Below are positions 1 through 64,000 of a DNA stretch of 64,000 nt, in pieces. The position numbers and the translations under genes were made by a program. The notes beneath the pieces were generated by a model. That model did not search any database. It was not told the origin of the DNA and saw only the letters and a program-made list of their open reading frames with translations. This DNA comes from Hymenobacter rigui (GTDB taxonomy: Bacteria; Bacteroidota; Bacteroidia; Cytophagales; Hymenobacteraceae). Every line of letters begins with the position of its first letter. The first letter of the stretch is position 1. Location: positions 124,001 through 188,000 of the forward strand of contig NZ_RWIT01000002.1 in the NCBI RefSeq assembly GCF_003944715.1, read 5' to 3'.

Positions 1-1
1 C

Positions 2-289
2 TTGAGCCACCGCTTCCAGCTTGATGCCCTTGGAGGCTTTACCCTTGACCGCGCCACCTACCAGAGCGAAGGGTTTTACCCGGCCTCCGGAAATCCAAAT
101 GAGAGCATTCCCTTCCGCAGAGCCTCTGACGTGAACCAATATTCTCTGAGCGTGGGGCCGAGCCTGCGTTACCGCTTGGTTGGCGGGCTGGAAGCCATGG
201 CGGAAGGCACGGTTAACATGGATTTACGCTCGCCGCGCGTGGTGACTACCTCCGGGGCTGCTGGAGTGCGCTACCGGTTTGGTCACTAG
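2..289 (+). CDS. C-terminal fragment of an outer-membrane beta-barrel-like protein (5' truncated)
   Basis: Only the last 95 codons are in the window; the true start lies upstream, so the first TTG is not a proposed start. The fragment shows alternating polar and hydrophobic stretches (YSLSVGPSLRYRLVGG, AAGVRYRFGH) and ends in an aromatic-basic strand, as in outer-membrane beta-barrels. It has no catalytic motif. The family cannot be named from this piece. The next gene follows on the same strand after about 160 bases that contain a 14-bp inverted repeat. Confidence 0.55.
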   Translation: MSHRFQLDALGGFTLDRATYQSEGFYPASGNPNESIPFRRASDVNQYSLSVGPSLRYRLVGGLEAMAEGTVNMDLRSPRVVTTSGAAGVRYRFGH

Positions 290-367
290 GGCGGGCTGCA
301 GCAGAGGCAACCAGCACCACCGTTCACGGTCTTTCGGGCGCGGCTTATCTGCCACCACGAAACTAAT

Positions 368-431
368 ACGGCTGTTTTTGCGTGATAGGGTCCTTCACGG
401 ACACCAACCAGCTGTCAGCAAAAACAGCCGT
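368..431. repeat. 14-bp perfect inverted repeat with 36-nt loop
   Basis: Arms at 368-381 and 418-431 (ACGGCTGTTTTTGC and its complement) flank a 36-base spacer, just before the start codon at 450. It could form a hairpin in the leader or end transcription of the preceding gene, but no T-run follows the right arm. No function is assigned. Confidence 0.5.
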
Positions 432-449
432 CAGCCATTAACTGAACTC

Positions 450-809
450 ATGAAAAAGACCCTTGTGCTGGGCGCTACTGATAACCCCGCCCGCTATGCC
501 TACCGGGCCGTACACCAACTCAAAAACCACGGCCACGAGGTAGTGCCCGTGGGCATCCGGAAAGGCTCCGTAGCCGGCCTGGAAATCCGTAACGACCGGC
601 CCGCGGCCGAGGCCGTGGATACCGTAACGCTGTACGTAGGCCCCCAGAACCAGCCCGCCTGGTACGATTATATTCTGGACTTGAACCCCAAGCGCATCAT
701 CTTCAACCCCGGCACCGAAAACCCGGAGCTGGAGGAGCTGGCCCACCAGCGCGGCATCAAAACTGAAGAGGCCTGCACGCTGGTGATGCTGAGCGTGGGG
801 CAGTATTAA
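450..809 (+). CDS. CoA-binding domain protein (YccU-like)
   Basis: A 119-residue single-domain protein that opens MKKTLVLGATDNPARYA, the glycine-containing nucleotide-binding loop of the small CoA-binding Rossmann family. The later segment IIFNPGTENPELEELA and the Cys in EEACTLVML are also typical. Family members bind CoA or a related dinucleotide; a physiological role is generally not known. The reading frame stays open upstream to 279, but the ATG at 450 begins the conserved domain and is preferred. It is convergent with the large T9SS gene downstream, with a hairpin between them. Confidence 0.8.
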   Translation: MKKTLVLGATDNPARYAYRAVHQLKNHGHEVVPVGIRKGSVAGLEIRNDRPAAEAVDTVTLYVGPQNQPAWYDYILDLNPKRIIFNPGTENPELEELAHQRGIKTEEACTLVMLSVGQY

Positions 810-830
810 GCTGTCATTCGCAGATCTGCG

Positions 831-872
831 CGCAAGGGCCGTGTACTTCCATTGAGGTACACGGCCTTTGCG
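831..872. terminator. Hairpin between convergent genes
   Basis: An 18-bp near-perfect stem (CGCAAGGGCCGTGTACTT pairing with AGGTACACGGCCTTTGCG) with a 6-base loop lies between the ends of two convergent genes. It is placed to act as a bidirectional terminator, although neither side has a long T-run. Confidence 0.5.
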
Positions 873-890
873 TGTTGGGCAGTCAGCCTG

Positions 891-3218
891 TCAGCGCACC
901 AACTCAAACCAGCCTTTGTAGCTGGTGCCGTTCTCGAGCTGGAAGAGGTAGTAGTACATGCCCTGGGCCTGCTCCTGGCCACCATAGTCGTTGCGGTAGT
1001 TGCGGGTTTCGTACACCTGCTTGCCCCAGCGGTTGAAGATGGTGAGCGTGTTGCGCGGATAGAGCTGCACGTTGTCAATCCAGAGCACATCGTTCTTGCC
1101 GTCGCCGTTGGGGGTGATGATGTTGTAGAAGCCCAGCTTGTTGTCGAAGCGCACGCAGGCATCGTTGGAGGCGGAGGTGCGGGCCACGGCATCGGTGCTG
1201 AGGGCCTGCACGCGGAAGCACTGGTTGAAGCCGGCCGTGCTGCTGGGCAAATCGAGGCTGAGCTGGGTGCCGGGCACGGTAGCCACCAGCTCGGCGGTGC
1301 CGTTGTCGGCCACCCGGCTGATGCGGTATTCCTTCACCGCAAAGCCCTGGTAGGCCGTCCAGGTGACCTGCACCTTGCCCACATCCCGGCCGCCGGCGCT
1401 TTGCGTGGCTACGGCGTTGGTGAGGATGGTCGTGTGGGTCTGGCTGCTGAGCACGGTGCCGCAGGCGTTGGTGAGGTTGAGCTGGTACTGGTAGGCTTTG
1501 CTGTCGGCATCCACCGTATTATCAGTAAAGCTGGTAGCGGTGTTGGCCACGTTGCCTACCGCAGTGTAGGCGCCGGTGCTGCCGGCGTCACGGCGCAGAA
1601 TCTGCACCCGGTTGCCGTTGCCGCTGTTGCCGGGCACCTGCAGGGCCAGCGTGATGCTGCGGTCCTGGGCAGCCGCATCCACCGAGGCCGTGTTCAGCGC
1701 CACCGCCGCGTTGTCGGGCCGGATGGTGAAGGTGGCGGCGCAGCTCTGGCTGCCTGGCTCACTTACCGTAAGAGTCACACTGGTAGCACCGGCCGGGACA
1801 TCAACCGTAATGGTGCCCGTACCCTGGCCACTGGTAATTACACCGCCCGCAATGGCCCATTGAAATTGGCCGTTGGGCGCACCGCTGACGGAAAAAACCA
1901 ATGAGCCACTGCCGGCGGTACAGTAGAACGGAGTTCCGGTAATCGTCAGAGGCAGCACCGTAATCCGGATCACGGTTACACCGGTCTTCTTGTTGCAGCC
2001 TTCATCCGTACCGCTCAGCACTACATCATACGGAATAGCGCGGGCATTACCGCAGTGCGCCGCAAACCGAAACCGCCCCTGCACCGTGCCAATACCGCTG
2101 AGACTGACTGAGCCAACGGCACTTCCCGCGGGAACCACGCCGGGCTCATTATTCAGAAACGCATCAAAGGGGCCGGCACCATCCAGCAAGGCGCTGCTGG
2201 CTTTTAACGTCAGGGCCTGTCCCTCGGGGTCGGAGGCCGTGACGGTAAATTCCAGCGTCTGCCCCTCTACCACAGTCAGGTTGCGGATGCTGCCGGTGGA
2301 CGTAACCAGTTGAGGCGTGGCGTTGGGCTGACAGGTTCGGGTCAGCAGCTGCACGTCGCGGCGGGTGGTTCCCAGCAGCACTTCCTGCCCGTTTACCATC
2401 CGGTATTCCCTCACATCCACCGCAACAATAAACGCCCCGTTCAGTGGAGCAAAGTACCGCGTAACACCGGTATTGGCGTCTATGCGGGCACTACCGCCAG
2501 CCCCAAATGGCTGGTTTACACTAAATCCGGCGGCATAAGTGAGGGAGGTAAACGGCATGGCATTGTCATCCTGCGCACTGCCCACCACGCCATAAGGTGT
2601 TCCGAAGGAGTAGCTGAGCCGGTCCCCGTCGGCATCATACGCGTTGTTGAGTACCAGGCTGGTGTCGCCACGGCAAATAAAGACCACGGCCGTATCCGGA
2701 AACACCGGCGAGGTATTGGGCAGTTGCGGCGGGGCCATTTCCGAAAACAGGGTCATGGAATAGCTGCCCGAGTTCTGGACATTCAGAATCCCCGCGTTCC
2801 GGGCCGTTATGTTGCACACGGCATAATACCCGGAAGGCGACACCGGCAGATTCACTACCTGTTTATACACGGCCAGCGTAACGCCCACCACCCCGGTAGG
2901 CGGCTGTCCGCAGGAACTACTGGAGGAGGGATTGATAGTAGTAACGCTGGTGCGGGCAAACCGCTCTTCTGCCACTATCGGGTTGTTGGCCGAGCGGCTG
3001 TGGAACAGCACAAAAATGGACGTAGCACCGGTCGGAATTAAGGAATTCTGGTTGATATAGTGCGTTACCACCACCTCGTAGCGAAATGGCCGGGCCGCCG
3101 GGCCGGCATTATCCAGGTATTTATAAGTTATTTCTCCGCCCATCAGGTGGGAGGCTGAGGCCGGCAGCACCGCCGCAATAAGCAGCAATAGCCCGCACAG
3201 GCGCAGAAATATGTTCAT
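891..3218 (-). CDS. Large secreted protein with gliding-motility-associated C-terminal domain (T9SS substrate)
   Basis: A 775-residue protein. The ATG at 3218 is chosen because it begins a clean signal peptide (MNIFLRLCGLLLLIAAVLPASA); an open frame continues to 3311 but adds no recognisable sequence. The middle holds Ig-like, PKD-like and fibronectin-like stretches (about residues 30-690). The last ~85 residues form the type B T9SS sorting domain, with the hallmarks ITPNGDGKNDVLWI, IFNRWGKQVYE and GMYYYLFQLENG. Such proteins are exported to the cell surface by the type IX system and often act as adhesins. No catalytic motif is seen, so the exact role is unknown. Confidence 0.85.
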   Translation of the reverse strand: MNIFLRLCGLLLLIAAVLPASASHLMGGEITYKYLDNAGPAARPFRYEVVVTHYINQNSLIPTGATSIFVLFHSRSANNPIVAEERFARTSVTTINPSSSSSCGQPPTGVVGVTLAVYKQVVNLPVSPSGYYAVCNITARNAGILNVQNSGSYSMTLFSEMAPPQLPNTSPVFPDTAVVFICRGDTSLVLNNAYDADGDRLSYSFGTPYGVVGSAQDDNAMPFTSLTYAAGFSVNQPFGAGGSARIDANTGVTRYFAPLNGAFIVAVDVREYRMVNGQEVLLGTTRRDVQLLTRTCQPNATPQLVTSTGSIRNLTVVEGQTLEFTVTASDPEGQALTLKASSALLDGAGPFDAFLNNEPGVVPAGSAVGSVSLSGIGTVQGRFRFAAHCGNARAIPYDVVLSGTDEGCNKKTGVTVIRITVLPLTITGTPFYCTAGSGSLVFSVSGAPNGQFQWAIAGGVITSGQGTGTITVDVPAGATSVTLTVSEPGSQSCAATFTIRPDNAAVALNTASVDAAAQDRSITLALQVPGNSGNGNRVQILRRDAGSTGAYTAVGNVANTATSFTDNTVDADSKAYQYQLNLTNACGTVLSSQTHTTILTNAVATQSAGGRDVGKVQVTWTAYQGFAVKEYRISRVADNGTAELVATVPGTQLSLDLPSSTAGFNQCFRVQALSTDAVARTSASNDACVRFDNKLGFYNIITPNGDGKNDVLWIDNVQLYPRNTLTIFNRWGKQVYETRNYRNDYGGQEQAQGMYYYLFQLENGTSYKGWFELVR

Positions 3219-3472
3219 GGTAAAGACTGAAATACACGGATATAACTCAGCTACGTGTGCCCCGTGGAGGCGTACGGCAGCTGTTTTCAAGAGGCCGGTT
3301 GCGGAAAGCACCGGCTATGGCTTGCGGAATTGGCAGCCGGTGCAGCACCTTCACCCGCCAATTTTGTGTAATTAAGGTCGCTTTTTTCTTGCTGCCAGGC
3401 AACCACTGGTGCAACGGGCGCATCTAGCCCCCCAAATGCCCTGCTTCTGACTGCACTTTACCCTTTCTTTCC

Positions 3473-4036
3473 GTGACCGAAGTAGAACTGATAGCCGCCT
3501 GCCGCGAGGGCAGTAGTAGGGCCCAAAAACTGCTGTACGAGCGGTTTGCGGGTATGATGCTGGGCGTGTGCCTACGCTACCTGCGGCGGCGCGAAGACGC
3601 GGAGGAAGCCCTGATTGTGGGCTTCACCAAAGTATTCCGGGCCTTGGGCCAGTACCGGCACGAAGGCTCGTTTGAAGGCTGGATCCGGCGCATTGTGGTG
3701 AATGAGGCCCTGGGCATGCTCCGCCGCAAGGAACCTTTGCACATGGCCATTGACGATTTGACTTACGACGTGCCGGCCACCGCCGCCGAGGCCGAGAGCC
3801 AGCTCAATGCTCAGGACATGATGGCCCTGCTGCAGGAACTGCCTGCCGGCTACCGCACCGTCTTCAACCTGTACGCCCTGGAAGGCTACACCCACCCCGA
3901 AATCGGCGAGTTGCTCGGTATTTCGGAAGGCACCAGCAAGTCGCAGCTCAGTAAGGCGCGGGCCATGCTCCAGCGCCGCCTGGCGGTAGCCGGGGCGCAG
4001 GCCCGGCCCACTTCCACCACCCTCTACAGCTACTAA
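3473..4036 (+). CDS. RNA polymerase sigma factor, ECF (sigma-70) family
   Basis: A 187-residue ECF sigma factor that starts at a GTG. Region 2 spans about residues 8-80, with RAQKLLYERFAGMM and RREDAEEALIVGFTKVF. Region 4 spans about 120-175, with the helix-turn-helix YTHPEIGELLGISEGTSKSQ. It redirects RNA polymerase to a specific regulon. A single-pass membrane protein starts 4 bases after its stop and a beta-barrel gene follows, the usual arrangement of a sigma factor, its membrane partner and a cell-envelope target. Confidence 0.92.
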   Translation: MTEVELIAACREGSSRAQKLLYERFAGMMLGVCLRYLRRREDAEEALIVGFTKVFRALGQYRHEGSFEGWIRRIVVNEALGMLRRKEPLHMAIDDLTYDVPATAAEAESQLNAQDMMALLQELPAGYRTVFNLYALEGYTHPEIGELLGISEGTSKSQLSKARAMLQRRLAVAGAQARPTSTTLYSY

Positions 4037-4040
4037 GCCC

Positions 4041-4850
4041 ATGCAACCCGAAGATATCGACAAGCTGTTCCGCGACAAGCTGGCGGACCATGCCCCCATC
4101 CCGCCCGCGTTTCTGTGGGCCGAAATTGAAGCCGAAATTCAGCCCCGCAAGCGGCGGCCGGTACTATGGCTGGCCGCTGCCTCCGTGGCACTGCTGGCGT
4201 TACTGGGCGGCCTGTGGTGGACGATGCAGAACGGCGCGGGCCTCTCCAATGGCCGCCCCGAGCTGGCCGCTACCACTCCCCGCCGCTCCGCTGCTCCTGC
4301 TGTTGAAAATATTTCACGGTCCCAGGCAACCCCCGCCCCGGCGTCTCCATCTAGCCCCTCAGAAGCCCCGGCCAACGAGCCGACTACCGCAGTGGCCACT
4401 GCGGTGCCCACTGTCAAAACCCCGTCCGAGGGTGTACAACCGGACCCGGTTTTGGCAGCCCGCCGGCCCAGCCGGCCTCGTGCTTCGGCCTCGCGCCAAA
4501 ACGTGGCGCAGGTAGCTACCACGGCCCCCGCTCCGGCCCGGTCTCTGGGAACCTCTCCTGAGCAGCCCGCTGCCGAGCAGCAGCTACCGCAGGAGCTCAG
4601 CCGCCCCACGGAGCTACCCGCCCACACGGTGGCCCTCACCGGCCCCATTGAGGTGGAAGTTCGGCCCGCAGCCGCTGCGGCTGCGCCCGAAGCTCCCGCT
4701 CATCGGCCCCGGTTGGTGTCGCTGCTTCGGCAGGCCCGCAACGTGGTGCAGGGTGAAAAGGTGAGCCTCACGGCCGCCGGCTTACCCGAATCGGTGACGG
4801 TGCAGGCCCGCCTGGCGGGTCGCACGCTCACCAAAGTCATTCAACTCTAA
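4041..4850 (+). CDS. Single-pass membrane protein, putative anti-sigma factor
   Basis: A 269-residue protein. It has a short cytoplasmic N-terminus (MQPEDIDKLFRDKLADHAP), one transmembrane helix at about residues 40-61 (VLWLAAASVALLALLGGLWW), then a long Ala/Pro/Thr-rich periplasmic stretch (about 70-225) and a small basic C-terminal segment. No zinc-binding ZAS motif is visible. The layout and the position 4 bases behind the sigma factor suggest it holds that factor at the membrane; this is inference from context. Confidence 0.6.
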   Translation: MQPEDIDKLFRDKLADHAPIPPAFLWAEIEAEIQPRKRRPVLWLAAASVALLALLGGLWWTMQNGAGLSNGRPELAATTPRRSAAPAVENISRSQATPAPASPSSPSEAPANEPTTAVATAVPTVKTPSEGVQPDPVLAARRPSRPRASASRQNVAQVATTAPAPARSLGTSPEQPAAEQQLPQELSRPTELPAHTVALTGPIEVEVRPAAAAAAPEAPAHRPRLVSLLRQARNVVQGEKVSLTAAGLPESVTVQARLAGRTLTKVIQL

Positions 4851-4877
4851 CTCTCCCCGCTTTCAGCGTCTTTTGTT

Positions 4878-6038
4878 ATGAAACGCCTCCCCGTTCTCCT
4901 CACCGCCCTCCTGCTGGGTGCCGCCTCTGCCGCCCAAGCCTCCGATTTCACCCGCCTCGTGCCCCGCGCGGCCAACGACGACACCATTGTGGTGAAGCTG
5001 CCCAACCAAGCCAGCATGACCCTGTTCGTGAAAAACAAAGCCCAGCTGCGGGAGTTGCGCCAGTACAAGCTGGACTCGCTGCTGGTGCTGCTGGATGGTT
5101 ACATCACCCAGGCCGAGGCCGCCGGTAAGAACTCCAAGTCGGACCAGGTAACCATGGAGTTCTACCCCGCCAAAGAGCAGCCCGGCAAGCAGGTACCCGA
5201 GCAAATCCGCATCACGGTACGCAACCAAGGCCCCGGCTCCAAAACCAAATCGGCCGACCACGTGGACGTGACGCTGGGCCGGGTGTTTGGGGTGACGGTG
5301 GACGAAAACACCGACGGCGGCTCCGACCACGTTTCGGTGCGGGTGGGCACCTCCACGGTATCCGATTCTCTGCGGAATGCCCAGCGCCAGGCCAGACACG
5401 AAGAATACGCCAACCGCCCCGTGCACAGCAACTTCAACATCGACCTGGGCGTGAATGCGCTGATAAAAAAAGGTGCCGACGCCAACGGCGTAACCCCCGA
5501 CCTGCGGCCCCTGGCTTCTCGCTACATCAGCCTTAACTGGCACTACGATATCCGCCTGGGTGATAAGGGCTCCGTGCTGTTCCTGCGCACCGGCCCTGAG
5601 CTGGCCTTCAACAACTACATGCTGGACGGCAACTACCAGTTTGCCAACACCAACGGCGTAACCACCCTGGTAAAACCCGATGCAGGCCGCAACCTGGAGA
5701 AAAGCAAGCTCTCCGTTACCAGCGTAAATCTGCCCCTGATGCCTATGCTCAACTTCCAGGATAAGAAAGGCCACGAGGCCTTCCGCATCGGGGCCGGCGG
5801 ATTTGTAGGCTACCGCCTGGGCTCCCACACCAAAGTAAAATACGAGCAGGAAGGCAGCACCAAAAAAGACAAAGACCGGGGCAGCTATAACCTGGAGGAC
5901 TTCCAGTACGGCGTGCAGGGCCTCGTTGGCATCCGCCGCTTCGACCTGTTCGTGAAGTACAACCTCAACGACACGTTCAAGAGCAACCGTGGCCCTCAGG
6001 CCCAGACCCTGAGCTTTGGCATATCGTTGCTGAATTAG
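4878..6038 (+). CDS. Outer-membrane beta-barrel protein
   Basis: A 386-residue protein with a Sec signal peptide (MKRLPVLLTALLLGAASAAQA). A soluble N-terminal part of about 170 residues precedes a predicted porin-like barrel (about 180-386) that ends in an amphipathic strand, TLSFGISLLN. It resembles the OmpA/OprF-like beta-barrel domains common in Bacteroidota but has no peptidoglycan-binding domain. It is the third gene after the sigma factor and membrane protein and may be the system's output. Its stop codon lies at the edge of a 40-bp inverted repeat. Confidence 0.7.
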   Translation: MKRLPVLLTALLLGAASAAQASDFTRLVPRAANDDTIVVKLPNQASMTLFVKNKAQLRELRQYKLDSLLVLLDGYITQAEAAGKNSKSDQVTMEFYPAKEQPGKQVPEQIRITVRNQGPGSKTKSADHVDVTLGRVFGVTVDENTDGGSDHVSVRVGTSTVSDSLRNAQRQARHEEYANRPVHSNFNIDLGVNALIKKGADANGVTPDLRPLASRYISLNWHYDIRLGDKGSVLFLRTGPELAFNNYMLDGNYQFANTNGVTTLVKPDAGRNLEKSKLSVTSVNLPLMPMLNFQDKKGHEAFRIGAGGFVGYRLGSHTKVKYEQEGSTKKDKDRGSYNLEDFQYGVQGLVGIRRFDLFVKYNLNDTFKSNRGPQAQTLSFGISLLN

Positions 6039-6145
6039 CGGTAAAATAGTGAGATAGTGAAATGGTGAGTTTGACGTTCTGCTTGCGCCATCAGGCCTCG
6101 TAGAGCGTCAAACTCACCATTTCACTATCTCACTATTTTACCGCT
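6037..6145. repeat. 40-bp perfect inverted repeat spanning the ends of two convergent genes
   Basis: Arms at 6037-6076 and 6106-6145 are exact reverse complements, separated by 29 bases. The left arm starts within the TAG stop of the barrel gene, and the right arm contains the TAA stop of the RNA methyltransferase. As RNA it would be a very stable hairpin and could end transcription from both sides. The arms (GTGAGATAGTGAAATGGTGA and flanks) do not resemble the other repeat families of the window. Confidence 0.9.
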
Positions 6146-6887
6146 CGTTACGGTAGAAGTTATCCAGCAGAATGGCGGCCGATACAGCTACGTTGAGGCT
6201 TTCGGCCTGGCCCCGGCCCGGAATGTGCAGGCGCTGGGTCAGGCAGGCCTCCACGGGCGGCGTGAGGCCGTGGCTTTCACTGCCCATGATGAGCACTCCC
6301 GTGGGCCGCAGCGTGAGGCGGTGCACATTGTCGCCGTGCAGGTCGGCACCGTACACGGGCAGCTCCGCGGGCAGGCTCTGCAGCCACTCGGGTAGGTTGC
6401 GCTGCCACACCGGCACCCGGGTGAACGAGCCCATGGTGGCCACCACCGTTTTAGGGGCCCAGGGGTCGGCGCAGGTATCGGAGCACACCACGCCGGCCAG
6501 CCCGTACCAGTCGGCCAGGCGGATGAGGGTACCTACGTTACCGGGGTCACGCACTTCATCCAGGGCCAGCAACAGCTGGTTGGGGGCCGGCTGCAGGGGC
6601 TTTTGCCGGGGCAGCCGGGCTACGGCCAGCGCCGTATTATTGGCACTGAGCGTGCTCAGGCGGGTCAGCTCCTCCTCCGATACCACATCAACGGGTAAGG
6701 CGTCGGGCACTTCGGCACGAATTTTCTCCAGGAATTCCGGCGTTACAATGAGCCGTTCCGTTAGAATCCCGGAACTTAGCAGCTCCCGCACGCTTTTGCC
6801 CCCTTCCACCAGGAAAGCTTCGTGCCGGAGTCGGTACTTCTTCAGGTGCAGCGCGTGCACGTATTTCGCTACTGCTTTTGAAATCAT
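6138..6887 (-). CDS. SpoU/TrmH-family RNA 2'-O-methyltransferase
   Basis: A 249-residue SPOUT enzyme expected to methylate the 2'-hydroxyl of an rRNA or tRNA nucleoside using S-adenosylmethionine. An N-terminal substrate-binding domain (about 1-90) precedes the knotted catalytic domain. All three motifs are present: DEVRDPGNVGTLIRLA (motif 1), VLIMGSESHGL (motif 2) and AESLNVAVSAAILL (motif 3). The start MISKAVAKY at 6887 is preferred over an upstream ATG. The gene is divergent from the TamL-like gene, and the two 5' ends overlap or nearly abut. Confidence 0.88.
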   Translation of the reverse strand: MISKAVAKYVHALHLKKYRLRHEAFLVEGGKSVRELLSSGILTERLIVTPEFLEKIRAEVPDALPVDVVSEEELTRLSTLSANNTALAVARLPRQKPLQPAPNQLLLALDEVRDPGNVGTLIRLADWYGLAGVVCSDTCADPWAPKTVVATMGSFTRVPVWQRNLPEWLQSLPAELPVYGADLHGDNVHRLTLRPTGVLIMGSESHGLTPPVEACLTQRLHIPGRGQAESLNVAVSAAILLDNFYRNER

Positions 6888-9508
6888 ATTCGCAATTGAA
6901 CGGATGGCCCCAACGGGCACTGTTTTCTGGAAAATTTACGTCGGGCCTGGCCCTGAGCGGCCTGCTGCTGGCGGGCAGCCTGAGCGGCTGTTCACCGCTG
7001 AAGCTGCTGAAACCAGGCCAGCGCCTGCTCAGCCGCGTAAAGGTAGAAGGCACGCAGAACGCCGACGCGGAGCGGCTGCAGGCGCTGGTACAGCAAAAGC
7101 CCAACAGCACCTTTCCGCTGCCAAAGGTAGCCATCTACCAGCTAGGCCGCTCGTTTTATAACCAAGAGCGGATTCAGCGCAAGCTCGATGAGGACCGCAC
7201 CAAGTACGATCAGCTGATCAAAGCCGCCGGCACCGATTCGGCGCAGGTCGGCAAGCTGCTCACCAAGCGGGAGCGGCACACTCGCCGCCACCAGCTGGCC
7301 CTGGACAAAGGCAACTCGATTATGCGCCTGGGCGAGGCCCCGGTCATTTATGATTCGGCGCTGACGGCCGTTTCGGTTACGCAGCTGGCTATTTCCCTGA
7401 AGTCCAAAGGCTTTTTCCGCAGCTCCGTGTCGGCCACCGATACGGTGCCTACCGAGCGGTTCGCGCCTTTCCGGATCTTCGCCCTGCAGTCGCCCTTCCA
7501 CACCGATTCGCAGCGCGTGACGGTGGTGTATCGGATTCACGAGGGGCCTGCGTTTCACTACGCACAGCTGGACTACGACATTGCCGATACGGCCGTGGCC
7601 CGACGGGTGCTGGCCAGTCAGCCGCAGAGCCTGTTGCACGTGGGCCAGCAGTACGATGAGGAAGTCATTGGCTCGGAGCGCAACCGAATTGAAATCCTGC
7701 TGAAAAACCAGGGCTATTTTGATTTCCGGGAGCAGTACATCACGCTGGAGGCCGATACCAGCTTCGTGCCTACTACCGTGCGCCTGCGCACCCTCATCAG
7801 CAAGCCGGCCCGGGGCGAGCAGCACCGGCTGTACACCATTCGCAACGTCAACTTCATTACCGATGCCGGCCTGATTCGCTTCGGCCAGCAGCGCGATACG
7901 CTGGTGCGTGACTCGGTGCGGTACCTGGCTTACCGGCACCGCTTCAGCACCAAGGCGCTGGACCAGAAGCTGCAGGTGCGGCCCGGCCAGCCCTACAGCC
8001 TCACCAAAACTCAGCAAACCCAGCGCCAGCTGTCGGGCCTGGATATGTTCCGGTTCAGTACCGTAACCTACCGCCGGGTGCGCGGTGCGGAGGCTCCCGC
8101 CGACTCTGCCCGGGGCTTTCTGGATGCCGTTGTGAATGCCTCCCCGGCCAAGAAATTCCAGGAGACCACCGAATTCGGCGGTACCTACGTGGCCCGTCAG
8201 GTAGGTCCTTTCGGCAATGTGCGGCTGAAGGTCCGGAACGTGTTTGGTGGGGCCGAGGTACTGGAATTTGGCGTGCGGGCTGGTTTTGAAGGCCAGTACA
8301 ACCTTACGGGGCGCACGCAGGGCGACGTGGGCTCCGGGCAGCTTCCCAGCCAGCTGACCACCCAGCTTGGGGCAAATGTGAACCTGGTGCTGCCACAGTT
8401 TCTGGTGCCGTGGCGGGCCAACCGCTACCTGAGCCAGTACAACCCGCGTACCCGCTTCAACGCTTCCTACACCTACGTGCAGCGGCCGGAGTACACGCGC
8501 ACTAACGTGGAGGGCACTTTCGATTACCTCTGGCAGCCCACGCCCTACGCCCAGATTGTGCTGACCCCAATTGACGTGAGCGTAATCCGGACGGCTTCCA
8601 TTGACACCGCTTTCCGCAATACGCTGGACCGGCTGCGTATCAACCAGGGCTCCCCTCTTTACCGCAGCTTTGACAACCTGTTTATCCCCAGCTTCAACGC
8701 CACCTACCTCTATAACTCCAACGACTTCACCCAGACCCGCAGCGCGCACTACTTGCGGCTGTTTGCCGAATTGGGCGGCCTCACCCGGGGCCTGTACCAG
8801 CAGGAGCCGCTTACCAGCTACCGCGACGATTTGCGCAGCAACCGCCTGAAGGTGTATGACTTCGGGAAGATAACAGCGGATTACCGGCGCTATTATAAGC
8901 TTACGCCCAGCACGTACTTTGTATACCGACTGGCGGGCGGCCTAGCCACGGCCCTGACCAGCACCCAGCTCACCACTAAAAACAAAGATGGCTCCGATGC
9001 CGTGACGGAAACGCTGTATCTAATTCCGTACGATAAATCGTTGTTTGCGGGCGGTAGCACCAGCGTGCGGGCCTGGAAACCGCGCCGCCTGGGGCCGGGC
9101 TCGTACGCCACCACCCGCACCGTGAAAAACAAAGATGGCAGCTCGTCCATCGTGCGCGACTACAATACGGAGCAGCCCGGCGAGGTACTGCTGGAAGGCA
9201 ACGTGGAATACCGCTTCCCGATTTATAGCTTCATCAAAGGAGCCGTATTTACTGATTTTGGCAACGTCTGGACGCTGCGCAACGACCCGCGTCCGGGGTC
9301 CGAGTTCAAGCTGAACAGCTTCTACCGGCAGTTTGCCGTGGGCTCCGGCATCGGATTTCGCTTCGATTTCGATTTCCTGATTCTGCGCCTCGACGTAGCA
9401 ACTAAAGTGTACGACCCCAGCGCCACGGGTAATAAGTGGGTAATTCAGAAGTTCAGCCTACGGGAAGATCAATCAGCCTTTAACCTGGGTATCGGCTATC
9501 CATTTTAA
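6878..9508 (+). CDS. tamL: TamL-type outer-membrane assembly lipoprotein (BamA/TamA superfamily)
   Basis: An 876-residue protein. It has a lipoprotein signal (LALSGLLLAGSLSGC), then POTRA-like repeats (about residues 45-420) and a 16-strand-type surface-antigen barrel (about 430-876). The barrel contains the lid-lock-like segment SLFAGGSTSVRAWKPRRLGP and ends in FNLGIGYPF. Bacteroidota TamL proteins are lipidated BamA/TamA homologs that work with TamB in building the outer membrane; no tamB is seen nearby. The start is uncertain: TTG at 6878 overlaps the divergent methyltransferase start, and TTG at 6896 is an alternative. Confidence 0.8.
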   Translation: MKSYSQLNGWPQRALFSGKFTSGLALSGLLLAGSLSGCSPLKLLKPGQRLLSRVKVEGTQNADAERLQALVQQKPNSTFPLPKVAIYQLGRSFYNQERIQRKLDEDRTKYDQLIKAAGTDSAQVGKLLTKRERHTRRHQLALDKGNSIMRLGEAPVIYDSALTAVSVTQLAISLKSKGFFRSSVSATDTVPTERFAPFRIFALQSPFHTDSQRVTVVYRIHEGPAFHYAQLDYDIADTAVARRVLASQPQSLLHVGQQYDEEVIGSERNRIEILLKNQGYFDFREQYITLEADTSFVPTTVRLRTLISKPARGEQHRLYTIRNVNFITDAGLIRFGQQRDTLVRDSVRYLAYRHRFSTKALDQKLQVRPGQPYSLTKTQQTQRQLSGLDMFRFSTVTYRRVRGAEAPADSARGFLDAVVNASPAKKFQETTEFGGTYVARQVGPFGNVRLKVRNVFGGAEVLEFGVRAGFEGQYNLTGRTQGDVGSGQLPSQLTTQLGANVNLVLPQFLVPWRANRYLSQYNPRTRFNASYTYVQRPEYTRTNVEGTFDYLWQPTPYAQIVLTPIDVSVIRTASIDTAFRNTLDRLRINQGSPLYRSFDNLFIPSFNATYLYNSNDFTQTRSAHYLRLFAELGGLTRGLYQQEPLTSYRDDLRSNRLKVYDFGKITADYRRYYKLTPSTYFVYRLAGGLATALTSTQLTTKNKDGSDAVTETLYLIPYDKSLFAGGSTSVRAWKPRRLGPGSYATTRTVKNKDGSSSIVRDYNTEQPGEVLLEGNVEYRFPIYSFIKGAVFTDFGNVWTLRNDPRPGSEFKLNSFYRQFAVGSGIGFRFDFDFLILRLDVATKVYDPSATGNKWVIQKFSLREDQSAFNLGIGYPF

Positions 9509-9533
9509 GTTCAAGCTTGGCCTGACCTAGCCA

Positions 9534-9577
9534 GAAAAAAGCCGGCCTTTCCTGCGGGAAAGACCGGCTTTTTTTCT
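9534..9577. terminator. Bidirectional rho-independent terminator
   Basis: A GC-rich stem (GCCGGCCTTTCC / GGAAAGACCGGC, one mismatch) with a 4-base loop is flanked by an A-run on the left and a T-run on the right. It can therefore terminate both the TamL gene and the convergent dehydrogenase gene. Confidence 0.88.
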
Positions 9578-9592
9578 GGTTTAACCTCTCAG

Positions 9593-11794
9593 CTAATATC
9601 CCAGCAGCTCCTGCAAAGCCGTCAGCACCTTATCGGGGTTGGGCAGCATCTGCTTTTCCAGCTCCACGTTGAGGGCAATGGCGGGCAGGTTGGCGGCCCC
9701 CAGGGTAAACACCGGCGCATCGAGCTGCCGGAAACAGTGGCGCTGGATGCGGCCGGCCAGGCTCTCGGCGAAGGAGTTCAGGAGCGGCTCCTCGGTAAGC
9801 ACCAGCGCCTTACCGTGGCGGCGGACGGCGGCCTGTACGGCTTCCCAATCAAGCGGGTTGAGGGTGCGCAAGTCCAGGATTTCAACCTGACCGGGCAGCT
9901 GGCGGCTGGCGGTTTTGGCCCAGTGCACGCCCATGCCGTAGGTAATCACCACGCAGGTTTCGCCGTTGCGGAGCTTGGTGGCATCGGCCTCCTGGGCCAC
10001 GGCCGCTTTGCCCAGGGGCAGCACATAGCCGGCGGCGGGCTCCACGGTTTTGGCGTCCTCGGTGCCGGCTACCTTGCTCCAGTACAGGCCCTTGTGCTCC
10101 AGCATAATTACCGGGTTGGGGTCGAGGAAGGCGGCCCGCAGCAGGCCTTTCATGTCGGCCGCGTTGCTGGGATATACCACCTTAATGCCCCGGATGGTGA
10201 GCAGCGTGCTTTCCACGGAGCCGGAGTGGTAGGGTCCGCCCCCGCCGTAGGCTCCCACCGGCACCCGAATCAGGCTTTGCACCGGAAACTGGCCGTTGGA
10301 GAGGTAGCAGGATTTGCTGAGCTCCTCCACCAGCTGGTTAAGGCCGGGCCAGATGTAGTCGGCAAACTGGATTTCCACGATGGGCTTGGCCCCCACGGCG
10401 CTCATGCCGGCGGTGCTGCCCACAATGTAGGCCTCCTGAATGGGCGTATTAAACACCCGGGCGTCGCCGTACTTTTTGGCTAGCAGCGCCGCCTCCCGGA
10501 ACACCCCGCCCAGCTCTCCACCCACATCCTGCCCGTAGAATAAGGCCTCCGGAAACTCGCGGAGAATATCATCCACGGCGTGCAAAGCGGCATCCACCAT
10601 CAGGGCCTTATCAGCTCCGGCGGGGCTCCGCTCTCCGGCTTCCTCGGTTACGGCAGGTGGGGCAAACTCGTGGTCCTGGAAGGTAGCCGGATCGGGGTTG
10701 GGCGCGGCCAGAGCCCGCTCGTAGTCCTGCTGCACGGTAGTGCGGGCCTGGTCGGCAAGCTGCTGCAATTCCTCCTCCCCGAAGCCAAGGTTCAGCAGCT
10801 GCTGGTGGAAGCGCGGCAGCGGGTCCTGCAGCGTGTGCTGAGCCAGGTTGTCGCCCCGGTACCACTCCCGGCGCACCCCGCTGGTGTGGTGGCCCAGCAA
10901 GGGGCATTTGGCGTGTACCAGCACCGGGCCGCGGCGCTGGCGCACATACTCGGCGGCCTGCTGCATACCGGCGTAGCTGGCCAGAAAATCGGCCCCGTCA
11001 AACTGCAGGCGGTGCAGACCTTTGAAACCGGCGGCAAACTCGTAGGCATCCATGCTGCGCATCTCGCGGCCGGTGGCCGAAATGCCCCAGTCGTTGTCCT
11101 GCACCAGGTAGATAATGGGTAGTTGGTGCAGCACGGCCATCTGCAGGGCTTCCGCCACTTCACCCTCCGTCATGGCCCCATCACCAATGGAGCAAAGCAC
11201 CAGCGGCTTCTCCGAGGAATTAAAAATTAAAAATTCAGAATTAAGAATTGGTCGTTCTGTACTGTCAGACTCCGGACCAACTCCTTCCGCCTGATTTTTA
11301 ATTTTTAATTCTGAATTTTTAATTGGCAGCCCCTGCCCCTCCAGGTATTTGATGCCGTGGGCCACGCCGGTGGCCGGAATGGCCTGCATGCCCGTGGCGG
11401 AGCTTTGGTGCGGAATGGTGGGGAAGCCGGCCCGGCGCAACGACGGGTGGCTGTAGTAGGTGCGCCCCCCCGAAAACGGGTCGTCGCGCTTGGCCATGAG
11501 CTGCAGCATCAGCTCGTAGGGCTGCAGGCCCATGCCCAGCAGCATGGCATCGTCGCGGTAGTAGGGCGCGGCGTAGTCCTGGGGGCCGAGGAAGCAGGCG
11601 GCGGCCAGCTGAATAGCCTCGTGGCCCCGGGCGGTGGCGTGCACGTACCGGGCCGTTACGGCCTTGTTTTCTTCGTAGAGGCGGGCCATTTCATCGGCCG
11701 TGCGCATCAGCAGGTAGGTCCGGCGCAGGGTGGCCGCATCGGGGCGGGTGAAAGTGGTTTCAGTTTCCAGAGCAGCGGCAGTTTCAGCAGTCAT
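9593..11794 (-). CDS. 2-oxoacid dehydrogenase E1 component, alpha and beta subunits fused
   Basis: A 733-residue fusion of E1 alpha (about 20-370) and E1 beta (about 395-733). This thiamine-diphosphate enzyme decarboxylates branched-chain or related 2-oxoacids and passes the acyl group to E2 lipoate. The ThDP motif runs from GDG (204-206) to N234, and the beta part shows YGQDVGGELGGVF and EIQFADYIWPG. The ATG at 11794 is the natural start. Residues about 158-194 are a foreign, charged stretch encoded by an AT-rich inverted repeat inserted in frame just before the ThDP motif. The family normally goes straight from the GQGLP region to KPLVLCSIGDG. Confidence 0.9.
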   Translation of the reverse strand: MTAETAAALETETTFTRPDAATLRRTYLLMRTADEMARLYEENKAVTARYVHATARGHEAIQLAAACFLGPQDYAAPYYRDDAMLLGMGLQPYELMLQLMAKRDDPFSGGRTYYSHPSLRRAGFPTIPHQSSATGMQAIPATGVAHGIKYLEGQGLPIKNSELKIKNQAEGVGPESDSTERPILNSEFLIFNSSEKPLVLCSIGDGAMTEGEVAEALQMAVLHQLPIIYLVQDNDWGISATGREMRSMDAYEFAAGFKGLHRLQFDGADFLASYAGMQQAAEYVRQRRGPVLVHAKCPLLGHHTSGVRREWYRGDNLAQHTLQDPLPRFHQQLLNLGFGEEELQQLADQARTTVQQDYERALAAPNPDPATFQDHEFAPPAVTEEAGERSPAGADKALMVDAALHAVDDILREFPEALFYGQDVGGELGGVFREAALLAKKYGDARVFNTPIQEAYIVGSTAGMSAVGAKPIVEIQFADYIWPGLNQLVEELSKSCYLSNGQFPVQSLIRVPVGAYGGGGPYHSGSVESTLLTIRGIKVVYPSNAADMKGLLRAAFLDPNPVIMLEHKGLYWSKVAGTEDAKTVEPAAGYVLPLGKAAVAQEADATKLRNGETCVVITYGMGVHWAKTASRQLPGQVEILDLRTLNPLDWEAVQAAVRRHGKALVLTEEPLLNSFAESLAGRIQRHCFRQLDAPVFTLGAANLPAIALNVELEKQMLPNPDKVLTALQELLGY
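11219..11326. repeat. Intragenic AT-rich inverted repeat inside the E1 gene
   Basis: Arms at 11225-11249 (AATTAAAAATTCAGAATTAAG plus ATT) and 11300-11324 pair with one mismatch, around a 50-base GC-balanced spacer. The composition differs sharply from the surrounding gene. It is read through in frame and adds about 36 residues. Related AT-rich arms occur between genes at 16531-16636 and 58145-58293. Confidence 0.88.
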
Positions 11795-11899
11795 GGGTGG
11801 GTGGTGAGTGCGGGGCGAAGGTACGCAAAGGCAACGATGAGGGAAACCAGCTCCGGCGGCGGGTGGTTCAGGCTTGCGGGTTCGACCACCCGCGTTGCG

Positions 11900-11907
11900 T
11901 AGCTTTG
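11900..11907 (+). promoter_or_regulatory. Putative -7 box (TAGCTTTG)
   Basis: TAGCTTTG matches the Bacteroidota TAnnTTTG -7 element and lies 4 bases before the acetyltransferase ATG at 11912, implying a very short leader. A TTG at 11874 is a possible -33 element, but the spacing is a little long. Confidence 0.4.
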
Positions 11908-11911
11908 CCCC

Positions 11912-12439
11912 ATGCTCACCCACCTGACCTTCTCCCCCGCCACCGACGCCGATATTCCGGCCCTCAACCGCCTCGTCAACCGCGCCTACCGGGGCGAGGC
12001 CGCCGAGCAGGGCTGGACCACCGAATCCCATTTACTGGCCGGCCAGCGCACCGATGAGGCCGACTTACGGGAACAGCTGCGCAGCCCCGGAGCCACGTTT
12101 CTGCTGGCCCGCACGGCGGCGCAGGAGCTGGTAGGCAGCGTGTATCTGCAGCAGCAAGGACCCGACTTATACCTGGGCATGCTCTCGGTGGAGCCCACGC
12201 AACAAGACCGGGGCATCGGCCGGCAACTGGTTAACGCCGCCGAAGATATTGCCCGCACCCAAGGCTGCACCGGCATCCGCATCACCGTTATTTCGGTGCG
12301 GCACGAGCTGCTGGCCTGGTACGAGCGGCTGGGCTTCCGCCGCACCGGCGCTACCGTGGACTTTCCCACCGATACCCGCTTCGGCATCCCACGCCAAACA
12401 GAGCCGCTGGTGCTGCTGGTACTGCGTAAGGAGCTGTGA
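11912..12439 (+). CDS. GNAT-family N-acetyltransferase
   Basis: A 175-residue acetyltransferase with the GNAT fold. The acetyl-CoA loop is QDRGIGRQLVNAAEDIA (about residues 95-111), preceded by the beta-bulge strand YLGMLSVEP and followed by the closing motif LAWYERLGFRRTG. It transfers an acetyl group from acetyl-CoA to a small-molecule or protein amine; the substrate cannot be read from the sequence. It is divergent from the E1 gene and convergent with the metallo-hydrolase gene. Confidence 0.88.
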   Translation: MLTHLTFSPATDADIPALNRLVNRAYRGEAAEQGWTTESHLLAGQRTDEADLREQLRSPGATFLLARTAAQELVGSVYLQQQGPDLYLGMLSVEPTQQDRGIGRQLVNAAEDIARTQGCTGIRITVISVRHELLAWYERLGFRRTGATVDFPTDTRFGIPRQTEPLVLLVLRKEL

Positions 12440-12506
12440 AGTACCCGTTCTGCCGGCCCAGCGCATTACGCGGTTGTTTCGAGCCTGGGAAGATAACCGC
12501 CCTGGC

Positions 12507-13538
12507 CTAGTCAAACGCCCACCACGCCTCCCGTTTTGGCAGGGTGCCCAGCGTGTAGGCTTCGCCGATGCGCGGCACCGTGACGGGCAGGCCCGCCGCA
12601 TCAGCGGCTTGCAGCACCAGCCGGATCGGCTCATTCCAGGGGTGGTAGGCCAGCGTGAACTTGGCCCAGTGCACTGGCAGCAGCAGCTTGGCACCGAGGT
12701 CCTGGGCCGCCTGGGCGGTTTCCTCGGGCAGGCAATGGATGGCGTGCCAGCTCAGGTTATACTGCCCGTTTTCGAGCAGAGCCACGTCGAAGGGACCATA
12801 CTGCTGCCCAATGGCCCGGAAGTGTGGCCCGTAGCCACTGTCGCCGCCCAGAAACAGCCGGCATTCATCCAGCTCAAGCACAAACGAGGCCCACAACGTG
12901 CGCTGCGGCTTGAGGCTGCGGCCCGACATGTGCTGAGCCGGCGTGGCGGTAAGCCGCACGCCCGGCACCGGCTCGGTGGTTTCGTGCCAGTTCAGCTCCG
13001 TGAGCTGTTCCGGCGCATAGCCCCAGGCCCGCAGGTGGCCACTTACGCCCAGCGGCGTAACCACGTGCTTTACCTTGGGACGAAGCTCAGCTACCGTGCC
13101 GTAGTCGAGATGGTCGTAGTGGTCGTGGGTGAGCACCAGCACGTCAATGGTCGGCAGATCATCCACGGTGTACGCGTCAGCCCCGGCGTAGGCTTTCACG
13201 GCAAACGACACCGGCGAAGCGGCCCCGCTGAACACGGGGTCAACCAGGATATTGAGCCCCCGCGCCTGAATCAGGTAGGACGAGTGGCCAAACCAGATAA
13301 TGGTGGGCAGTTCGGTGGCCGGGTGATGCAAATCGGTTTGCACGGTGGGCAGCGGGCGGGACGGCGTTACGGTGCGGGGCTTGCGCAGGAAATCGAGCAG
13401 CATCTTACCCATTGGGGCCTCGCCGGGACTGAATTTAACCCCGCCCAGGTTCTGGAAACGGCCGTTCTGGTAGTTAGTAAGGCCGGCAAAGCGCCGCTGA
13501 ATTGCACTGGTGGGATTTTTCCCGAGGACGTGGAGCAT
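12507..13538 (-). CDS. MBL-fold metallo-hydrolase (UlaG / NAPE-PLD-like)
   Basis: A 343-residue metallo-beta-lactamase-fold enzyme. The metal-binding motif is LTHDHYDHLD, with further ligands likely in TPAQHMSGR, LFLGGDSGYG and LLPVHWAKF. The pattern WFGHSSYLIQARGLNILVDP is characteristic of the UlaG/NAPE-phospholipase-D-like branch, which hydrolyses phosphodiester or lactone bonds. The ATG at 13538 (MLHVLGKNP) is preferred over an upstream TTG at 13583. It is divergent from hemF. The exact substrate is unknown. Confidence 0.85.
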   Translation of the reverse strand: MLHVLGKNPTSAIQRRFAGLTNYQNGRFQNLGGVKFSPGEAPMGKMLLDFLRKPRTVTPSRPLPTVQTDLHHPATELPTIIWFGHSSYLIQARGLNILVDPVFSGAASPVSFAVKAYAGADAYTVDDLPTIDVLVLTHDHYDHLDYGTVAELRPKVKHVVTPLGVSGHLRAWGYAPEQLTELNWHETTEPVPGVRLTATPAQHMSGRSLKPQRTLWASFVLELDECRLFLGGDSGYGPHFRAIGQQYGPFDVALLENGQYNLSWHAIHCLPEETAQAAQDLGAKLLLPVHWAKFTLAYHPWNEPIRLVLQAADAAGLPVTVPRIGEAYTLGTLPKREAWWAFD

Positions 13539-13650
13539 ACAAGTAAATCGGCCAAACCGGGCCGGATATACTGGCAGACGCAAAGCGGCCCCTTTTACTT
13601 TATCCAGGATGACACAATGGTGGCGGCACTGCGCCGCATCCGGAATTATC

Positions 13651-13658
13651 TACCTTTG
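13651..13658 (+). promoter_or_regulatory. Putative -7 box (TACCTTTG) upstream of hemF
   Basis: TACCTTTG is an exact TAnnTTTG match about 97 bases before the hemF start, in the 216-base divergent region. No TTG is visible at the expected -33 distance, so this rests on the -7 element alone. Confidence 0.4.
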
Positions 13659-13754
13659 TGGTTTGTATCACCGCCCCACTTTTTACCGCTGGCGGTAAGC
13701 GCATCAGTCCAATTTTCCTGGACTCCTGCCCTATACTTCGGCGGCTTCTTTTAC

Positions 13755-14717
13755 ATGCAGATTCCCGCGCTTTCGCCCTTCCCCGTTCCCACGCCCCACG
13801 CCCGCTTCCGCGACACCGTGGAGCAGTGGATGCGCCAGTTTCAGGACTGGCTCTGTCAGCAGCTGGAAACCACCGACGGTACTGGCCGCTTCCAGGAAGA
13901 TGCCTGGCAGCACCACAGCGGCGGTGGTGGCCGCAGCCGCATCCTCACCGAAGGAACCATCATCGAGAAGGGCGGGGTAAACTTCTCGGCCGTGGAGGGC
14001 CAGATGAGCGAGCAGGCCGCCCGCGTGCTGCTCATGCCCGACCCGAATTACTTTGCCACCGGTGTATCGGTGGTGCAGCACCCGCGCAGCCCCCGGGTGC
14101 CCATCTCCCACATGAACGTGCGCTACTTCGAGGCCGGCAACGGCGAGGCATGGTTTGGCGGCGGCCTCGACCTGACCCCCATTTACGTGGATGTGGACCA
14201 GGCCCGCTGGTTTCATGAGCAGATTGCCGAAGTCTGCCAGCGCCACAACCCCGCGTACTACGAGCGATTCAAGCAGTGGGCCGATGAGTACTTCTACATC
14301 CCCCACCGCCAGGAAACCCGTGGTATCGGCGGCATCTTCTTCGATAGGCTGGTAGTGGGCAAAGAGGCCGACGCCGAGAGCCTGTTCGCCTTCGTGCGCG
14401 CCGTGGCCGAGGTGTATGGCCGCACCTACGCCACTCTGTTGCGCCACAACGCCGACCTGCCTTATACCGAGCCGCAGAAACGGTGGCAGCTGGTGCGCCG
14501 CGGCCGCTACGCCGAGTTCAACCTGGCCATTGACCGGGGCACGCGCTTCGGGCTGGAAACCGGCGGCCGCACCGAGAGCATCCTCATGAGCCTGCCCCCG
14601 CAGTGCGAGTGGCACTATAACCTGCAGCCTCAGCCCGGCTCGGCGGAAGCCGACACCCAACACTGGCTGCGCAAGGGCGTTGACTGGCTCAGCGCTCAAC
14701 CCACTGCCGCGTGCTAG
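13755..14717 (+). CDS. hemF: Oxygen-dependent coproporphyrinogen III oxidase
   Basis: A 320-residue enzyme that converts coproporphyrinogen III to protoporphyrinogen IX in aerobic haem synthesis. Family signatures are EKGGVNFSAVEGQM, the segment RYFEAGNGEAWFGGGLDLTP and the stretch DEYFYIPHRQETRGIGG; the length is as expected. The frame is open far upstream, but homology begins at the ATG at 13755. The downstream PAP2 gene begins with a GTG that overlaps the hemF stop by 7 bases, suggesting translational coupling. Confidence 0.95.
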   Translation: MQIPALSPFPVPTPHARFRDTVEQWMRQFQDWLCQQLETTDGTGRFQEDAWQHHSGGGGRSRILTEGTIIEKGGVNFSAVEGQMSEQAARVLLMPDPNYFATGVSVVQHPRSPRVPISHMNVRYFEAGNGEAWFGGGLDLTPIYVDVDQARWFHEQIAEVCQRHNPAYYERFKQWADEYFYIPHRQETRGIGGIFFDRLVVGKEADAESLFAFVRAVAEVYGRTYATLLRHNADLPYTEPQKRWQLVRRGRYAEFNLAIDRGTRFGLETGGRTESILMSLPPQCEWHYNLQPQPGSAEADTQHWLRKGVDWLSAQPTAAC

Positions 14718-15298
14718 CGCAGCTGCAAGCCTTGGACCGGTGGCTGCTGGTAGCCGCCAACTCCCACCGCACGCCCAAGCTGGACGCGTGGATGGTATTT
14801 TTCACGGAACGCTTCGTGTGGTTTCCGGCCTATCTGGTGCTGCTGGTGGTGCTGGCGTACCTGTACGGCCGCCGCGCCCGCCTGCTGATTCCGCTGCTGG
14901 CCCTGAGCGTAGCGCTGGCCGACAGCATTTCCAGCCGTTTCTTCAAGCCCTACTTCGCCCGCCTGCGCCCCTGCCACGACCCTGACCTCTCGGCTACTCT
15001 AAACCTGGTAAACGGCTGCGGGGGCCAATTTGGCTTCATTTCCTCACACGCGGCCAATTCCTTTGCCCTGGCCGTATTCGTGGCCCTGGTGCTGCCCCGC
15101 CGCTTCCGCGTAGCCAAGTGGATGCTGTTCGTCTGGGCCTGCCTAGTGAGCTACAGCCGCATGTACCTTGCCGCCCACTTCCCCTCCGACGTGCTGGCCG
15201 GCGCCTTACTCGGCACCGGCCTGGCCTGGCTCTGCGCCTGGGCGTATCAGCGGCTGGCGGTGCGGTGGTTCGGCTCGGCGGAACCGGCAGCACTATAA
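14711..15298 (+). CDS. PAP2-family membrane phosphatase
   Basis: A 195-residue membrane protein with about five hydrophobic helices. The three PAP2 motifs are KPYFARLRPC (about residue 78), SSHAANSFAL (about 113) and SRMYLAAHFPSD (about 150), with the catalytic His in the second and third. It likely dephosphorylates a lipid phosphate such as undecaprenyl diphosphate or phosphatidate at the outer face of the inner membrane. It starts at a GTG inside the end of hemF. Its last 52 bases overlap the end of the convergent membrane-protein gene. Confidence 0.9.
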   Translation: MLAQLQALDRWLLVAANSHRTPKLDAWMVFFTERFVWFPAYLVLLVVLAYLYGRRARLLIPLLALSVALADSISSRFFKPYFARLRPCHDPDLSATLNLVNGCGGQFGFISSHAANSFALAVFVALVLPRRFRVAKWMLFVWACLVSYSRMYLAAHFPSDVLAGALLGTGLAWLCAWAYQRLAVRWFGSAEPAAL

Positions 15299-15792
15299 GT
15301 CAGGTGCCGAATCATCCGGACGCAGCCGATAAGCCAGTACAGGTACATGCCCGACAGGAACACTACTGAAACCGGATTACTACCCGACAAGAATTCACCA
15401 AGAATGCTGATAACAACTTGATGATGGAAGATTCGGGTAAGTTCGGGGTAGTAGTCGATGGAAAGAAGGTGCCAATCAATAGAAAAATGGAAGTGCAAAA
15501 GGTTATAGAGTTTATAGCTGATAATCCCGATTGCCAGCCCCCAAAGTATCCGTTTTTCTGTGTAACTGATGGCTAACAGTAAGACATACACAAGCACGTG
15601 AAAGTAGGCAAGGTTCAAATGCACTCTACCTACTCCAACAAAGCCGTAGCGTACATCGAAACACGGATTGTACCGAAGCAGCACATCCACCCAGCCCAGC
15701 AGCACAATAACACCCAGCAGCATCCACCAGCGGCGGAGGTACGTGAGCTGCTGCGGCAGCGGGGCTAATTTCAGGTATCGACGTAACGACAT
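15247..15792 (-). CDS. Hypothetical multi-pass membrane protein
   Basis: A 181-residue protein with about four hydrophobic segments (LLGVIVLLGWVDVLL, LAYFHVLVYVLLLAIS, ILWGLAIGIISYKL, SVVFLSGMYLYWLIG) and a basic N-terminus, MSLRRYLK. I do not recognise the family. The last ~17 codons overlap the convergent PAP2 gene and are low in hydrophobicity. The body of the gene is noticeably more AT-rich than its neighbours, which may mark it as acquired. It is not clearly in an operon. Confidence 0.65.
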   Translation of the reverse strand: MSLRRYLKLAPLPQQLTYLRRWWMLLGVIVLLGWVDVLLRYNPCFDVRYGFVGVGRVHLNLAYFHVLVYVLLLAISYTEKRILWGLAIGIISYKLYNLLHFHFSIDWHLLSIDYYPELTRIFHHQVVISILGEFLSGSNPVSVVFLSGMYLYWLIGCVRMIRHLTYSAAGSAEPNHRTASR

Positions 15793-15826
15793 TCTACAAA
15801 CGCTTTATAGTTGATTTCATATTGAT

Positions 15827-15876
15827 AGCGCCCTGCCCCGGCTACCCACACTTGTTGGTAGCCGGGGCAGGGCGCT
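15827..15876. terminator. 20-bp perfect hairpin downstream of riboflavin synthase
   Basis: Arms at 15827-15846 and 15857-15876 (AGCGCCCTGCCCCGGCTACC and complement) pair perfectly with a 10-base loop. It lies 60 bases after the riboflavin synthase stop and before the membrane-protein gene on the same strand. It probably ends the ribE transcript, although no T-run follows. Confidence 0.65.
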
Positions 15877-15936
15877 TAAGTTAATTACTCAGGTAGGCCA
15901 CTGTCTGGTCCCGTATCGGGGTTAAGCAGTTCCCGC

Positions 15937-16527
15937 CTACTTCCCCAGCAGCTTGGCCACGTACTTGCCCACGATGTCGAACTCCAGGTTCACCTGGTGG
16001 CCGGGGTGCAGGTCCTGGAAGGTGGTGTGCTCGTAGGTGTACGGGATGATGGCTACGGAAAAGCCGTCGTCGGTGCTGTTGAAGCAGGTGAGGCTGGTGC
16101 CGTTGATGCAGATGGAGCCTTTTTCCACCGTTACGCGGCCGGGGCCGGGCGCGTGGCGGAAGCGGTACAGCCAGCTTCCGTTCTGGTCCTCCACCGACTC
16201 GCACTCGGCCGTGAGGTCCACGTGGCCCTGCACAATGTGGCCATCGAAGCGGCCGTTGGCCGCGAGGCACCGCTCCAGGTTCACGCGGCGGCCGGGCTGC
16301 CAGGCGTTCAGGTTGGTTTTCTGCAGCGTCTCGTCGATGGCCGTGACGACGTGGGTACCGGCCATGCCGTCCACGGCTACGACCGTCAGGCACACGCCGT
16401 CATGGGCCACGCTCTGGTCGATTTTTAGCTCCTGGGCAAAGCCCGACTGCACGGTAAAATGGATGTTGGTGCCTTCGCGGCGCACATCGGTGATGGTGCC
16501 AAGGGTTTCAATGATGCCGGTAAACAC
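15937..16527 (-). CDS. ribE: Riboflavin synthase, alpha chain
   Basis: A 196-residue enzyme that converts two 6,7-dimethyl-8-ribityllumazine molecules into riboflavin. It shows the two internal repeats of the family. The first opens FTGIIETLGTI with VAHDGVCLTVV, and the second has FDGHIVQGHVD and GSICINGTSLTC. The start is a GTG at 16527, giving the conserved N-terminal MFTGIIE. The frame stays open to 16620, but that part is encoded by an inverted repeat and is not family sequence. Confidence 0.93.
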   Translation of the reverse strand: MFTGIIETLGTITDVRREGTNIHFTVQSGFAQELKIDQSVAHDGVCLTVVAVDGMAGTHVVTAIDETLQKTNLNAWQPGRRVNLERCLAANGRFDGHIVQGHVDLTAECESVEDQNGSWLYRFRHAPGPGRVTVEKGSICINGTSLTCFNSTDDGFSVAIIPYTYEHTTFQDLHPGHQVNLEFDIVGKYVAKLLGK

Positions 16528-16530
16528 AGC

Positions 16531-16636
16531 TGTTGAATTATGAGTGATAAGTGATGAATGCTGAATTAACCCCTGAAGCCCGCCACAGTTTGCCGCCGGC
16601 CCCAATTCATAATTCAGCATTCAACTCTCAGAATTA
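16531..16636. repeat. Imperfect AT-rich inverted repeat upstream of ribE
   Basis: Segments around GATGAATGCTGAATTAA (left) and ATAATTCAGCATTCAAC (right) pair imperfectly around a GC-rich spacer. The element fills the gap between the sugar transferase gene and ribE and leaves an open frame into ribE. It resembles the AT-rich arms inside the E1 gene. Confidence 0.65.
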
Positions 16637-16640
16637 ATCC

Positions 16641-18056
16641 CTACTTACCCCGCCCCTCAATAATAATCTTGAGCGTGTAGAGCAGCACCCGAAAATCCAT
16701 AGCCAGGCTCATGTTTTCGATGTAGAGGATGTCGAATTTGAGGCGCTCCACCATTTGGGCCACAGTTTCGGCATAGCCGTATTTCACCTGGCCGAGGCTG
16801 GTGAGGCCGGGCCGCACGCGGTGCAGGTGGCGGTAATGGGGCGCAATCTGCACAATCTGGTCGATGAAGAAACGGCGTTCCGGGCGCGGCCCCACAATGC
16901 TCATATCGCCCTTGATGACGTTCCAGAACTGGGGCAGCTCATCGAGGCGCACCTTACGCATGAAGCGGCCCCAGGGCGTGATACGCGGGTCATGGTCGGA
17001 GCTGAGGGCGGGACCCTGTTTCTCGGCATCCGTGTACATGGAGCGGAACTTGTAGATACGGAACGGCTGCGCGTGCCGCCCGATGCGCTCCTGCGAGTAA
17101 AACACCGGCCCCGGCGACGACAGCTTCACCATAACGGCCGTAAAGGCATACACGGGCCAGGCCAGCAGCAGAAAAAGACAGGAGGCCACCACATCAATCA
17201 GGCGCTTGAGCACCCGCTGCCACACCGGCAGCAAATCCTGCTTGATTTCGATGAGCGGGGTACCAAATACGTGGCTCACCTTCACCGAGCCCAGCAGCAT
17301 CTGGTAGAGGTCGGGCAGGATGCTGATGCGGGCCGGCGTTCCTTCCAGCAGCGTCAGAATTTCCTCGATGGTACGGTGCTCCGAGGGCTCAATAGCAATA
17401 ATAACCTGCTCCACGTGCAGCGCCCGAATGAGGGCAGGCAGCTGCCGGAAAGTCCCTTGGGCGGGCAGCTCGGCCGCCAGGGTTTCGTCCACCACGTCGC
17501 CGAGGGGAGTAAAGCCCACCAGCTTCAGGCCCAGATGACGACCGGTGCGGCGCAGCTCGTGGTAAGTGTCGCGGGCCAGGGCCCCGGAGCCCACCAGCAG
17601 CGTGTTGAAGCTGATGACGCCGCCGCGCACCAGCCGCTGCACGCTGCTCACGGCCCAGAGCCGCAGCACTGCCGTAATGCTGAAATGCAGCAGGAAATAC
17701 GCCGATATGGTTTTGTAGTAGCTACGGTAGTTCTGCACCCCCTGGTCGTCGAGCAGCAGCACGAAGAAAATCAGGATGGCTCCCAGAATGGAAACCCGCC
17801 CCAGCCGGATCAGCTCCGCCAGGCGCGACTTCCGAAAAATGTCGTTGTACTCGCCTAACAGGGCGTACAGGCCCGTCCAGAAGGCGGCAATCATCAGGGC
17901 CGAGCCGGTGAGGAAAGCCGCGTCGGCGGCGAAATGGTACTCCCCCGTTATTTCACGCAGCAGGTACTTGCGCAGCAGAAAAAAACATACCCACGCCAAC
18001 AGGGCCGCGCCAAAGTCGGCGGCTATCAGCTTCAGTTTTTGGAGAGTACGAATCAA
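16641..18056 (-). CDS. Polyprenyl-phosphate sugar-1-phosphate transferase (WcaJ/WbaP-type)
   Basis: A 471-residue membrane enzyme that should start exopolysaccharide or lipid-linked glycan synthesis by placing a sugar-1-phosphate on undecaprenyl phosphate. Four N-terminal helices (about 10-140) are followed by a nucleotide-binding-like domain (FNTLLVGSGALARDT, about 150-260). The catalytic domain (about 280-471) has KRLIDVVAS, YKFRSMYTDA, KVRLDELPQFWNVIKGDMS and VGPRPE. No other glycan genes sit beside it, so the product cannot be inferred from context. Confidence 0.92.
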   Translation of the reverse strand: MIRTLQKLKLIAADFGAALLAWVCFFLLRKYLLREITGEYHFAADAAFLTGSALMIAAFWTGLYALLGEYNDIFRKSRLAELIRLGRVSILGAILIFFVLLLDDQGVQNYRSYYKTISAYFLLHFSITAVLRLWAVSSVQRLVRGGVISFNTLLVGSGALARDTYHELRRTGRHLGLKLVGFTPLGDVVDETLAAELPAQGTFRQLPALIRALHVEQVIIAIEPSEHRTIEEILTLLEGTPARISILPDLYQMLLGSVKVSHVFGTPLIEIKQDLLPVWQRVLKRLIDVVASCLFLLLAWPVYAFTAVMVKLSSPGPVFYSQERIGRHAQPFRIYKFRSMYTDAEKQGPALSSDHDPRITPWGRFMRKVRLDELPQFWNVIKGDMSIVGPRPERRFFIDQIVQIAPHYRHLHRVRPGLTSLGQVKYGYAETVAQMVERLKFDILYIENMSLAMDFRVLLYTLKIIIEGRGK

Positions 18057-18260
18057 GAGCGAGAGAACTAGCCGGCCGGGCCGGCATCAGGGGTAATTTT
18101 GTGAGCCCGGCACCGTAGTTTTGCGCGTTGGGCAGGCTCCGCAAGCCCTTTCGGGCCCTTCCGGGAAACAGCGCAAAGGTAGAAAAACCCCGCAATCCGG
18201 CAGGAAGTACTCGCCTGGGGTTCCTGCGTCAGCTTCATTTTCTCTTACCTTTCCACCACT

Positions 18261-18920
18261 ATGCACGCTGATACCTACCGCCACCGAGGAATGCGCCGCG
18301 CCCTGGTGGAGGAATTGCGCCGTAAGGGTATCCGCGACGAGCGGGTGCTGGCGGCCATTGGGCTGGTGCCGCGCCATTTGTTCTTCGATACCGCCTTTCA
18401 GCCCCACGCCTATCAGGATAAGGCTTTTCCCATCGGCGAAGGCCAGACCATTTCGCAGCCGTACACGGTAGCCTACCAGACGGAGCTGCTGCAGCTCCGC
18501 CCCACCGACCGGGTGCTGGAAATTGGGACGGGCTCGGGCTACCAGTGCTGCGTGCTGCTGGAGCTCACGCCGCACGTGTTCAGCATTGAGTACAATAAAG
18601 TGCTGTTTGAGCGCACGGCCCGCCGACTGGCCAGTATGGGCCGCGCTCCGCATCTGTTCTGCGGGGATGGGTCGATGGGGCTGCCGCAGTATGCTCCGTT
18701 TGATAAGATACTGGTAACGGCTGGGGCGCCCGTGCTGCCTCGCCCCCTGCTGCGCCAGCTGCGCGTAGGCGGCTCCCTGATTATTCCGGTAGGCGACGAG
18801 AACAGCCAGCGCATGATGCGGGTGGTGCGGGAGAGCGAAGAGGAATTTTCCAGGCAGGAGCTGGAAGAGTTCCGGTTTGTACCACTGTTGGGCCAGGCCG
18901 GCTGGGGCCAGCCGGGGTAG
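18261..18920 (+). CDS. pcm: Protein-L-isoaspartate O-methyltransferase
   Basis: A 219-residue S-adenosylmethionine-dependent enzyme that methylates L-isoaspartyl residues and so starts repair of aged proteins. The SAM motif is VLEIGTGSGYQCCVL (about residues 78-92), preceded by IGEGQTISQPYTVAYQTELL, which is diagnostic. Motifs post I to III (IEYNKVLFERTARRL, ILVTAGAP, LRVGGSLIIPVG) are present. It is transcribed divergently from the sugar transferase. Confidence 0.93.
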   Translation: MHADTYRHRGMRRALVEELRRKGIRDERVLAAIGLVPRHLFFDTAFQPHAYQDKAFPIGEGQTISQPYTVAYQTELLQLRPTDRVLEIGTGSGYQCCVLLELTPHVFSIEYNKVLFERTARRLASMGRAPHLFCGDGSMGLPQYAPFDKILVTAGAPVLPRPLLRQLRVGGSLIIPVGDENSQRMMRVVRESEEEFSRQELEEFRFVPLLGQAGWGQPG

Positions 18921-19082
18921 CAGCTCCCTTGGTGAGCCTGCACTTCCGGCAACAGCAAAAAACCACGAAGGTCAGCCCGTGGGGCAAGCAGGCATCGTAT
19001 CTTGCTGAGGCATGGGCTACTGCTTCCGAATCTGTTCAGGGGCAGGTCCCGCTGTTTCGCCTCTTTCACCACGTCTGCTTTT

Positions 19083-21248
19083 ATGCTGAGAAAACTACTC
19101 GCGCTGGCTACGCTGGCCACAGGCCTGCTATGCGGCCCCGCTGCCGACGCGCAGCAACCCAACCGCCCCGACCCGCACCCGCTGCACCGCACCGGCTACC
19201 GCTGCGCCTTCGACAGCGCCCAGCAGGCCGAGTTTGCCCGCAACCCCGCCGCTGAGCGGGAGTACCGCGCCTTCCTGCAGTCGGTGGGGGCCATGAGCAG
19301 CACCGACCGGGCCCGGCTGCTGGCCCAGCCCGACGTGACGATTCCGGTGGTGGTGCACATTGTGCATACCGGCGGGGCCAACAACATTACTGATGTCCAG
19401 GTGCAGGATGCCATCCGGATTCTGAACCAGGACTTCAGCAAAACCAACCCCGACACGGCCGACGTTATCCGGGACTTTCAGCCAATTTATGCCAACGTGG
19501 GCTTCCGCTTCCGGCTGGCCCGGCTGGACCCCAACGGCAACTGCACCACCGGCATCACGCGCACCTACTCAGCGCAAACTACCGTGGGCGACAATACCAT
19601 CAAGAACGTGATTCGCTGGGACCCGAACCGCTACCTCAACATCTGGGTATCCGACAACGCCAACGGCGCGGGCGGCTATGCGTTCCTGCCCTGCCCCGGC
19701 ACCAGCCTCGATGGCATCGTTATCCGGAACGCCCAGTTCGGGGGCGTGGGGCGCTCCTGCGGCTCCAACTTCTGCCGCCGCTCCCTTACCCATGAAGTGG
19801 GGCACTACTTCGGGCTGCCGCATACCTGGGGCAACTCCAACAACGTGGGCCTGCCCAGCAACTGCAACGTTGACGATGGTATTGCCGATACACCCAACAC
19901 CAGCGGCAGCAGTCAGGACTGCAACCTGAGCTTCGCGCCCTGCGGCGTACTGGCCAACGTGCAGAACTACATGGATTACGCCAGCTGCTCGCGCATGTTC
20001 ACGGAGGGCCAGAAGGCCGTGATGCGGGCCTCCCTCACGCGCACCTGCCGCAGCACCCTGGTATCGGCTACCAACCTGCGGGCCACGGGCACCAACGACG
20101 GCTACTCGGCCCCGGCCTGCGCCCCGGTTATTGCGTTTCGCCCTTCGTTACAGACCATTTGTGAAGGCGCCACCGTTACGTTCACCGATTACTCCTACAA
20201 CTTCACCTACAACGCGGCCACTACGCAGTACAGCTGGTCGTTTCCGGGTGGGCAGCCGGCCACTTCCACGGCCCGTACTCCCACGGTTACCTACCCTACG
20301 GCCGGTATCTACAGCGTCACGCTCACTATCACCACCCCCGACGGCAGTGCCAGCCAAACCCAGCAGAGTCTGATTCAGGTGTCGGGGTCCGGGGCGAGTG
20401 CCGGGCTGCAGGCTCCGGTGGTGGAGTCGTTTGAGAATCCGAACTTTCCGGAAAATGAAGCGGCCCCATCACTGCGCAACTGGCAGAGCACTACTTCCGG
20501 CACCTCGTTCTACAAGTGGGAGCGGCAAACGGGCGCCGTGGCCAGCAACGGAGCAGCCTATCTGATGGTGCGCACGCCCATCATCACCAGCGGAACCATC
20601 AGCACGCTACTTTCGCCCAGTATTAACCTGGCGGCCGTACCAACGGGCGTGCAGATGTTCTTCGACCGGGCGTATGGGCTACGCTCCGGGGCCGAAACCG
20701 ACCAGCTCCAGGTGGCCTATTCCGTGAACTGCGGCACTACCTGGACCCCGCTCATCACCTACACCGCCAGCCAGCTGAACACCCAGGGCAGCCAGCGCTT
20801 CGGCGGGTACGCCCCCGATTCAATCAGCGACTGGCGGCGACTGTCGGTGCCGCTGCCGGGCTCGGTGCAGGGCAGCTCCCGGCTGCAGCTGCGCTTCCAG
20901 TTGACCAGCGGGGGCGGCAACAACTTCTATTTTGACAACGTGCGGGTGGGCACCTCGGCCGTTACGGCTACCCGCCCCGCCGACCCGGCGCAGCACCAGA
21001 TCAGCGTAGCCCCCAACCCACTCACCGACGAAACCACCGTGCGCTTCACCCTGGCGGCCCCGGCCGCCGTGCAGCTGCGGGTACTGGATGTGCTGGGCCG
21101 GGAGGTGCTGCGGGCTTCGGAACGCCGCTACCCCGCTGGCACTTTCGCCCTGCCCCTGGCGGGGGCGGCTCGGCTGCCGGCCGGGGTGTACGTGGGGCAG
21201 CTCACCGTGGGGCAGCAGCCGTACAACCTGCGCGTAGTGGTGCGGTAG
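19083..21248 (+). CDS. Secreted M43-family zinc metalloprotease with PKD domain and T9SS tail
   Basis: A 721-residue extracellular protease of the cytophagalysin/pappalysin family. It has a signal peptide (MLRKLLALATLATGLLCGPAADA), a pro-region, and a metzincin catalytic domain with HEVGHYFGLPH (237-247) and a Met-turn NYMDY (295-299). A PKD domain follows (about 355-455), then a jelly-roll-like domain (about 470-640) and a type A T9SS sorting tail (about 645-721: SVAPNPLTDETTVRF, AGVYVGQLTVG). It is probably exported through the type IX system to digest proteins outside the cell. The ATG at 19083 is chosen to give a proper signal peptide. Confidence 0.9.
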   Translation: MLRKLLALATLATGLLCGPAADAQQPNRPDPHPLHRTGYRCAFDSAQQAEFARNPAAEREYRAFLQSVGAMSSTDRARLLAQPDVTIPVVVHIVHTGGANNITDVQVQDAIRILNQDFSKTNPDTADVIRDFQPIYANVGFRFRLARLDPNGNCTTGITRTYSAQTTVGDNTIKNVIRWDPNRYLNIWVSDNANGAGGYAFLPCPGTSLDGIVIRNAQFGGVGRSCGSNFCRRSLTHEVGHYFGLPHTWGNSNNVGLPSNCNVDDGIADTPNTSGSSQDCNLSFAPCGVLANVQNYMDYASCSRMFTEGQKAVMRASLTRTCRSTLVSATNLRATGTNDGYSAPACAPVIAFRPSLQTICEGATVTFTDYSYNFTYNAATTQYSWSFPGGQPATSTARTPTVTYPTAGIYSVTLTITTPDGSASQTQQSLIQVSGSGASAGLQAPVVESFENPNFPENEAAPSLRNWQSTTSGTSFYKWERQTGAVASNGAAYLMVRTPIITSGTISTLLSPSINLAAVPTGVQMFFDRAYGLRSGAETDQLQVAYSVNCGTTWTPLITYTASQLNTQGSQRFGGYAPDSISDWRRLSVPLPGSVQGSSRLQLRFQLTSGGGNNFYFDNVRVGTSAVTATRPADPAQHQISVAPNPLTDETTVRFTLAAPAAVQLRVLDVLGREVLRASERRYPAGTFALPLAGAARLPAGVYVGQLTVGQQPYNLRVVVR

Positions 21249-21273
21249 CCTTCCTCTCGCCAACGTATCAGCT

Positions 21274-21309
21274 AAGCCCTGCTTTCTACCCTGGAAGCAG
21301 GGCTTTTTT
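21274..21309 (+). terminator. Rho-independent terminator after the M43 protease gene
   Basis: The stem AAGCCCTGCTTT / GGAAGCAGGGCTT with a short loop is followed directly by a run of six T residues, a textbook terminator for the protease transcript. Confidence 0.88.
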
Positions 21310-21341
21310 GCGCCGGTAGCCCGTAAATCAGCGGCGTGGGC

Positions 21342-21349
21342 TACCTTTG
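21342..21349 (+). promoter_or_regulatory. Putative -7 box (TACCTTTG) before the thioesterase gene
   Basis: TACCTTTG, an exact TAnnTTTG match, lies 32 bases before the ATG at 21382 and just after the upstream terminator, a plausible position for the thioesterase promoter. No well-spaced -33 TTG is seen. Confidence 0.45.
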
Positions 21350-21381
21350 CACTCTGTAATTTCTGACCCTGACCACAGCCC

Positions 21382-21909
21382 ATGCTGCGTAAACAAAAGT
21401 CCGTAAAAGACTCCTTCGTGCGAATGACGGAGCTGGTTCTGCCCAACGATACCAACACGCTCAACAATCTGATGGGGGGCCGCATGATGCACCTGATGGA
21501 CGTATGCGCGGCTATTTCGGCCCAGCGCCACTCCAACCGTATTGTGGTAACGGCTTCTGTGGATAACGTGTCGTTTCGGGAAGGCATCAAGCTGGGCAGC
21601 GTGGTAACGCTGGAATCCCAGGTGACGCGCTCCTTCAGCTCCAGCATGGAAGTGCACATCAACGTATGGGCCGAAGACATTCCCAGCGGCACTAAAATCA
21701 AGAGCAACGAGGCCTTCCTCACCTTTGTGGCCGTGGACCAGTCGGGCCGGCCGATTGATGTGCCGGAGGCCACGCCCGAAACGCCCGAGGAGGTAGCCCT
21801 GTACGATGGTGCCCTGCGCCGCCGCCAGTTGCGGCTGGTACTGGGCGGCCGTATGGCTCCGCACGAGGCGACTGAGCTCAAGGCGCTGTTCGGGGAGCTG
21901 GAACAATAA
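21382..21909 (+). CDS. Acyl-CoA thioesterase (hotdog fold, YciA/BFIT-like)
   Basis: A 175-residue hotdog-fold protein that likely hydrolyses acyl-CoA thioesters. Typical segments are LPNDTNTLNNLMGGRMMHLMD (catalytic Asn/Asp region, about residues 18-38), VVTASVDNVSFREGIKLGSVV and SSSMEVHINVWAED. The C-terminal ~35 residues (LRRRQLRLVLGGRM) are a common helical extension. Chain-length preference cannot be read from the sequence. It has its own promoter-like element upstream. Confidence 0.88.
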   Translation: MLRKQKSVKDSFVRMTELVLPNDTNTLNNLMGGRMMHLMDVCAAISAQRHSNRIVVTASVDNVSFREGIKLGSVVTLESQVTRSFSSSMEVHINVWAEDIPSGTKIKSNEAFLTFVAVDQSGRPIDVPEATPETPEEVALYDGALRRRQLRLVLGGRMAPHEATELKALFGELEQ

Positions 21910-22006
21910 CGATTCTGGCTTTTGCCAGTCGGTCAAGAAGTGCTACCGCCAGCCGTTCACCCGTAGTTTCCTCCGCTCTTTTCGCCATTTGCTGCTTCCG
22001 GCTTCT

Positions 22007-22831
22007 ATGGATACTGCTGCCAACCTTGCTTTTTTTCAGAACTTCTACACCGGCGCGGCCCTCTACGTAGTTGCCGAACCGGCCGCCTCTGCCCCGTTGC
22101 CGGCTCCCGGCCCGCCGGAGCCCGCAGCGGCTGCAGCTTCTGCGGTGACTCCGGTACCAACACCGCAGAAGCCGCAACCCACTCCAGCACCGGCACCCAT
22201 TGCCGCAGCCCCAAAGCCGCAGTCCGCGCCTGTGCCCGTTCAGCCGCCCGTACCACCCATAGTGGCTATGCCCCCCGCAGTTGCTCCAGCACCGGCCGCT
22301 GTTCCGGTGGCTCAGCCGACTCCGCCACAACCGGCGCAGCCACTGGGTACCCTACCACTGGCCAGCCTGCCAGCGGCGGCACAGGCTCCGGCCGGCCGGG
22401 TGCAGCCTACGCCCACCGAGTCGCCGGTGGCCCACATTCCGTTCAGTACCCTGGGCAGCAACCCGCATGGGTTGGTTATTCTGGTACGCATGCCAGCGGA
22501 GCAGTTCCGCAAGCTGCCCCGCAACGTGTTCCTCAATAACCTGCTCAAGGCCCTGCGCCTGGTGATGGAGGACGTGGTGCTGGTGAATGTGGAACACGAA
22601 AAATACCCGGTGGCCCTGTGCAGCCTGCGCCGTGAGCTGACGGCCAGGCAATTCCTGGCTTTCGGCAAGAACCTGCTCGATGTGGCTGTGTACACCACCC
22701 AACCCTATGAGCCCGTACTCCTCTACGGCGATACGGCCTTCCTCGGAGCCGGCGAAATTGACATGCTGGAGTACGATGCCGGCCGCAAAAAACAGCTCTG
22801 GCAAGCCGTTCAGCGGATGTTTCTGAGTTAA
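22007..22831 (+). CDS. Hypothetical protein with long Pro/Ala linker
   Basis: A 274-residue protein of unknown function. A short N-terminal segment (MDTAANLAFFQNFYTGAALYVV) is followed by a low-complexity Pro/Ala/Gln linker from about residue 27 to 145. A compact C-terminal domain (about 150-274) contains HGLVILVRMPAEQFRKLPRN, EDVVLVNVEHEKYPV and LLYGDTAFLGAGEIDMLEYD. There is no signal peptide, so it is likely cytoplasmic. The ATG at 22007 is chosen because upstream codons overlap the thioesterase gene. Confidence 0.75.
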   Translation: MDTAANLAFFQNFYTGAALYVVAEPAASAPLPAPGPPEPAAAAASAVTPVPTPQKPQPTPAPAPIAAAPKPQSAPVPVQPPVPPIVAMPPAVAPAPAAVPVAQPTPPQPAQPLGTLPLASLPAAAQAPAGRVQPTPTESPVAHIPFSTLGSNPHGLVILVRMPAEQFRKLPRNVFLNNLLKALRLVMEDVVLVNVEHEKYPVALCSLRRELTARQFLAFGKNLLDVAVYTTQPYEPVLLYGDTAFLGAGEIDMLEYDAGRKKQLWQAVQRMFLS

Positions 22832-22921
22832 AAGTACCCTTCCGCTCTTTTCCTTTTACACTACCTATTGTATTCCAGCGCCATTGTGTCTGGCTCTGAC
22901 TAGCATCCAATTTCTTCCTTT

Positions 22922-24382
22922 ATGAATAAACTTGTTACTCAATGTTTGCTCTACTGTATGCCCATTGCGGCTGCAGCACAGCAAGGCCCATTACCTGTTA
23001 CCATCCAGACTGGGGCCACCGTCACCTTACCTGCTGGCGCGAATCCCAGCGCCGTGGCTGTGGCGGACTTCAACCAAGACCGGCGGCCCGATGTGGCCGT
23101 GTGCGAGAAAGGGCCGGGCGTGGCGGCTATTTATCTGCAGTCGGCCACCGGCACGTTTCCCGCGGTGCTGCGCACCTATCCGCTGGGCACGGCTCCCACC
23201 GGGTTGGTGGCCGTGCGCCTAGATAATGACCCCAACCGGCCCTTCGCCGACCTGGTCGGCCTCAGCGGCCCTAGCAACCGCTGGACGCTGCTACGCAACG
23301 ACCTGAACGGCCAGGCCACTTTCTCCCCGCCCATTATCGCGCCGCCCGCCTTCGGCAGCGGCGGCTGCCTGAGCAATGCCCCTCAATTGCTGGCCCGCTA
23401 CATCGACTCGGACAGCTACCCGGACCTGGCCTATACCTACGATGGCAGCCCCTGCACCATTCCGGATTTCCGGGTTGAATATCAAGCTTACAAAGGGCCC
23501 AACACGCTCAGTCGTCGGTATGGGTTCACTACCCGTTACTTTACCCCCTCTGGTATCAGTACCGCCGACTTTGACCAAGATGGCTTAACGGATGTGGTAA
23601 CGGCCGACCCGGCCAATAACCGCTTCTGGATGGCCTACGCGACGGGTGACATTACCTATCCCACCTGGAACGGCGACTACTACAATTTCTCCAGTTTGGG
23701 AACCCGCCCCACCCAAGTAGCCGCTGCCGACGTGAACCGGGACTCCCGCCCCGACGTGGCCGTGGCTAACTCCGGCAGCAACGAGGTGACCGTCTTCCTG
23801 AACGTGGGTTATGGTCGATTCGGCTCGGAAACAGCTTATTCCCTGTCCGGCTCCCCGCGCCGGCTGCTGCTGCAGGACCTCAACAACGACTATCTCCCTG
23901 AACTGCTGGTCCTCACGGCCGATAACAAGCTGCAGATCTTCCAGCATACCACCCAGCCGGGAGTAGCCCGCTATGGTACTCCGCTGGTGCTGTCCACCGG
24001 CCCCGACCCCGTCACGCTCGACCTGGGGGATGTAAATGGGGACGGTATCCAGGACCTAGTGGTGGCCTGCGCCGGCGACAACACCGTGCGCACCTACCTG
24101 AATACCAGCCTGACCACCGTCACCGCTACGGCCAGTGGCCGTTTATCGGGCCTTGAGGTCTACCCAAATCCCGCCCGGGAGCAGCTGGTTATCCGCGGCA
24201 CTGGCGCCGACAATGAGTTGCTGCAGGCTACGCTACTGGACGGCACAGGCAGGGTAGTCAAAGCGGTACCCCTACCCGCGCAGCACCGCACCTTCCCGGT
24301 CGCCGACTTACCCCGGGGCCTATACCTGCTGCGCCTGTCAAGCGCGCAGGGCACTACTACCCGACGGGTGGTACTGGAATAA
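22922..24382 (+). CDS. Secreted FG-GAP/VCBS-repeat protein with T9SS sorting tail
   Basis: A 486-residue exported protein. After a short signal peptide it carries repeated FG-GAP/VCBS units of a beta-propeller, seen as VAVADFNQDRRPDVAVCEKG, ISTADFDQDGLTDVVTA, VAAADVNRDSRPDVAVANSG and LGDVNGDGIQDLVVAC. The Asp-rich loops should bind calcium. The last ~75 residues form a type A T9SS tail (LEVYPNPAREQLVIRG, RGLYLLRLSS). Propellers of this type mediate adhesion or ligand binding at the cell surface. It is convergent with the TlpA cluster across a strong terminator. Confidence 0.88.
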   Translation: MNKLVTQCLLYCMPIAAAAQQGPLPVTIQTGATVTLPAGANPSAVAVADFNQDRRPDVAVCEKGPGVAAIYLQSATGTFPAVLRTYPLGTAPTGLVAVRLDNDPNRPFADLVGLSGPSNRWTLLRNDLNGQATFSPPIIAPPAFGSGGCLSNAPQLLARYIDSDSYPDLAYTYDGSPCTIPDFRVEYQAYKGPNTLSRRYGFTTRYFTPSGISTADFDQDGLTDVVTADPANNRFWMAYATGDITYPTWNGDYYNFSSLGTRPTQVAAADVNRDSRPDVAVANSGSNEVTVFLNVGYGRFGSETAYSLSGSPRRLLLQDLNNDYLPELLVLTADNKLQIFQHTTQPGVARYGTPLVLSTGPDPVTLDLGDVNGDGIQDLVVACAGDNTVRTYLNTSLTTVTATASGRLSGLEVYPNPAREQLVIRGTGADNELLQATLLDGTGRVVKAVPLPAQHRTFPVADLPRGLYLLRLSSAQGTTTRRVVLE

Positions 24383-24397
24383 AATCATGCTTTCCAC

Positions 24398-24443
24398 TAA
24401 AATCAAACAGCCGGCCCTTCAAAGGGCCGGCTGTTTGATTTTA
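24398..24443. terminator. Bidirectional terminator, perfect 22-bp stem
   Basis: Perfectly paired arms at 24398-24419 and 24422-24443 (core AAACAGCCGGCCCTT) with a 2-base loop lie between convergent genes. AT-rich outer ends give a T-run on both strands. Confidence 0.92.
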
Positions 24444-24457
24444 TACAACTGACAACG

Positions 24458-25615
24458 CTACTTCAGCACTGAGGCCAGCTTGGCTTCCAGGGCCTCGCCG
24501 CGCAGGTTTTTGCCGATGATGCGGCCCTGGGGGTCGAGCAGAATGGAAGCGGGAATGGACTTAATACCGTAGGTCTGGCCGGCGGCGGATTCCCAGCCTT
24601 TCAGGTCAGAAACGTGCTTCCAGATGAGACCATCGGCCTCAATGGCTTTCAGCCACTTGGCGCGGTCCTGGTCGAAGCTCACACCGTAGATTTCAAAGCC
24701 TTTGCCCTTGTACTTGTTATAGGCCTTCACCACGTTGGGGTTTTCGCGGCGGCAGGGGCCGCACCAGCTGGCCCAGAAGTCGATGAGCACGTACTTGCCG
24801 CGCAGGCTGGTCAGGGGAAGATTTTTGCCATCGGGGGCGGCTAGGCTGATTTCCGGGGCGGTAGTACCGATGGCCGTGGCGCGCAGCGGCTCCAGGCGAG
24901 CCACCAGGCTCTTGGTGTAGCGGGAGTTGGGCTGACTGGCCTTCAGCTGGGTTGCCACCGAGTCGGCCAGGGTGAAGTTGTCATCGGGGTTCAGCACGCT
25001 GCTCAGCACGAAGGCCGATACCACCGAGTTAGGATTCTGGCGTACCAGCCGGGCTACCTCGCGCTGACCCTGGCTCTGCAGGGCCTCCGCCTGGCGCTGA
25101 ATGGCCTGCATGGAATCCTGACGGCCAGCCTGGGCCGCCTGGGTGTAGCGCTGCTCCAGGCGGGGCATCACCTGCTGCATCTGCCGCTGGCTGCTTTCCA
25201 GCGTCCGGGTAATGGTTTTGAGCAGCTCCGAGTCGGGGGAACCTTTCACCGTGTAGGTAGTGGGCAGTTGGTTAGCGTCGCCGGACAGCTCCACGCGGCT
25301 GCCGTTGCTGAGCACCACCAGGGCCTGGTTCTGGTCCGAGGTTTTCACCTGATACAGGCCGGCTTCGGGCAGGGAGCCGGTGAATTTAAACTGGCCCTTC
25401 TCGTCCGTAGTAGCCGTATCCCGGGATACGAACTGCGTTTCGCCCAGCTCCGCCAGATACACTTTGGTGCCGGCCGGGGCATTCTGCAACTGGCCGCTCA
25501 ACTGGTAGCCGGCACCGTCGGTACCGCCGGTTGTGGGGGTAGTGTTCTTGTTGCAGGCATTGGCCATGCCCAGCAGGGCACCCAGGTAGAGCAGGCTCTT
25601 CATTTTGTGCATCAT
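24458..25615 (-). CDS. TlpA-family thiol-disulfide lipoprotein with DUF4369-like N-domain
   Basis: A 385-residue periplasmic lipoprotein. A short signal ends in GMANAC, and a DUF4369-like beta-domain (about 35-125) and a helical linker follow. The thioredoxin-fold domain (about 245-385) has the active site FWASWCGPCRRENPNV. Such proteins reduce or exchange disulfides of exported proteins. An ATG at 25603 would give a shorter signal and is equally possible. It is the last of three TlpA-like genes in a row on this strand. Confidence 0.88.
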   Translation of the reverse strand: MMHKMKSLLYLGALLGMANACNKNTTPTTGGTDGAGYQLSGQLQNAPAGTKVYLAELGETQFVSRDTATTDEKGQFKFTGSLPEAGLYQVKTSDQNQALVVLSNGSRVELSGDANQLPTTYTVKGSPDSELLKTITRTLESSQRQMQQVMPRLEQRYTQAAQAGRQDSMQAIQRQAEALQSQGQREVARLVRQNPNSVVSAFVLSSVLNPDDNFTLADSVATQLKASQPNSRYTKSLVARLEPLRATAIGTTAPEISLAAPDGKNLPLTSLRGKYVLIDFWASWCGPCRRENPNVVKAYNKYKGKGFEIYGVSFDQDRAKWLKAIEADGLIWKHVSDLKGWESAAGQTYGIKSIPASILLDPQGRIIGKNLRGEALEAKLASVLK

Positions 25616-25770
25616 TCAGAAAGCAAAACCGACCGAGGGTCGGCAGTAGTTGCAAAGGACGGGGAAATCGGGCGCAAGTTGCCGATTTTGCCCGGAATTG
25701 CGTCGCCTGCCTCAACCATTCCGGCCCGGAGTGGGTTCCCGGCGGGCACTGGCCGGTACGGCGGCTGAGC

Positions 25771-26802
25771 TTAGGGCAACAGCTTGGCCAGACGCTTCTC
25801 CAGGTCCTCGCCCCGCAGGTTGTGGGCCAACACCTGCCCCGTGGGGCTGATCAGGATGCTGGTGGGTACGGCCAACACCCCATAGAGCTGAGCCACCGGT
25901 GAATCCCATCCTTTCAGGTCCGATACCTGCGTCCAGGGCAGTTGATCCTGGCTCACGGCTTTGCGCCATTTGGCCCCGTCCGCATCCACCGATACGCTCA
26001 CAATTTCCAGCCCCTTGCCCTGGTACTGCTGGTAGAGGCGGCGCAGGCGCGGGTTTTCGGCCCGGCAGGGTCCGCACCAGCTCGCCCAGAAATCCACCAG
26101 CACATATTTGCCCCGCAGGCTGCTAAGCGTGAATGGCTGCCCGGCCACCGTGGGCAGCGTGAAGTCCGGGGCCACGTCTCCGCCTTTTTCCGACAGGCTA
26201 GCCGTGGCCGTACGGGCGGCAAGGGTCTGCGTTTCGGCCATGTTCGGCTGCCGCCGGGCCAGTACCGTGGTCATGGAATCCACGAAAGGCTGCTGGCTGG
26301 CCTGGCGGCTCAGGTAGTTTTTGGTGAGGTAGGCAGCCAGAAAGTCGTCGGAGGTGTGGCGCACCAACGCGCGTAGTTCCCGTAGCCCCCGGTTTTTGGC
26401 CGGCAGCTGGGCCGTCCCGAACATCTGTGGATAAATATTCCGCTGAAACTGCTGCCACTGCTCTACTCCCACCGAACCCTGAGCCGTAAACCGTAGAAAC
26501 TCCTTTTTCGGCTCCGGCGCCAGCGTGAACGTGAGGTTGTCGCCGGGATGCAGGGGCATTTGGTACAGCACTTTCTGCCCCTGAATTTTCAGAGAAGCCA
26601 GGATGGGGGCCGGCAGCTGGCCCCGCAGTTCGCAGTGGCCGGCTGCATCCACCGTAGCCGAGTCCAGCGTGAGCCACCGGTCCTTATACTGTGTGAGGTA
26701 GATTTTGGTACCCGGCGCGACGCCGGTCAGCTGGCCCTGCACTACATAATCGGATGAAGCGGCGGCCAGGCTCAGCAGCCAGGGCAATACACTAGTCAGC
26801 AT
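25771..26802 (-). CDS. TlpA-family thiol-disulfide oxidoreductase
   Basis: A 343-residue exported protein, second in a row of three TlpA-like genes. A signal peptide (MLTSVLPWLLSLAAAS) precedes a DUF4369-like domain (VVQGQLTGVAPGTKIYLTQY, about 20-110). A thioredoxin domain (about 205-343) follows, with FWASWCGPCRAENPRL and the cis-Pro segment VLAVPTSILISP. It shares the layout of the downstream paralog but has no clear lipobox. Its substrate is unknown. Confidence 0.88.
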   Translation of the reverse strand: MLTSVLPWLLSLAAASSDYVVQGQLTGVAPGTKIYLTQYKDRWLTLDSATVDAAGHCELRGQLPAPILASLKIQGQKVLYQMPLHPGDNLTFTLAPEPKKEFLRFTAQGSVGVEQWQQFQRNIYPQMFGTAQLPAKNRGLRELRALVRHTSDDFLAAYLTKNYLSRQASQQPFVDSMTTVLARRQPNMAETQTLAARTATASLSEKGGDVAPDFTLPTVAGQPFTLSSLRGKYVLVDFWASWCGPCRAENPRLRRLYQQYQGKGLEIVSVSVDADGAKWRKAVSQDQLPWTQVSDLKGWDSPVAQLYGVLAVPTSILISPTGQVLAHNLRGEDLEKRLAKLLP

Positions 26803-26906
26803 GAAAAAACGATAGGGAATGAAGAATACAGGCGTAAAGCTGCAGAATCCGGCGCATATAGTCCAGGGAACCTATACATTTCATACCGGCCCTCAACTCA
26901 CCGGAT

Positions 26907-27443
26907 TTAATCCAGCGGAATGTAGCCCGAAATCTTCTGGCCCAGGGCCCGGCCGCGCAGATTGGTGGCCAGTACGCGGCCCTCGGGGTCGAGCAGCACG
27001 GAGTACGGAATGGCATGCACCCCGTAGGCCCGGGCTGCCGCACTCTGCCACCCCCGCAGGTCTGAAACGTGGTACCAGGTCAGCTCGTCGGCGGCAATGG
27101 CCTGATGCCAGCGCGCCCGGTTATCATCCAACGAAACGCTTACCATTTCCAGCCCCCGCGAGTGAAACTGCCCGTAGATTTTACGCAGGTTGGGACTTTC
27201 CGCCCGGCAGGGACCACACCACGAGGCCCAGAAATCAATCAACACATATTTGCCCCGCAGGCTGCTGAGCCGAAACCGGGAGCCATCGGCAGCGGGCAGG
27301 TCGATTTCCGGGGCCAGCGCAGCACGGGATTCGGTGGCTGCTGGCACTGGCTGGGCGGCATCGGAAGGTGCCGCCGGGCGCTGACAACCGGCCCAGATAA
27401 ACGTGGTAACCAGCCAAGAAGCATAGCGGTGGGTGGAAAGCAT
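26907..27443 (-). CDS. Short TlpA-family thioredoxin-like lipoprotein
   Basis: A 178-residue protein, first transcribed of the three tandem TlpA-like genes. A lipoprotein-like signal (WLVTTFIWAGC) leads straight into a thioredoxin domain with FWASWCGPCRAESPNL and HAIPYSVLLDPEGR. It lacks the DUF4369-like N-domain of its two neighbours, so it looks like the catalytic domain alone. The three active-site regions are nearly identical, pointing to local duplication. Confidence 0.87.
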   Translation of the reverse strand: MLSTHRYASWLVTTFIWAGCQRPAAPSDAAQPVPAATESRAALAPEIDLPAADGSRFRLSSLRGKYVLIDFWASWCGPCRAESPNLRKIYGQFHSRGLEMVSVSLDDNRARWHQAIAADELTWYHVSDLRGWQSAAARAYGVHAIPYSVLLDPEGRVLATNLRGRALGQKISGYIPLD

Positions 27444-27492
27444 TCTGATACGACAGGTTGGAATGACTGCTGGAACAACAAAGTCAAGGATA

Positions 27493-27530
27493 AAGAAAAA
27501 CCCTCTAACCGTAAGGCAAGAGGGTTTCTT
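27493..27530 (-). terminator. Terminator downstream of gatB
   Basis: The stem AAGAAAAACCCTCT / AGAGGGTTTCTT surrounds a short loop. Read on the minus strand it ends in a T-run, fitting a terminator for gatB. Confidence 0.8.
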
Positions 27531-27551
27531 GAAAAATGAGGATACGACCGA

Positions 27552-29009
27552 CTACGCGTCCAGTTTCTGACGCAGCAGCTGATTGGCTAGCTTGGGGTCG
27601 GCTTTGCCGCCGGTGAGCTTCATCAGCTCGCCCATGAACATGCCGGTCAGGCTCTTTTTGCCGGCGCGGTACTCAGCCACCTTGGCCGGGTTGGCGTCCA
27701 GCACCTGCTGAATCATAGCTTCCAGCGCCCCGGCATCCGACTGCTGCAACAAACCCTGGGCCTCGGCGGCAGCGGCGGCCGTCTGGGCGGGGTTGTCGAG
27801 CAGGTACGGGAACAGCTGTTTGCTGGCCACCGAGTGGCCCACCTTGTTCTCATCGATGAGACCAATGATGTCGGCCAGGTGCTGAGTGGTAAGCGGGAAC
27901 TGCTCCAGCGTAAGAGCCCGCTCGTTGAGGTAGGCTTTTACGGGGCCGGTTACCCAGTTGGCGGCGGCTTTGGCGTTGGGCGTCAGGCGGGTCAGCTCGT
28001 CGAAGAATAGGGCCACGTCTTTGTCGGCCGTCAGCACGTTAGCGTCGTAATCCGAAAGGCCCAGCTCGCCGGTGAAGCGGGCGTAGAGCTGCTGGGGCAA
28101 CGCGGGCAATTCGGCCTGCACGCGGTGCAGCCACTCATCGTCAATTACTACGGGGGGCAGGTCGGGCTCCGGAAAGTAGCGGTAGTCGTTCAGGGTTTCC
28201 TTGCTGCGCTGCCCGCTGGTGGTACCCGTGGTGGCATCGAAGCCCCGGGTTTCGGAGTCGATTTCGCCCCCGGCTTCCAGAATGGCAATCTGCCGCTCAA
28301 TTTCGTGCTCAATGGCACGCTGCACGTTGCGGAAGGAGTTCATGTTCTTCACCTCCACCTTGGTCCCGAACTTCTCGGCGCCTTTCAGCATCACCGAAAT
28401 GTTGGCGTCGCAGCGCAGGGAGCCTTCCTCCATGTTGCCGTCGCAGATGCCCAGATACTCCACCAGCTTCTTGATTTCGGCCAGGTAAGCGTAGGCTTCG
28501 TCGGAGTTGCGAATGTCCGGCTCCGACACGATTTCGATGAGCGGCACCCCGGCCCGGTTCAAATCCACCAGGGTTTCGGTTTCGCCGGCCAGGTGCATGG
28601 ATTTGCCCGCGTCCTCCTCCATGTGGATGCGGGTGATACCGATTTTGCGGGTTTCCCCATCAGCCAGCCGGATATCCACGTGCCCGTCGTAGCAGATGGG
28701 CGTTTTGTCCTGGGTAATCTGGTAGCCCTTGGGAAGGTCGGGGTAGAAATAGTTTTTGCGCGCAAACAGGTTGTCGCGGCGGATGTGGCAGTTGGTGGCT
28801 AGGCCCATCTTCATGGCGTACTCCACGGCCGAGTAGTTCACGCGCGGGAGCGTGCCAGGGTGACCCAGGGTAATCACCGAGAGGTTGTTGTTAGGCAAAG
28901 CGCCGTACTCGTTTTCATCGGAGGAGTACATTTTGCTGCGGGTGAGCAGCTGGGCGTGTACTTCCAGTCCGATAACGGGCTGGTATTTGGATTTGATGCT
29001 GTCGTCCAT
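27552..29009 (-). CDS. gatB: Asp-tRNA(Asn)/Glu-tRNA(Gln) amidotransferase subunit B
   Basis: A 485-residue subunit of the GatCAB complex that converts Glu-tRNA(Gln) and Asp-tRNA(Asn) to the amidated forms. The kinase/cradle domain (about 1-290) shows YQPVIGLEVHAQLLTRSKM, GHPGTLPRVN and LIEIVSEPDIRNSDEAYAYL. A helical domain and the YqeY-like tail follow, with KKSLTGMFMGELMKLTGGKA. The ATG at 29009 is chosen because the conserved N-terminus begins there. gatA and gatC are not in this window. Confidence 0.96.
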   Translation of the reverse strand: MDDSIKSKYQPVIGLEVHAQLLTRSKMYSSDENEYGALPNNNLSVITLGHPGTLPRVNYSAVEYAMKMGLATNCHIRRDNLFARKNYFYPDLPKGYQITQDKTPICYDGHVDIRLADGETRKIGITRIHMEEDAGKSMHLAGETETLVDLNRAGVPLIEIVSEPDIRNSDEAYAYLAEIKKLVEYLGICDGNMEEGSLRCDANISVMLKGAEKFGTKVEVKNMNSFRNVQRAIEHEIERQIAILEAGGEIDSETRGFDATTGTTSGQRSKETLNDYRYFPEPDLPPVVIDDEWLHRVQAELPALPQQLYARFTGELGLSDYDANVLTADKDVALFFDELTRLTPNAKAAANWVTGPVKAYLNERALTLEQFPLTTQHLADIIGLIDENKVGHSVASKQLFPYLLDNPAQTAAAAAEAQGLLQQSDAGALEAMIQQVLDANPAKVAEYRAGKKSLTGMFMGELMKLTGGKADPKLANQLLRQKLDA

Positions 29010-29068
29010 TGAATCACAGATTCGCGCTGATTTCACTAAGGGCGCTGATTTCCGGTGCAAAGTACGCA

Positions 29069-29218
29069 CTATTTAATCTGGAACGTAAGCGGAACCGTGT
29101 AGTAAACCGGCGCCGACTCTGCTTCAAGCTGGCCCGGTGAAAAAGGCTTGCGCATGGCCTACGTGGCCGCTAGCTGCTCGCCTACCAACGACAACGGCCG
29201 GGCTAGAGGTAGCGGATA
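29069..29218 (-). pseudogene. Remnant of a TonB energy-transducer C-terminus
   Basis: Read on the minus strand, one frame gives a short piece ending in AMRKPFSPGQLEAESAPVY followed by YTVPLTFQIK and a stop. This matches the end of Bacteroidota TonB-like proteins (a KPG-type loop, then a vPltF strand). The same frame has an in-frame TAG immediately before AMRKPF and another stop at its upstream edge. There is no start or N-terminal half. It is best read as a decayed fragment in the gap between gatB and the DUF885 gene. Confidence 0.5.
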
Positions 29219-29289
29219 CTATATGGCAGTTACAGAATATAACTTGTATCTAGCATCTGTTCTCAGATAATCCGCTGTTGCACACAGGT

Positions 29290-31104
29290 ATGAAAAAAGT
29301 TTTTCTCCGCACGCTGGCTATCATTCTACTGCTGCTGGCCGTGCTGGTCGTCAATACCATCTGGTTTAAACCGTTTTTCATCCGGGCCTTTTACGAGCGG
29401 GTGTTTGCCGAATTCGCCTTCGATTCGCCGGAATTGCTTTCCCGGCTGCGGTTGGTGGAAGGCATAGGTATCCAGCGCCACAACCGCAAGCTTAACGACG
29501 CCTCCGAAGCTGAGGCTACCCGACAGATAGCCAAGCTGCGCGAAACGCTGGCCACGTTGCATAGATACGACACCACCGGCCTGCGTGGGCAGGACCGGCT
29601 CAACTACCAGGTGCTGGATTGGTACCTCACTAACGAGGTGGCCGGCACGGCATTCCGCTACGACAATTACCCGGTCAACCAGATGTTTGGGGTGCAGAAC
29701 GACTTCCCCAGCTTCATGGCCGACGTGCACCAGGTACACAGCCGCCGCGACGCCGACTACTACAACGAGCGGCTGGCAGCCGTGCGCGTGAAGTTTGCGC
29801 AGGTGCTGGAAGGGCTGAAAGTTCGGGAGCAGCACGGCGTGGTACCACCTACGTTCGTGATTGATAAGGTGCTGGCCGAAATGTCGGGGCTGGTGGCCCA
29901 GGTGCCCGAGCAAAGCATTTTGTACACTTCCCTGGTGGAGAAGCTGCACAAGGTGAAAGCCCTGAACGCCACTGAGCAGGCCGAAATCCTGGCCGAAACC
30001 AAACGCCAGATAATCGGTAATGTGTACCCGGCCTATCAGGAGCTGATAGCCTATTTCACCGCCCTGCGGCCCCGCTCCACCACCGATGCGGGCGTGTGGA
30101 AGTTTCCCGACGGCAAGGCCTATTATGCCTACTGCCTCCGGCAATACACCACCACCAACCTCAGCGCCGCTCAGATTCACGCCCTGGGCCTGAGCGAAGT
30201 TGCGCGCATCACAGCCGAGATGCGCACCATTCTGCAAGCTGAAAAAGTGGCCGGTGCCGACAGCGTAGGCCCCACGATGGTGCGCCTCGGCGAGGAGCCC
30301 CGGTTTTCGTACCCCGATACCGACAGCGGCCGCAGCCAGATTCTGGCCGATTACCGGCGCATTCTCGCCGAAGTAGACAAGGGCTTAAGCAGCGCGTTCC
30401 GCATCCGGCCCAACGCTGCGTTGGAAGTGCGCCGGGTGCCCGAGTTCAAGCAGAAAACCGCGCCGGGTGCATACTACGAGCCCGCCGCCCTCGATGGGTC
30501 GCGGCCGGGCGTGTTCTACGCCAACCTGTATGATGTGAAGGCTACGCCTAAATTCGGCATGCGCACGTTGGCCTATCATGAGGGAATTCCGGGCCACCAT
30601 TTCCAGATTGGTATTGCGCAGGAGTTACAGGGGCTGCCTACTTTCCGCACCGTGATACCCTTCCCGACCTACGGGGAGGGCTGGGCGTTGTACGCCGAGC
30701 GGCTGGCCTCAGAGTTGGGATTTGAAAAAGACCCCTACGATAATCTGGGCCGGCTCCGGGCCGAGCTGTTCCGGGCCGTCCGCTTAGTGGTGGATACCGG
30801 CATCCACGACCAGCGCTGGACCCGCGAGCAGGCCATTAGCTACATGCGCCGCACCACCGGCATGGCTCTTTCCGACGTTACGGCCGAAATAGAGCGGTAC
30901 ATCGTTATGCCTGGCCAAGCCTGTGCCTACAAAGTGGGGATGCTGAAAATCCTGGAATTGCGCGAGCGGGCCAAGCAGCAGCTCGGCCCCAAATTCGACC
31001 TGCGCGACTTCCACGATGCCGTGTTGAAGAACGGTGGCCTACCCCTGGAAATCCTGGAGCAGGTAGTGAATGATTACATCAAGGTGAAGAAAGCGGCAGC
31101 GTAG
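29290..31104 (+). CDS. DUF885-family putative metallopeptidase
   Basis: A 604-residue protein with an N-terminal hydrophobic anchor (FLRTLAIILLLLAVLVVN). The DUF885 hallmark is AYHEGIPGHHFQIGIAQE near residue 435, an HExxxHH-like metal site also found in M32-like peptidases, followed by YGEGWALYAERLASELG. It is likely a membrane-anchored periplasmic peptidase; the substrate is unknown. The ATG at 29290 is used rather than the TTG 12 bases upstream. Confidence 0.85.
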   Translation: MKKVFLRTLAIILLLLAVLVVNTIWFKPFFIRAFYERVFAEFAFDSPELLSRLRLVEGIGIQRHNRKLNDASEAEATRQIAKLRETLATLHRYDTTGLRGQDRLNYQVLDWYLTNEVAGTAFRYDNYPVNQMFGVQNDFPSFMADVHQVHSRRDADYYNERLAAVRVKFAQVLEGLKVREQHGVVPPTFVIDKVLAEMSGLVAQVPEQSILYTSLVEKLHKVKALNATEQAEILAETKRQIIGNVYPAYQELIAYFTALRPRSTTDAGVWKFPDGKAYYAYCLRQYTTTNLSAAQIHALGLSEVARITAEMRTILQAEKVAGADSVGPTMVRLGEEPRFSYPDTDSGRSQILADYRRILAEVDKGLSSAFRIRPNAALEVRRVPEFKQKTAPGAYYEPAALDGSRPGVFYANLYDVKATPKFGMRTLAYHEGIPGHHFQIGIAQELQGLPTFRTVIPFPTYGEGWALYAERLASELGFEKDPYDNLGRLRAELFRAVRLVVDTGIHDQRWTREQAISYMRRTTGMALSDVTAEIERYIVMPGQACAYKVGMLKILELRERAKQQLGPKFDLRDFHDAVLKNGGLPLEILEQVVNDYIKVKKAAA

Positions 31105-31242
31105 CGTCGAGGGCAGTGTGCGTTCTAACTCATTAAGCTCTTAAAGTACGGGCACCTATGCATACCGAGCGTCCTACGTGTCACTCCAAGCGCAGCCGAG
31201 GAATGACGTGCTGTATATGTTAAGCCCGATTAAGCAACAACA

Positions 31243-31277
31243 AAGAACCCGGCCGCATCAGATGCAGCCGGGTTCTT
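31243..31277. terminator. Hairpin between DUF885 gene and alaS
   Basis: The stem AAGAACCCGGCCGCATC / GATGCAGCCGGGTTCTT has almost no loop and is placed between two convergent genes. It can serve as a terminator for both; flanking T-runs are weak. Confidence 0.7.
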
Positions 31278-31333
31278 AGCTATTCCATATGAATCGAGCC
31301 TAGTTAAGCTCTTACTCAATTATCAGCGCCACT

Positions 31334-34015
<2,682 letters not shown>

Positions 34016-34111
34016 GTCGGATTGCGTGGCGGCGGGCACCGGAAATTGGCGGCCGCCGGGATTTTGGCTATTTTTCGCCTTTCCTCCGGGAAAGGCACTG
34101 ACGGCAAAGGT

Positions 34112-34229
34112 AGCCGACTTTATAGAAGTGAGAAATTAGAACGAAGAGCTTAGACTGGTTTTTCAGCGCTTCTTTTTCACTGTCTGTTCCCCCCTCTCTG
34201 TTCTAAACTCTCAGTTCTGAGTTCTAAAG
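34112..34229. repeat. Imperfect inverted repeat in the alaS/merR gap
   Basis: The left segment (GAAATTAGAACGAAGAGCTTAGA) and the right segment with AACTCTCAGTTCTGAGTTC pair imperfectly. The right end reaches the MerR start codon. It resembles the AT-rich arms elsewhere in composition but not in exact sequence. Confidence 0.4.
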
Positions 34230-34230
34230 C

Positions 34231-34596
34231 ATGCCCTACAAAGACCGTGAAATCGAGAAGCAGTACTTCACCATTGGTGAGGTAGCGGCCCAGTTCAACG
34301 TGGCGCCTTCGCTCATCCGCTTCTGGGAAACGGAGTTTGAAGAGCTGCGCCCCCGCAAGAGCAAAAAAGGCAACCGCCTCTACACGCCGCAGGATATCGA
34401 CGTGTTCCGCACCATCTACCACTTAGTAAAGGAGCGCGGCTACACCATCCCCGGGGCCCGCGACATGCTCAAGCAGAAAGGCCCCCAGCTCAAGGAAAAA
34501 ATCGACGTCATCCAGAGCCTGGAACGCATCCGCAAATTCATGGTGACCATGAAAAAGGAGCTGGATGCTATTGGCAAGGCGCAGCAGCAGGGATAA
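34231..34596 (+). CDS. MerR-family transcriptional regulator
   Basis: A 121-residue DNA-binding protein. The winged-helix domain fills residues 10-80 (QYFTIGEVAAQFNVAPSLIR, FWETEFEELRPRKSKKGNRL, YTPQDIDVFRTIYHLVKERG). A coiled-coil dimerisation helix completes it. No Cys-based metal site or ligand domain is present, typical of the short MerR proteins common in Bacteroidota. The next gene starts on its last base (ATAATGG overlap), so the two are probably co-translated. Confidence 0.92.
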   Translation: MPYKDREIEKQYFTIGEVAAQFNVAPSLIRFWETEFEELRPRKSKKGNRLYTPQDIDVFRTIYHLVKERGYTIPGARDMLKQKGPQLKEKIDVIQSLERIRKFMVTMKKELDAIGKAQQQG

Positions 34597-35003
34597 TGGA
34601 ATCAGTAATGCTAGTTTCAGAGCGTGGTGATTTATTAGCTCATTTTCAGCTCTTAATCCAGCAAAAACTATCTGATACTGATGTCACCATCCAAATAGAA
34701 TCTGGAGATTTTGTCACTGAGCGTGGCAGTAGGACCCGTATCTACTTTAGATATGATGGTTCTATAGAAGATGTAGGCTGGGATGAAATGGAACTGGAGT
34801 TCATCCGTCATTATTATTCAACTGAGCCGCATGTGTATAGCCTAAATTACAGAGGTATCGAATTTGTAAAAGAAGTATTAACGCTTATTGCCAATTCATC
34901 AGAATACTTAATCGACAATGATTGTGGAACCCTGCTACCAGGTGATGAATTTGTGCAAAAGATGCAGCAGAATCCCACTTGGTATTGGTTTGATGATTTA
35001 TAG
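34596..35003 (+). CDS. Hypothetical small acidic protein
   Basis: A 135-residue acidic protein of unknown family, with IQIESGDFVTERGSRTRIYF, VGWDEMELEFIRHYY and a C-terminal TLLPGDEFVQKMQQN. It has no signal peptide or membrane segment. Its base composition is clearly more AT-rich than both neighbours, which suggests recent acquisition. It overlaps the MerR stop and precedes dprA by about 20 bases. A toxin-immunity role is possible but unproven. Confidence 0.7.
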   Translation: MESVMLVSERGDLLAHFQLLIQQKLSDTDVTIQIESGDFVTERGSRTRIYFRYDGSIEDVGWDEMELEFIRHYYSTEPHVYSLNYRGIEFVKEVLTLIANSSEYLIDNDCGTLLPGDEFVQKMQQNPTWYWFDDL

Positions 35004-35024
35004 ACAAATTCTACTTCTATTGTT

Positions 35025-36161
35025 ATGCCCACTGATTTGAACGATACCCTCCTCCACGAAGTCGCCCTGACGCTGTTTCCCGGCGTGGGGCCGCAACTGA
35101 CGCGGCAGTTGATGAGCTACGGGGGCTCGGCCCGGAATGTGCTGCACCTGCCGCCGGGCAAGCTGCTCAAGATTCCGGGCGTGGGGCCGGCCACGTCGAA
35201 GATACTCACGGGCCCGGAGCGCACCGCCGCGCTGAAGCAGGCCGAGGACTCGGTGCGCAAGGCGGAGAAGGAAGGCGTGCAGCTGCTGTTCTACACCAGC
35301 AAGCAGTTTCCGGCCCGGCTCAAGCAGATTCCCGATGCGCCCGCCCTACTCTACTATCAGGGCACCGCAGACCTCAACCACCCCAAAACACTGGCCCTGG
35401 TAGGCACCCGCCAGGCTACCGACTACGGCCGGGAGCAAACCGAACGGCTCATCAAAGGCATTGCCAGCCACCGCCCCCTCATTGTCAGCGGCCTGGCCTA
35501 CGGCATCGATATTGCCGCCCACCGCGCCGCCTTACAGGAAAGCCTGGAAACCGTGGGCGTCATGGCTACCGGCCTCGATGTTATCTACCCCCACGCCCAC
35601 CGCAAAACTGCCGAGAAAATGCTCAGCCAGGGCGGCCTGCTCACGGAGTTTCCCTTCGGCACCCCACCCGACAAATACAACTTTCCGGCCCGTAACCGCA
35701 TTATTGCCGGCCTTTCCGACGGCACCGTGGTGGTGGAAGCGGCTCGTAAAGGCGGGGCCCTGATAACGGCCGATTTGGCTCTGGACTACAACCGGGAGGT
35801 GCTGGCCGTGCCCGGCCCCTTGGGCTCCGTTGCATCGGAAGGCTGCCACGACTTCATCAAAACCAGCCGTGCCGCGTTGTACGCTGAGCCCGCCGACATT
35901 GAGCAGGCCCTGAACTGGGATTTGGCTCTGCACCTGCAAGGCAAACCTACCGCCCCCAGTACCTACGATGCCGACGACTTTACCGCCGAGGATTTTCAGC
36001 TGATTACGGTGCTGCTCACGGCTCCCAACCGGGAAGAGCACCTCGATAACCTGGCCTGGAAAGCCCAGTTGCCGGTGCATACGGTGGCTTCTCTCCTGCT
36101 GGGGCTGGAATTCCGAGCGGTGATTAAGGCCTTGCCGGGTAAACGGTTCGGGCTGCTGTAG
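35025..36161 (+). CDS. dprA: DNA-processing protein A
   Basis: A 378-residue protein that binds incoming single-stranded DNA during transformation and loads RecA. A helix-hairpin-helix-like N-domain (about 10-65, LLKIPGVGPATSKIL) precedes the Rossmann domain, which has ALVGTRQATDYG, IVSGLAYGIDIAAHRAAL, ATGLDVIYPHAHRK, NFPARNRIIAGLSDGTVVVE and KGGALITADLAL. A winged-helix DML1-like domain ends the protein. Its stop codon lies within a 17-bp perfect tandem duplication. Confidence 0.94.
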   Translation: MPTDLNDTLLHEVALTLFPGVGPQLTRQLMSYGGSARNVLHLPPGKLLKIPGVGPATSKILTGPERTAALKQAEDSVRKAEKEGVQLLFYTSKQFPARLKQIPDAPALLYYQGTADLNHPKTLALVGTRQATDYGREQTERLIKGIASHRPLIVSGLAYGIDIAAHRAALQESLETVGVMATGLDVIYPHAHRKTAEKMLSQGGLLTEFPFGTPPDKYNFPARNRIIAGLSDGTVVVEAARKGGALITADLALDYNREVLAVPGPLGSVASEGCHDFIKTSRAALYAEPADIEQALNWDLALHLQGKPTAPSTYDADDFTAEDFQLITVLLTAPNREEHLDNLAWKAQLPVHTVASLLLGLEFRAVIKALPGKRFGLL

Positions 36162-36180
36162 AATTCGGGCTGCTGTAGAA
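36147..36180. repeat. 17-bp perfect tandem duplication covering the dprA stop
   Basis: TTCGGGCTGCTGTAGAA occurs twice head to tail (36147-36163 and 36164-36180). The first copy includes the last dprA codons and stop, so the duplication does not change the protein. Confidence 0.9.
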
Positions 36181-36568
36181 GCAGTAGAACGTTAGGCAGA
36201 GCATCGGGTACATTAAACCAGCGACGAAGCATCTTGCGTGCCAAGGTTGCAACGCTATTCAAACGTCAGCACGCGGGATTCCTCGACTTCGCTCGGAATG
36301 ACGTTCAGTTAGCCACTGTATCCGACATCTGAATCAATAGCCAAAAAAGCGTGGAACACCAAAATGTTCCACGGGGAACGTCAGACCCTTTTGCCGCTTT
36401 TTAGAGCGTTTCGACAAGTTTTCAGCGGCTTAGCGCTAAAACTACAGCAACGTTTTTTATCGAAAAATATTCACCTCCCTACCGCAAGGTCCTTTCTTCT
36501 CGCTACATGGCTCATCGGCACTGGTTGTAGAAAAGGGGGATATGGCTCCGGCTGCTTTCTTTGCGGGC
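36181..36568. other. Gene-free stretch with chimeric repeat arms and a hairpin
   Basis: This gap before the aminotransferase gene holds no convincing gene. Bases about 36186-36270 resemble the left part of the inverted repeat at 59715-59847 (CGACGAAGCATCT, GTTGCAACGCTATTCA). Bases about 36275-36307 are an arm of a different repeat (ATTCCTCGACTTCGCTCGGA). A 9-bp hairpin, CGTGGAACA/TGTTCCACG, lies at 36350-36373. The rest is unremarkable and somewhat AT-rich. Confidence 0.6.
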
Positions 36569-37393
36569 ATGATGGTGCTTTATAACAGTGAGCTACTGCC
36601 AGCCGACGAGGTACGGCTACCCCTGCCCAACCGGGGCCTGTACTTCAACGACGGATTTTTCGAAACGCTGGTGTGGGAGTCAACCGGATTGCGCTATCTG
36701 CCCCACCACATGGCCCGAATGCAGCGGGCAGCGGTGGCGTTGGGCCTGCAGCTACCGTCTGCCCTTTCTACCCCGGCTGCACTTACCGCCACCGTGCGCC
36801 AACTGACCTGTACTGCTGCGGAGCCGCTGCAACGTATCCGGCTGCAGCTTTGGCGGGCAGGGGCCGGCCTCTACGCCCCTGCCACCGAGGAGGTCCAGTG
36901 GCTCATGACTACGCAACCCTTCCAGCCCAACAACTTCCCCATCACTACCTGCGGCTTTGCCGAAACGGTACGCACATACCGCTCGCCAGTATCCTTCTGC
37001 AAAGGTCCCAATGCCCTAACCTACGTGCTGGCCGCCCGGGAGCGGGAGCAGCGCGGGCTGGAGGAGATGATTCTGCTGTCAGTCGACGGCTACGTGGCCG
37101 AAACGGTGACGGCGGCTATTTTCTGGCTACGGGGCACTACGCTATATAGTGCCGCTGAAGCCACGGGCCGCGTGCAAGGGGTGCAGGTAGGGCACCTGCG
37201 GCGTATTGCAGAAACTATTGGTATCAATTGGCAGGAGGGTCTTTTCACCTCCGCCGACCTATTAGCGGCCGATGCCATTTACACGGCCAATGTGGCCGGC
37301 GTTCGGCTGGTGAAGCAGATCGGCAGCCAACGCTTTCCGAGTGAGCACTCGGTGTTGCAGCAATTTTTTGCAGCCGCTACGTTGCGCGCGTAA
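36569..37393 (+). CDS. Class IV aminotransferase (IlvE/PabC-like)
   Basis: A 274-residue fold-type IV PLP enzyme. Family features are LPLPNRGLYFNDGFFETL, the probable PLP lysine in FCKGPNALTYVLA and the VDGYVAETVTAAIFWL segment. Class IV members include branched-chain aminotransferase and 4-amino-4-deoxychorismate lyase; the short length leans to the latter, but this cannot be decided. Start codons at 36569 and 36572 are both possible, and an upstream ATG at 36542 is less likely. It is convergent with the first of two small paralogous genes, 9 bases apart. Confidence 0.82.
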   Translation: MMVLYNSELLPADEVRLPLPNRGLYFNDGFFETLVWESTGLRYLPHHMARMQRAAVALGLQLPSALSTPAALTATVRQLTCTAAEPLQRIRLQLWRAGAGLYAPATEEVQWLMTTQPFQPNNFPITTCGFAETVRTYRSPVSFCKGPNALTYVLAAREREQRGLEEMILLSVDGYVAETVTAAIFWLRGTTLYSAAEATGRVQGVQVGHLRRIAETIGINWQEGLFTSADLLAADAIYTANVAGVRLVKQIGSQRFPSEHSVLQQFFAAATLRA

Positions 37394-37402
37394 ACCGGCT
37401 GA

Positions 37403-37603
37403 TCAGGCGGCCATGCTGGTTGTGCGGCTTCGCATCTGAAACCAGCTCTCAAAAAATTCGGCGAGGTCCGCCTCGGTTACGCTGTTCTGACGCAGTATTT
37501 CAGCACGGTCCTGCCGACCGGCATCCAGTGAGTACAGGGCAATCCAGGCGCGGTGCCGACGGCTCAGACCAGCAGCCCCACCAGCAGTAACAACGGCAGT
37601 CAT
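37403..37603 (-). CDS. Small protein, paralog of the next gene (family unknown)
   Basis: A 66-residue protein with no signal peptide. Its core, GLSRRHRAWIALYSLDAG, continues into NSVTEADLAEFFESWFQM. The neighbouring 65-residue gene has the same pattern with conservative changes. The shared HRAWIALY and VTExDLAEF segments strongly argue that both are expressed. It looks like a short helical protein. Function is unknown. Confidence 0.75.
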   Translation of the reverse strand: MTAVVTAGGAAGLSRRHRAWIALYSLDAGRQDRAEILRQNSVTEADLAEFFESWFQMRSRTTSMAA

Positions 37604-37685
37604 ACAAGTATAGCGTAGAGAGTAACACCATACCTCAGCTACGCAACCGCCTTTGTTATTGGATTTTACAAATCAGCCTGCACTC

Positions 37686-37705
37686 TACCGTTTCCCGAAA
37701 CGGTA
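37686..37705. terminator. Short hairpin after the second small paralog
   Basis: An 8-bp stem TACCGTTT/AAACGGTA with a 4-base loop lies just beyond the stop of the gene ending at 37709. No T-run follows, so terminator function is tentative. Confidence 0.4.
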
Positions 37706-37708
37706 AAA

Positions 37709-37906
37709 TCACTTTACCTGCCGTAGTTGATACCGTTCTTTTAGGTGCAGCCAGCTATCCAGGAATTCTGCTAAATCTGTTTCGGTTACATTGTTTTGCA
37801 CTAATACCTGATTGCGGTACACAGGTGCAATCTGAAGAGCATAAAGGGCAATCCAGGCGCGGTGCTGACGAGAAAGACCGAAACTCGCACATGATGTAGT
37901 AGTCAT
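37709..37906 (-). CDS. Small protein, paralog of the preceding gene (family unknown)
   Basis: A 65-residue protein whose core GLSRQHRAWIALYALQIA and NNVTETDLAEFLDSWLHL closely parallels the gene at 37403-37603. The ATG at 37906 is chosen because it gives the same length and start as the paralog; the frame is open to 37963. It is more AT-rich than its sister, so the pair may be an old duplication with divergent drift. No function is known. Confidence 0.72.
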   Translation of the reverse strand: MTTTSCASFGLSRQHRAWIALYALQIAPVYRNQVLVQNNVTETDLAEFLDSWLHLKERYQLRQVK

Positions 37907-38057
37907 AACAGTAGCATTGCAGACACCGTTATCTACGGCAATCATCCTATTTTCAGATTTCAATTCTCAATTTGAATTGAAATTTTTTTCTACCCTGGGA
38001 ACTTTTCATCTGATACATGCACCCTCACAGCAGTTGCATTTCGCCCAGACACGTCCC

Positions 38058-38852
38058 TTATACAGCTACCGGGGCTTTGATGGCGGGCCAGGGGTCGTAG
38101 TTTTCCAGGGTAAAGTCGTCGTACTGGAAGGCGAAGATGTCCTGCACGGCCGGGTTCAGGCGCATGGTGGGCAGCGGGCGAGGCTCCCGGGTGAGCTGCA
38201 GGCGGGCCTGCTCCAGGTGGTTGCTGTAGAGGTGGGTGTCGCCGCCGGTCCAGATGAACTCGCCGGGTTCCAGGCCGGTGACCTTGGCCATCATGAGCGT
38301 GAGCAGGGCGTAGCTGGCAATGTTGAAGGGCACGCCCAGGAACACGTCGGCGGAGCGCTGGTAGAGCTGGCAGCTCAGGCGGCTGTCGGCCACGTAGAAC
38401 TGGAACAGGGCGTGGCAGGGCGTCAGGCGCATCAGCGGTAAATCGGCCACGTTCCAGGCCGATACCACCATGCGGCGCGAATCGGGCTGGGTGCGGAGCA
38501 GGTGCACCATCTGGGCAATCTGGTCGATGCTCTGGCCGTCGGACGTGGCCCAGCTGCGCCACTGCTTGCCGTAGATGGGGCCCAGGTCGCCGTGCTCGTC
38601 GGCCCACTCCCGCCAGATGGTCACCCCCACGTCTTCCAGCGACTGGTTGCTGGTGTCGCCGCGCAGAAACCACAGCAGCTCGTGGATGATGCTTTTCAGG
38701 TGCACCTTCTTAGTGGTCACCAGCGGAAACCCCTCCTGCAGATTGAAGCGCATCTGATACCCAAACACCGACAGCGTCCCGGTGCCGGTACGGTCGGTTT
38801 TCTGGGTGCCGTTATCGAGGATGTGCTGGAGCAGGGTTTGGTATTGGTGCAT
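38058..38852 (-). CDS. thyA: Thymidylate synthase
   Basis: A 264-residue enzyme that makes dTMP from dUMP with methylene-tetrahydrofolate. The catalytic Cys is in [12 protein letters not shown], followed by [19 protein letters not shown], which binds dUMP. The N-terminus has [19 protein letters not shown] and the C-terminus ends in the usual APVAV. No folA lies next to it in this window. It is followed upstream by a long gene-free block of nested repeats. Confidence 0.97.
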
Positions 38853-38979
38853 GACGTGGGTAAGCAGAGCGAAGTGAAGACGGCGTGCCCCCCGCTATAA
38901 AAGTTAGGAGCAAGCATCGGGCGCGCAAAGCTACGGCTTCTCTTTAGATGATTAAGTGTTCAGGCAGCTGTCCGCGTGA

Positions 38980-39079
38980 TGTAGAGACGCGACACTTCGC
39001 GTCTCCTCGTTGCTGATGTTATTTATAGCGGCTTGGACGAGCCGTTCAACGAGGAGACGCGAAGTGTCGCGTCTCTACA
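38980..39079. repeat. Family A inverted repeat, perfect 33-bp arms
   Basis: Arms at 38980-39012 and 39047-39079 are exact complements with the core GTAGAGACGCGACACTTCGC. Each arm itself holds a short palindrome. The spacer has the family A signature CTGATGTT...CCGTT next to the arms. Other copies are at 39099-39342, 42159-42257, 46232-46324 and 55061-55160. Confidence 0.9.
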
Positions 39080-39098
39080 CCCTGCCAATTGTACGGCA

Positions 39099-39342
39099 TA
39101 GAGACGCAATATTTTGCATCTCGTGGTTGAACGATACGCCCCATCTCAACAACGAAGCTGTTTAGGAATTCTGGTTTAGCCACTTATCTGTCATCCTGAG
39201 CGCAGCGAAGGACCTTCTCACGTCAGAACAACGGCTGTCCAGACGTGAGAAGGTCCTTCGCTGCGCTCAGGATGACAACGGTTTTGACTTCCTAAACAGC
39301 TTCATCATCAGCAACGAGGAGACGCAAGATATTGCGTCTCTA
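39099..39342. repeat. Nested composite: family A repeat interrupted by two further inverted repeats
   Basis: The outer imperfect family A arms are at about 39099-39131 and 39307-39342. Inside lie perfect 15-bp arms (GAAGCTGTTTAGGAA) at 39154-39168 and 39289-39303. Inside those lie perfect 36-bp arms (core GTCATCCTGAGCGCAGCGAA) at 39189-39224 and 39242-39277. The order implies successive insertions. It fills most of the thyA-photolyase gap; no gene is seen there. Confidence 0.88.
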
Positions 39343-40524
39343 CACTGTGTCATTTACCTCTTGGCGGCGCAGCACTTTTTCGCACTTCTTCCAATAGCTG
39401 AAGAAGCTGGGGAAATAGCCGGCTACTTCCGGCACCAGCCAGGAATGGGCGTCGTGGATGCCGGGGTAATGGGCGGTGGTGGGGTGCTGGCGGGTGTAGA
39501 TGGCCGGCACATCGGCCAGGTGGGGCAGCTCCGTCACCTCCCCCACGAACACCTGAATACCGGGGATATTGTCGGTGGCCAGCTGCTGGATAAAGGCCAG
39601 CACCGCCCCGCTCACCGGGAAACGCCGGAAGTGCGAGGGCTCCAGCAGCAGGATGCGGTTGGCCGGCTCGTCGGCGCGCCACTGCGGGTCGAGATGGTAG
39701 CTGTTGTAGAGCAGCAGCGGGCGAGCGGGGTCGATAATAGGCGTGGGCGTGACGGGCAGCGGCGTTTCCAGGTCGGGCGCGACGGTGGCTTGCAGCTCCG
39801 GGGGCACGGGCAGCGTGGGCAGCTCGCTGTAGGCTACGTCGAGGTAGGTGTGGTGCTGCTGGCTGCCGGTGTAGTGGTTGATGTTTTCCTGATTGCAGTA
39901 ATACTGCTTGCTGGCAAACGCGCCGGCCACCCACTGCCAGCTGCAGGTGTTGCTGGCCAGGTCGCCGTCGAGCAGGTGGTAGTAGAGCCACGCCGCCGGG
40001 GCCGACCAGTGCGCCCGCCCGATGCAGCAGGCCAAGCTGGCCACGTACATGCGCAGGTGGTTGTGCAGGTAGCCGGTGGCGGGCAGCTGGCGCAAATACC
40101 CATCCACGGCCGCAATGCCGGTGCGGGCTTCGGGCAGAGCCCGGGGCAACTGGTGATGCTGCGCGCCGGGCTGAGGCTGGCGTAGGTCGGTGAACAGCTC
40201 GTCGCCGCGGGCCTCCCACACCCGCTGGAAATAGTCGCGCCAGCCCAGCTCGCTGGCCAGCTTCTGCTTGTCGTCGAAGGTGAAGCCGCGGGCCTGCAGG
40301 ACCTCGTACACCTGCCGGGTGCTGATGACGCCCCGGCTCAGGTAGGGCGACAGGTACGTGAGGGCTCCGTTGAGGAAATTGCGCGAGCGGCCGTAGCGCA
40401 CCGGGTCGATGGCTGCTATGCGGTCCAGAATGTCCGCGTAGCGGGTGGGGAAGCTGAGGTTGGGGGCGGCGGTGGGCTCGGGGTGGGCCTGGCCGGCGTG
40501 GAGTTTGCGCAGGTGCGTGCTCAT
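39340..40524 (-). CDS. Photolyase/cryptochrome-related FAD-binding protein with reversed domain order
   Basis: A 394-residue protein. The photolyase FAD-binding helical domain is at the N-terminus (about 25-235): YLSPYLSRGVIS, SELGWRDYFQRVW, GYLHNHLRMYVASL, then DGDLASNTCSWQWVAGAF. A second alpha/beta-like domain (about 265-394) follows, with LLLYNSYHLDP and NRILLLEPSHFRRFPVSGAV. Canonical photolyases have the Rossmann domain first, so this looks permuted or a distinct branch. Whether it repairs DNA or acts as a light receptor is unknown. The DUF2805 gene is just upstream on the same strand. Confidence 0.82.
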   Translation of the reverse strand: MSTHLRKLHAGQAHPEPTAAPNLSFPTRYADILDRIAAIDPVRYGRSRNFLNGALTYLSPYLSRGVISTRQVYEVLQARGFTFDDKQKLASELGWRDYFQRVWEARGDELFTDLRQPQPGAQHHQLPRALPEARTGIAAVDGYLRQLPATGYLHNHLRMYVASLACCIGRAHWSAPAAWLYYHLLDGDLASNTCSWQWVAGAFASKQYYCNQENINHYTGSQQHHTYLDVAYSELPTLPVPPELQATVAPDLETPLPVTPTPIIDPARPLLLYNSYHLDPQWRADEPANRILLLEPSHFRRFPVSGAVLAFIQQLATDNIPGIQVFVGEVTELPHLADVPAIYTRQHPTTAHYPGIHDAHSWLVPEVAGYFPSFFSYWKKCEKVLRRQEVNDTV

Positions 40525-40539
40525 GACGGAAAAGGGGCG

Positions 40540-40824
40540 CTACCGCTTGCTGAGTTTGTTGAGGGAGATGCTGCGCTGCTGGTTGCTCTTGAAGCCGTCC
40601 ACCTCAGTGGGGCGCAGGGCGCGGTGCTTGGTGGCGCGGCCGCTCATGCGGGCCCGCCACATCCGAAACGAGGACGCCTTCATTTCGCGGCGCATCAGGG
40701 TAATGACGTCCTTTTCGGCCAGGCCAAACTGCGCCTCAATGGCCTCGAACGGCGTGCGGTCCTCCCACCCCATTTCGATGATGCGGTCAATGTCGGCGGG
40801 AGATAAAGGGGCGTTTTCGGGCAT
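40540..40824 (-). CDS. TIGR03643/DUF2805-family protein
   Basis: A 94-residue basic protein. The N-half looks like a helix-turn-helix (DIDRIIEMGWEDRTPFEAIE, QFGLAEKDVITLMRREMK), and the C-half is RxWRxRMxGRxTKH-like (MWRARMSGRATKHRALRP). This fits the small TIGR03643 family. It ends 15 bases before the photolyase-like gene on the same strand and is probably co-transcribed with it. Function is unknown; DNA or RNA binding is plausible from the basic tail. Confidence 0.75.
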   Translation of the reverse strand: MPENAPLSPADIDRIIEMGWEDRTPFEAIEAQFGLAEKDVITLMRREMKASSFRMWRARMSGRATKHRALRPTEVDGFKSNQQRSISLNKLSKR

Positions 40825-40930
40825 ACGGCAGCGGATAAGGGCCGGCGTGGGGCGGCCGGCGCTTCAGCAACCGTCGGGCTTCGGGGGATGTTTCGGGAGG
40901 CCCAGCCGACCGAATCTGAAGAGTTTGGCT

Positions 40931-41413
40931 TTATCTACCGGGCGCGGGTACGCCGATACGGGCGGCCAGCACGGCTACTGTCAACCCAATTTCTGCATAG
41001 CCGGTTTGCCCGGTGGCCTCGGCGCGAAACAGAATCGGCAACAGCACATGCTCGGGGGCTACTTCCGGCACCTGGGCCTCCGCGGCCATGCCTTGGGCCG
41101 AATGCAAACACGCTTCCAGCTCGGTGGTAATGGCGATGCTGCCGGTGGGCAGCGGCTCGTCAGGGGCCGCACGGTGCCCGAACATAACTTGCTCCAGCTG
41201 GTGCCGCAGCAGCGCCGGGCTAACCAGTATGGTATCCAGCAGGCCCGAAACCGAACCATGCGGCAGCTCCAGCATTGCCAGCATCAGGTGTTCTGGGCTG
41301 ATATAATCGTTCTGTAACCGAATGGCCAGTAACCGGCTATCGGCAAATAGCGTCTGAAGCTCGAACGAAAATTCCGGCAGCCGTTTTCGGCGTAAGAAAT
41401 CGAATAGGCCCAC
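40931..41413 (-). CDS. Stand-alone Clp N-terminal domain protein
   Basis: A 160-residue protein formed only of two Clp-N (double-Clp repeat) units. The first has ADSRLLAIRLQNDYISPEHL and the second ACLHSAQGMAAEAQVPEVAP with EHVLLPIL. No AAA ATPase follows. In ClpA/ClpC this domain binds substrates or adaptors, so a free copy may act as an adaptor or decoy. The GTG at 41413 (MGLFDFLRRKR) is preferred over a TTG 12 bases upstream. Confidence 0.78.
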   Translation of the reverse strand: MGLFDFLRRKRLPEFSFELQTLFADSRLLAIRLQNDYISPEHLMLAMLELPHGSVSGLLDTILVSPALLRHQLEQVMFGHRAAPDEPLPTGSIAITTELEACLHSAQGMAAEAQVPEVAPEHVLLPILFRAEATGQTGYAEIGLTVAVLAARIGVPAPGR

Positions 41414-41499
41414 GCTGCTAGTCAAGTTAAGTCAGAGGTCGTACTACGCCAAATGCACCTTTTAAGGCATTTTCAATAACAATAAGCCATCACATGAAC

Positions 41500-42069
41500 C
41501 TATAGAAATTTATAGCCAAAGGTCAGCTCTTCCGTTGTGACCGGGCCAGCTTCGAAGCGTAATTGACGCAGCGCTACTACCACTTGCCGCACCATTTCAG
41601 CCCGGCCGGCTGCGCCGGCCGGTATCGTATTTTCCACCTCTTCCAGGTTACTTACCTGGCCGGTGGTGTTGATGGTCAGCCGCATGGTAATCTTGCCTTC
41701 TGCCTGCGCCCGCAACGCCTGGGTTGGGTAGCGGATCGTTCTGCGCAGGTAGTCGTAATACTGGTTGTCTTCGGGAAGAATGTGGTTTTCCTTGATGCGC
41801 TGCCCAATACCTCGTTGCAGAAGCGGCATAGCAGCGCCCGACGCAACAATGCGTAGGGAATCCCGGTGCAGCGCCTGTACCTGATTCAAGAAATCCTGCC
41901 GATTTTTTGCCTGCATGACTTGCCGGCCGCGCTGGGCTGGAGTGGTTGCTGCTTTCCTGGGAGTCACTGGCTTCGCCTCCCAACGGTTGTACGCAGCCTG
42001 CGCCCGAGCTTGCCCGGCGGCGGTTAGCACCAAGACTATAGCGCCCCAAGTCAGTGCCTGTAATTTCAT
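41500..42069 (-). CDS. Exported TonB C-terminal-domain protein
   Basis: A 189-residue protein with a signal peptide (MKLQALTWGAIVLVLTAAGQARA). The C-terminal ~75 residues form a TonB-like domain: YPTQALRAQAEGKITMRLTI, NTTGQVSNLEEVENTIP and a final strand ELTFGYKFL. It lacks the N-terminal transmembrane anchor and Pro-rich region of a true energy transducer. It may therefore be a periplasmic interaction protein rather than a TonB. The ATG at 42069 gives the better signal peptide. Confidence 0.75.
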   Translation of the reverse strand: MKLQALTWGAIVLVLTAAGQARAQAAYNRWEAKPVTPRKAATTPAQRGRQVMQAKNRQDFLNQVQALHRDSLRIVASGAAMPLLQRGIGQRIKENHILPEDNQYYDYLRRTIRYPTQALRAQAEGKITMRLTINTTGQVSNLEEVENTIPAGAAGRAEMVRQVVVALRQLRFEAGPVTTEELTFGYKFL

Positions 42070-42158
42070 ACCTGTCAACATATTATCAATATAAAACCCC
42101 TCACGCAGTAAGCTACATGGGGGGGTGTGCTACATTGTCAGGCAACGGCTTAAACGAC

Positions 42159-42257
42159 GTAAAGACGCAATACTTTGCGTCTCCTCGTTGCTGACGTTGT
42201 TTGCCTCAAACGGCTTCAGGTCGTTCAACGAAGAGACGCAAAGTATTGCGTCTCTAC
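42159..42257. repeat. Family A inverted repeat (two mismatches)
   Basis: Arms at 42159-42190 and 42226-42257 (core AAGACGCAATACTTTGCGTC) pair with two mismatches. The spacer has the family A signature CTGACGTTG...GTCGTT. With the next repeat it occupies the ~310-base gap between the TonB-domain gene and the small Cys-rich gene, where no gene is seen. Confidence 0.88.
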
Positions 42258-42291
42258 ATCGTAGCGGCGGCATAGCCCCAAGCACCTGCAG

Positions 42292-42379
42292 GTAGTAGCG
42301 CGAACTGTGTAGTTCGCGTCCCCGCGCCGTTCAAACGGTTGTCGTTCTGGGACGCGAACTACACAGTTCGCGCTACTAC
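42292..42379. repeat. 30-bp perfect inverted repeat ending at a stop codon
   Basis: Arms at 42292-42321 and 42350-42379 (core GTAGTAGCGCGAACTGTGTA) pair perfectly around 28 bases. The right arm ends one base before the stop codon of the minus-strand gene at 42381, so it is placed to act as its terminator. The arm sequence is not family A or B. Confidence 0.9.
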
Positions 42380-42380
42380 T

Positions 42381-42608
42381 TTACAGCGACTTCACAGCCG
42401 GGGCCGGCGTGGCGGCGGTGGTTTTGGCAGCTTTCTTCATGCAGCACGAGGGCGTGCCGGCGGTGGCACCAGTTTTAGCGCACTTGGCGGCCATTTCGGC
42501 GGTGCAGGCTTCTTTCTTCTTGCCTTTCTTACCGGCGTCGTGGCCCTCGTGGGCGGTGGCGGCGCCGGCTAAGGCGAACAGGCAGAGGGCGAGCAGGGCG
42601 TTTTTCAT
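42381..42608 (-). CDS. Small secreted His/Cys/Lys-rich protein
   Basis: A 75-residue protein with a signal peptide (MKNALLALCLFALAGAATA). The mature part is short and rich in potential metal ligands: HEGHDAGKKGKKKEACTAEM then KCAKTGATAGTPSCCMKK. It has no globular domain. Metal binding in the periplasm is plausible from the His and Cys spacing, but no family is recognised. The end of the gene abuts the 30-bp inverted repeat. Confidence 0.7.
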   Translation of the reverse strand: MKNALLALCLFALAGAATAHEGHDAGKKGKKKEACTAEMAAKCAKTGATAGTPSCCMKKAAKTTAATPAPAVKSL

Positions 42609-42714
42609 GGGCGAAGACTAGGGAAACGAGGAAACAAAAGCCCGAAAGCCGGGGTTGGCTTCTGGTTGCCCTAAAGTAGCGCGGATTCGGCAGAAACCCG
42701 CGCCGGGGCGGCCC

Positions 42715-42722
42715 TACCTTTG
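42715..42722 (+). promoter_or_regulatory. Putative -7 box (TACCTTTG) before the RND-superfamily exporter
   Basis: TACCTTTG matches TAnnTTTG and lies 69 bases before the ATG at 42792, in the short divergent region with the small secreted-protein gene. Confidence 0.4.
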
Positions 42723-42791
42723 CCCGGGCTGCCCCGCGGCCTTTTTCCGTTCAACGATGCGCGCGGCCCCGGCGGCGCGGTACTGGTTTCT

Positions 42792-45092
42792 ATGCCTCTT
42801 CGCAAACTTGCGCACCTCACGCTGCTGGCCCTCGGACTGCTCACGGCCCTGGCCGTGTTCTTCGTGGCCCAGCTGCGCTTCAACTACAATTTCAACGACT
42901 TCTACCCCGCCGGCGACCCGGACCTGGACTACTACGAGCAGTATTCGGGCCGCTTCGGCAACGACAACGACTACGTGCTGCTGGGCCTGGAAGCCCCGGC
43001 CGGCCAGACGGTGTTCGAGCCCCGGTTCCTGACCAAGGTCGATTCGCTCACGCGCTTTATCCGGGCGCGGCGGCACGTTACGCAGGTATCGTCGCCCACC
43101 ACGGCCAGCAACCCGGTGGTGGAAGGGCTGGGCGTGTTCAACGTGCCCTATCTGCACCCCCGGGAGCCCGCCCGCCGGGCTACAGACTCGGCGCTGGTGT
43201 ACCGCACGCCGGGGCTGGTGGGCAACCTGATTTCGCGGGATGCCCGGGCCGTGACGGTGCTGTTCCAGACCTCGCCCAACCTCAGCAAACCGCCTGGCGA
43301 CTCGCTATTGGCGGCCGTGCGCACGGAGCTGCAACGCCAGGGCATCCCCGAAAACGAGTACCACCTGGCCGGCAAGATGGTGGCCCAGTCGGTGTTTGTG
43401 GACCGGCTGCAGATGGAGCTACTGGTGTTCATGAGCCTCTCGGTGCTGCTGGTGACGGGGCTGCTGTGGCTCACGTTCCGCACGTGGTGGGGCGTGGTGC
43501 TGCCGCTAGTAGTGGTGCTGGGGGCCATTCTGTGGGGGCTGGGCGTGATGTCGGCCTTCGGGGTGAGCATTGATTTGATGACGGCGCTGCTGCCGGTGAT
43601 GTTGTTCGTGGTGGGCATGTCCGATACCATCCACATCATCACGCGCTACGTCACGGAGCTGGGCTACGGGGCCAGCAAGCGGGATTCGCTGCTGATTGCC
43701 CTCAAGGAATCGGGCTTCGGCTCGGGGCTGTCGGCCCTGACCACCAGCATTGGGTTTTTCACCCTGATGACCAGCACCATCCGGCCCATCTACAACTTCG
43801 GGCTGTTTACGGGCATTGCCGTGCTGCTCACGTTTGCCCTCAGCTTCACGCTGCTGCCGGCCATGCTGGTGCTGCTGCGCAAGCCCCAGCTGCGCATTCC
43901 GCGCAAAACCGGCCACAGCTGGGACGGCGTGCTGGGCCGTATGTTCCGCACGGTGCTGTCCCGCCGGCAATGGGTGGTGGCCATCAGCGCCGTGGTGCTG
44001 GGGCTGTCGGTGGCCTCGGCCTCGCGCATCCGTATCAACTCGGCGCTGCTGGATGATTTGTCGAAAAACGACCCGGTGAAGCTGGATTTCCGGTTTTTCG
44101 AGCGGCAGTTTGCCGGCGTACGGCCCTTCGAGCTGGACCTGGAGCCCGGCCCCGGCCGCACGATTTACGACCTGCAGGTGCTGCGCCAGACCGAGCACAT
44201 TGAGAACTACCTGCAACAAGACTACGGCCTGAACTTCGTGGCCTCGCCCGTCACGCTCATCAAATCGGTACGCAAAGCCCTGAACGGCGGCCTGCTGACC
44301 GAGTATCGTTTGCCCGACTCGGAAGCCGAGCTGCAGCGACTGCTGCGCAAGGTGAAGCTGTTTCGCAAGAAGCCCGAGTTCCGGGCCCTGGCCCTGCCCG
44401 ATGGCTCCGAGGGCCGCCTCACCGGCCGCATGCCCGACGTGGGCAGCATCCGGGCCGACCAGCTGAACGCCGGCCTGCGCCGCTTCCTGCGCACGTCCGT
44501 GGACAGCACCGTGCTCCAAACCCGCCTCACCGGCTCGGCCAACCTCATCGACAAAAACAACGAAAACCTCACGCTCAACATGATTACGGGCATGAGCATC
44601 GACATCGTGATGGTGACCCTGATTGTGCTGCTGCTGTTCCGCTCGGTACGCATGACGGTGGTGGTGCTCATCCCCAACCTGGTGCCCATCCTGATTGTGG
44701 CCGGCGTGATGGGCGCGGCCGGCGTGAGCATGAAGGTCAGCACCAGCATCATCTTCACCATTGCCTTCGGTATTGCCGTGGATGACACCATCCACTTCAT
44801 CTCCAAGCTGAAACTGGTACTGCTGCAGGAGCCCAGCCTGTTCAAAGCCGTGCGCAAAACCTACCTGATGGCCGGCAAAGCCGTTATCGTCACCTCCCTG
44901 ATTCTGGTGGGCGGGTTCTCCACGCTGATCTTTTCCTCCTTCGACGGCACGTTCTACGTGGGACTTTTGATTGGCCTCACGCTGCTGTTTGGGGTGGTGG
45001 CCGAGCTGACGTTGCTGCCGATTCTGATTCTGTGGTTCTACCGGCACAAGCCCAAGGAAATCCGGCAGCCGGTGCCGCTGCTGGAGGCGTAG
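42792..45092 (+). CDS. RND-superfamily (MMPL-like) exporter
   Basis: A 766-residue membrane transporter with two homologous halves of one plus five helices. The first half has a large periplasmic loop (about 35-215) then helices from about 220. The second half starts near 400. Signature segments are LLPVMLFVVGMSDTIHIITR and IAFGIAVDDTIHFISKLKLV, each with Asp in the proton-relay helix. This is the COG1033-type single-gene RND branch, which moves lipids or hydrophobic compounds. The ATG at 42792 is chosen over an upstream ATG. Substrate unknown. Confidence 0.87.
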   Translation: MPLRKLAHLTLLALGLLTALAVFFVAQLRFNYNFNDFYPAGDPDLDYYEQYSGRFGNDNDYVLLGLEAPAGQTVFEPRFLTKVDSLTRFIRARRHVTQVSSPTTASNPVVEGLGVFNVPYLHPREPARRATDSALVYRTPGLVGNLISRDARAVTVLFQTSPNLSKPPGDSLLAAVRTELQRQGIPENEYHLAGKMVAQSVFVDRLQMELLVFMSLSVLLVTGLLWLTFRTWWGVVLPLVVVLGAILWGLGVMSAFGVSIDLMTALLPVMLFVVGMSDTIHIITRYVTELGYGASKRDSLLIALKESGFGSGLSALTTSIGFFTLMTSTIRPIYNFGLFTGIAVLLTFALSFTLLPAMLVLLRKPQLRIPRKTGHSWDGVLGRMFRTVLSRRQWVVAISAVVLGLSVASASRIRINSALLDDLSKNDPVKLDFRFFERQFAGVRPFELDLEPGPGRTIYDLQVLRQTEHIENYLQQDYGLNFVASPVTLIKSVRKALNGGLLTEYRLPDSEAELQRLLRKVKLFRKKPEFRALALPDGSEGRLTGRMPDVGSIRADQLNAGLRRFLRTSVDSTVLQTRLTGSANLIDKNNENLTLNMITGMSIDIVMVTLIVLLLFRSVRMTVVVLIPNLVPILIVAGVMGAAGVSMKVSTSIIFTIAFGIAVDDTIHFISKLKLVLLQEPSLFKAVRKTYLMAGKAVIVTSLILVGGFSTLIFSSFDGTFYVGLLIGLTLLFGVVAELTLLPILILWFYRHKPKEIRQPVPLLEA

Positions 45093-45136
45093 GCGGGCAT
45101 CTTGGAACGCCGTCTATCTTTAGGCCCGATACGACT

Positions 45137-45592
45137 ATGCCCGTCCCTGCCCACCTCCGCAAAAAAATAGCGCGTCGCCAGATTCTGCGCTATGCTGCGC
45201 GCCTGCTGCAGTTTGTCTTAACCCTGGGGCTCATGGGGTGGTTTTTCTATAATTTTTTCGGTCTGGATCTGGTGACCGTGAACCAGGAAATGGCACTGGC
45301 CGGCCAGGTTACTAAGCGCGACGTGAACCGCCAGCACTTCAACTGGTACCTCAACCACGACGAATCGACCAGGTACGACTTCTGGTCGTTTGAGCCCGGC
45401 GACGCGGCCACTGACCAGCTGGTAACCGCCGACAGCCTGGACTTTATGAAGGATGTACGGGGCGGTTTTCAGTATTATAAAACGCTGGGCTTCTACCTGG
45501 AAAAAGGGGCCAGGCTGCGCAAGGAAGCTAACTCGCCCCTGATAACCGTGGTGCAGGACCACCGGGTAACGCGGTGGAAGTACCGGCCGTAA
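45137..45592 (+). CDS. Hypothetical single-pass membrane protein
   Basis: A 151-residue protein with a basic N-terminus (HLRKKIARRQILRYAARLLQ), one helix (FVLTLGLMGWFFYNFFGL, about 28-45) and a soluble acidic C-terminal part (about 50-151). The family is not recognised. It follows the RND-superfamily exporter by 44 bases with a TATCTTTA -7-like element in between, so it may have its own promoter. Confidence 0.7.
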   Translation: MPVPAHLRKKIARRQILRYAARLLQFVLTLGLMGWFFYNFFGLDLVTVNQEMALAGQVTKRDVNRQHFNWYLNHDESTRYDFWSFEPGDAATDQLVTADSLDFMKDVRGGFQYYKTLGFYLEKGARLRKEANSPLITVVQDHRVTRWKYRP

Positions 45593-45641
45593 AGAAATCG
45601 GGCAGCCTGCCAACTACGCCAAGCTGCCATCTTTGCCCCAT

Positions 45642-46220
45642 ATGATGAAACGCCTTTTGCCCGCTCTGTTTGCCCTGGCCAGCACCGCCGCCCTCGCCCA
45701 AACGCCCGCCACCGCTCCCGACGACCCGCTGCCTCGCCTGATTCAGGAGCGCCAGCAGTTGGTGCAGGAGTACGAAGCCGCCGCCGCCCAGCGCAACGCC
45801 TTCCTGGCCGATAAACCCAGCAAAAAAGACCTGCAGGAAGTGGTGAACGCCCTGAAAGGCATCATCCGCAAGGACACCGAAATCGTGCGCGAAGTGCAGG
45901 CCGGCACCCTGCGCAAAACCGCCGCTGTAGTGGCCGAAAACCAGCAGGCCAAACAGCAAATCACCGTCGCCCAAACCGACCAGAGCAGCACCCAGGAACG
46001 GTTCCACGACCTGGAAAACCAGATTGCCAACCTGCAGGAGCGCGACCGGCAGCGCGACAAGAAACTCCAGGACCTGCAAGCCACCGCCGACGAAGCCACC
46101 GCCGCCCGCACCAGCCGCGAGCTGCTGGCCGCCGCCCTGGCCGTGCTGTCGGCCGGGTTGCTGTTCTACGTGCTGAAGCTGCGCGGCCAACGCAGCGCCC
46201 CGGTAAAACGCCGGAAGTAA
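45642..46220 (+). CDS. Exported coiled-coil protein with C-terminal membrane anchor
   Basis: A 192-residue protein. A signal peptide (MMKRLLPALFALASTAALA) precedes a long heptad-rich coiled coil (about 30-150: ERQQLVQEYEAAAAQRNAFL and ENQIANLQERDRQRDKKLQD). A final hydrophobic helix (LLAAALAVLSAGLLFYVL) and a basic tail complete it. It probably spans the periplasm or dimerises there. No family is recognised. Confidence 0.7.
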   Translation: MMKRLLPALFALASTAALAQTPATAPDDPLPRLIQERQQLVQEYEAAAAQRNAFLADKPSKKDLQEVVNALKGIIRKDTEIVREVQAGTLRKTAAVVAENQQAKQQITVAQTDQSSTQERFHDLENQIANLQERDRQRDKKLQDLQATADEATAARTSRELLAAALAVLSAGLLFYVLKLRGQRSAPVKRRK

Positions 46221-46231
46221 GGCTTGGCACT

Positions 46232-46324
46232 ATGTAGAGACGCAATATTTTGCGTCTCGTCGTTGCTGATGTTGTTTTCCCCCGGTCGTTCAACGACGAG
46301 ACGCAAAATATTGCGTCTCTACAT
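46232..46324. repeat. Family A inverted repeat, perfect 34-bp arms
   Basis: Arms at 46232-46265 and 46291-46324 (core GTAGAGACGCAATATTTTGC) pair exactly around a 25-base spacer with CTGATGTTG and GTCGTT. It fills the gap before the zinc-ribbon gene. Confidence 0.92.
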
Positions 46325-46340
46325 TGTTCTTACTCCACCC

Positions 46341-46691
46341 ATGCTCACCCCCGCCGCCCAGTTCCTGACCTACGCCGAGGCGGTGGCGCTGTACAACCAG
46401 CTCAAAGATGCCGATGTGGATGCGCTGGTGAAAACCTGCGGCCCGCCCTCCTTTCCCTTCGGCGACGGGCTGTTTTACCAGCTGCTGATTGAGGAAGCCG
46501 ACGTGCCGCAGGCCCGGGCGCTGGTGGAAGCCTTTGAGCACCAGCGCGCCACGCCGCCGGTGCTGCGCTGCCCCCGCTGCCGGGCCGAGGGCGCCGCGCC
46601 GCTGCCCCGGCCAGCGTGGTGGCAGCGGCTGTACTACGCGGGCACGGTGCTGCACAAATGCCCGCAGTGCGGCGCGGAATTTCCGGTCTGA
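46341..46691 (+). CDS. Small protein with C-terminal zinc ribbon
   Basis: A 116-residue protein. The N-part looks like a helical DUF2007-type signal domain (YAEAVALYNQLKDADVDALV), and the C-part is a zinc ribbon with CPRC at about 83-86 and CPQC at about 109-112. It has no membrane segment. Such proteins are often small regulators. The SWIM gene begins about 58 bases downstream on the same strand, so it may be the first gene of the cassette, though this is not certain. Confidence 0.72.
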   Translation: MLTPAAQFLTYAEAVALYNQLKDADVDALVKTCGPPSFPFGDGLFYQLLIEEADVPQARALVEAFEHQRATPPVLRCPRCRAEGAAPLPRPAWWQRLYYAGTVLHKCPQCGAEFPV

Positions 46692-46749
46692 ACCCCTACT
46701 TTGCCCCGGTCTATCCTCCGGCCCCGGCCGGCCTAACCGTGCACCTATC

Positions 46750-48195
46750 TTGACCTGGACCGAAGAACAGGCCCGCGCCCTTATTCCCGATGCCGGCACC
46801 CTGAAACGGGGCCAGGAGCTGGCCGCCCCCGCCCGGTGGCAGAACCTGGGCCGCACCGACACCGCCGCCTGGGGCGAGTGCAAAGGCAGCGGCAGCAAAC
46901 CCTACCAAACCGGCCTCGACCTCACCGCTCCCGCCTTCAAGTGCAGCTGCCCCAGCCGCCTATTCCCCTGCAAGCACGGGGCGGGCCTGCTGCTGCTGCT
47001 GGCCCGTCAGCCCCAACTGCTGAACCCCGCCGAGCCCCCCGCCTGGCTGCAGGAATGGCTGGAAAAGCGCCAGCAGACCCAGGAGAAAAAAGCCCCCAAA
47101 ACCGCCGCTACGGCCGGGACGGAAGGCGGCAATTCCCCCGAAACAGCGGCTGGCTCGCCTGCTGCTGAGGAGCAGGCAGCGGGGAGCGAGGCCGCCCGCC
47201 AGAAGCGCGAAACCCAGCGCCACGCCCGCATGCAGCGCGGGGCCCAGGAGTTGGAAACCTGGCTGCTGGACGTGGTGCGCACCGGCCTGGCTGCCCTCGA
47301 CCAGCAGCCCCGCGCCTACTGGGAAAGCCAGGCCGCCCGCCTCGTGGACAACCAACTGCCGGGGCTGGCGGCGGCCGTGCGCGAGCTGCCCGACCTGCGC
47401 CACCAGGGCCCCGACTGGCCCGCCCGCCTGCTGGCCCGCCTCGGCGAGCTGTATCTGCTGGTGCGCACGTTCCAGCGCCTGCCCGAGCTAGCCGACGAAA
47501 CCCGCGCCGATGTGCTGCAGCTGTTGGGCGTGAGCCTGAAGAAGGAAGACCTGCTGGCCACCCAGCCCGCCGTGGCCGACGAGTGGCAGGTACTCAGCCA
47601 GACTACCACCGAGGAAGACCGCCTGACCGTGCGCCGCTCCTGGCTGCAGGGCCAGCGCACCGGCCGCTTCGCGCTGGTGGTGGAATTTTCCTTCGGCGGA
47701 CAGGCCTTCGCCACGCCGTTGCTGCCCGCGGGCCGGTACGCGGGCGAGCTGACGTTTTATCCCGGTCGGGTGCCGCTGCGGGCCGTGCCCGGGCCGCTCA
47801 CTTTCCAGGGTCTGACATCGGCTACGGCCGCTCCCACTGGCGGCCAGGGCCCCACCCGGCTCCTGAACGACTACGCCGACGCCCTGGCCCGTCTGCCCTG
47901 GCTGCGCGAGTGGCCCGCGTTGCTGCGCGGCGGCATTCCTGCCCGCACCGCCACGGGCGGCTGGCAGCTTCAGTTTCCGGCGGCTGATGACGGAATGGAA
48001 GCCGGAGAAGCCAACACCGGCCCCGCCGCGGCGGCCGATTCTGTGGCCCTGCCCCTGCTCTGCGACGAGCTGGCGGGCTGGGAGCTGCGCGCCCTCAGCG
48101 GCGGCCAGCCCCTCACAGTATTCGGGGAATGGACCGGCCGGGGCCTGCGCCCGCTCGGCAGCTGGCCGGTCGCCCTTCACCCGCTCACTGCCTGA
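46750..48195 (+). CDS. SWIM zinc-finger protein, first gene of the SWIM/MoxR/VWA cassette
   Basis: A 481-residue protein that begins at a TTG (MTWTEEQARALIPDAG). The SWIM finger is CxCx6CxH: C65, C67, C74, H76 (FKCSCPSRLFPCKHGAGLLL). A charged linker (about 95-165) leads to a large helical domain (about 170-481). SWIM domains bind nucleic acid or protein. DUF5691, MoxR, DUF5682 and VWA genes follow on the same strand; I recall this set as a recurring but uncharacterised bacterial neighbourhood. Only 3 bases separate it from the next gene. Confidence 0.85.
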   Translation: MTWTEEQARALIPDAGTLKRGQELAAPARWQNLGRTDTAAWGECKGSGSKPYQTGLDLTAPAFKCSCPSRLFPCKHGAGLLLLLARQPQLLNPAEPPAWLQEWLEKRQQTQEKKAPKTAATAGTEGGNSPETAAGSPAAEEQAAGSEAARQKRETQRHARMQRGAQELETWLLDVVRTGLAALDQQPRAYWESQAARLVDNQLPGLAAAVRELPDLRHQGPDWPARLLARLGELYLLVRTFQRLPELADETRADVLQLLGVSLKKEDLLATQPAVADEWQVLSQTTTEEDRLTVRRSWLQGQRTGRFALVVEFSFGGQAFATPLLPAGRYAGELTFYPGRVPLRAVPGPLTFQGLTSATAAPTGGQGPTRLLNDYADALARLPWLREWPALLRGGIPARTATGGWQLQFPAADDGMEAGEANTGPAAAADSVALPLLCDELAGWELRALSGGQPLTVFGEWTGRGLRPLGSWPVALHPLTA

Positions 48196-48198
48196 CTT

Positions 48199-49977
48199 AT
48201 GCCCGACGCCCTGCCCCCTTCCGCCCCCCACCTGCGCCCCGCCGCCGACTGGCAGCAGCTCCAGCGCGTGGCCCTGCTGGGCACCCGCCAAAGCGCCGAG
48301 GCCCTGCCCACCGTGCCCGGCTTCGCGCTGCCTGCCGACTCTGCCGACCACCGCGAGCAGCAGGTGCTGCTGCTGGCCGGGATACTGAGCACCGTGCGCA
48401 AAGCCGGCTTCCGACCACCGCTGGCCCGGGCCGATGCGCCGGAAACCTCCCGGCCCGCCCCGGCAACGGCATCCCCTGAAGCTCCCACGGCGGCATCCCC
48501 TGAAGCCCCAACAGTGACGGCCTCCGAATCCCTGCCGGCCCCTCCTGATTCCGGCGCGGCCCACCGGCCGGCCGCTGCGGCAGTAGCCGGGCCCGAAACG
48601 GCTGCGCCGCTGGGGCCGCAGGGCGCGCAGCTGCTGCAGCTGATGCTGGAAGGCACCGAGGCCGGCTCGCTCTATGGCTTTCTGGAGGATATGCACCGGC
48701 ACCAGCGGCGGGTACCGCCCCGGCTGCTGGTGGGCCTGCTGGAAGCTACCCGCACCCGCCGGGAGCTGCACGGCCCCGCTTCCCAGGTGCTGGGCCGGCG
48801 GGGCGAGTGGCTGGCCGCCCAGAACCCGGCCTGGCAGCCCGTGCTGCTGGCCGGCGCTTCGGCCCCTGACCCGGCCACCTGGGAAACTGGCACCCTGGCC
48901 GAGCGCCGCACCTACCTCTACCTGCTCCGCGAAACCGACCCCACCGAGGCCCGGACGCTGCTGGCCGCTACCCTGCCCCAGGAGCCCGCCCGCACCCAGG
49001 CCGAGCTGCTCCAGACCCTCGCCCACCGCCCCAACCCCGCCGACGCGCCCCTGCTGGAGCAGTACCTGACGGCCAAAAGCAAGGAGGTGCGGCAGGCCGT
49101 TCGGCCGCTGCTGGCCCGCCTGCCCGATAGTCCGCTGCTGGCGCGGCTGTGGCAGCGGGCCGAGCCCCTGGTGCGCCTCAAAACCGGCCTGCTCAGCAAA
49201 AAGCTGCTTGTGGAGCTGCCCCCGGTCGACTGGGACAAAACCTGGCTCCCCGACGGTATCGAGCAGAAGGACAGCCGGTTTCAGGGCGAGCGGGCCGCGC
49301 TATTGGGGCAGGTGCTAGCCCTGCTGCCGCCGGCCCGCTGGACGGCCCACTGGCAGCTGCCGCCCCGCAAGCTGCTGGAGCTGGCCGCCGCCACCGAGTG
49401 GGCCGGGCTGCTGCTCACGGCTTGGGCCGAAGCCGCTGTGCTCCACCAGGACGCCGACTGGGCCGGGACCCTGCTTGCCTGGTTCTACGAGAAGCCCCGC
49501 CCCCTGCCCGCCACCCTGCCCACCGGCGGCCTGGTAAGCCAGCTCACGCCGGAGCAGGCCGCCGACCTACTGCTGCCCCTCATCAACGCCACGCCCCATT
49601 TCAGCGCCGAGGTGCGCTGGCTGCCGTTGCTGCAGCTGACCCCCGGCCCCTGGCCCGAGCGCCTCACCCGCCGGGTGGTGGAGGTGCTGCGCGACACCCT
49701 CAGCAAGCCCGTGGAACTGTACCGCATCCAGTATGCGGCCGGGCAGCTGCTCGAGCACATGGCCCGCGCGGTGCCCGCCGCCCAGTACCGCCTCTGCGCC
49801 GAGCCCCTGCAGCCTCTGCTCCAGGACGTGCCCTACCTGCACAACAGCCTCGCCCGCCTGCTCAACACCCTGCACTTCCGCCAGCAGCTCCAGGAAGTAC
49901 TACTCGAACCACCCGATTCAACGGCTACATCAGAACGGAGCTCCCCTCCTTGGAAAGGAGGGGTTGGGGGTGGTTGA
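48199..49977 (+). CDS. DUF5691-like helical-repeat protein
   Basis: A 592-residue, Leu/Ala-rich, probably all-helical protein that resembles the DUF5691 family, with VALLGTRQSAEALPTVPGFA near the start. HEAT-like repeats appear in the middle (KSKEVRQAVRPLLARLPDSP, about residue 290), and a Pro/Ala linker lies at about 85-130. It is likely a scaffold for the SWIM and MoxR partners. The last ~13 codons (about SSPPWKGGVGGG) are encoded by the arm of an intergenic inverted repeat that also supplies the stop, so the natural C-terminus has been replaced or extended. Confidence 0.75.
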   Translation: MPDALPPSAPHLRPAADWQQLQRVALLGTRQSAEALPTVPGFALPADSADHREQQVLLLAGILSTVRKAGFRPPLARADAPETSRPAPATASPEAPTAASPEAPTVTASESLPAPPDSGAAHRPAAAAVAGPETAAPLGPQGAQLLQLMLEGTEAGSLYGFLEDMHRHQRRVPPRLLVGLLEATRTRRELHGPASQVLGRRGEWLAAQNPAWQPVLLAGASAPDPATWETGTLAERRTYLYLLRETDPTEARTLLAATLPQEPARTQAELLQTLAHRPNPADAPLLEQYLTAKSKEVRQAVRPLLARLPDSPLLARLWQRAEPLVRLKTGLLSKKLLVELPPVDWDKTWLPDGIEQKDSRFQGERAALLGQVLALLPPARWTAHWQLPPRKLLELAAATEWAGLLLTAWAEAAVLHQDADWAGTLLAWFYEKPRPLPATLPTGGLVSQLTPEQAADLLLPLINATPHFSAEVRWLPLLQLTPGPWPERLTRRVVEVLRDTLSKPVELYRIQYAAGQLLEHMARAVPAAQYRLCAEPLQPLLQDVPYLHNSLARLLNTLHFRQQLQEVLLEPPDSTATSERSSPPWKGGVGGG

Positions 49978-50174
49978 CAATCGTTGAACAGCCCCACCCA
50001 CAAAAACCCCACCCGTCATGCTGAGCGGAGCCGAAGCATCTCTACTGCTTCGTTGCAATGGTAATCAGGCGAAGCGGGAGAGATGCTTCGGCAAGCTCAG
50101 CATGACGTTCACTTACATCGTTCTACCAACATCAACCACCCCTAACCCCTCCTTTCTAAGGAGGGGAACTAGCT
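49939..50174. repeat. Composite repeat: family B nested in family C
   Basis: The outer arms at 49939-49977 and 50132-50174 are AGCTCCCCTCC-type (family C), each with its own internal hairpin. Within them lies a family B repeat (CGTCATGCTGAG...GAAGCATCTCT) at 50014-50042 and 50079-50107. The left outer arm contains the end of the DUF5691 gene. It fills the gap to the MoxR gene. Confidence 0.88.
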
Positions 50175-50198
50175 CTAGCCTTTAACTTCTCCTCCAAT

Positions 50199-51299
50199 AT
50201 GCCTACCACGCCCGAAACCGCCGTCCTGCGCCCGCACGCCGAGGATGTGTACGCCGAAGAGTTGGCCGCTTTGCGCGCCGCCGACCACGACCGGCCTAAG
50301 CCCCCGAACTGGCACCTCTCGCCCTGGGCCACTGTCACCTACCTGCTGGGCGGCAAGCTGGATAACGGCTTTAAAATCGAGCCCAAGTACATCGGGCAGC
50401 GGCGGCTGATGGAAATTGCGGTGGCCACCCTGGCTACCGACCGCGCCCTGCTGCTGCTGGGCGTGCCGGGCACGGCCAAAAGCTGGGTATCGGAGCACCT
50501 GACGGCGGCCATCAGCGGCCGGTCGGATTTGCTGGTGCAGGGCACGGCGGGCACCTCGGAAGACGCCATTCGCTACTCCTGGAACTACGCCCGCCTCATT
50601 GCCGAAGGGCCTTCCTTGGGCGCGCTGGTGCCCTCGCCCCTGTTCAAGGGCATGCAGGAAGGCCGGCTGGTGCGCCTCGAGGAGCTCACCCGCATCCCCT
50701 CCGACGTGCAGGACACGCTCATCACCATGCTCTCCGAAAAAGTGCTGCCCATCCCGGAGCTTTCCACCGAGGTGCAGGCCGTGAGCGGCTTCAACATCAT
50801 TGCCACCGCCAACGACCGGGACAAGGGCGTGAACGAGCTCAGCAGCGCACTGCGCCGCCGCTTCAACACAGTGGTGCTGCCCCTGCCGACCTCCGCGGAT
50901 GAGGAAGTGCGCATCGTGCAGACGCGGGTGGAAAAGCAGGGCAAGGCGCTGCAGCTGCCCGTGGAGGCCCCGGCCCTGGAGCAGATCAGCCGCCTCGTGA
51001 CCATCTTCCGGGAGCTGCGCTCGGGCGTGACGGAGAACGGCAAAACCAAGCTCAAAAGTCCCAGCGGCACGCTCAGCACCGGCGAGGCCATTTCGGTGAT
51101 GAACAGCGGCCTGGCCCTGGCCGCCTACTTCGGCGACGGCAGCCTGCGCGCACACGACCTGGCCGCCGGCCTCACCGGCGCCGTGCTCAAAGACCCCGTG
51201 CAAGACCGCACCGTCTGGCTCGAATACCTCGAAACCGTGGTAAAAGAGCGCGACGGCTGGAAAGACCTCTACCGCGCCTGCCGGGAGGTGGTGGAATAA
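50199..51299 (+). CDS. MoxR-family AAA+ ATPase
   Basis: A 366-residue ATPase of the MoxR class, usually a chaperone that activates or remodels a VWA partner. Walker A is GVPGTAKS (88-95); the Walker B region is GRLVRLEELTRIP, with Glu-Glu rather than the usual Asp-Glu. Sensor 1 is NIIATANDRDKG and the arginine finger lies in LRRRFNTVVLPLP. It shares the cassette with the VWA gene about 5 kb downstream. Its stop overlaps the start of the next small gene by 1 base. Confidence 0.9.
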   Translation: MPTTPETAVLRPHAEDVYAEELAALRAADHDRPKPPNWHLSPWATVTYLLGGKLDNGFKIEPKYIGQRRLMEIAVATLATDRALLLLGVPGTAKSWVSEHLTAAISGRSDLLVQGTAGTSEDAIRYSWNYARLIAEGPSLGALVPSPLFKGMQEGRLVRLEELTRIPSDVQDTLITMLSEKVLPIPELSTEVQAVSGFNIIATANDRDKGVNELSSALRRRFNTVVLPLPTSADEEVRIVQTRVEKQGKALQLPVEAPALEQISRLVTIFRELRSGVTENGKTKLKSPSGTLSTGEAISVMNSGLALAAYFGDGSLRAHDLAAGLTGAVLKDPVQDRTVWLEYLETVVKERDGWKDLYRACREVVE

Positions 51300-51631
51300 T
51301 GGATAACGTCAGCATCATCGCCCGTTTACGTGACCTGGGGTCATTGCCAGACGATACTACTCCTGCCATTGACGACTTTCCCTTGAAGAAATTTGACGAG
51401 CTCGTGCAGCAACTTTCCGAGCCTTTGGAACCAGATCATTCTCTGGCTTTAATCAATCTAGGGCCACCGCACGGCACATCAGCATGCGGAATAGAATGGT
51501 CACTAATTCATGCTGCAGAGGCTGTTTCCGCTAAAGCGCTGCGTGATATTTTGTTTGATGCAGACGACACGGAGGTCAAAAGAATTATTGCCATGAGATT
51601 AGCAAATCATTTCGAAAACAACCTAGAATAA
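51299..51631 (+). CDS. Hypothetical small acidic protein (cargo gene 1)
   Basis: A 110-residue acidic protein with no recognised family (IARLRDLGSLPDDTTPAIDD, IHAAEAVSAKALRDILFDAD). It overlaps the MoxR stop by one base and is AT-richer than the cassette genes. It has no signal or membrane segment. Position and size resemble the immunity-type genes that accumulate in such loci, but no motif proves it. Confidence 0.65.
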   Translation: MDNVSIIARLRDLGSLPDDTTPAIDDFPLKKFDELVQQLSEPLEPDHSLALINLGPPHGTSACGIEWSLIHAAEAVSAKALRDILFDADDTEVKRIIAMRLANHFENNLE

Positions 51632-51643
51632 TGGATTTGAGAT

Positions 51644-52150
51644 ATGGACACTAACGGGCCTGAAGCTTCTGAAACATCTCCTGAATCCTACTGGACAGCG
51701 GTTGGCAACATCATTCGGGAACGGCCCTACGGACCGGCCGGAGCTGAAATTCGCTACGGCACGAAGCATTTTGCACCGGCCGCCAAAGTATACATCATCG
51801 ACTGGTACCCGGGAACGTGTCAAAGCATCGTGGTAGTAGGCCAACACCGCAAATCTAAGCGCTTGATAACGCTGTCACTTGACGTCCGATTGGTGGAAAA
51901 CCTGCGTGCGAAAGTCTGCTACAACCCTACTGCCATTGCCAAGTTCAAAGAGCACTATTCCCCGAAGTCACACTATAATGCTGGCCCGATTTCCTCCCTC
52001 ACTAAGGAACTAGCGGAAACGATGTGCCGGGCAATTCCACACTGGCAACTGAACTACAAGACCAAGCTCAGAGAAAGCGCATTACCTATCCAAGAAGAAA
52101 CTACTGCCACCATTCCATTCTTGGTTTGGCTTCGGAAGCTTTTCCAATAA
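51644..52150 (+). CDS. Conserved-looking hypothetical protein (cargo gene 2)
   Basis: A 168-residue protein. The strongest segments are AVGNIIRERPYGPAGAEIRY, GTKHFAPAAKVYIIDWYPG and SIVVVGQHRKSKRLITLSL, which look like an enzymatic or binding fold. I believe I have seen this pattern in other Bacteroidota hypothetical proteins, but I cannot name a family. It is AT-richer than the cassette core and lies between MoxR and DUF5682. Confidence 0.68.
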   Translation: MDTNGPEASETSPESYWTAVGNIIRERPYGPAGAEIRYGTKHFAPAAKVYIIDWYPGTCQSIVVVGQHRKSKRLITLSLDVRLVENLRAKVCYNPTAIAKFKEHYSPKSHYNAGPISSLTKELAETMCRAIPHWQLNYKTKLRESALPIQEETTATIPFLVWLRKLFQ

Positions 52151-52244
52151 TTCTTGAGACTTAAGTTCTCGCCAAGCCGATCCATAGCCTCCCAACGCGT
52201 AGCATAGCAACCGACTATTGGATAGCTATAACCTCCCTTCGATA

Positions 52245-52694
52245 ATGTCGCAATCCAACCCAAACTATGCTGACCTGGGCTTCTCAAGCCCCATGAGCCC
52301 CACCTTACGAAGCTTAGTGGAGCAGCAGCTGCTTGTCGATTTGGCTCACTATGGAGTCGTTCGGGAGGGGCTGAAATTTGATTGGTCAGAAAGCTGCATT
52401 GAAGGCCATCTAGAGGAATATTTGGGCAGCAGCCTAGAAAATTATTCAGGTATAGCGGTATATGATGCTGACGACAAATGTGTAGCCGATGGGTGGATGG
52501 AATTTATTTTGGCGGGTGAGTTCTTTCTGGTTTTCTGGGACTATCTGACTATTCGGAAAAACGGCCGGCAGGTCTTTGACAAAAGCCAGCCTGGAATTCC
52601 GGACCATGTATGGCAACAGATTCCGGAGGATATCCGCACCAGCTACCGAAATGACCGAATGAAACGGCCGCCCTTTAATCAGCCTGCTCTCTAA
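52245..52694 (+). CDS. Hypothetical acidic protein (cargo gene 3)
   Basis: A 149-residue acidic protein. Segments include LGSSLENYSGIAVYDADDKC, DGWMEFILAGEFFLVFWDYL and GIPDHVWQQIPEDIRTSYRN. The ATG at 52245 is preferred to a TTG 27 bases upstream. It is AT-richer than its flanks and ends 5 bases before the DUF5682 gene, so it is co-transcribed with it. The sequence style suggests an immunity-like small protein, without proof. Confidence 0.68.
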   Translation: MSQSNPNYADLGFSSPMSPTLRSLVEQQLLVDLAHYGVVREGLKFDWSESCIEGHLEEYLGSSLENYSGIAVYDADDKCVADGWMEFILAGEFFLVFWDYLTIRKNGRQVFDKSQPGIPDHVWQQIPEDIRTSYRNDRMKRPPFNQPAL

Positions 52695-52699
52695 CCCCA

Positions 52700-55045
52700 A
52701 TGCCCACCGACCTCCGCCTTTTCGGTATCCGCCACCACGGGCCCGGCAGCGCCGCCAGCCTCGTGCACGCCCTCGATGCCTACCAGCCCGACATTGTGCT
52801 GCTGGAGTGCCCCGCCGATGCCGAAGCGGCGCTGGCGGCGGCCACCCACCCCGAGATGGTGCCGCCGGTGGCCCTGCTCGTGTACAACCCCAAACAGCAC
52901 CAGCAGGCCTCGTTTCTGCCCTTCGCCGAGTTTTCGCCCGAGTGGCAGGCCCTCCACTGGTGCCACCGCCACGGCGCCCACCTGCGCTGCTTCGACCTGC
53001 CCATGGCCCTGCGCTTCGGAATGCCGGATGAAGTACCTGACGTTGCGTCTCTCCCCTTGGCCCCGTCGGAACCAGTTCTGGAAGCTGACTTCAACTCAAC
53101 CACGGAAGCGCCAGATCAGGGTGTAGAGCTGGAATTAGCAGGTAGTTCCCCCTCTCTACCGGAGAGGGGGTTAGGGGGTGAGGCACCGGATCAGGACTCA
53201 GCGGCTGAAGCCTCCCGGGACCCCATCTCCTACCTGGCCGAGCTCGACGGATACGCCGACGGGGAGCGGTGGTGGGAGCTGCGCCTGGAACACGCCCCCG
53301 GCCACGCCGACACCTTTGCCGTGGTGCGGGACCTGATGACGGCCCTGCGCGAGGAGCTGAACCTGCCCGAAACCGAGGAAACCCTGCTGCGTGAGGCCTT
53401 CATGCGCGAAACCCTGCGCGCCACCCTGCGCCAGGGCTACCAGCGCGTGGCGGTGGTGTGCGGGGCCTGGCACGCCCCGGTGCTGCGGCCCGAGCTGCTC
53501 AAGAAAGAAGACAAAGCCCGTCTCAAGGGCCTGAAAAAAGTAGCCACCGCCGCCACCTGGATTCCGTGGACGTTTGAGCGCCTGTCTACCGCCTCGGGCT
53601 ACGGGGCGGGCGTGGGGTCGCCGGCCTGGTACGAGCTGCTGTTTACTACGCCCCGCGCCGAGGTGGTCACGCACTGGATGGTGCGCGCCGCTCGCCTGCT
53701 CCGCTCCCGCGACCTGGACGCCTCCGCCGCCCACGCCATTGAGGGCGTGCGCCTGGCCCACACCCTGGCCGCCGTGCGCGGCCGCGAGCTGCCGGGCATC
53801 GAGGAGCTGCAGGAAGCCGCCGTGGCCATCCTGGGCGGGGGCTATGCCGAGGCTCTGGATATGGTGCAGCGCGAGCTGGTGGTGGGCGAGCGGCTGGGCG
53901 CGGTGCCGCCCGAGCAGCCCGCCACGCCGTTGCAGCAGGACGTGCAGCTGCAGCAAAAAGCCACCCGCCTCAAGCCCGAAGCCACCGCCCGCACCCTCGA
54001 CCTGGATTTGCGCAAGGAGCTGGATTTGAGTCGCAGCCACCTGCTGCACCGCCTGCGCCTGCTCGATATCCGCTGGGGCCAGCCGCGCCGGGCCCACGGC
54101 AAAGCCGGCACCTTCCACGAGCTGTGGGAGCTGCAGTGGCAGCCCGAGTACGCCCTGCAGGTGCTCGACGCGGGCCGCTGGGGCAACACCGTGCTGGCCG
54201 CCGCCGCCGCCCGGGCCGCCAGCCGCGCCGCCGAGGCCCCCGATCTGGAAGCCGTGAGCCAGCTGCTGGAAGAAGCCCTGCAGGCCGACCTCGGCCCGGC
54301 CATCGGGGCGCTGGTGGCCCGGCTCGAAACCCTCTCTGCCGGCACCCGCGACGTGACGCACCTGCTGGCGGCCCTGCCCCCGCTGGTGAACGTGCTACGC
54401 TACGGCAACGTGCGCCGCACCGAAACCGCCCAGGTAGCCACTGTGGTGCACCACCTGGTGCCGCGCCTGTGCATTGGCCTGCCGCCGGCCTGCACCGGCC
54501 TCGACTACGACGCAGCACGCCAGCTGCTGCCCCGCCTCGAAGGCAGCCACCAGGCCATCCGGCTGCTGCAGGACGAAGCCCAGGAAATCGACTGGTACGC
54601 GGCCCTGGCCGTGGTGCTGCGCAACCCGGCTTCGTCGGGGCTGCTGGCCGGGGCGGCGGGGCGGTTGCTATTTGATGCCCATCGCCTCAGCCCGGAGGAG
54701 GCCGCCACGGCCCTGGGCCTGGCCCTCTCGCCGGCCCAGCCCACCAGCTACGCCACGGCCTGGCTGGAAGGCTTCCTCAGCGGCAGCGCCCTGCTGCTGC
54801 TCCATCACCGTCCCCTTTTCGATCTACTCAACGACTGGCTGGGCACGCTCCCCGAAGACACCTTCCGCGAAATCGTGCCCCTGTTGCGCCGTGCCTTCGC
54901 CGATTTCAGCCTGCCCGAACGCCGCCAGCTGCTCGACCTCGCCCAGCAAGGCGCCCAGCCGGCCCTGGCCGCAGCCGAGGAAGACTTCGACCTGGAACGG
55001 GGCCTGCGGGTACTACCGGGCCTACGGGAGCTGATGGGCTATTGA
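52700..55045 (+). CDS. DUF5682-family protein (ChaN/TIKI-like N-domain)
   Basis: A 781-residue protein. The N-domain has LFGIRHHGPGSAASLVHAL (about 7-25) and VLLECPADAEAAL, and a second His motif VVCGAWHAPVL at about residue 252. This His/Glu layout recalls the ChaN/TIKI/erythromycin-esterase-like fold, which is inference. The rest (about 300-781) is a long helical region. A linker at about 130-175 contains an in-frame family C repeat arm (PSLPERGLGGEAPDQ). It is a core gene of the SWIM/MoxR/VWA cassette. Confidence 0.78.
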   Translation: MPTDLRLFGIRHHGPGSAASLVHALDAYQPDIVLLECPADAEAALAAATHPEMVPPVALLVYNPKQHQQASFLPFAEFSPEWQALHWCHRHGAHLRCFDLPMALRFGMPDEVPDVASLPLAPSEPVLEADFNSTTEAPDQGVELELAGSSPSLPERGLGGEAPDQDSAAEASRDPISYLAELDGYADGERWWELRLEHAPGHADTFAVVRDLMTALREELNLPETEETLLREAFMRETLRATLRQGYQRVAVVCGAWHAPVLRPELLKKEDKARLKGLKKVATAATWIPWTFERLSTASGYGAGVGSPAWYELLFTTPRAEVVTHWMVRAARLLRSRDLDASAAHAIEGVRLAHTLAAVRGRELPGIEELQEAAVAILGGGYAEALDMVQRELVVGERLGAVPPEQPATPLQQDVQLQQKATRLKPEATARTLDLDLRKELDLSRSHLLHRLRLLDIRWGQPRRAHGKAGTFHELWELQWQPEYALQVLDAGRWGNTVLAAAAARAASRAAEAPDLEAVSQLLEEALQADLGPAIGALVARLETLSAGTRDVTHLLAALPPLVNVLRYGNVRRTETAQVATVVHHLVPRLCIGLPPACTGLDYDAARQLLPRLEGSHQAIRLLQDEAQEIDWYAALAVVLRNPASSGLLAGAAGRLLFDAHRLSPEEAATALGLALSPAQPTSYATAWLEGFLSGSALLLLHHRPLFDLLNDWLGTLPEDTFREIVPLLRRAFADFSLPERRQLLDLAQQGAQPALAAAEEDFDLERGLRVLPGLRELMGY
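53140..53185. repeat. Intragenic family C repeat arm inside the DUF5682 gene
   Basis: A hairpin with 9-bp arms CCCCCTCTC (53148-53156) and GAGAGGGGG (53162-53170) is followed by TTAGGGGGTGAGG. It matches the layout of the family C arms at 49939 and 61907. It is read in frame and is flanked by two similar 16-base segments (GAAGCGCCAGATCAGG at 53105 and GAGGCACCGGATCAGG at 53181). Confidence 0.75.
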
Positions 55046-55060
55046 CGTATCATAGCACGA

Positions 55061-55160
55061 TGTAGAGACGCAATATTTTGCGTCTCGTCGTTGAACGACC
55101 GGCTTCGCGCAGATCAAACAGCATCAGCAACGACGAGACGCAAGATGTTGCGTCTCTACA
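55061..55160. repeat. Family A inverted repeat, inverted orientation
   Basis: Arms at 55061-55093 and 55128-55160 (core GTAGAGACGCAATATTTTGC) pair with two mismatches. The spacer signature reads in the opposite direction to the copy at 46232, so the element can insert in either orientation. Confidence 0.9.
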
Positions 55161-55195
55161 CCGTTCCAATTACCAGCCGTCGTACCTTGCCACCT

Positions 55196-55555
55196 ATGCC
55201 TACTACCTACCCTTTCCAGGTTGCTGATTTAGCCGACAAGGCCGAGCCCGGCCGCCAGGAGCGCATCCTGGTGAACCTCACCAACCTGGAGGACTATTAC
55301 AACGTGTTCGAGAAGTACGGCTTCAGCGGCAGCGGCGCCAGCTGGGCCGAGCACATCGAAACCATCCTGGAGGAGCACGCCCCCGCCCTACTCGACCACG
55401 TGGAGCTGGCCGGCCAGGGCGACATTTTCCTGGCCTTCACCGACGGCCCCGCCGCCACCGAGCAGTTTCTGGCCCTAATTCAACCCATTTTCGGCGACCT
55501 GGGCAGCCTCAACAAGTACCTCAGTCAGGCTGACCCCGGCGACTTTTTTGAGTAG
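55196..55555 (+). CDS. Imm51-like immunity-family protein
   Basis: A 119-residue acidic protein resembling the Imm51 immunity family: RILVNLTNLEDYYNVFEKYG, GASWAEHIETILEEHAPALL and a Gly/Asp-rich end. Imm51 proteins are found in polymorphic-toxin loci, where they protect against a cognate toxin. No toxin is adjacent here, so this would be an orphan immunity gene within the cassette. The frame is open to 55091 through the preceding repeat, but the ATG at 55196 is the natural start. Confidence 0.62.
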   Translation: MPTTYPFQVADLADKAEPGRQERILVNLTNLEDYYNVFEKYGFSGSGASWAEHIETILEEHAPALLDHVELAGQGDIFLAFTDGPAATEQFLALIQPIFGDLGSLNKYLSQADPGDFFE

Positions 55556-55566
55556 ACATTTTTCCT

Positions 55567-56043
55567 ATGCCAGCCACCCCTGCTATTGTCACCTTTTGGG
55601 GTGCTTTACTTGGTATTGCAGCCCTAACTGCCTGCACAACTCAATCAGAAAATCCGCAAAACCCTCTACTTCCAGACACTGAAGTGTCTGTTATGCCTGT
55701 CAGCAGTGCTACCCATGACACATTCTCAATTTCAACACCACACACGGTAAAAGTGTACCTAAACAGTCGTGCCTTGTACCGGCAGGCAGTGGCAAATGGA
55801 ATAACAGATTACCTGCAATTCTCTTGTAAGTCAGAAAGTAAAGGACTGAGTATTGTCCACTATAGACTCCAACAAGACACTGCCTACGTGACATTCGATA
55901 TAACTGATCCGACAGCATTTAAACAGCCTGTGGATGTAGCCCACTTGAAGTATTCCTTTGCACTGGACCTAAATCTCAGACGGCCCGGCATCGATTCAAC
56001 TTTTAACTCCCTAGATGTCTTCTACATCAGCAGTAAGCCATAA
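55567..56043 (+). CDS. Hypothetical lipoprotein
   Basis: A 158-residue exported lipoprotein: the signal FWGALLGIAALTAC ends in a lipobox Cys at about residue 23. The mature part has strands such as SISTPHTVKVYLNSRALYRQ and YSFALDLNLRRPGIDS, with no recognised family. It is strikingly AT-richer than the flanking DUF5682 and VWA genes, suggesting later insertion. Its stop is about 60 bases before the VWA gene. Confidence 0.68.
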   Translation: MPATPAIVTFWGALLGIAALTACTTQSENPQNPLLPDTEVSVMPVSSATHDTFSISTPHTVKVYLNSRALYRQAVANGITDYLQFSCKSESKGLSIVHYRLQQDTAYVTFDITDPTAFKQPVDVAHLKYSFALDLNLRRPGIDSTFNSLDVFYISSKP

Positions 56044-56106
56044 GCATAATCAGCAGTAAGCCAAATGCATATGGCTTACTAACATTTTCGAACCCAACAA
56101 CAATGT

Positions 56107-57219
56107 ATGCCCCCCTCCACCGACAACGCCACCCGCTGGAAGCTCGTGCTCGGCTCCGAGGCCGACGCGCAGAACCAGATTGCCTTCGATGCCGATTACA
56201 AAGGCATGGACGACGTGCTGACCTCGCTCTATGACCAGTCGGAGCGCAAGGCGGGGCTGGGCGGCTCCGCGCCCCGCGTGAGCCGCTGGCTAGGCGACAT
56301 CCGCACCTACTTCCCCACTGAGGTAGTGGCCGTGATGCAGCGCGACGCCATGGACCGCCTGGGGCTGCACCAGCTGCTGCTGGAGCCCGAGATTCTGCGC
56401 ACGGTGCAGGCCAATGTGCAGCTGGTGGGCATGCTCATGTCGCTGAGCCGGGTGATGCCCCAGAAGGTGAAGCACACCGCCCGCGAGGTGGTGGGCCGGG
56501 TGGTGAAGGAGCTGGAGCAGCAGCTCTCGAACCCTCTGCGGCAGGCCGTGCAGGGCGCCCTGAGCCGCGCCGTGCGCAACCCTCGCCCCCGCTACCGCGA
56601 AATCGACTGGGCCGCCACCATTCGGGTCAACCTTAAGCACTACCAGCCGGCCCAGCGCACCATCGTGCCCGAGCGGCTGGTGGGCTTCGGGCGGCGCGGG
56701 CAGGCGCTCAAGGAAATTGTGCTGTGTGTGGACCAGAGCGGGTCTATGGCCTCCTCGGTGGTGTACGCGGGCGTGTTCGGGGCGGTGCTGGCCTCCATCA
56801 AGGCCGTGAAAACGCACATGGTGGTGTTTGATACCAGCGTGGTGAACCTGTCCGAGGATCTGCAGGACCCGGTGGACTTGCTGTTTGGGGTGCAGCTGGG
56901 CGGCGGCACCGATATCAACCTGGCCCTGGGCTATTGCCAGCAGCTCATTACCCGCCCCACCGATACCATTCTGTTGCTTATCAGCGACTTGCACGAGGGC
57001 GGCAATGAGCGGGAAATGCTCAAGAAAGCTGCTGCCCTGCGTGCTGCCGGCGTTACCGTCGTAGCCCTGCTGGCCCTCTCCGATGACGGCGCCCCCAGCT
57101 TCGACAGGCGCGTGGCCGAGCAGCTGGCCGCCCTCGATATTCCATCTTTTGCCTGCACGCCGGGCCAGTTCCCGGGCCTGATGGCGGCGGCTATTCAGGG
57201 CGGCAAGCTACAGGTGTAA
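56107..57219 (+). CDS. VWA-domain protein, last core gene of the SWIM/MoxR cassette
   Basis: A 370-residue CoxE-like protein. A helical N-part (about 1-195) precedes a von Willebrand factor A domain with a complete MIDAS: DQSGS at 209-213, Thr in LGGGTDINLALGYC and Asp in LLLISDLHEGGN. MIDAS sites bind a divalent metal and a partner acidic residue. VWA proteins are the usual clients of MoxR ATPases. The N-part (SRWLGDIRTYFPTEVVAVMQ) is conserved-looking but of unknown role. Confidence 0.85.
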   Translation: MPPSTDNATRWKLVLGSEADAQNQIAFDADYKGMDDVLTSLYDQSERKAGLGGSAPRVSRWLGDIRTYFPTEVVAVMQRDAMDRLGLHQLLLEPEILRTVQANVQLVGMLMSLSRVMPQKVKHTAREVVGRVVKELEQQLSNPLRQAVQGALSRAVRNPRPRYREIDWAATIRVNLKHYQPAQRTIVPERLVGFGRRGQALKEIVLCVDQSGSMASSVVYAGVFGAVLASIKAVKTHMVVFDTSVVNLSEDLQDPVDLLFGVQLGGGTDINLALGYCQQLITRPTDTILLLISDLHEGGNEREMLKKAAALRAAGVTVVALLALSDDGAPSFDRRVAEQLAALDIPSFACTPGQFPGLMAAAIQGGKLQV

Positions 57220-57277
57220 ACCGCATGTCATTCCGGGCAGGAAGAGGAATCCGGGAACGTATTTTGAAAATACAGAA

Positions 57278-57377
57278 GAACGTCATGCTGAGCTTGTCGA
57301 AGCATCTCTACCGAGGGTAATCAAGTACTGCCATAACGAAGTGGTAGAGATGCTTCGACAAGCTCAGCATGACGTTC
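57278..57377. repeat. Family B inverted repeat, perfect 35-bp arms
   Basis: Arms at 57278-57312 and 57343-57377 (core CGTCATGCTGAGCTTGTCGA) are exact complements with a 30-base spacer. It lies between the VWA gene and the response regulator. A lone arm-like segment (GTCATTCCGGGCAGGAAGAG) precedes it at about 57225. Confidence 0.92.
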
Positions 57378-57465
57378 TGATACCGTTTCGCGCCGCTCAG
57401 AATATAACCACAGCTTGCTGGCGTCATGGGCCCGTATACGCCAACTGCGTTACTTTACTGCCCGC

Positions 57466-58143
57466 ATGAAAATACTCCTGGTGGAAGACGAGCCCAAGCT
57501 GGCGTCTTTCGTGAAAAAAGGCTTCGAGAATGAGGGCTACGAAATCGACGTAGCCTACGACGGGCGCGTGGGCCAGTCGCTGATTCAGCAGAACCGCTAC
57601 GATTTGGTGATTCTGGACGTGAACCTGCCCTACGTGAACGGCTTCGAGCTGTGCCGGCTGGTGCGCCGCCAGGATGCCCGCGTGCCCGTGCTGCTGCTCA
57701 CCGCCCTCGACAGCCTCGACGACAAAGTAACCGGCTTCGAGGCCGGCACCGACGACTACCTGGTGAAGCCCTTCGAGTTCAAGGAGCTGCTGCTGCGGGC
57801 CCGGGTGCTCACGCGCCGCCACACCGAGGCCGCCACTGTGAAACAAGCCCTGCGCATTGCCGACCTGGAGCTGAACCTCGACGCCAAAACCGTAACCCGC
57901 GCCGGCCAGCGCATCGACCTCACCACCAAGGAATACGCCCTGCTGGAGTACCTGCTGCTGAACCGGGGCAAAATCATTTCCCGGGTAGATATTGCCGAGA
58001 AGGTCTGGGAGCTGAATTTCGACACCAACACCAACGTCATCGACGTGTACGTGAGCTACCTGCGCAAAAAGCTGGATAAGGGCTACCCCGTTAAGCTCAT
58101 TCACACGGTGGTGGGCATGGGCTACGTACTGCGGGAAGGGTGA
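57466..58143 (+). CDS. OmpR/PhoB-family response regulator
   Basis: A 225-residue two-component response regulator. The receiver has VEDE at 7-10, the phosphorylated Asp51 in LVILDVNLPYVNGFELCRLV, and the conserved Lys in DDYLVKPFEF. A winged-helix DNA-binding domain follows (about 130-225: DLTTKEYALLEYLLLNRGKI, VIDVYVSYLRKKLDKG). The frame is open to 57415, but the ATG at 57466 is the natural start. The histidine kinase follows after a 160-base AT-rich repeat region. Shared operators at 59897 and 60621 are its likely targets. Confidence 0.94.
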   Translation: MKILLVEDEPKLASFVKKGFENEGYEIDVAYDGRVGQSLIQQNRYDLVILDVNLPYVNGFELCRLVRRQDARVPVLLLTALDSLDDKVTGFEAGTDDYLVKPFEFKELLLRARVLTRRHTEAATVKQALRIADLELNLDAKTVTRAGQRIDLTTKEYALLEYLLLNRGKIISRVDIAEKVWELNFDTNTNVIDVYVSYLRKKLDKGYPVKLIHTVVGMGYVLREG

Positions 58144-58144
58144 T

Positions 58145-58293
58145 TTTTAATTAAAAATTGAAAATTAAAAGGCATTGCCTTCGAATGGCTTTACGCCGTT
58201 CATCCACCTGCGTCTTGCACTGCCCGCTGTGGCTGTTGGCCCAAACGGAACCAAGGTTGCAACACCCACCGCACTAAACTTTTAATTTTTAAT
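58145..58293. repeat. AT-rich imperfect inverted repeat between regulator and kinase
   Basis: AATTAAAAATTGAAAATTAA-type sequence on the left and TTTTAATTTTTAATT on the right flank a GC-richer spacer. The AT-rich arms resemble those inside the E1 gene. The kinase start follows within 11 bases. Confidence 0.65.
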
Positions 58294-58303
58294 TCCCCCT
58301 CCT

Positions 58304-59671
58304 GTGCTCATCCGCAACAAGCTGGTTTTGCGCTTTACCCTGCTGGTGGTGGGTATTCAGCTGTGCTTTTCCGTCTTTATTTATTACTTCCAGGCCACTA
58401 CCCGGGAGCAGCGGTTTATCAACCGCCTGGCCGGCAAGGCCACCATGACGGCCCGGGTGCTGGTGCGCCACGACAGCCTCAACCACGACCTGCTGCGCAC
58501 CATGCACCGCCGCGACCTGTTCACGGTGCCGGGCGAGCAAATCAGTATCTACGGGCCCGGCCAGCACCTCATCTATACCAGCGCCGACGGCCTTAGCCAG
58601 AAGCTGAACTCCCGCTTTCTGGGCCGCATCCGGCCCGACCAGCCGGTGCAGTTTACCGATGGGGCGCTGGAATCAATTGGGCTGTATTATGAGCGCAACG
58701 GCCAGCCGTATTGGATTTTCGCCGCCGGTCACGACGATTTCGGGCACCGACAGCTGCAGAAGCTGGGGCTGATTCTGCTGGCGGCCAACCTGGGGGCGCT
58801 GGTGCTCATCATTCTGGCGGGCTGGTATTTCGCGGAGGAGTCGCTGAAGCCGATTTCGCGGGTTATCAGGCAGGTAGAGCGCATCACGGCCTCTCGCCTG
58901 AATGCCCGGGTGGACGAGGGCAACGGCACCGATGAAATTGCCCAGCTGGCCCGCACCTTCAACCACATGCTGGGCGGCGTGGAGCAGGCGTTTGAGTCGC
59001 AGAAAAGCTTTCTGAGCAACGCCAGCCACGAGCTGCGCACGCCCCTGGCCTCGGTGCTGGGCACGCTGGAAACCGCCTACGCCTACGATACCGATTTAGC
59101 GGAGGCCAAACGGAGCATCAGCTCCGCCACCGAGGAAATCAAAAAGCTCATTGAGCTGACCAACGGCCTGCTGAGTCTGGCCAAAGTAACCGACGCCTCC
59201 CCCCGCCGCGACTTGGTGCGGCTGGATGAGTGCCTGACCCAGGCCATCGACTCCTGCCAGGCCTGCTACCCCGGCCGCCTGGTGCAGTTGCAGTTTGGCC
59301 TGCTGCCGCCCGAGGTGGAGGATATGTTTATGGTGCGCGGCAACGCCCAGCTACTCACCACGGCCCTGCTCAACCTGCTGGATAATGCCTGCAAATACTC
59401 CCGGGAAACCGTGCAGGCCGAGTTGGGCTACCTCTCCCCGAAAACCGTGCAGGTGCGCGTAACCGACCAGGGCATCGGCATGGAGCCCCACGAACTGGCC
59501 CGCATCTACGAGCCGCTGTACCGCGCCGGTACCGATACTACTGCCCCCGGCTACGGCATCGGCCTGCCCATGACGCGCAAAATTGTGCTCCTGCACGGCG
59601 GCCACATCGAGCTGACCTCCACGCTGGGCCGCGGCACCACCGCCACCGTGCAGTTCCCGGCGGCGGAGTAG
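58304..59671 (+). CDS. Sensor histidine kinase
   Basis: A 455-residue membrane sensor kinase with a GTG start. Two transmembrane helices (about 10-29 and 153-176) bracket a periplasmic sensor (about 30-150), and a HAMP domain follows. The phosphorylated His is H242 in SFLSNASHELRTPLASVLGT. The ATPase domain shows LLNLLDNACKYS, VTDQGIGM and the GYGIGLPMTRKI loop. It pairs with the response regulator upstream. The downstream copper-binding and efflux genes suggest it senses a metal or envelope stress; this is inference. Confidence 0.94.
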   Translation: MLIRNKLVLRFTLLVVGIQLCFSVFIYYFQATTREQRFINRLAGKATMTARVLVRHDSLNHDLLRTMHRRDLFTVPGEQISIYGPGQHLIYTSADGLSQKLNSRFLGRIRPDQPVQFTDGALESIGLYYERNGQPYWIFAAGHDDFGHRQLQKLGLILLAANLGALVLIILAGWYFAEESLKPISRVIRQVERITASRLNARVDEGNGTDEIAQLARTFNHMLGGVEQAFESQKSFLSNASHELRTPLASVLGTLETAYAYDTDLAEAKRSISSATEEIKKLIELTNGLLSLAKVTDASPRRDLVRLDECLTQAIDSCQACYPGRLVQLQFGLLPPEVEDMFMVRGNAQLLTTALLNLLDNACKYSRETVQAELGYLSPKTVQVRVTDQGIGMEPHELARIYEPLYRAGTDTTAPGYGIGLPMTRKIVLLHGGHIELTSTLGRGTTATVQFPAAE

Positions 59672-59714
59672 TTGAATTTGGGAAGCGGTTTAGAAAGTCA
59701 TAACAGCCTAAAGA

Positions 59715-59847
59715 ACGTCATGCAGAGCATGTGGCGCCTCAAGCCAGTGACGAAGCATCTCGCGTGCTGATGTTGCAATGCTATTCAGATGTCATCAAGC
59801 GAGATGCTTCGTCACTGGCTTGAGGCGCCACATGCTCTGCATGACGT
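59715..59847. repeat. 49-bp perfect inverted repeat (family B-related)
   Basis: Arms at 59715-59763 and 59799-59847 (core ACGTCATGCAGAGCATGTGG) are exact complements around a 35-base spacer. The outer ends resemble family B (ACGTCATG and GAAGCATCTC), but the middle of the arm is different. Confidence 0.92.
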
Positions 59848-59896
59848 AGCACTACTTTTTTGACGGCTTCGAGGTAAATGGTGACTCATCACGCCC

Positions 59897-59953
59897 ATTT
59901 AACATCTTCTAATTCCCTTCTCATACGGTTTTAATGCCGGCGGGCGTGTTTTG
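59897..59953 (+). promoter_or_regulatory. Three-box direct-repeat operator plus -7-like element (site 1)
   Basis: Boxes ATTTAACA (59897), TTCTAATT (59907) and TTTTAATG (59929) start 10 and 22 bases apart. CCGGCGG follows the third box directly, and a GTGTTTTG -7-like element ends at 59953. The same arrangement recurs at 60621. The helical-turn spacing of direct repeats is typical of OmpR/PhoB-type regulators. Confidence 0.7.
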
Positions 59954-59957
59954 CGCC

Positions 59958-60233
59958 ATGACCGGACAACCAACCGCATCCGCTGCTGCCCCACGCAACC
60001 GGTTTCTGCTCGGGTTGCTGCTGGCTACGCTGCTGCTGTCGACGGCCCTGAACCTGTATCTGCTGTTTCAGGGGCCACAGTACGCTCCCGAGTACGACCT
60101 GGACGCGCAGCTGCCCGAGCTGGTGACGGAAGTGGAGCTGCAGCAGGCCCGCCGCGCGCTGGCCGAGTGCCAGTCCGGCCACCCCGTTACGCCCGACACG
60201 CTCACCACCGTTACTGTCCCCCGCCACCCCTGA
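59958..60233 (+). CDS. Small single-pass membrane protein
   Basis: A 91-residue protein with one helix (FLLGLLLATLLLSTALNLYLLF, about 16-37) and an acidic C-terminal tail (PEYDLDAQLPELVTEVELQQ). The ATG at 59958 is preferred because it lies immediately after the promoter; a start at 59934 would lie inside the operator. No family is recognised. It is the first gene behind operator site 1, with the copper-binding gene next. Confidence 0.65.
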   Translation: MTGQPTASAAAPRNRFLLGLLLATLLLSTALNLYLLFQGPQYAPEYDLDAQLPELVTEVELQQARRALAECQSGHPVTPDTLTTVTVPRHP

Positions 60234-60245
60234 CCGGGGTGGCCT

Positions 60246-60268
60246 TGCCGCTGCCAAGCGGCTTTTTT
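60246..60268 (+). terminator. Short terminator-like hairpin
   Basis: The stem GCCGCT/AGCGGC with a 4-base loop is followed by a T-run (TTTTTTG), just after the small membrane-protein gene. Another stem, CCACCCC/GGGGTGG, overlaps the stop codon at about 60224-60242. Read-through to the copper-binding gene may be partial. Confidence 0.6.
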
Positions 60269-60285
60269 GTTTTCTCCCTTCCTTC

Positions 60286-60615
60286 ATGCTCCCTCGCCAA
60301 CAACACGTTCTGAACGCCCTGGCCATCTGTGCGGCCGCCTGCGACAATTGCGCCGCCCTGGGCCTGCCCGCCCTGGCCTCTACCCCCACCCAGCTCCGCA
60401 GCCTGCAGCTCAGCCGCGACTGCGCCGACTTGTGCCGGCTGGCGGCGGCCTTCGTGGCCCGCGAGGCCGAACACGCCGTGCACATTCTGCGCGAGTGCGC
60501 CGAGCTGTGCCGGGCCTGCGCCGATGCGTGTACCCAGTTTGCCACCGACCACCACCGGGTGTGCACCGAAGCCTGCCGCCGGGGCGAAGACGCCTGCCGC
60601 ACGGCCTTTGTGTAG
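60286..60615 (+). CDS. Four-helix-bundle copper-binding protein (Csp/DUF326-like)
   Basis: A 109-residue protein whose helices are lined with Cys: AICAAACDNCAALG, LSRDCADLCRLAAAFVAREA, ILRECAELCRACADACTQFA and VCTEACRRGEDACR. Proteins of this family store several copper(I) ions inside the helix bundle. It has no signal peptide, so it is probably cytoplasmic. Its place between operator site 1 and the efflux adaptor links the region to copper or metal stress. Confidence 0.85.
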   Translation: MLPRQQHVLNALAICAAACDNCAALGLPALASTPTQLRSLQLSRDCADLCRLAAAFVAREAEHAVHILRECAELCRACADACTQFATDHHRVCTEACRRGEDACRTAFV

Positions 60616-60620
60616 GCCGG

Positions 60621-60677
60621 TTTTAATGTTTTCTAATGTGAGCCTCACGCGGCTCTAATGCCGGCGGATGAGCTTTG
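60621..60677 (+). promoter_or_regulatory. Three-box direct-repeat operator plus -7-like element (site 2)
   Basis: Boxes TTTTAATG (60621), TTCTAATG (60631) and CTCTAATG (60653) start 10 and 22 bases apart, exactly as at site 1. CCGGCGG follows the third box, and a GAGCTTTG -7-like element ends at 60677, 17 bases after the box, again as at site 1. It sits 43 bases before the efflux adaptor start. Confidence 0.75.
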
Positions 60678-60720
60678 CCGGACACGCTCCTTCTCTGTGC
60701 CTTTTCTCCGACACCTGACT

Positions 60721-61869
60721 ATGCCTGCTCCTGTTCTGAAATCCTTACGCTGGCTCCTGCTGCCGCTGGCCTCGGCCGCCTTGGCGGGCTGCGGGGCCAA
60801 CTCCCAGGCCGAAACGCCCAAAGCCGAAGCTCCGCCCGCCCTGCCCACCACCCAGCTCACCGCCCGCGACACCATCCTGACCCACGATTACGTGGCCGAT
60901 ATTCAGGCGGTGCAGAACGTGGAAATCCGGGCCCGGCTGGAGGGGTTTTTGGAGCAGATTTACGTGGATGAGGGCCAGGCCGTGCGCAAGGGCCAGCCCC
61001 TGTTTCGCATCAACGATACGGAGTACAAAAGCCGGCTGAGCCGGGCCCAGGCCGAGCTGAGCAGCGCCCAGGCCGCCGCCCGCGTGGCCCGCCTGGAGCT
61101 GGAGCGCGTGCAGCTGCTCACCAGCAAGGACATCATCTCCAAAACCGAGCTGGAAGTGGCCCGGGCCAAGTACCACGCCGCCCAGGCCGATATTCAGCAG
61201 GCCCGCTCCACGGCCGCCAACGCCGCTTTGCACCTCTCCTATACCCTGGTGCGGGCCCCCTTCGATGGCGTTATGAACCGCATTCCGCTCAAGAAAGGCA
61301 GCGTGATTGAGGACGGCACCCTGCTCACTACCGTGTCAAACATCAACGAGGTGTTTGCCTACTTCAACGTGTCGGAGGCCGAGTACTTGGCCTATGCGAA
61401 GAAAGCCGGCCGCGACTCGGCCCGGGCCACCAACGTGGCCCACCTGCTGCTGGCCGACGGCTCCACGTACTCGGTGAAGGGCAAGGTGGAAACCGTGGAA
61501 AGCCAGTTTCAGGCGGGCACCGGCTCCATTGCCTTCCGGGCCCGCTTCGATAATCCCCAGGGCCTGCTGCGCCACGGGGCCAGCGGCAAGGTGCGCCTGA
61601 GCAGCACCGTGGAGGATGCCGTGCTGGTACCCCAGAAATCGGTGTTCGAGATTCAGGATAAGAACTACGTGTTCATGGTGGATAAGCAGGGCCGGGTGAA
61701 GCAGCACGCCTTCCAGCCCCAAACCCGCCTCTCCGACTTCTACGTGGTGAAAACCGGCCTCAAAAGCGGCGACAACATCGTGTACGAAGGCGTGCAGGAC
61801 CTGCGCGACGGCGCCACCATCCGTCCCCAGCCCGTGGCTATGAACGAGCTGATTGAAGAAGCACGGTAG
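60721..61869 (+). CDS. RND efflux periplasmic adaptor (MFP) lipoprotein
   Basis: A 382-residue adaptor that links an inner-membrane RND pump to an outer-membrane channel. The lipoprotein signal ends LASAALAGC. A lipoyl-like domain (about 50-80, VEIRARLEGFLEQIYVDEGQ), a coiled-coil hairpin (about 90-180), a beta-barrel and a membrane-proximal domain follow. The ATG at 60721 is the natural start. It lies directly behind operator site 2 and is followed by the pump gene. Confidence 0.93.
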   Translation: MPAPVLKSLRWLLLPLASAALAGCGANSQAETPKAEAPPALPTTQLTARDTILTHDYVADIQAVQNVEIRARLEGFLEQIYVDEGQAVRKGQPLFRINDTEYKSRLSRAQAELSSAQAAARVARLELERVQLLTSKDIISKTELEVARAKYHAAQADIQQARSTAANAALHLSYTLVRAPFDGVMNRIPLKKGSVIEDGTLLTTVSNINEVFAYFNVSEAEYLAYAKKAGRDSARATNVAHLLLADGSTYSVKGKVETVESQFQAGTGSIAFRARFDNPQGLLRHGASGKVRLSSTVEDAVLVPQKSVFEIQDKNYVFMVDKQGRVKQHAFQPQTRLSDFYVVKTGLKSGDNIVYEGVQDLRDGATIRPQPVAMNELIEEAR

Positions 61870-61906
61870 GGTTGGTAATAAGTCTAAAGCTAGAGGACTA
61901 AAAACT

Positions 61907-62080
61907 AGCTCCCCTCCTCAGATGAGGAGGGGTTGGGGGTGGTTGACCGGAGCGTTAGGGTTGGTATTGGTCCTGGATTTTATTCCTGGTTGAGGGGCTG
62001 GGAAGTATGATACTGGCGCTAAAACGATGATGCCCATCAACCACCCTTAACCCCTCCTCATCTGAGGAGGGGAACTAGCT
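61907..62080. repeat. Family C inverted repeat
   Basis: Arms at 61907-61946 and 62037-62080 (AGCTCCCCTCC type, each with a CCCCTCCTCA/TGAGGAGGGG internal hairpin) face each other around a 90-base spacer. It occupies the gap between the adaptor and pump genes. Confidence 0.88.
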
Positions 62081-62139
62081 CAAGCCTTGGTTCTTCCCCC
62101 CGCTCCCTACGGTTCACCTTCCCCGATACCCCACACCCT

Positions 62140-64000
62140 ATGCTCGCACTCTTCATTCGCCGGCCGGTTCTCTCGTTGGTGATTTCCCTGTTTATCACGT
62201 TTCTGGGCGGGCTGGCGCTTTTCTCGCTGCCCATCACCCAGTTCCCCGACATCGTGCCACCCTCCGTGACGGTGACGGCCCGCTACACCGGGGCCAACGC
62301 CGAGGTGTGCGCCAAGGCCGTAGCTACGCCGCTGGAGCGGGCCATCAACGGGGTGCCGGGCATGACCTACATGTCGTCGGTGAGCAGCAACAGCGGGCTG
62401 ACGGTGATAACCGTGTTTTTCCAGGTGGGCACCGACCCCGACCTGGCCGCCGTGAACGTGCAGAACCGGGTGCAAACCATCATTGATGAGCTGCCGGAAG
62501 AGGTAATCCGGGCCGGGGTGAGCACCGAGAAGGAGGTGAACAGCATGCTGCTCTACCTCAACGTGATGAGCGAAGATCCCAAGGTGAGCGAGAAGTTCAT
62601 CTACAACTTCGCCGATATCAATGTGTTGCAGGAGCTCAAGCGAATTGACGGGGTGGGCTTTGCCGAAATCATGGGCCAGCGCGAGTACTCCATGCGCGTG
62701 TGGCTGCAGCCCGACCGCATGGTGGCCTACAACGTGTCGGCCGAGGAAGTGGTGGAGGCCATCCGGGCCCAGAACGTGGAGGCCGCGCCCGGCAAATCGG
62801 GGGAAAGCTCGGGCCAGGATGCCCAGATGCTGCAGTACGTGCTGCGCTACACCGGCAAGCTCTTCGAGCCCAAGCAGTACGAGGACATTGTGCTGCGCGC
62901 CAACCCCGACGGCTCGGTGCTGCGCCTCCGGGACGTGGCCCAGGTGAAGTTCGACGTGCTCAGCTACGGCATGGTATCCAAGATTGACGGCCGGCCCTCG
63001 GCGGCCATCATGCTCAAGCAGCGCCCCGGCTCCAACGCTTCGGATGTCATTAAGCAGGTAAAGGAGCGCATGGCTGAACTGAAGCAGACGTCCTTCCCAC
63101 CCGGCATGACCTACAACGTGGCCTACGACGTGTCACGCTTCCTCGATGCTTCCATTCATGAAGTGCTGCGCACCCTGGTCGAGGCGTTTCTGCTGGTGTT
63201 CGTGGTGGTGTACCTGTTTTTGCAGGACTGGCGCTCCACGCTTATTCCGGCGCTGGCCGTGCCGGTGGCGCTGGTGGGCACGCTGTTTTTCATGCAGCTG
63301 CTGGGCTTCAGCATCAACCTGCTCACGCTGTTTGCGCTGGTGCTGGCTATTGGCATTGTGGTGGATAACGCCATTGTGGTGGTGGAGGCCGTGCACGCCA
63401 AAATGCACGAAAAGCACCTCTCGGCGATGGATGCCACGCTGGAAGCCATGTCGGAAATTGGCGGGGCCATTGTGGCAATTACCCTGGTGATGTCGGCGGT
63501 GTTCGTGCCGGTGTCGTTTATGGACGGGCCCGTGGGCGTGTTCTACCGGCAATTTTCGCTTACGCTGGCTATATCCATCGTCATTTCGGGGGTGAATGCG
63601 CTTACCCTGACGCCGGCGCTGTGCGCGCTGATGCTCAAACCAACCCACGCCATTGAGGGCGACACGCCCGATGCTGCAACCGGCCGGAAGCTGGGGCTGC
63701 TGGATCGGTTCTTTGCCGGTTTCAACCGCCGCTACGAGGCCCTGGCCACCCGCTACCAGTGGCTGGTGCGCACCGTGGCCAGTCGGCGCGTTGTTACCAT
63801 TGGCCTGCTGGTGGGGTTCTGCCTGGCAACCTGGGGGGTGAATGCGGTGCTGCCCAGCGGCTTTATCCCGACTGAGGATCAGGGCATGGTGTATGTGAAC
63901 GTGACTACGCCGCCCGGCGCCACCGTGGAGCGTACCGAGAAAGTGCTCGACGAAATCCAGCAAGTGGCCGCCAAGCTGGGCCCGGTAGAATCGGTGTCGA
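62140..64000 (+). CDS. RND efflux permease, HAE1 (AcrB-like) family, 3' truncated
   Basis: The first 620 codons are present and the gene runs off the window. It opens MLALFIRRPVLSLVISLFIT, with the porter-domain segment LPITQFPDIVPPSVTVTARY. The proton-relay helix reads LAIGIVVDNAIVVVEAVHAK, so the second Asp of the AcrB Asp-Asp pair is Asn here. The gene is driven by proton flux and expels drugs, metals or other compounds. It is in an operon with the adaptor, across a family C repeat. No stop is met before 64000, so the annotation is partial. Confidence 0.93.
   Translation, partial: MLALFIRRPVLSLVISLFITFLGGLALFSLPITQFPDIVPPSVTVTARYTGANAEVCAKAVATPLERAINGVPGMTYMSSVSSNSGLTVITVFFQVGTDPDLAAVNVQNRVQTIIDELPEEVIRAGVSTEKEVNSMLLYLNVMSEDPKVSEKFIYNFADINVLQELKRIDGVGFAEIMGQREYSMRVWLQPDRMVAYNVSAEEVVEAIRAQNVEAAPGKSGESSGQDAQMLQYVLRYTGKLFEPKQYEDIVLRANPDGSVLRLRDVAQVKFDVLSYGMVSKIDGRPSAAIMLKQRPGSNASDVIKQVKERMAELKQTSFPPGMTYNVAYDVSRFLDASIHEVLRTLVEAFLLVFVVVYLFLQDWRSTLIPALAVPVALVGTLFFMQLLGFSINLLTLFALVLAIGIVVDNAIVVVEAVHAKMHEKHLSAMDATLEAMSEIGGAIVAITLVMSAVFVPVSFMDGPVGVFYRQFSLTLAISIVISGVNALTLTPALCALMLKPTHAIEGDTPDAATGRKLGLLDRFFAGFNRRYEALATRYQWLVRTVASRRVVTIGLLVGFCLATWGVNAVLPSGFIPTEDQGMVYVNVTTPPGATVERTEKVLDEIQQVAAKLGPVESVS

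Follow-up and report, generated by a model that had tools for sequence, protein, structure and literature searches.

The window is a 64,000-nucleotide stretch of Hymenobacter rigui DNA (contig NZ_RWIT01000002.1, positions 124,001 to 188,000) in which five large open reading frames (ORFs) on the + strand encode, in this order, a SWIM zinc-finger protein, a DUF5691 protein, a MoxR AAA+ ATPase, a DUF5682 protein and a VWA protein (Table 1). These ORFs and the Pfam matches of their products bear out the five large same-strand genes of the first-pass annotation. That annotation had presented them as a cassette; the five large genes stand, but five small ORFs that it did not list lie among them and the genes are not contiguous. 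Three of the small ORFs separate MoxR from DUF5682; the other two lie downstream of DUF5682, before VWA, and one of this pair carries an Imm51 domain (1.9e-8). The variable slot that begins at the MoxR stop codon or immediately behind it (slot 1) is a new finding, absent from the first-pass annotation.

The SWIM start is uncertain, as the frame is open from TTG 46489 while relatives point to ~46750. The third slot 1 ORF has an alternative start at ATG 52293, giving 133 aa with a GC of 0.49. The BLAST cluster of the Imm51 ORF was present in 12 loci, the domain scan covering the window member. A tblastn search recovered the ORF upstream of SWIM from 12 of 31 family loci; it is therefore not a constant part of the locus.

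Table 1. Features of the locus, in positions of the window.
Feature	Position	Strand	Remarks
ORF upstream of SWIM, 116 aa	46341..46691	+	zinc-ribbon-like by eye
SWIM zinc-finger protein, ~481 aa	46750..48195	+	predicted C-terminal tandem OB-like part
DUF5691 protein, 592 aa	48199..49977	+	weak HEAT match
MoxR AAA+ ATPase, YehL kind, 366 aa	50199..51299	+	
Slot 1, variable cargo, MoxR stop codon to DUF5682 start	51300..52699	+	
Slot 1 ORF, 110 aa, GC 0.46	51299..51631	+	start overlaps MoxR stop (TAATG); cluster in 5/28 loci
Slot 1 ORF, 168 aa, GC 0.51	51644..52150	+	without Pfam match; cluster in 5 loci
Slot 1 ORF, 158 aa from TTG	52218..52694	+	without Pfam match; cluster in 3 loci
DUF5682 protein, 781 aa, YehM relative	52700..55045	+	
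Slot 2, variable cargo, DUF5682 to VWA	55046..56106	+	
Slot 2 ORF with Imm51 domain, 154 aa from TTG	55091..55555	+	or 119 aa from ATG 55196
Slot 2 ORF, 158 aa, GC 0.455	55567..56043	+	without Pfam match; lipoprotein-like start by eye
CoxE-type VWA protein, 370 aa, YehP relative	56107..57219	+	intact MIDAS motif

The encoded proteins

MoxR matched Pfam AAA_5 (1.8e-34) and VWA matched VWA_CoxE (1.7e-49), the latter over residues 144-355 of 370; a Pfam scan of the VWA protein detected no second domain above cut-off and no C-terminally fused effector. The ATPase motifs of MoxR and the MIDAS motif of VWA were conserved within a recurrent association, in agreement with the MoxR/VWA pair proposed earlier. 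CoxD/CoxE, CbbQ/CbbO, NorQ/NorD and RavA/ViaA are pairs of a MoxR AAA+ protein and a VWA partner. The present locus resembles them in combining these two components (PMC3893208), but has no known client gene and three extra conserved partners.

The SWIM protein scored 15.5 bits, below the Pfam cut-off of 19.6. Its zinc ligands C, C, C, H (CxC and CxH) were invariant in 39/39 aligned sequences, the window's included. The Pfam SWIM model gave no match in the protein's own genome although the gene is present, and is weak for this subfamily. In the structure model, residues 1-112 aligned with ZSWIM8 (Z 8.6) and residues 264-477 resembled the tandem OB folds of RPA70 (Z 6.8, 168 aligned), the OB-fold matches being weak (Foldseek E 5e-3 or worse; Z <8). 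Where nucleic-acid sensing by the SWIM part had been suggested, nucleic-acid binding is thus plausible from the weak tandem-OB likeness of the model. DUF5691 was identified by Pfam at 1.5e-116; in 12/31 family loci, SWIM and DUF5691 were joined in one open frame of 1003 aa or more.

DUF5682 matched PF18934 (1e-241) and comprises an N-terminal alpha/beta part with invariant His/Glu/Asp/Arg residues and a C-terminal helical-repeat part. The ChaN/TIKI likeness attributed to it in the first-pass annotation has so far found no sequence support: in hhalign comparisons with the N-terminal profile, one TraB and two erythromycin-esterase proteins from the same genome did not rise above 360 control open frames, a separate TraB comparison gave nothing, and the best hit of a PDB sequence search had an E of 0.32. 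Fold searches with the whole model returned helical-repeat matches only, from the C-terminal part, and were uninformative on residues 1-310.

The five genes are inherited together in a fixed order

When 120 family genomes were searched, the same 31, including the window's own, turned up for every one of the five genes. At the thresholds used, the other 89 genomes contained none of the five, except for one DUF5691 match in a 32nd genome, which was below Pfam's cut-off. Eighty loci from a species-level collection spanning many phyla were also compared; all five genes lay within reach in 44, and every one of these 44 complete loci kept gene order and strand. The remaining 36 loci were not counted as complete; many are truncated where the contig ends, and in three from Hymenobacter no VWA was seen within reach. 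The two sets overlap, L048, L051 and L127 being the family loci G088, G068 and G042. The combination had been taken to be recurrent; these data show that it is, the association being non-random across family genomes and many phyla. Within the family, the operon has a patchy distribution and some of its copies seem disrupted, features that suit an accessory system as well.

DUF4132 neighbours were considered as a further part of the system and rejected, since no more than 3 of the 80 loci gave matches to YehI (one confirmed by Pfam).

MoxR and VWA also persist away from DUF5682. Twelve genomes in which DUF5682 lacked a linked partner within reach were selected and searched for MoxR and VWA; in all 12, a single MoxR (67-74% identity) and a single VWA (48-63%) were encoded at another place. 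In eight of them, ~10 kb upstream of DUF5682 contained no MoxR; in the other four, contig ends were near and the separation is less sure.

Relation to the E. coli yehLMPQ operon

The MoxR-DUF5682-VWA portion has relatives in the same order in E. coli yehLMPQ: MoxR was 41% identical to YehL over 358 aligned columns, VWA 34% identical to YehP over 371, and DUF5682 and YehM both belong to PF18934 (BLASTP 2e-18). The E. coli operon differs in that its SWIM protein, YehQ, comes last and that there is no gap for cargo. DUF5691 had no match in the seven scanned E. coli proteins nor in the E. coli control genome. The window SWIM protein gave no BLASTP match to YehQ, and hhalign aligned only the SWIM region (E 0.089, probability 0.6%); a relationship with YehQ is not demonstrable beyond the SWIM motif. 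The E. coli operon was covered at 80% or more in 5162/5426 genomes (~95%). Together with the persistence of MoxR and VWA where DUF5682 stands apart, this makes the core look like host machinery.

A rival explanation is a dedicated maturation chaperone, modelled on a CoxD/CoxE-, NorQ/NorD- or CbbQ/CbbO-like pair: a single enzyme would depend on MoxR and VWA for its activation or for cofactor insertion, DUF5682 would be the client or an assembly partner, and the cargo would be unrelated. The CoxE-type VWA, the invariant residues of DUF5682 and the retention of MoxR and VWA without linkage are consistent with such a role, as is the description, in passages of PMC3893208, of MoxR proteins as chaperone-like and usually acting with a VWA cofactor. 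However, no common client gene was found beside the operon in five annotated plasmid loci and E. coli, a thin test, and the SWIM/OB-like protein points to nucleic acid instead. We consider this explanation distinctly unlikely.

Slot 1 collects foreign genes

Slots were surveyed in 28 Hymenobacter-type loci (Hymenobacter and a sister genus), using a simple codon-based gene caller and additionally accepting slot ORFs under a laxer length rule. Slot 1 measured 651-6898 bp and slot 2 49-11887 bp, slot 2 of G044 running to the contig end. GC was low in both slots; that of slot 1 was below MoxR plus DUF5682 in 28/28 loci, and its first + strand ORF had a GC of 0.52 or less in 19 of the 26 loci having one, versus 38 of 981 control genes. 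The cargo start overlapped the MoxR stop codon in 4 loci, and of the 79 slot 1 ORFs with at least 90 aa, 69 were co-directional. Turnover was observed between close relatives: of the 52 pairs whose DUF5682 proteins are 80-90% identical, 42 had no slot 1 cluster in common. Cargo families in slot 1 were SduA_C (Shedu), Mrr_cat/M78, HSDR_N_2, HEPN_Apea, AHJR and RusA (the HSDR_N_2 and HEPN_Apea matches being below Pfam's cut-off), as well as SUKH, 2OG-oxygenase and unknown genes; slot 2 contained peptidase, kinase and metabolic genes. Several of the slot 1 genes resemble nucleases known from antiviral defence. Three of the five AHJR matches in the 120 genomes sit in slot 1, and in Allochromatium slot 1 is occupied by a C-5 DNA methylase with a coupled ORF.

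These observations raised the possibility of a dedicated conflict system, in which the five-protein core would sense invading nucleic acid and license or restrain a slot 1 effector, as PrrI restrains PrrC. Passages of PMC3710099 describe PrrC as a nuclease whose gene is embedded in a type Ic restriction-modification operon and which is held in check by PrrI. The likeness is that of a nuclease gene nested within the operon of a multi-subunit nucleic-acid machine; PrrC is core-controlled, whereas here the core is no more than a candidate regulator of the cargo. The position of the cargo directly behind MoxR, its direction, its nuclease-like content and turnover, the Allochromatium methylase and the PrrC precedent all argue for such a system. 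Against it, 33 of 38 complete loci outside Hymenobacter had no slot 1 gap >250 bp, the operon is near-core in E. coli, the cargo of both slots is mixed, and the nuclease content is not clearly raised. Nuclease or defence genes made up 8 of 38 slot 1 ORFs versus at least 3 of 38 low-GC control genes, the control count being a minimum among the matches listed (25 of 47 control families), to which unnamed DUFs may add; this excess was not significant (p = 0.19), and nuclease enrichment over other foreign genes was dropped. The 38 ORFs were hand-picked near MoxR in 26/28 loci out of the 79 of 90 aa or more; most, not all, were of low GC, ten had been scanned previously, and G035 and G053 gave none. 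In G035, slot 1 opens with a SUKH gene whose GC is normal. On balance, we regard the dedicated conflict system as unlikely.

MoxR-vWA ternary conflict systems (VMAP, iSTAND, beta-propeller and related) were described by Kaur et al. 2020 (PMC7159879). As presented in that paper, they share with the present locus a MoxR-vWA pair, one more conserved component and others that differ from one close relative to the next; here, MoxR and VWA share one operon with DUF5682 between them. They differ in their partners, which here are SWIM, DUF5691 and DUF5682, and in that an effector is C-terminally fused to vWA in several of them, whereas our VWA protein carries none. The window MoxR scored 26.0 bits with the bpMoxR model (cut-off 27), the sole subsystem tested separately. 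The terms SWIM, YehL, YehM, YehP, TIKI and DUF56 do not occur in the main text of PMC7159879.

Linkage to phages or mobile elements did not emerge. In viral contigs, one pattern scan with a single protein detected no DUF5682 relative; the one record labelled phage is an unverified faecal one. Of 72556 plasmid records, 23 encoded DUF5682 (4 of them mobilizable, some as large as a chromosome) and 16 the SWIM protein. PADLOC models gave no significant match among ten window proteins, the one VWA match to a CARF model having an E of 0.038. The first-pass annotation had guessed at a conflict system. This guess is partly supported, the link to conflict coming from the foreign cargo of slot 1, which that annotation did not describe; for the core, the near-universality in E. 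coli, the lack of significant defence matches and, in one scan, of viral ones, and the unlinked MoxR and VWA speak against it. A mobile defence cassette as the main reading is lowered by this near-universality, by the unlinked MoxR and VWA and by the absence of a viral-contig relative in one scan.

Concerning the cargo alone, and compatibly with any of the readings of the core, the slots could be neutral, insertion-tolerant gaps that receive any foreign genes via recombination within the flanking core genes, with survival limited to inserts that leave transcription of the operon unblocked. The mixed cargo, its co-directional bias, the low GC in both slots and the non-significant nuclease excess are as expected from such gaps. 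Conversely, low-GC genes are concentrated in slot 1, the rare AHJR family recurs there, and a caller that favours codon-typical genes placed no additional gene in the SWIM-MoxR interval of these loci. We hold neutral gaps to be quite possible, at less than even confidence.

Discussion

Our preferred reading, held tentatively and with a little under even confidence, is that the five proteins form one unit, a YehL-kind MoxR/VWA remodelling machine that serves the host and is linked to nucleic acid, and that its operon doubles as a landing slot for conflict genes. A MoxR ring, with VWA as adaptor, would spend ATP on remodelling or loading an assembly made up of DUF5682 and SWIM-DUF5691; the SWIM plus OB-like protein would recognise nucleic acid, and DUF5682 may be what the machine acts on, either an enzyme or a scaffold. 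The complex would most likely act in nucleic-acid maintenance or stress rather than as a mobile defence cassette. In Hymenobacter and a sister genus, the operon additionally has two variable slots, slot 1 repeatedly gaining foreign genes, nucleases and immunity-like genes included. The conflict genes of the cargo probably function on their own and gain co-expression from the position; it is possible that they are effectors of the core.

The layout of the cargo resembles the core-plus-variable-effector layout reported in the main text of PMC7159879, a resemblance that counts against the host reading.

Searches of the literature (DUF5682 and DUF5691; MoxR with SWIM and VWA, by title; the yehLMPQ genes) found no role among the matches listed; yehQ is among the butanol-tolerance candidates tested in PMC6442406. 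The core is present in ~95% of E. coli genomes and across many phyla, yet no role was found in the literature searched. Because its genes are inherited together and in one order, a five-protein complex is a hypothesis that can be put to a concrete test, and the slot behind MoxR is a place to seek unrecognised defence or immunity genes. With slot 1, it could also be tested cleanly whether exchangeable nucleases are under the control of a conserved AAA+ machine. It is doubtful, but conceivable, that slot 1 is a true effector bay, in which a nuclease or other effector would be exchanged as a cassette directly behind MoxR and restrained or fired by the core; a widespread nucleic-acid-sensing core would then have become a modular immune platform in Hymenobacter-like bacteria and sporadically in other phyla. 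If so, the uncharacterised slot 1 genes, those of the window included, would be a source of new defence effectors.

A conserved five-gene set

The SWIM, DUF5691, MoxR, DUF5682 and VWA genes of the window lie on one strand. Three small ORFs separate MoxR from DUF5682 (slot 1), and a further pair, of which one carries an Imm51 domain, separates DUF5682 from VWA (slot 2); genes inside the slots are termed cargo.

Positions of the gene set and of features near it or in related loci
Feature	Record	Position	Strand	Basis
SWIM zinc-finger protein, DUF5691, MoxR AAA+ ATPase, DUF5682, CoxE-type VWA protein	window	46750-57219	+	ORFs, Pfam
Small zinc-ribbon-like ORF immediately before the SWIM gene	window	46341-46691		
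Response regulator/histidine kinase pair, immediately downstream of VWA	window	57415-59671		
Second VWA fragments of operon type, with stops, distant from the operon	genome G116, contig C8	18478-18935		
Operon on a large plasmid	L200	4204-13541		
Lone 78 aa slot 1 ORF overlapping the MoxR stop and DUF5682 start	L202, Deinococcus taeanensis plasmid	7768-8004		
DUF4132-type protein downstream of the operon	L080	13471-16413		
yehI, DUF4132-type, upstream of the operon	L001, E. coli	5280-8912		

DUF5682 was present in 31 of 120 Hymenobacteraceae genomes, as were DUF5691 (with a sub-threshold match in one more genome) and the MoxR, VWA and SWIM proteins, the set of genomes being identical each time. 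Gene order was invariable in the 30 family loci readable on one contig; in the remaining one, G044, the VWA gene lies on a separate contig. By tblastn, 12 of the 31 family loci had a relative of the upstream zinc-ribbon-like ORF; among 80 wider loci there were eight with one, all from Hymenobacter.

These wider loci are the best 80 of at least 579 DUF5682 relatives detected in a species-level genome collection, and they span Bacteroidota, Cyanobacteria, Chloroflexi, Planctomycetes, Verrucomicrobia, Acidobacteria and Proteobacteria. All five genes were within reach in 44 of the 80, with identical order and strand in 44/44; in the other 36, contig ends intervene or the genes stand apart. In each of 12 genomes picked among the incomplete loci, one MoxR and one VWA gene of the operon type were found elsewhere in the genome. 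Thus, linkage alone does not hold the set together, and a common function is the simplest reason for its retention.

Some operon copies carry seemingly broken genes: an internal stop in MoxR (G031, L043), DUF5691 spread across two frames (G025, L028) and a split VWA (G004, L017), reflecting either decay or sequencing errors. Unless these defects stem from sequencing, the system is dispensable. In H. radiodurans, the annotation divides DUF5682 into three pieces that overlap.

Protein motifs and predicted structures

The Walker A residues G, P, G, T and K were invariant across 41 MoxR sequences, the window and E. coli included, and all 41 carried Glu-Glu in the Walker B stretch. The VWA MIDAS residues D, S, S and D were kept in 45/45 sequences and T in 44/45, while the SWIM ligands were invariant (39/39). 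A single open frame of at least 1003 aa spans SWIM and DUF5691 in 12 of the 31 family loci, and on a Hymenobacter plasmid one annotated gene covers both.

In the predicted structure of the SWIM protein (mean pLDDT 89.8), fold-match scores were modest: residues 1-112 aligned with human ZSWIM8 (Z 8.6), and residues 264-477 matched the RPA70 tandem OB folds (Z 6.8, 168 residues), baculovirus LEF-3 and HIN domains. Judging from their titles, we take the majority of the 50 fold matches listed to be OB-fold proteins. The model suggests that the SWIM/OB protein may be directed at nucleic acid. DUF5682 was modelled (pLDDT 85) with an alpha/beta N-terminal part, in which H12, E36, D99, R231, E232, W257 and H258 were invariant across 40 sequences, and a helical-repeat C-terminal part.

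Relatives in E. coli and on plasmids

In E. coli K-12, yehL, yehM, yehP and yehQ stand in one row. The window MoxR shares 41% identity with YehL, and the window VWA protein 34% with YehP; YehM is a DUF5682 protein, as in the window operon, whereas YehQ has the SWIM motif but beyond it no detectable likeness to the window proteins. One of the seven MoxR subfamilies is named after YehL (PMC3893208). Coverage of the E. coli operon reached ≥80% in 5162 of 5426 genomes of the species, and 5320 of 5322 matching places were chromosomal.

Two large Hymenobacter plasmids (L200 and L201; NZ_CP049908, NZ_CP037921) carry the operon, and a PDDEXK nuclease and a recombinase are encoded next to it. An unverified 14 kb faecal record labelled Bacteriophage sp. 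(MT835988.1, L205), with DUF5682 28% and MoxR 55% identical, is suspected to be a bacterial contig. DUF4132-type proteins are encoded downstream of the operon in three Chitinophagaceae-like loci (L080, L087, L098) and upstream of it in E. coli. Strong upregulation of a DUF4132 and a WGR gene upon DdrO depletion is reported for D. radiodurans (PMC8533742), and a link of these neighbours to DNA damage is possible.

Slot 1 collects foreign-looking genes

Slot statistics were drawn from 28 loci, 23 from the genus of the window and 5 from a single sister genus. Slot 1 spans 651 to 6898 bp and slot 2 49 to 11887 bp; in three loci from two other genera, slot 1 is 12 to 143 bp and cargo-free. The variable sequence starts at the MoxR stop codon or immediately behind it. 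At the far end, the final slot 1 ORF reaches to within 40 bp of the DUF5682 match in 17 of the 28 loci; in the remaining 11 it stops 45 to 449 bp short of the match. The G+C fraction of slot 1 was below that of MoxR plus DUF5682 in 28/28 loci (medians 0.51 vs 0.68), and likewise for slot 2 in all 23 loci where it exceeds 200 bp. Among the 26 loci with a co-directional slot 1 ORF of at least 90 aa, the first such ORF had a G+C of ≤0.52 in 19, compared to 38 of 981 control genes (60 stretches of 20 kb from 20 genomes, chosen blind to content). No slot 1 cluster was common to 42 of 52 locus pairs at 80-90% DUF5682 identity, nor to 3/3 at 90-95%, the pairs not being statistically independent. Outside Hymenobacter, slot 1 exceeded 250 bp in 5 of 38 complete loci. 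The slot of Allochromatium contains a C-5 cytosine DNA methylase plus a coupled ORF of 356 aa (G+C 0.41 vs 0.58 for the locus), and that of a Chitinophagaceae locus, not among the complete ones, has a 23S rRNA IVP-type gene.

From the 79 slot 1 ORFs of at least 90 aa, 38 near MoxR were picked by hand, and eight of these 38 matched nuclease or RNase families (E ≤0.01): AHJR and RusA twice each, SduA_C, Mrr_cat (with M78), HSDR_N_2 and HEPN_Apea. Three of the five AHJR matches in the 120 genomes are inside slot 1, two sharing 88% identity and the third 56-58% with either of them; for SduA_C it was one of 11 matches in 10 genomes. The PADLOC models SduA, RmrA, capP and PDC-M37A each matched one member of the slot cargo, among 25 of 33 families listed. 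Scanned cluster representatives added SUKH, DUF6985 and 2OG-oxygenase genes in slot 1, and Imm51, YhcG-type nuclease, peptidase M1, deformylase, histidine kinase and metabolic genes in slot 2. Eight loci (G025, G035, G040, G044, G068, G078, G088, G104) share a large opposite-strand gene cluster in slot 2, its one scanned member being a peptidase M1 protein.

Among 38 low-G+C control genes, at least three restriction or nuclease families were present (Methylase_S, MethyltransfD12 and PDDEXK_3, among 25 of 47 families listed), so that slot 1 showed no significant excess of nucleases over foreign-looking genes at large (p = 0.19). The distinctive feature of slot 1 is the concentration of foreign-looking genes at one junction. 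A bolder reading, that slot 1 would be an effector bay under control of the core, has a layout like that of MoxR-vWA conflict systems (PMC7159879) and a precedent in PrrC (PMC3710099); we consider it rather unlikely.

Function of the core and of slot 1

The first-pass annotation had guessed at an NTP-driven conflict or stress system. The core proteins of the window had no significant matches in a defence library, and one viral-contig scan, made with DUF5682, gave no relative. Being also widespread, near-universal in E. coli and retaining MoxR and VWA where DUF5682 stands apart, the core looks like host machinery. A chaperone-like role is described for MoxR-VWA pairs (PMC3893208). Together with these traits and the SWIM/OB hint, this favours a model in which the core would be a remodelling complex powered by ATP, and in which slot 1, in Hymenobacter-like bacteria, would serve as a preferred site where foreign genes, some of them conflict-related, land and are expressed.
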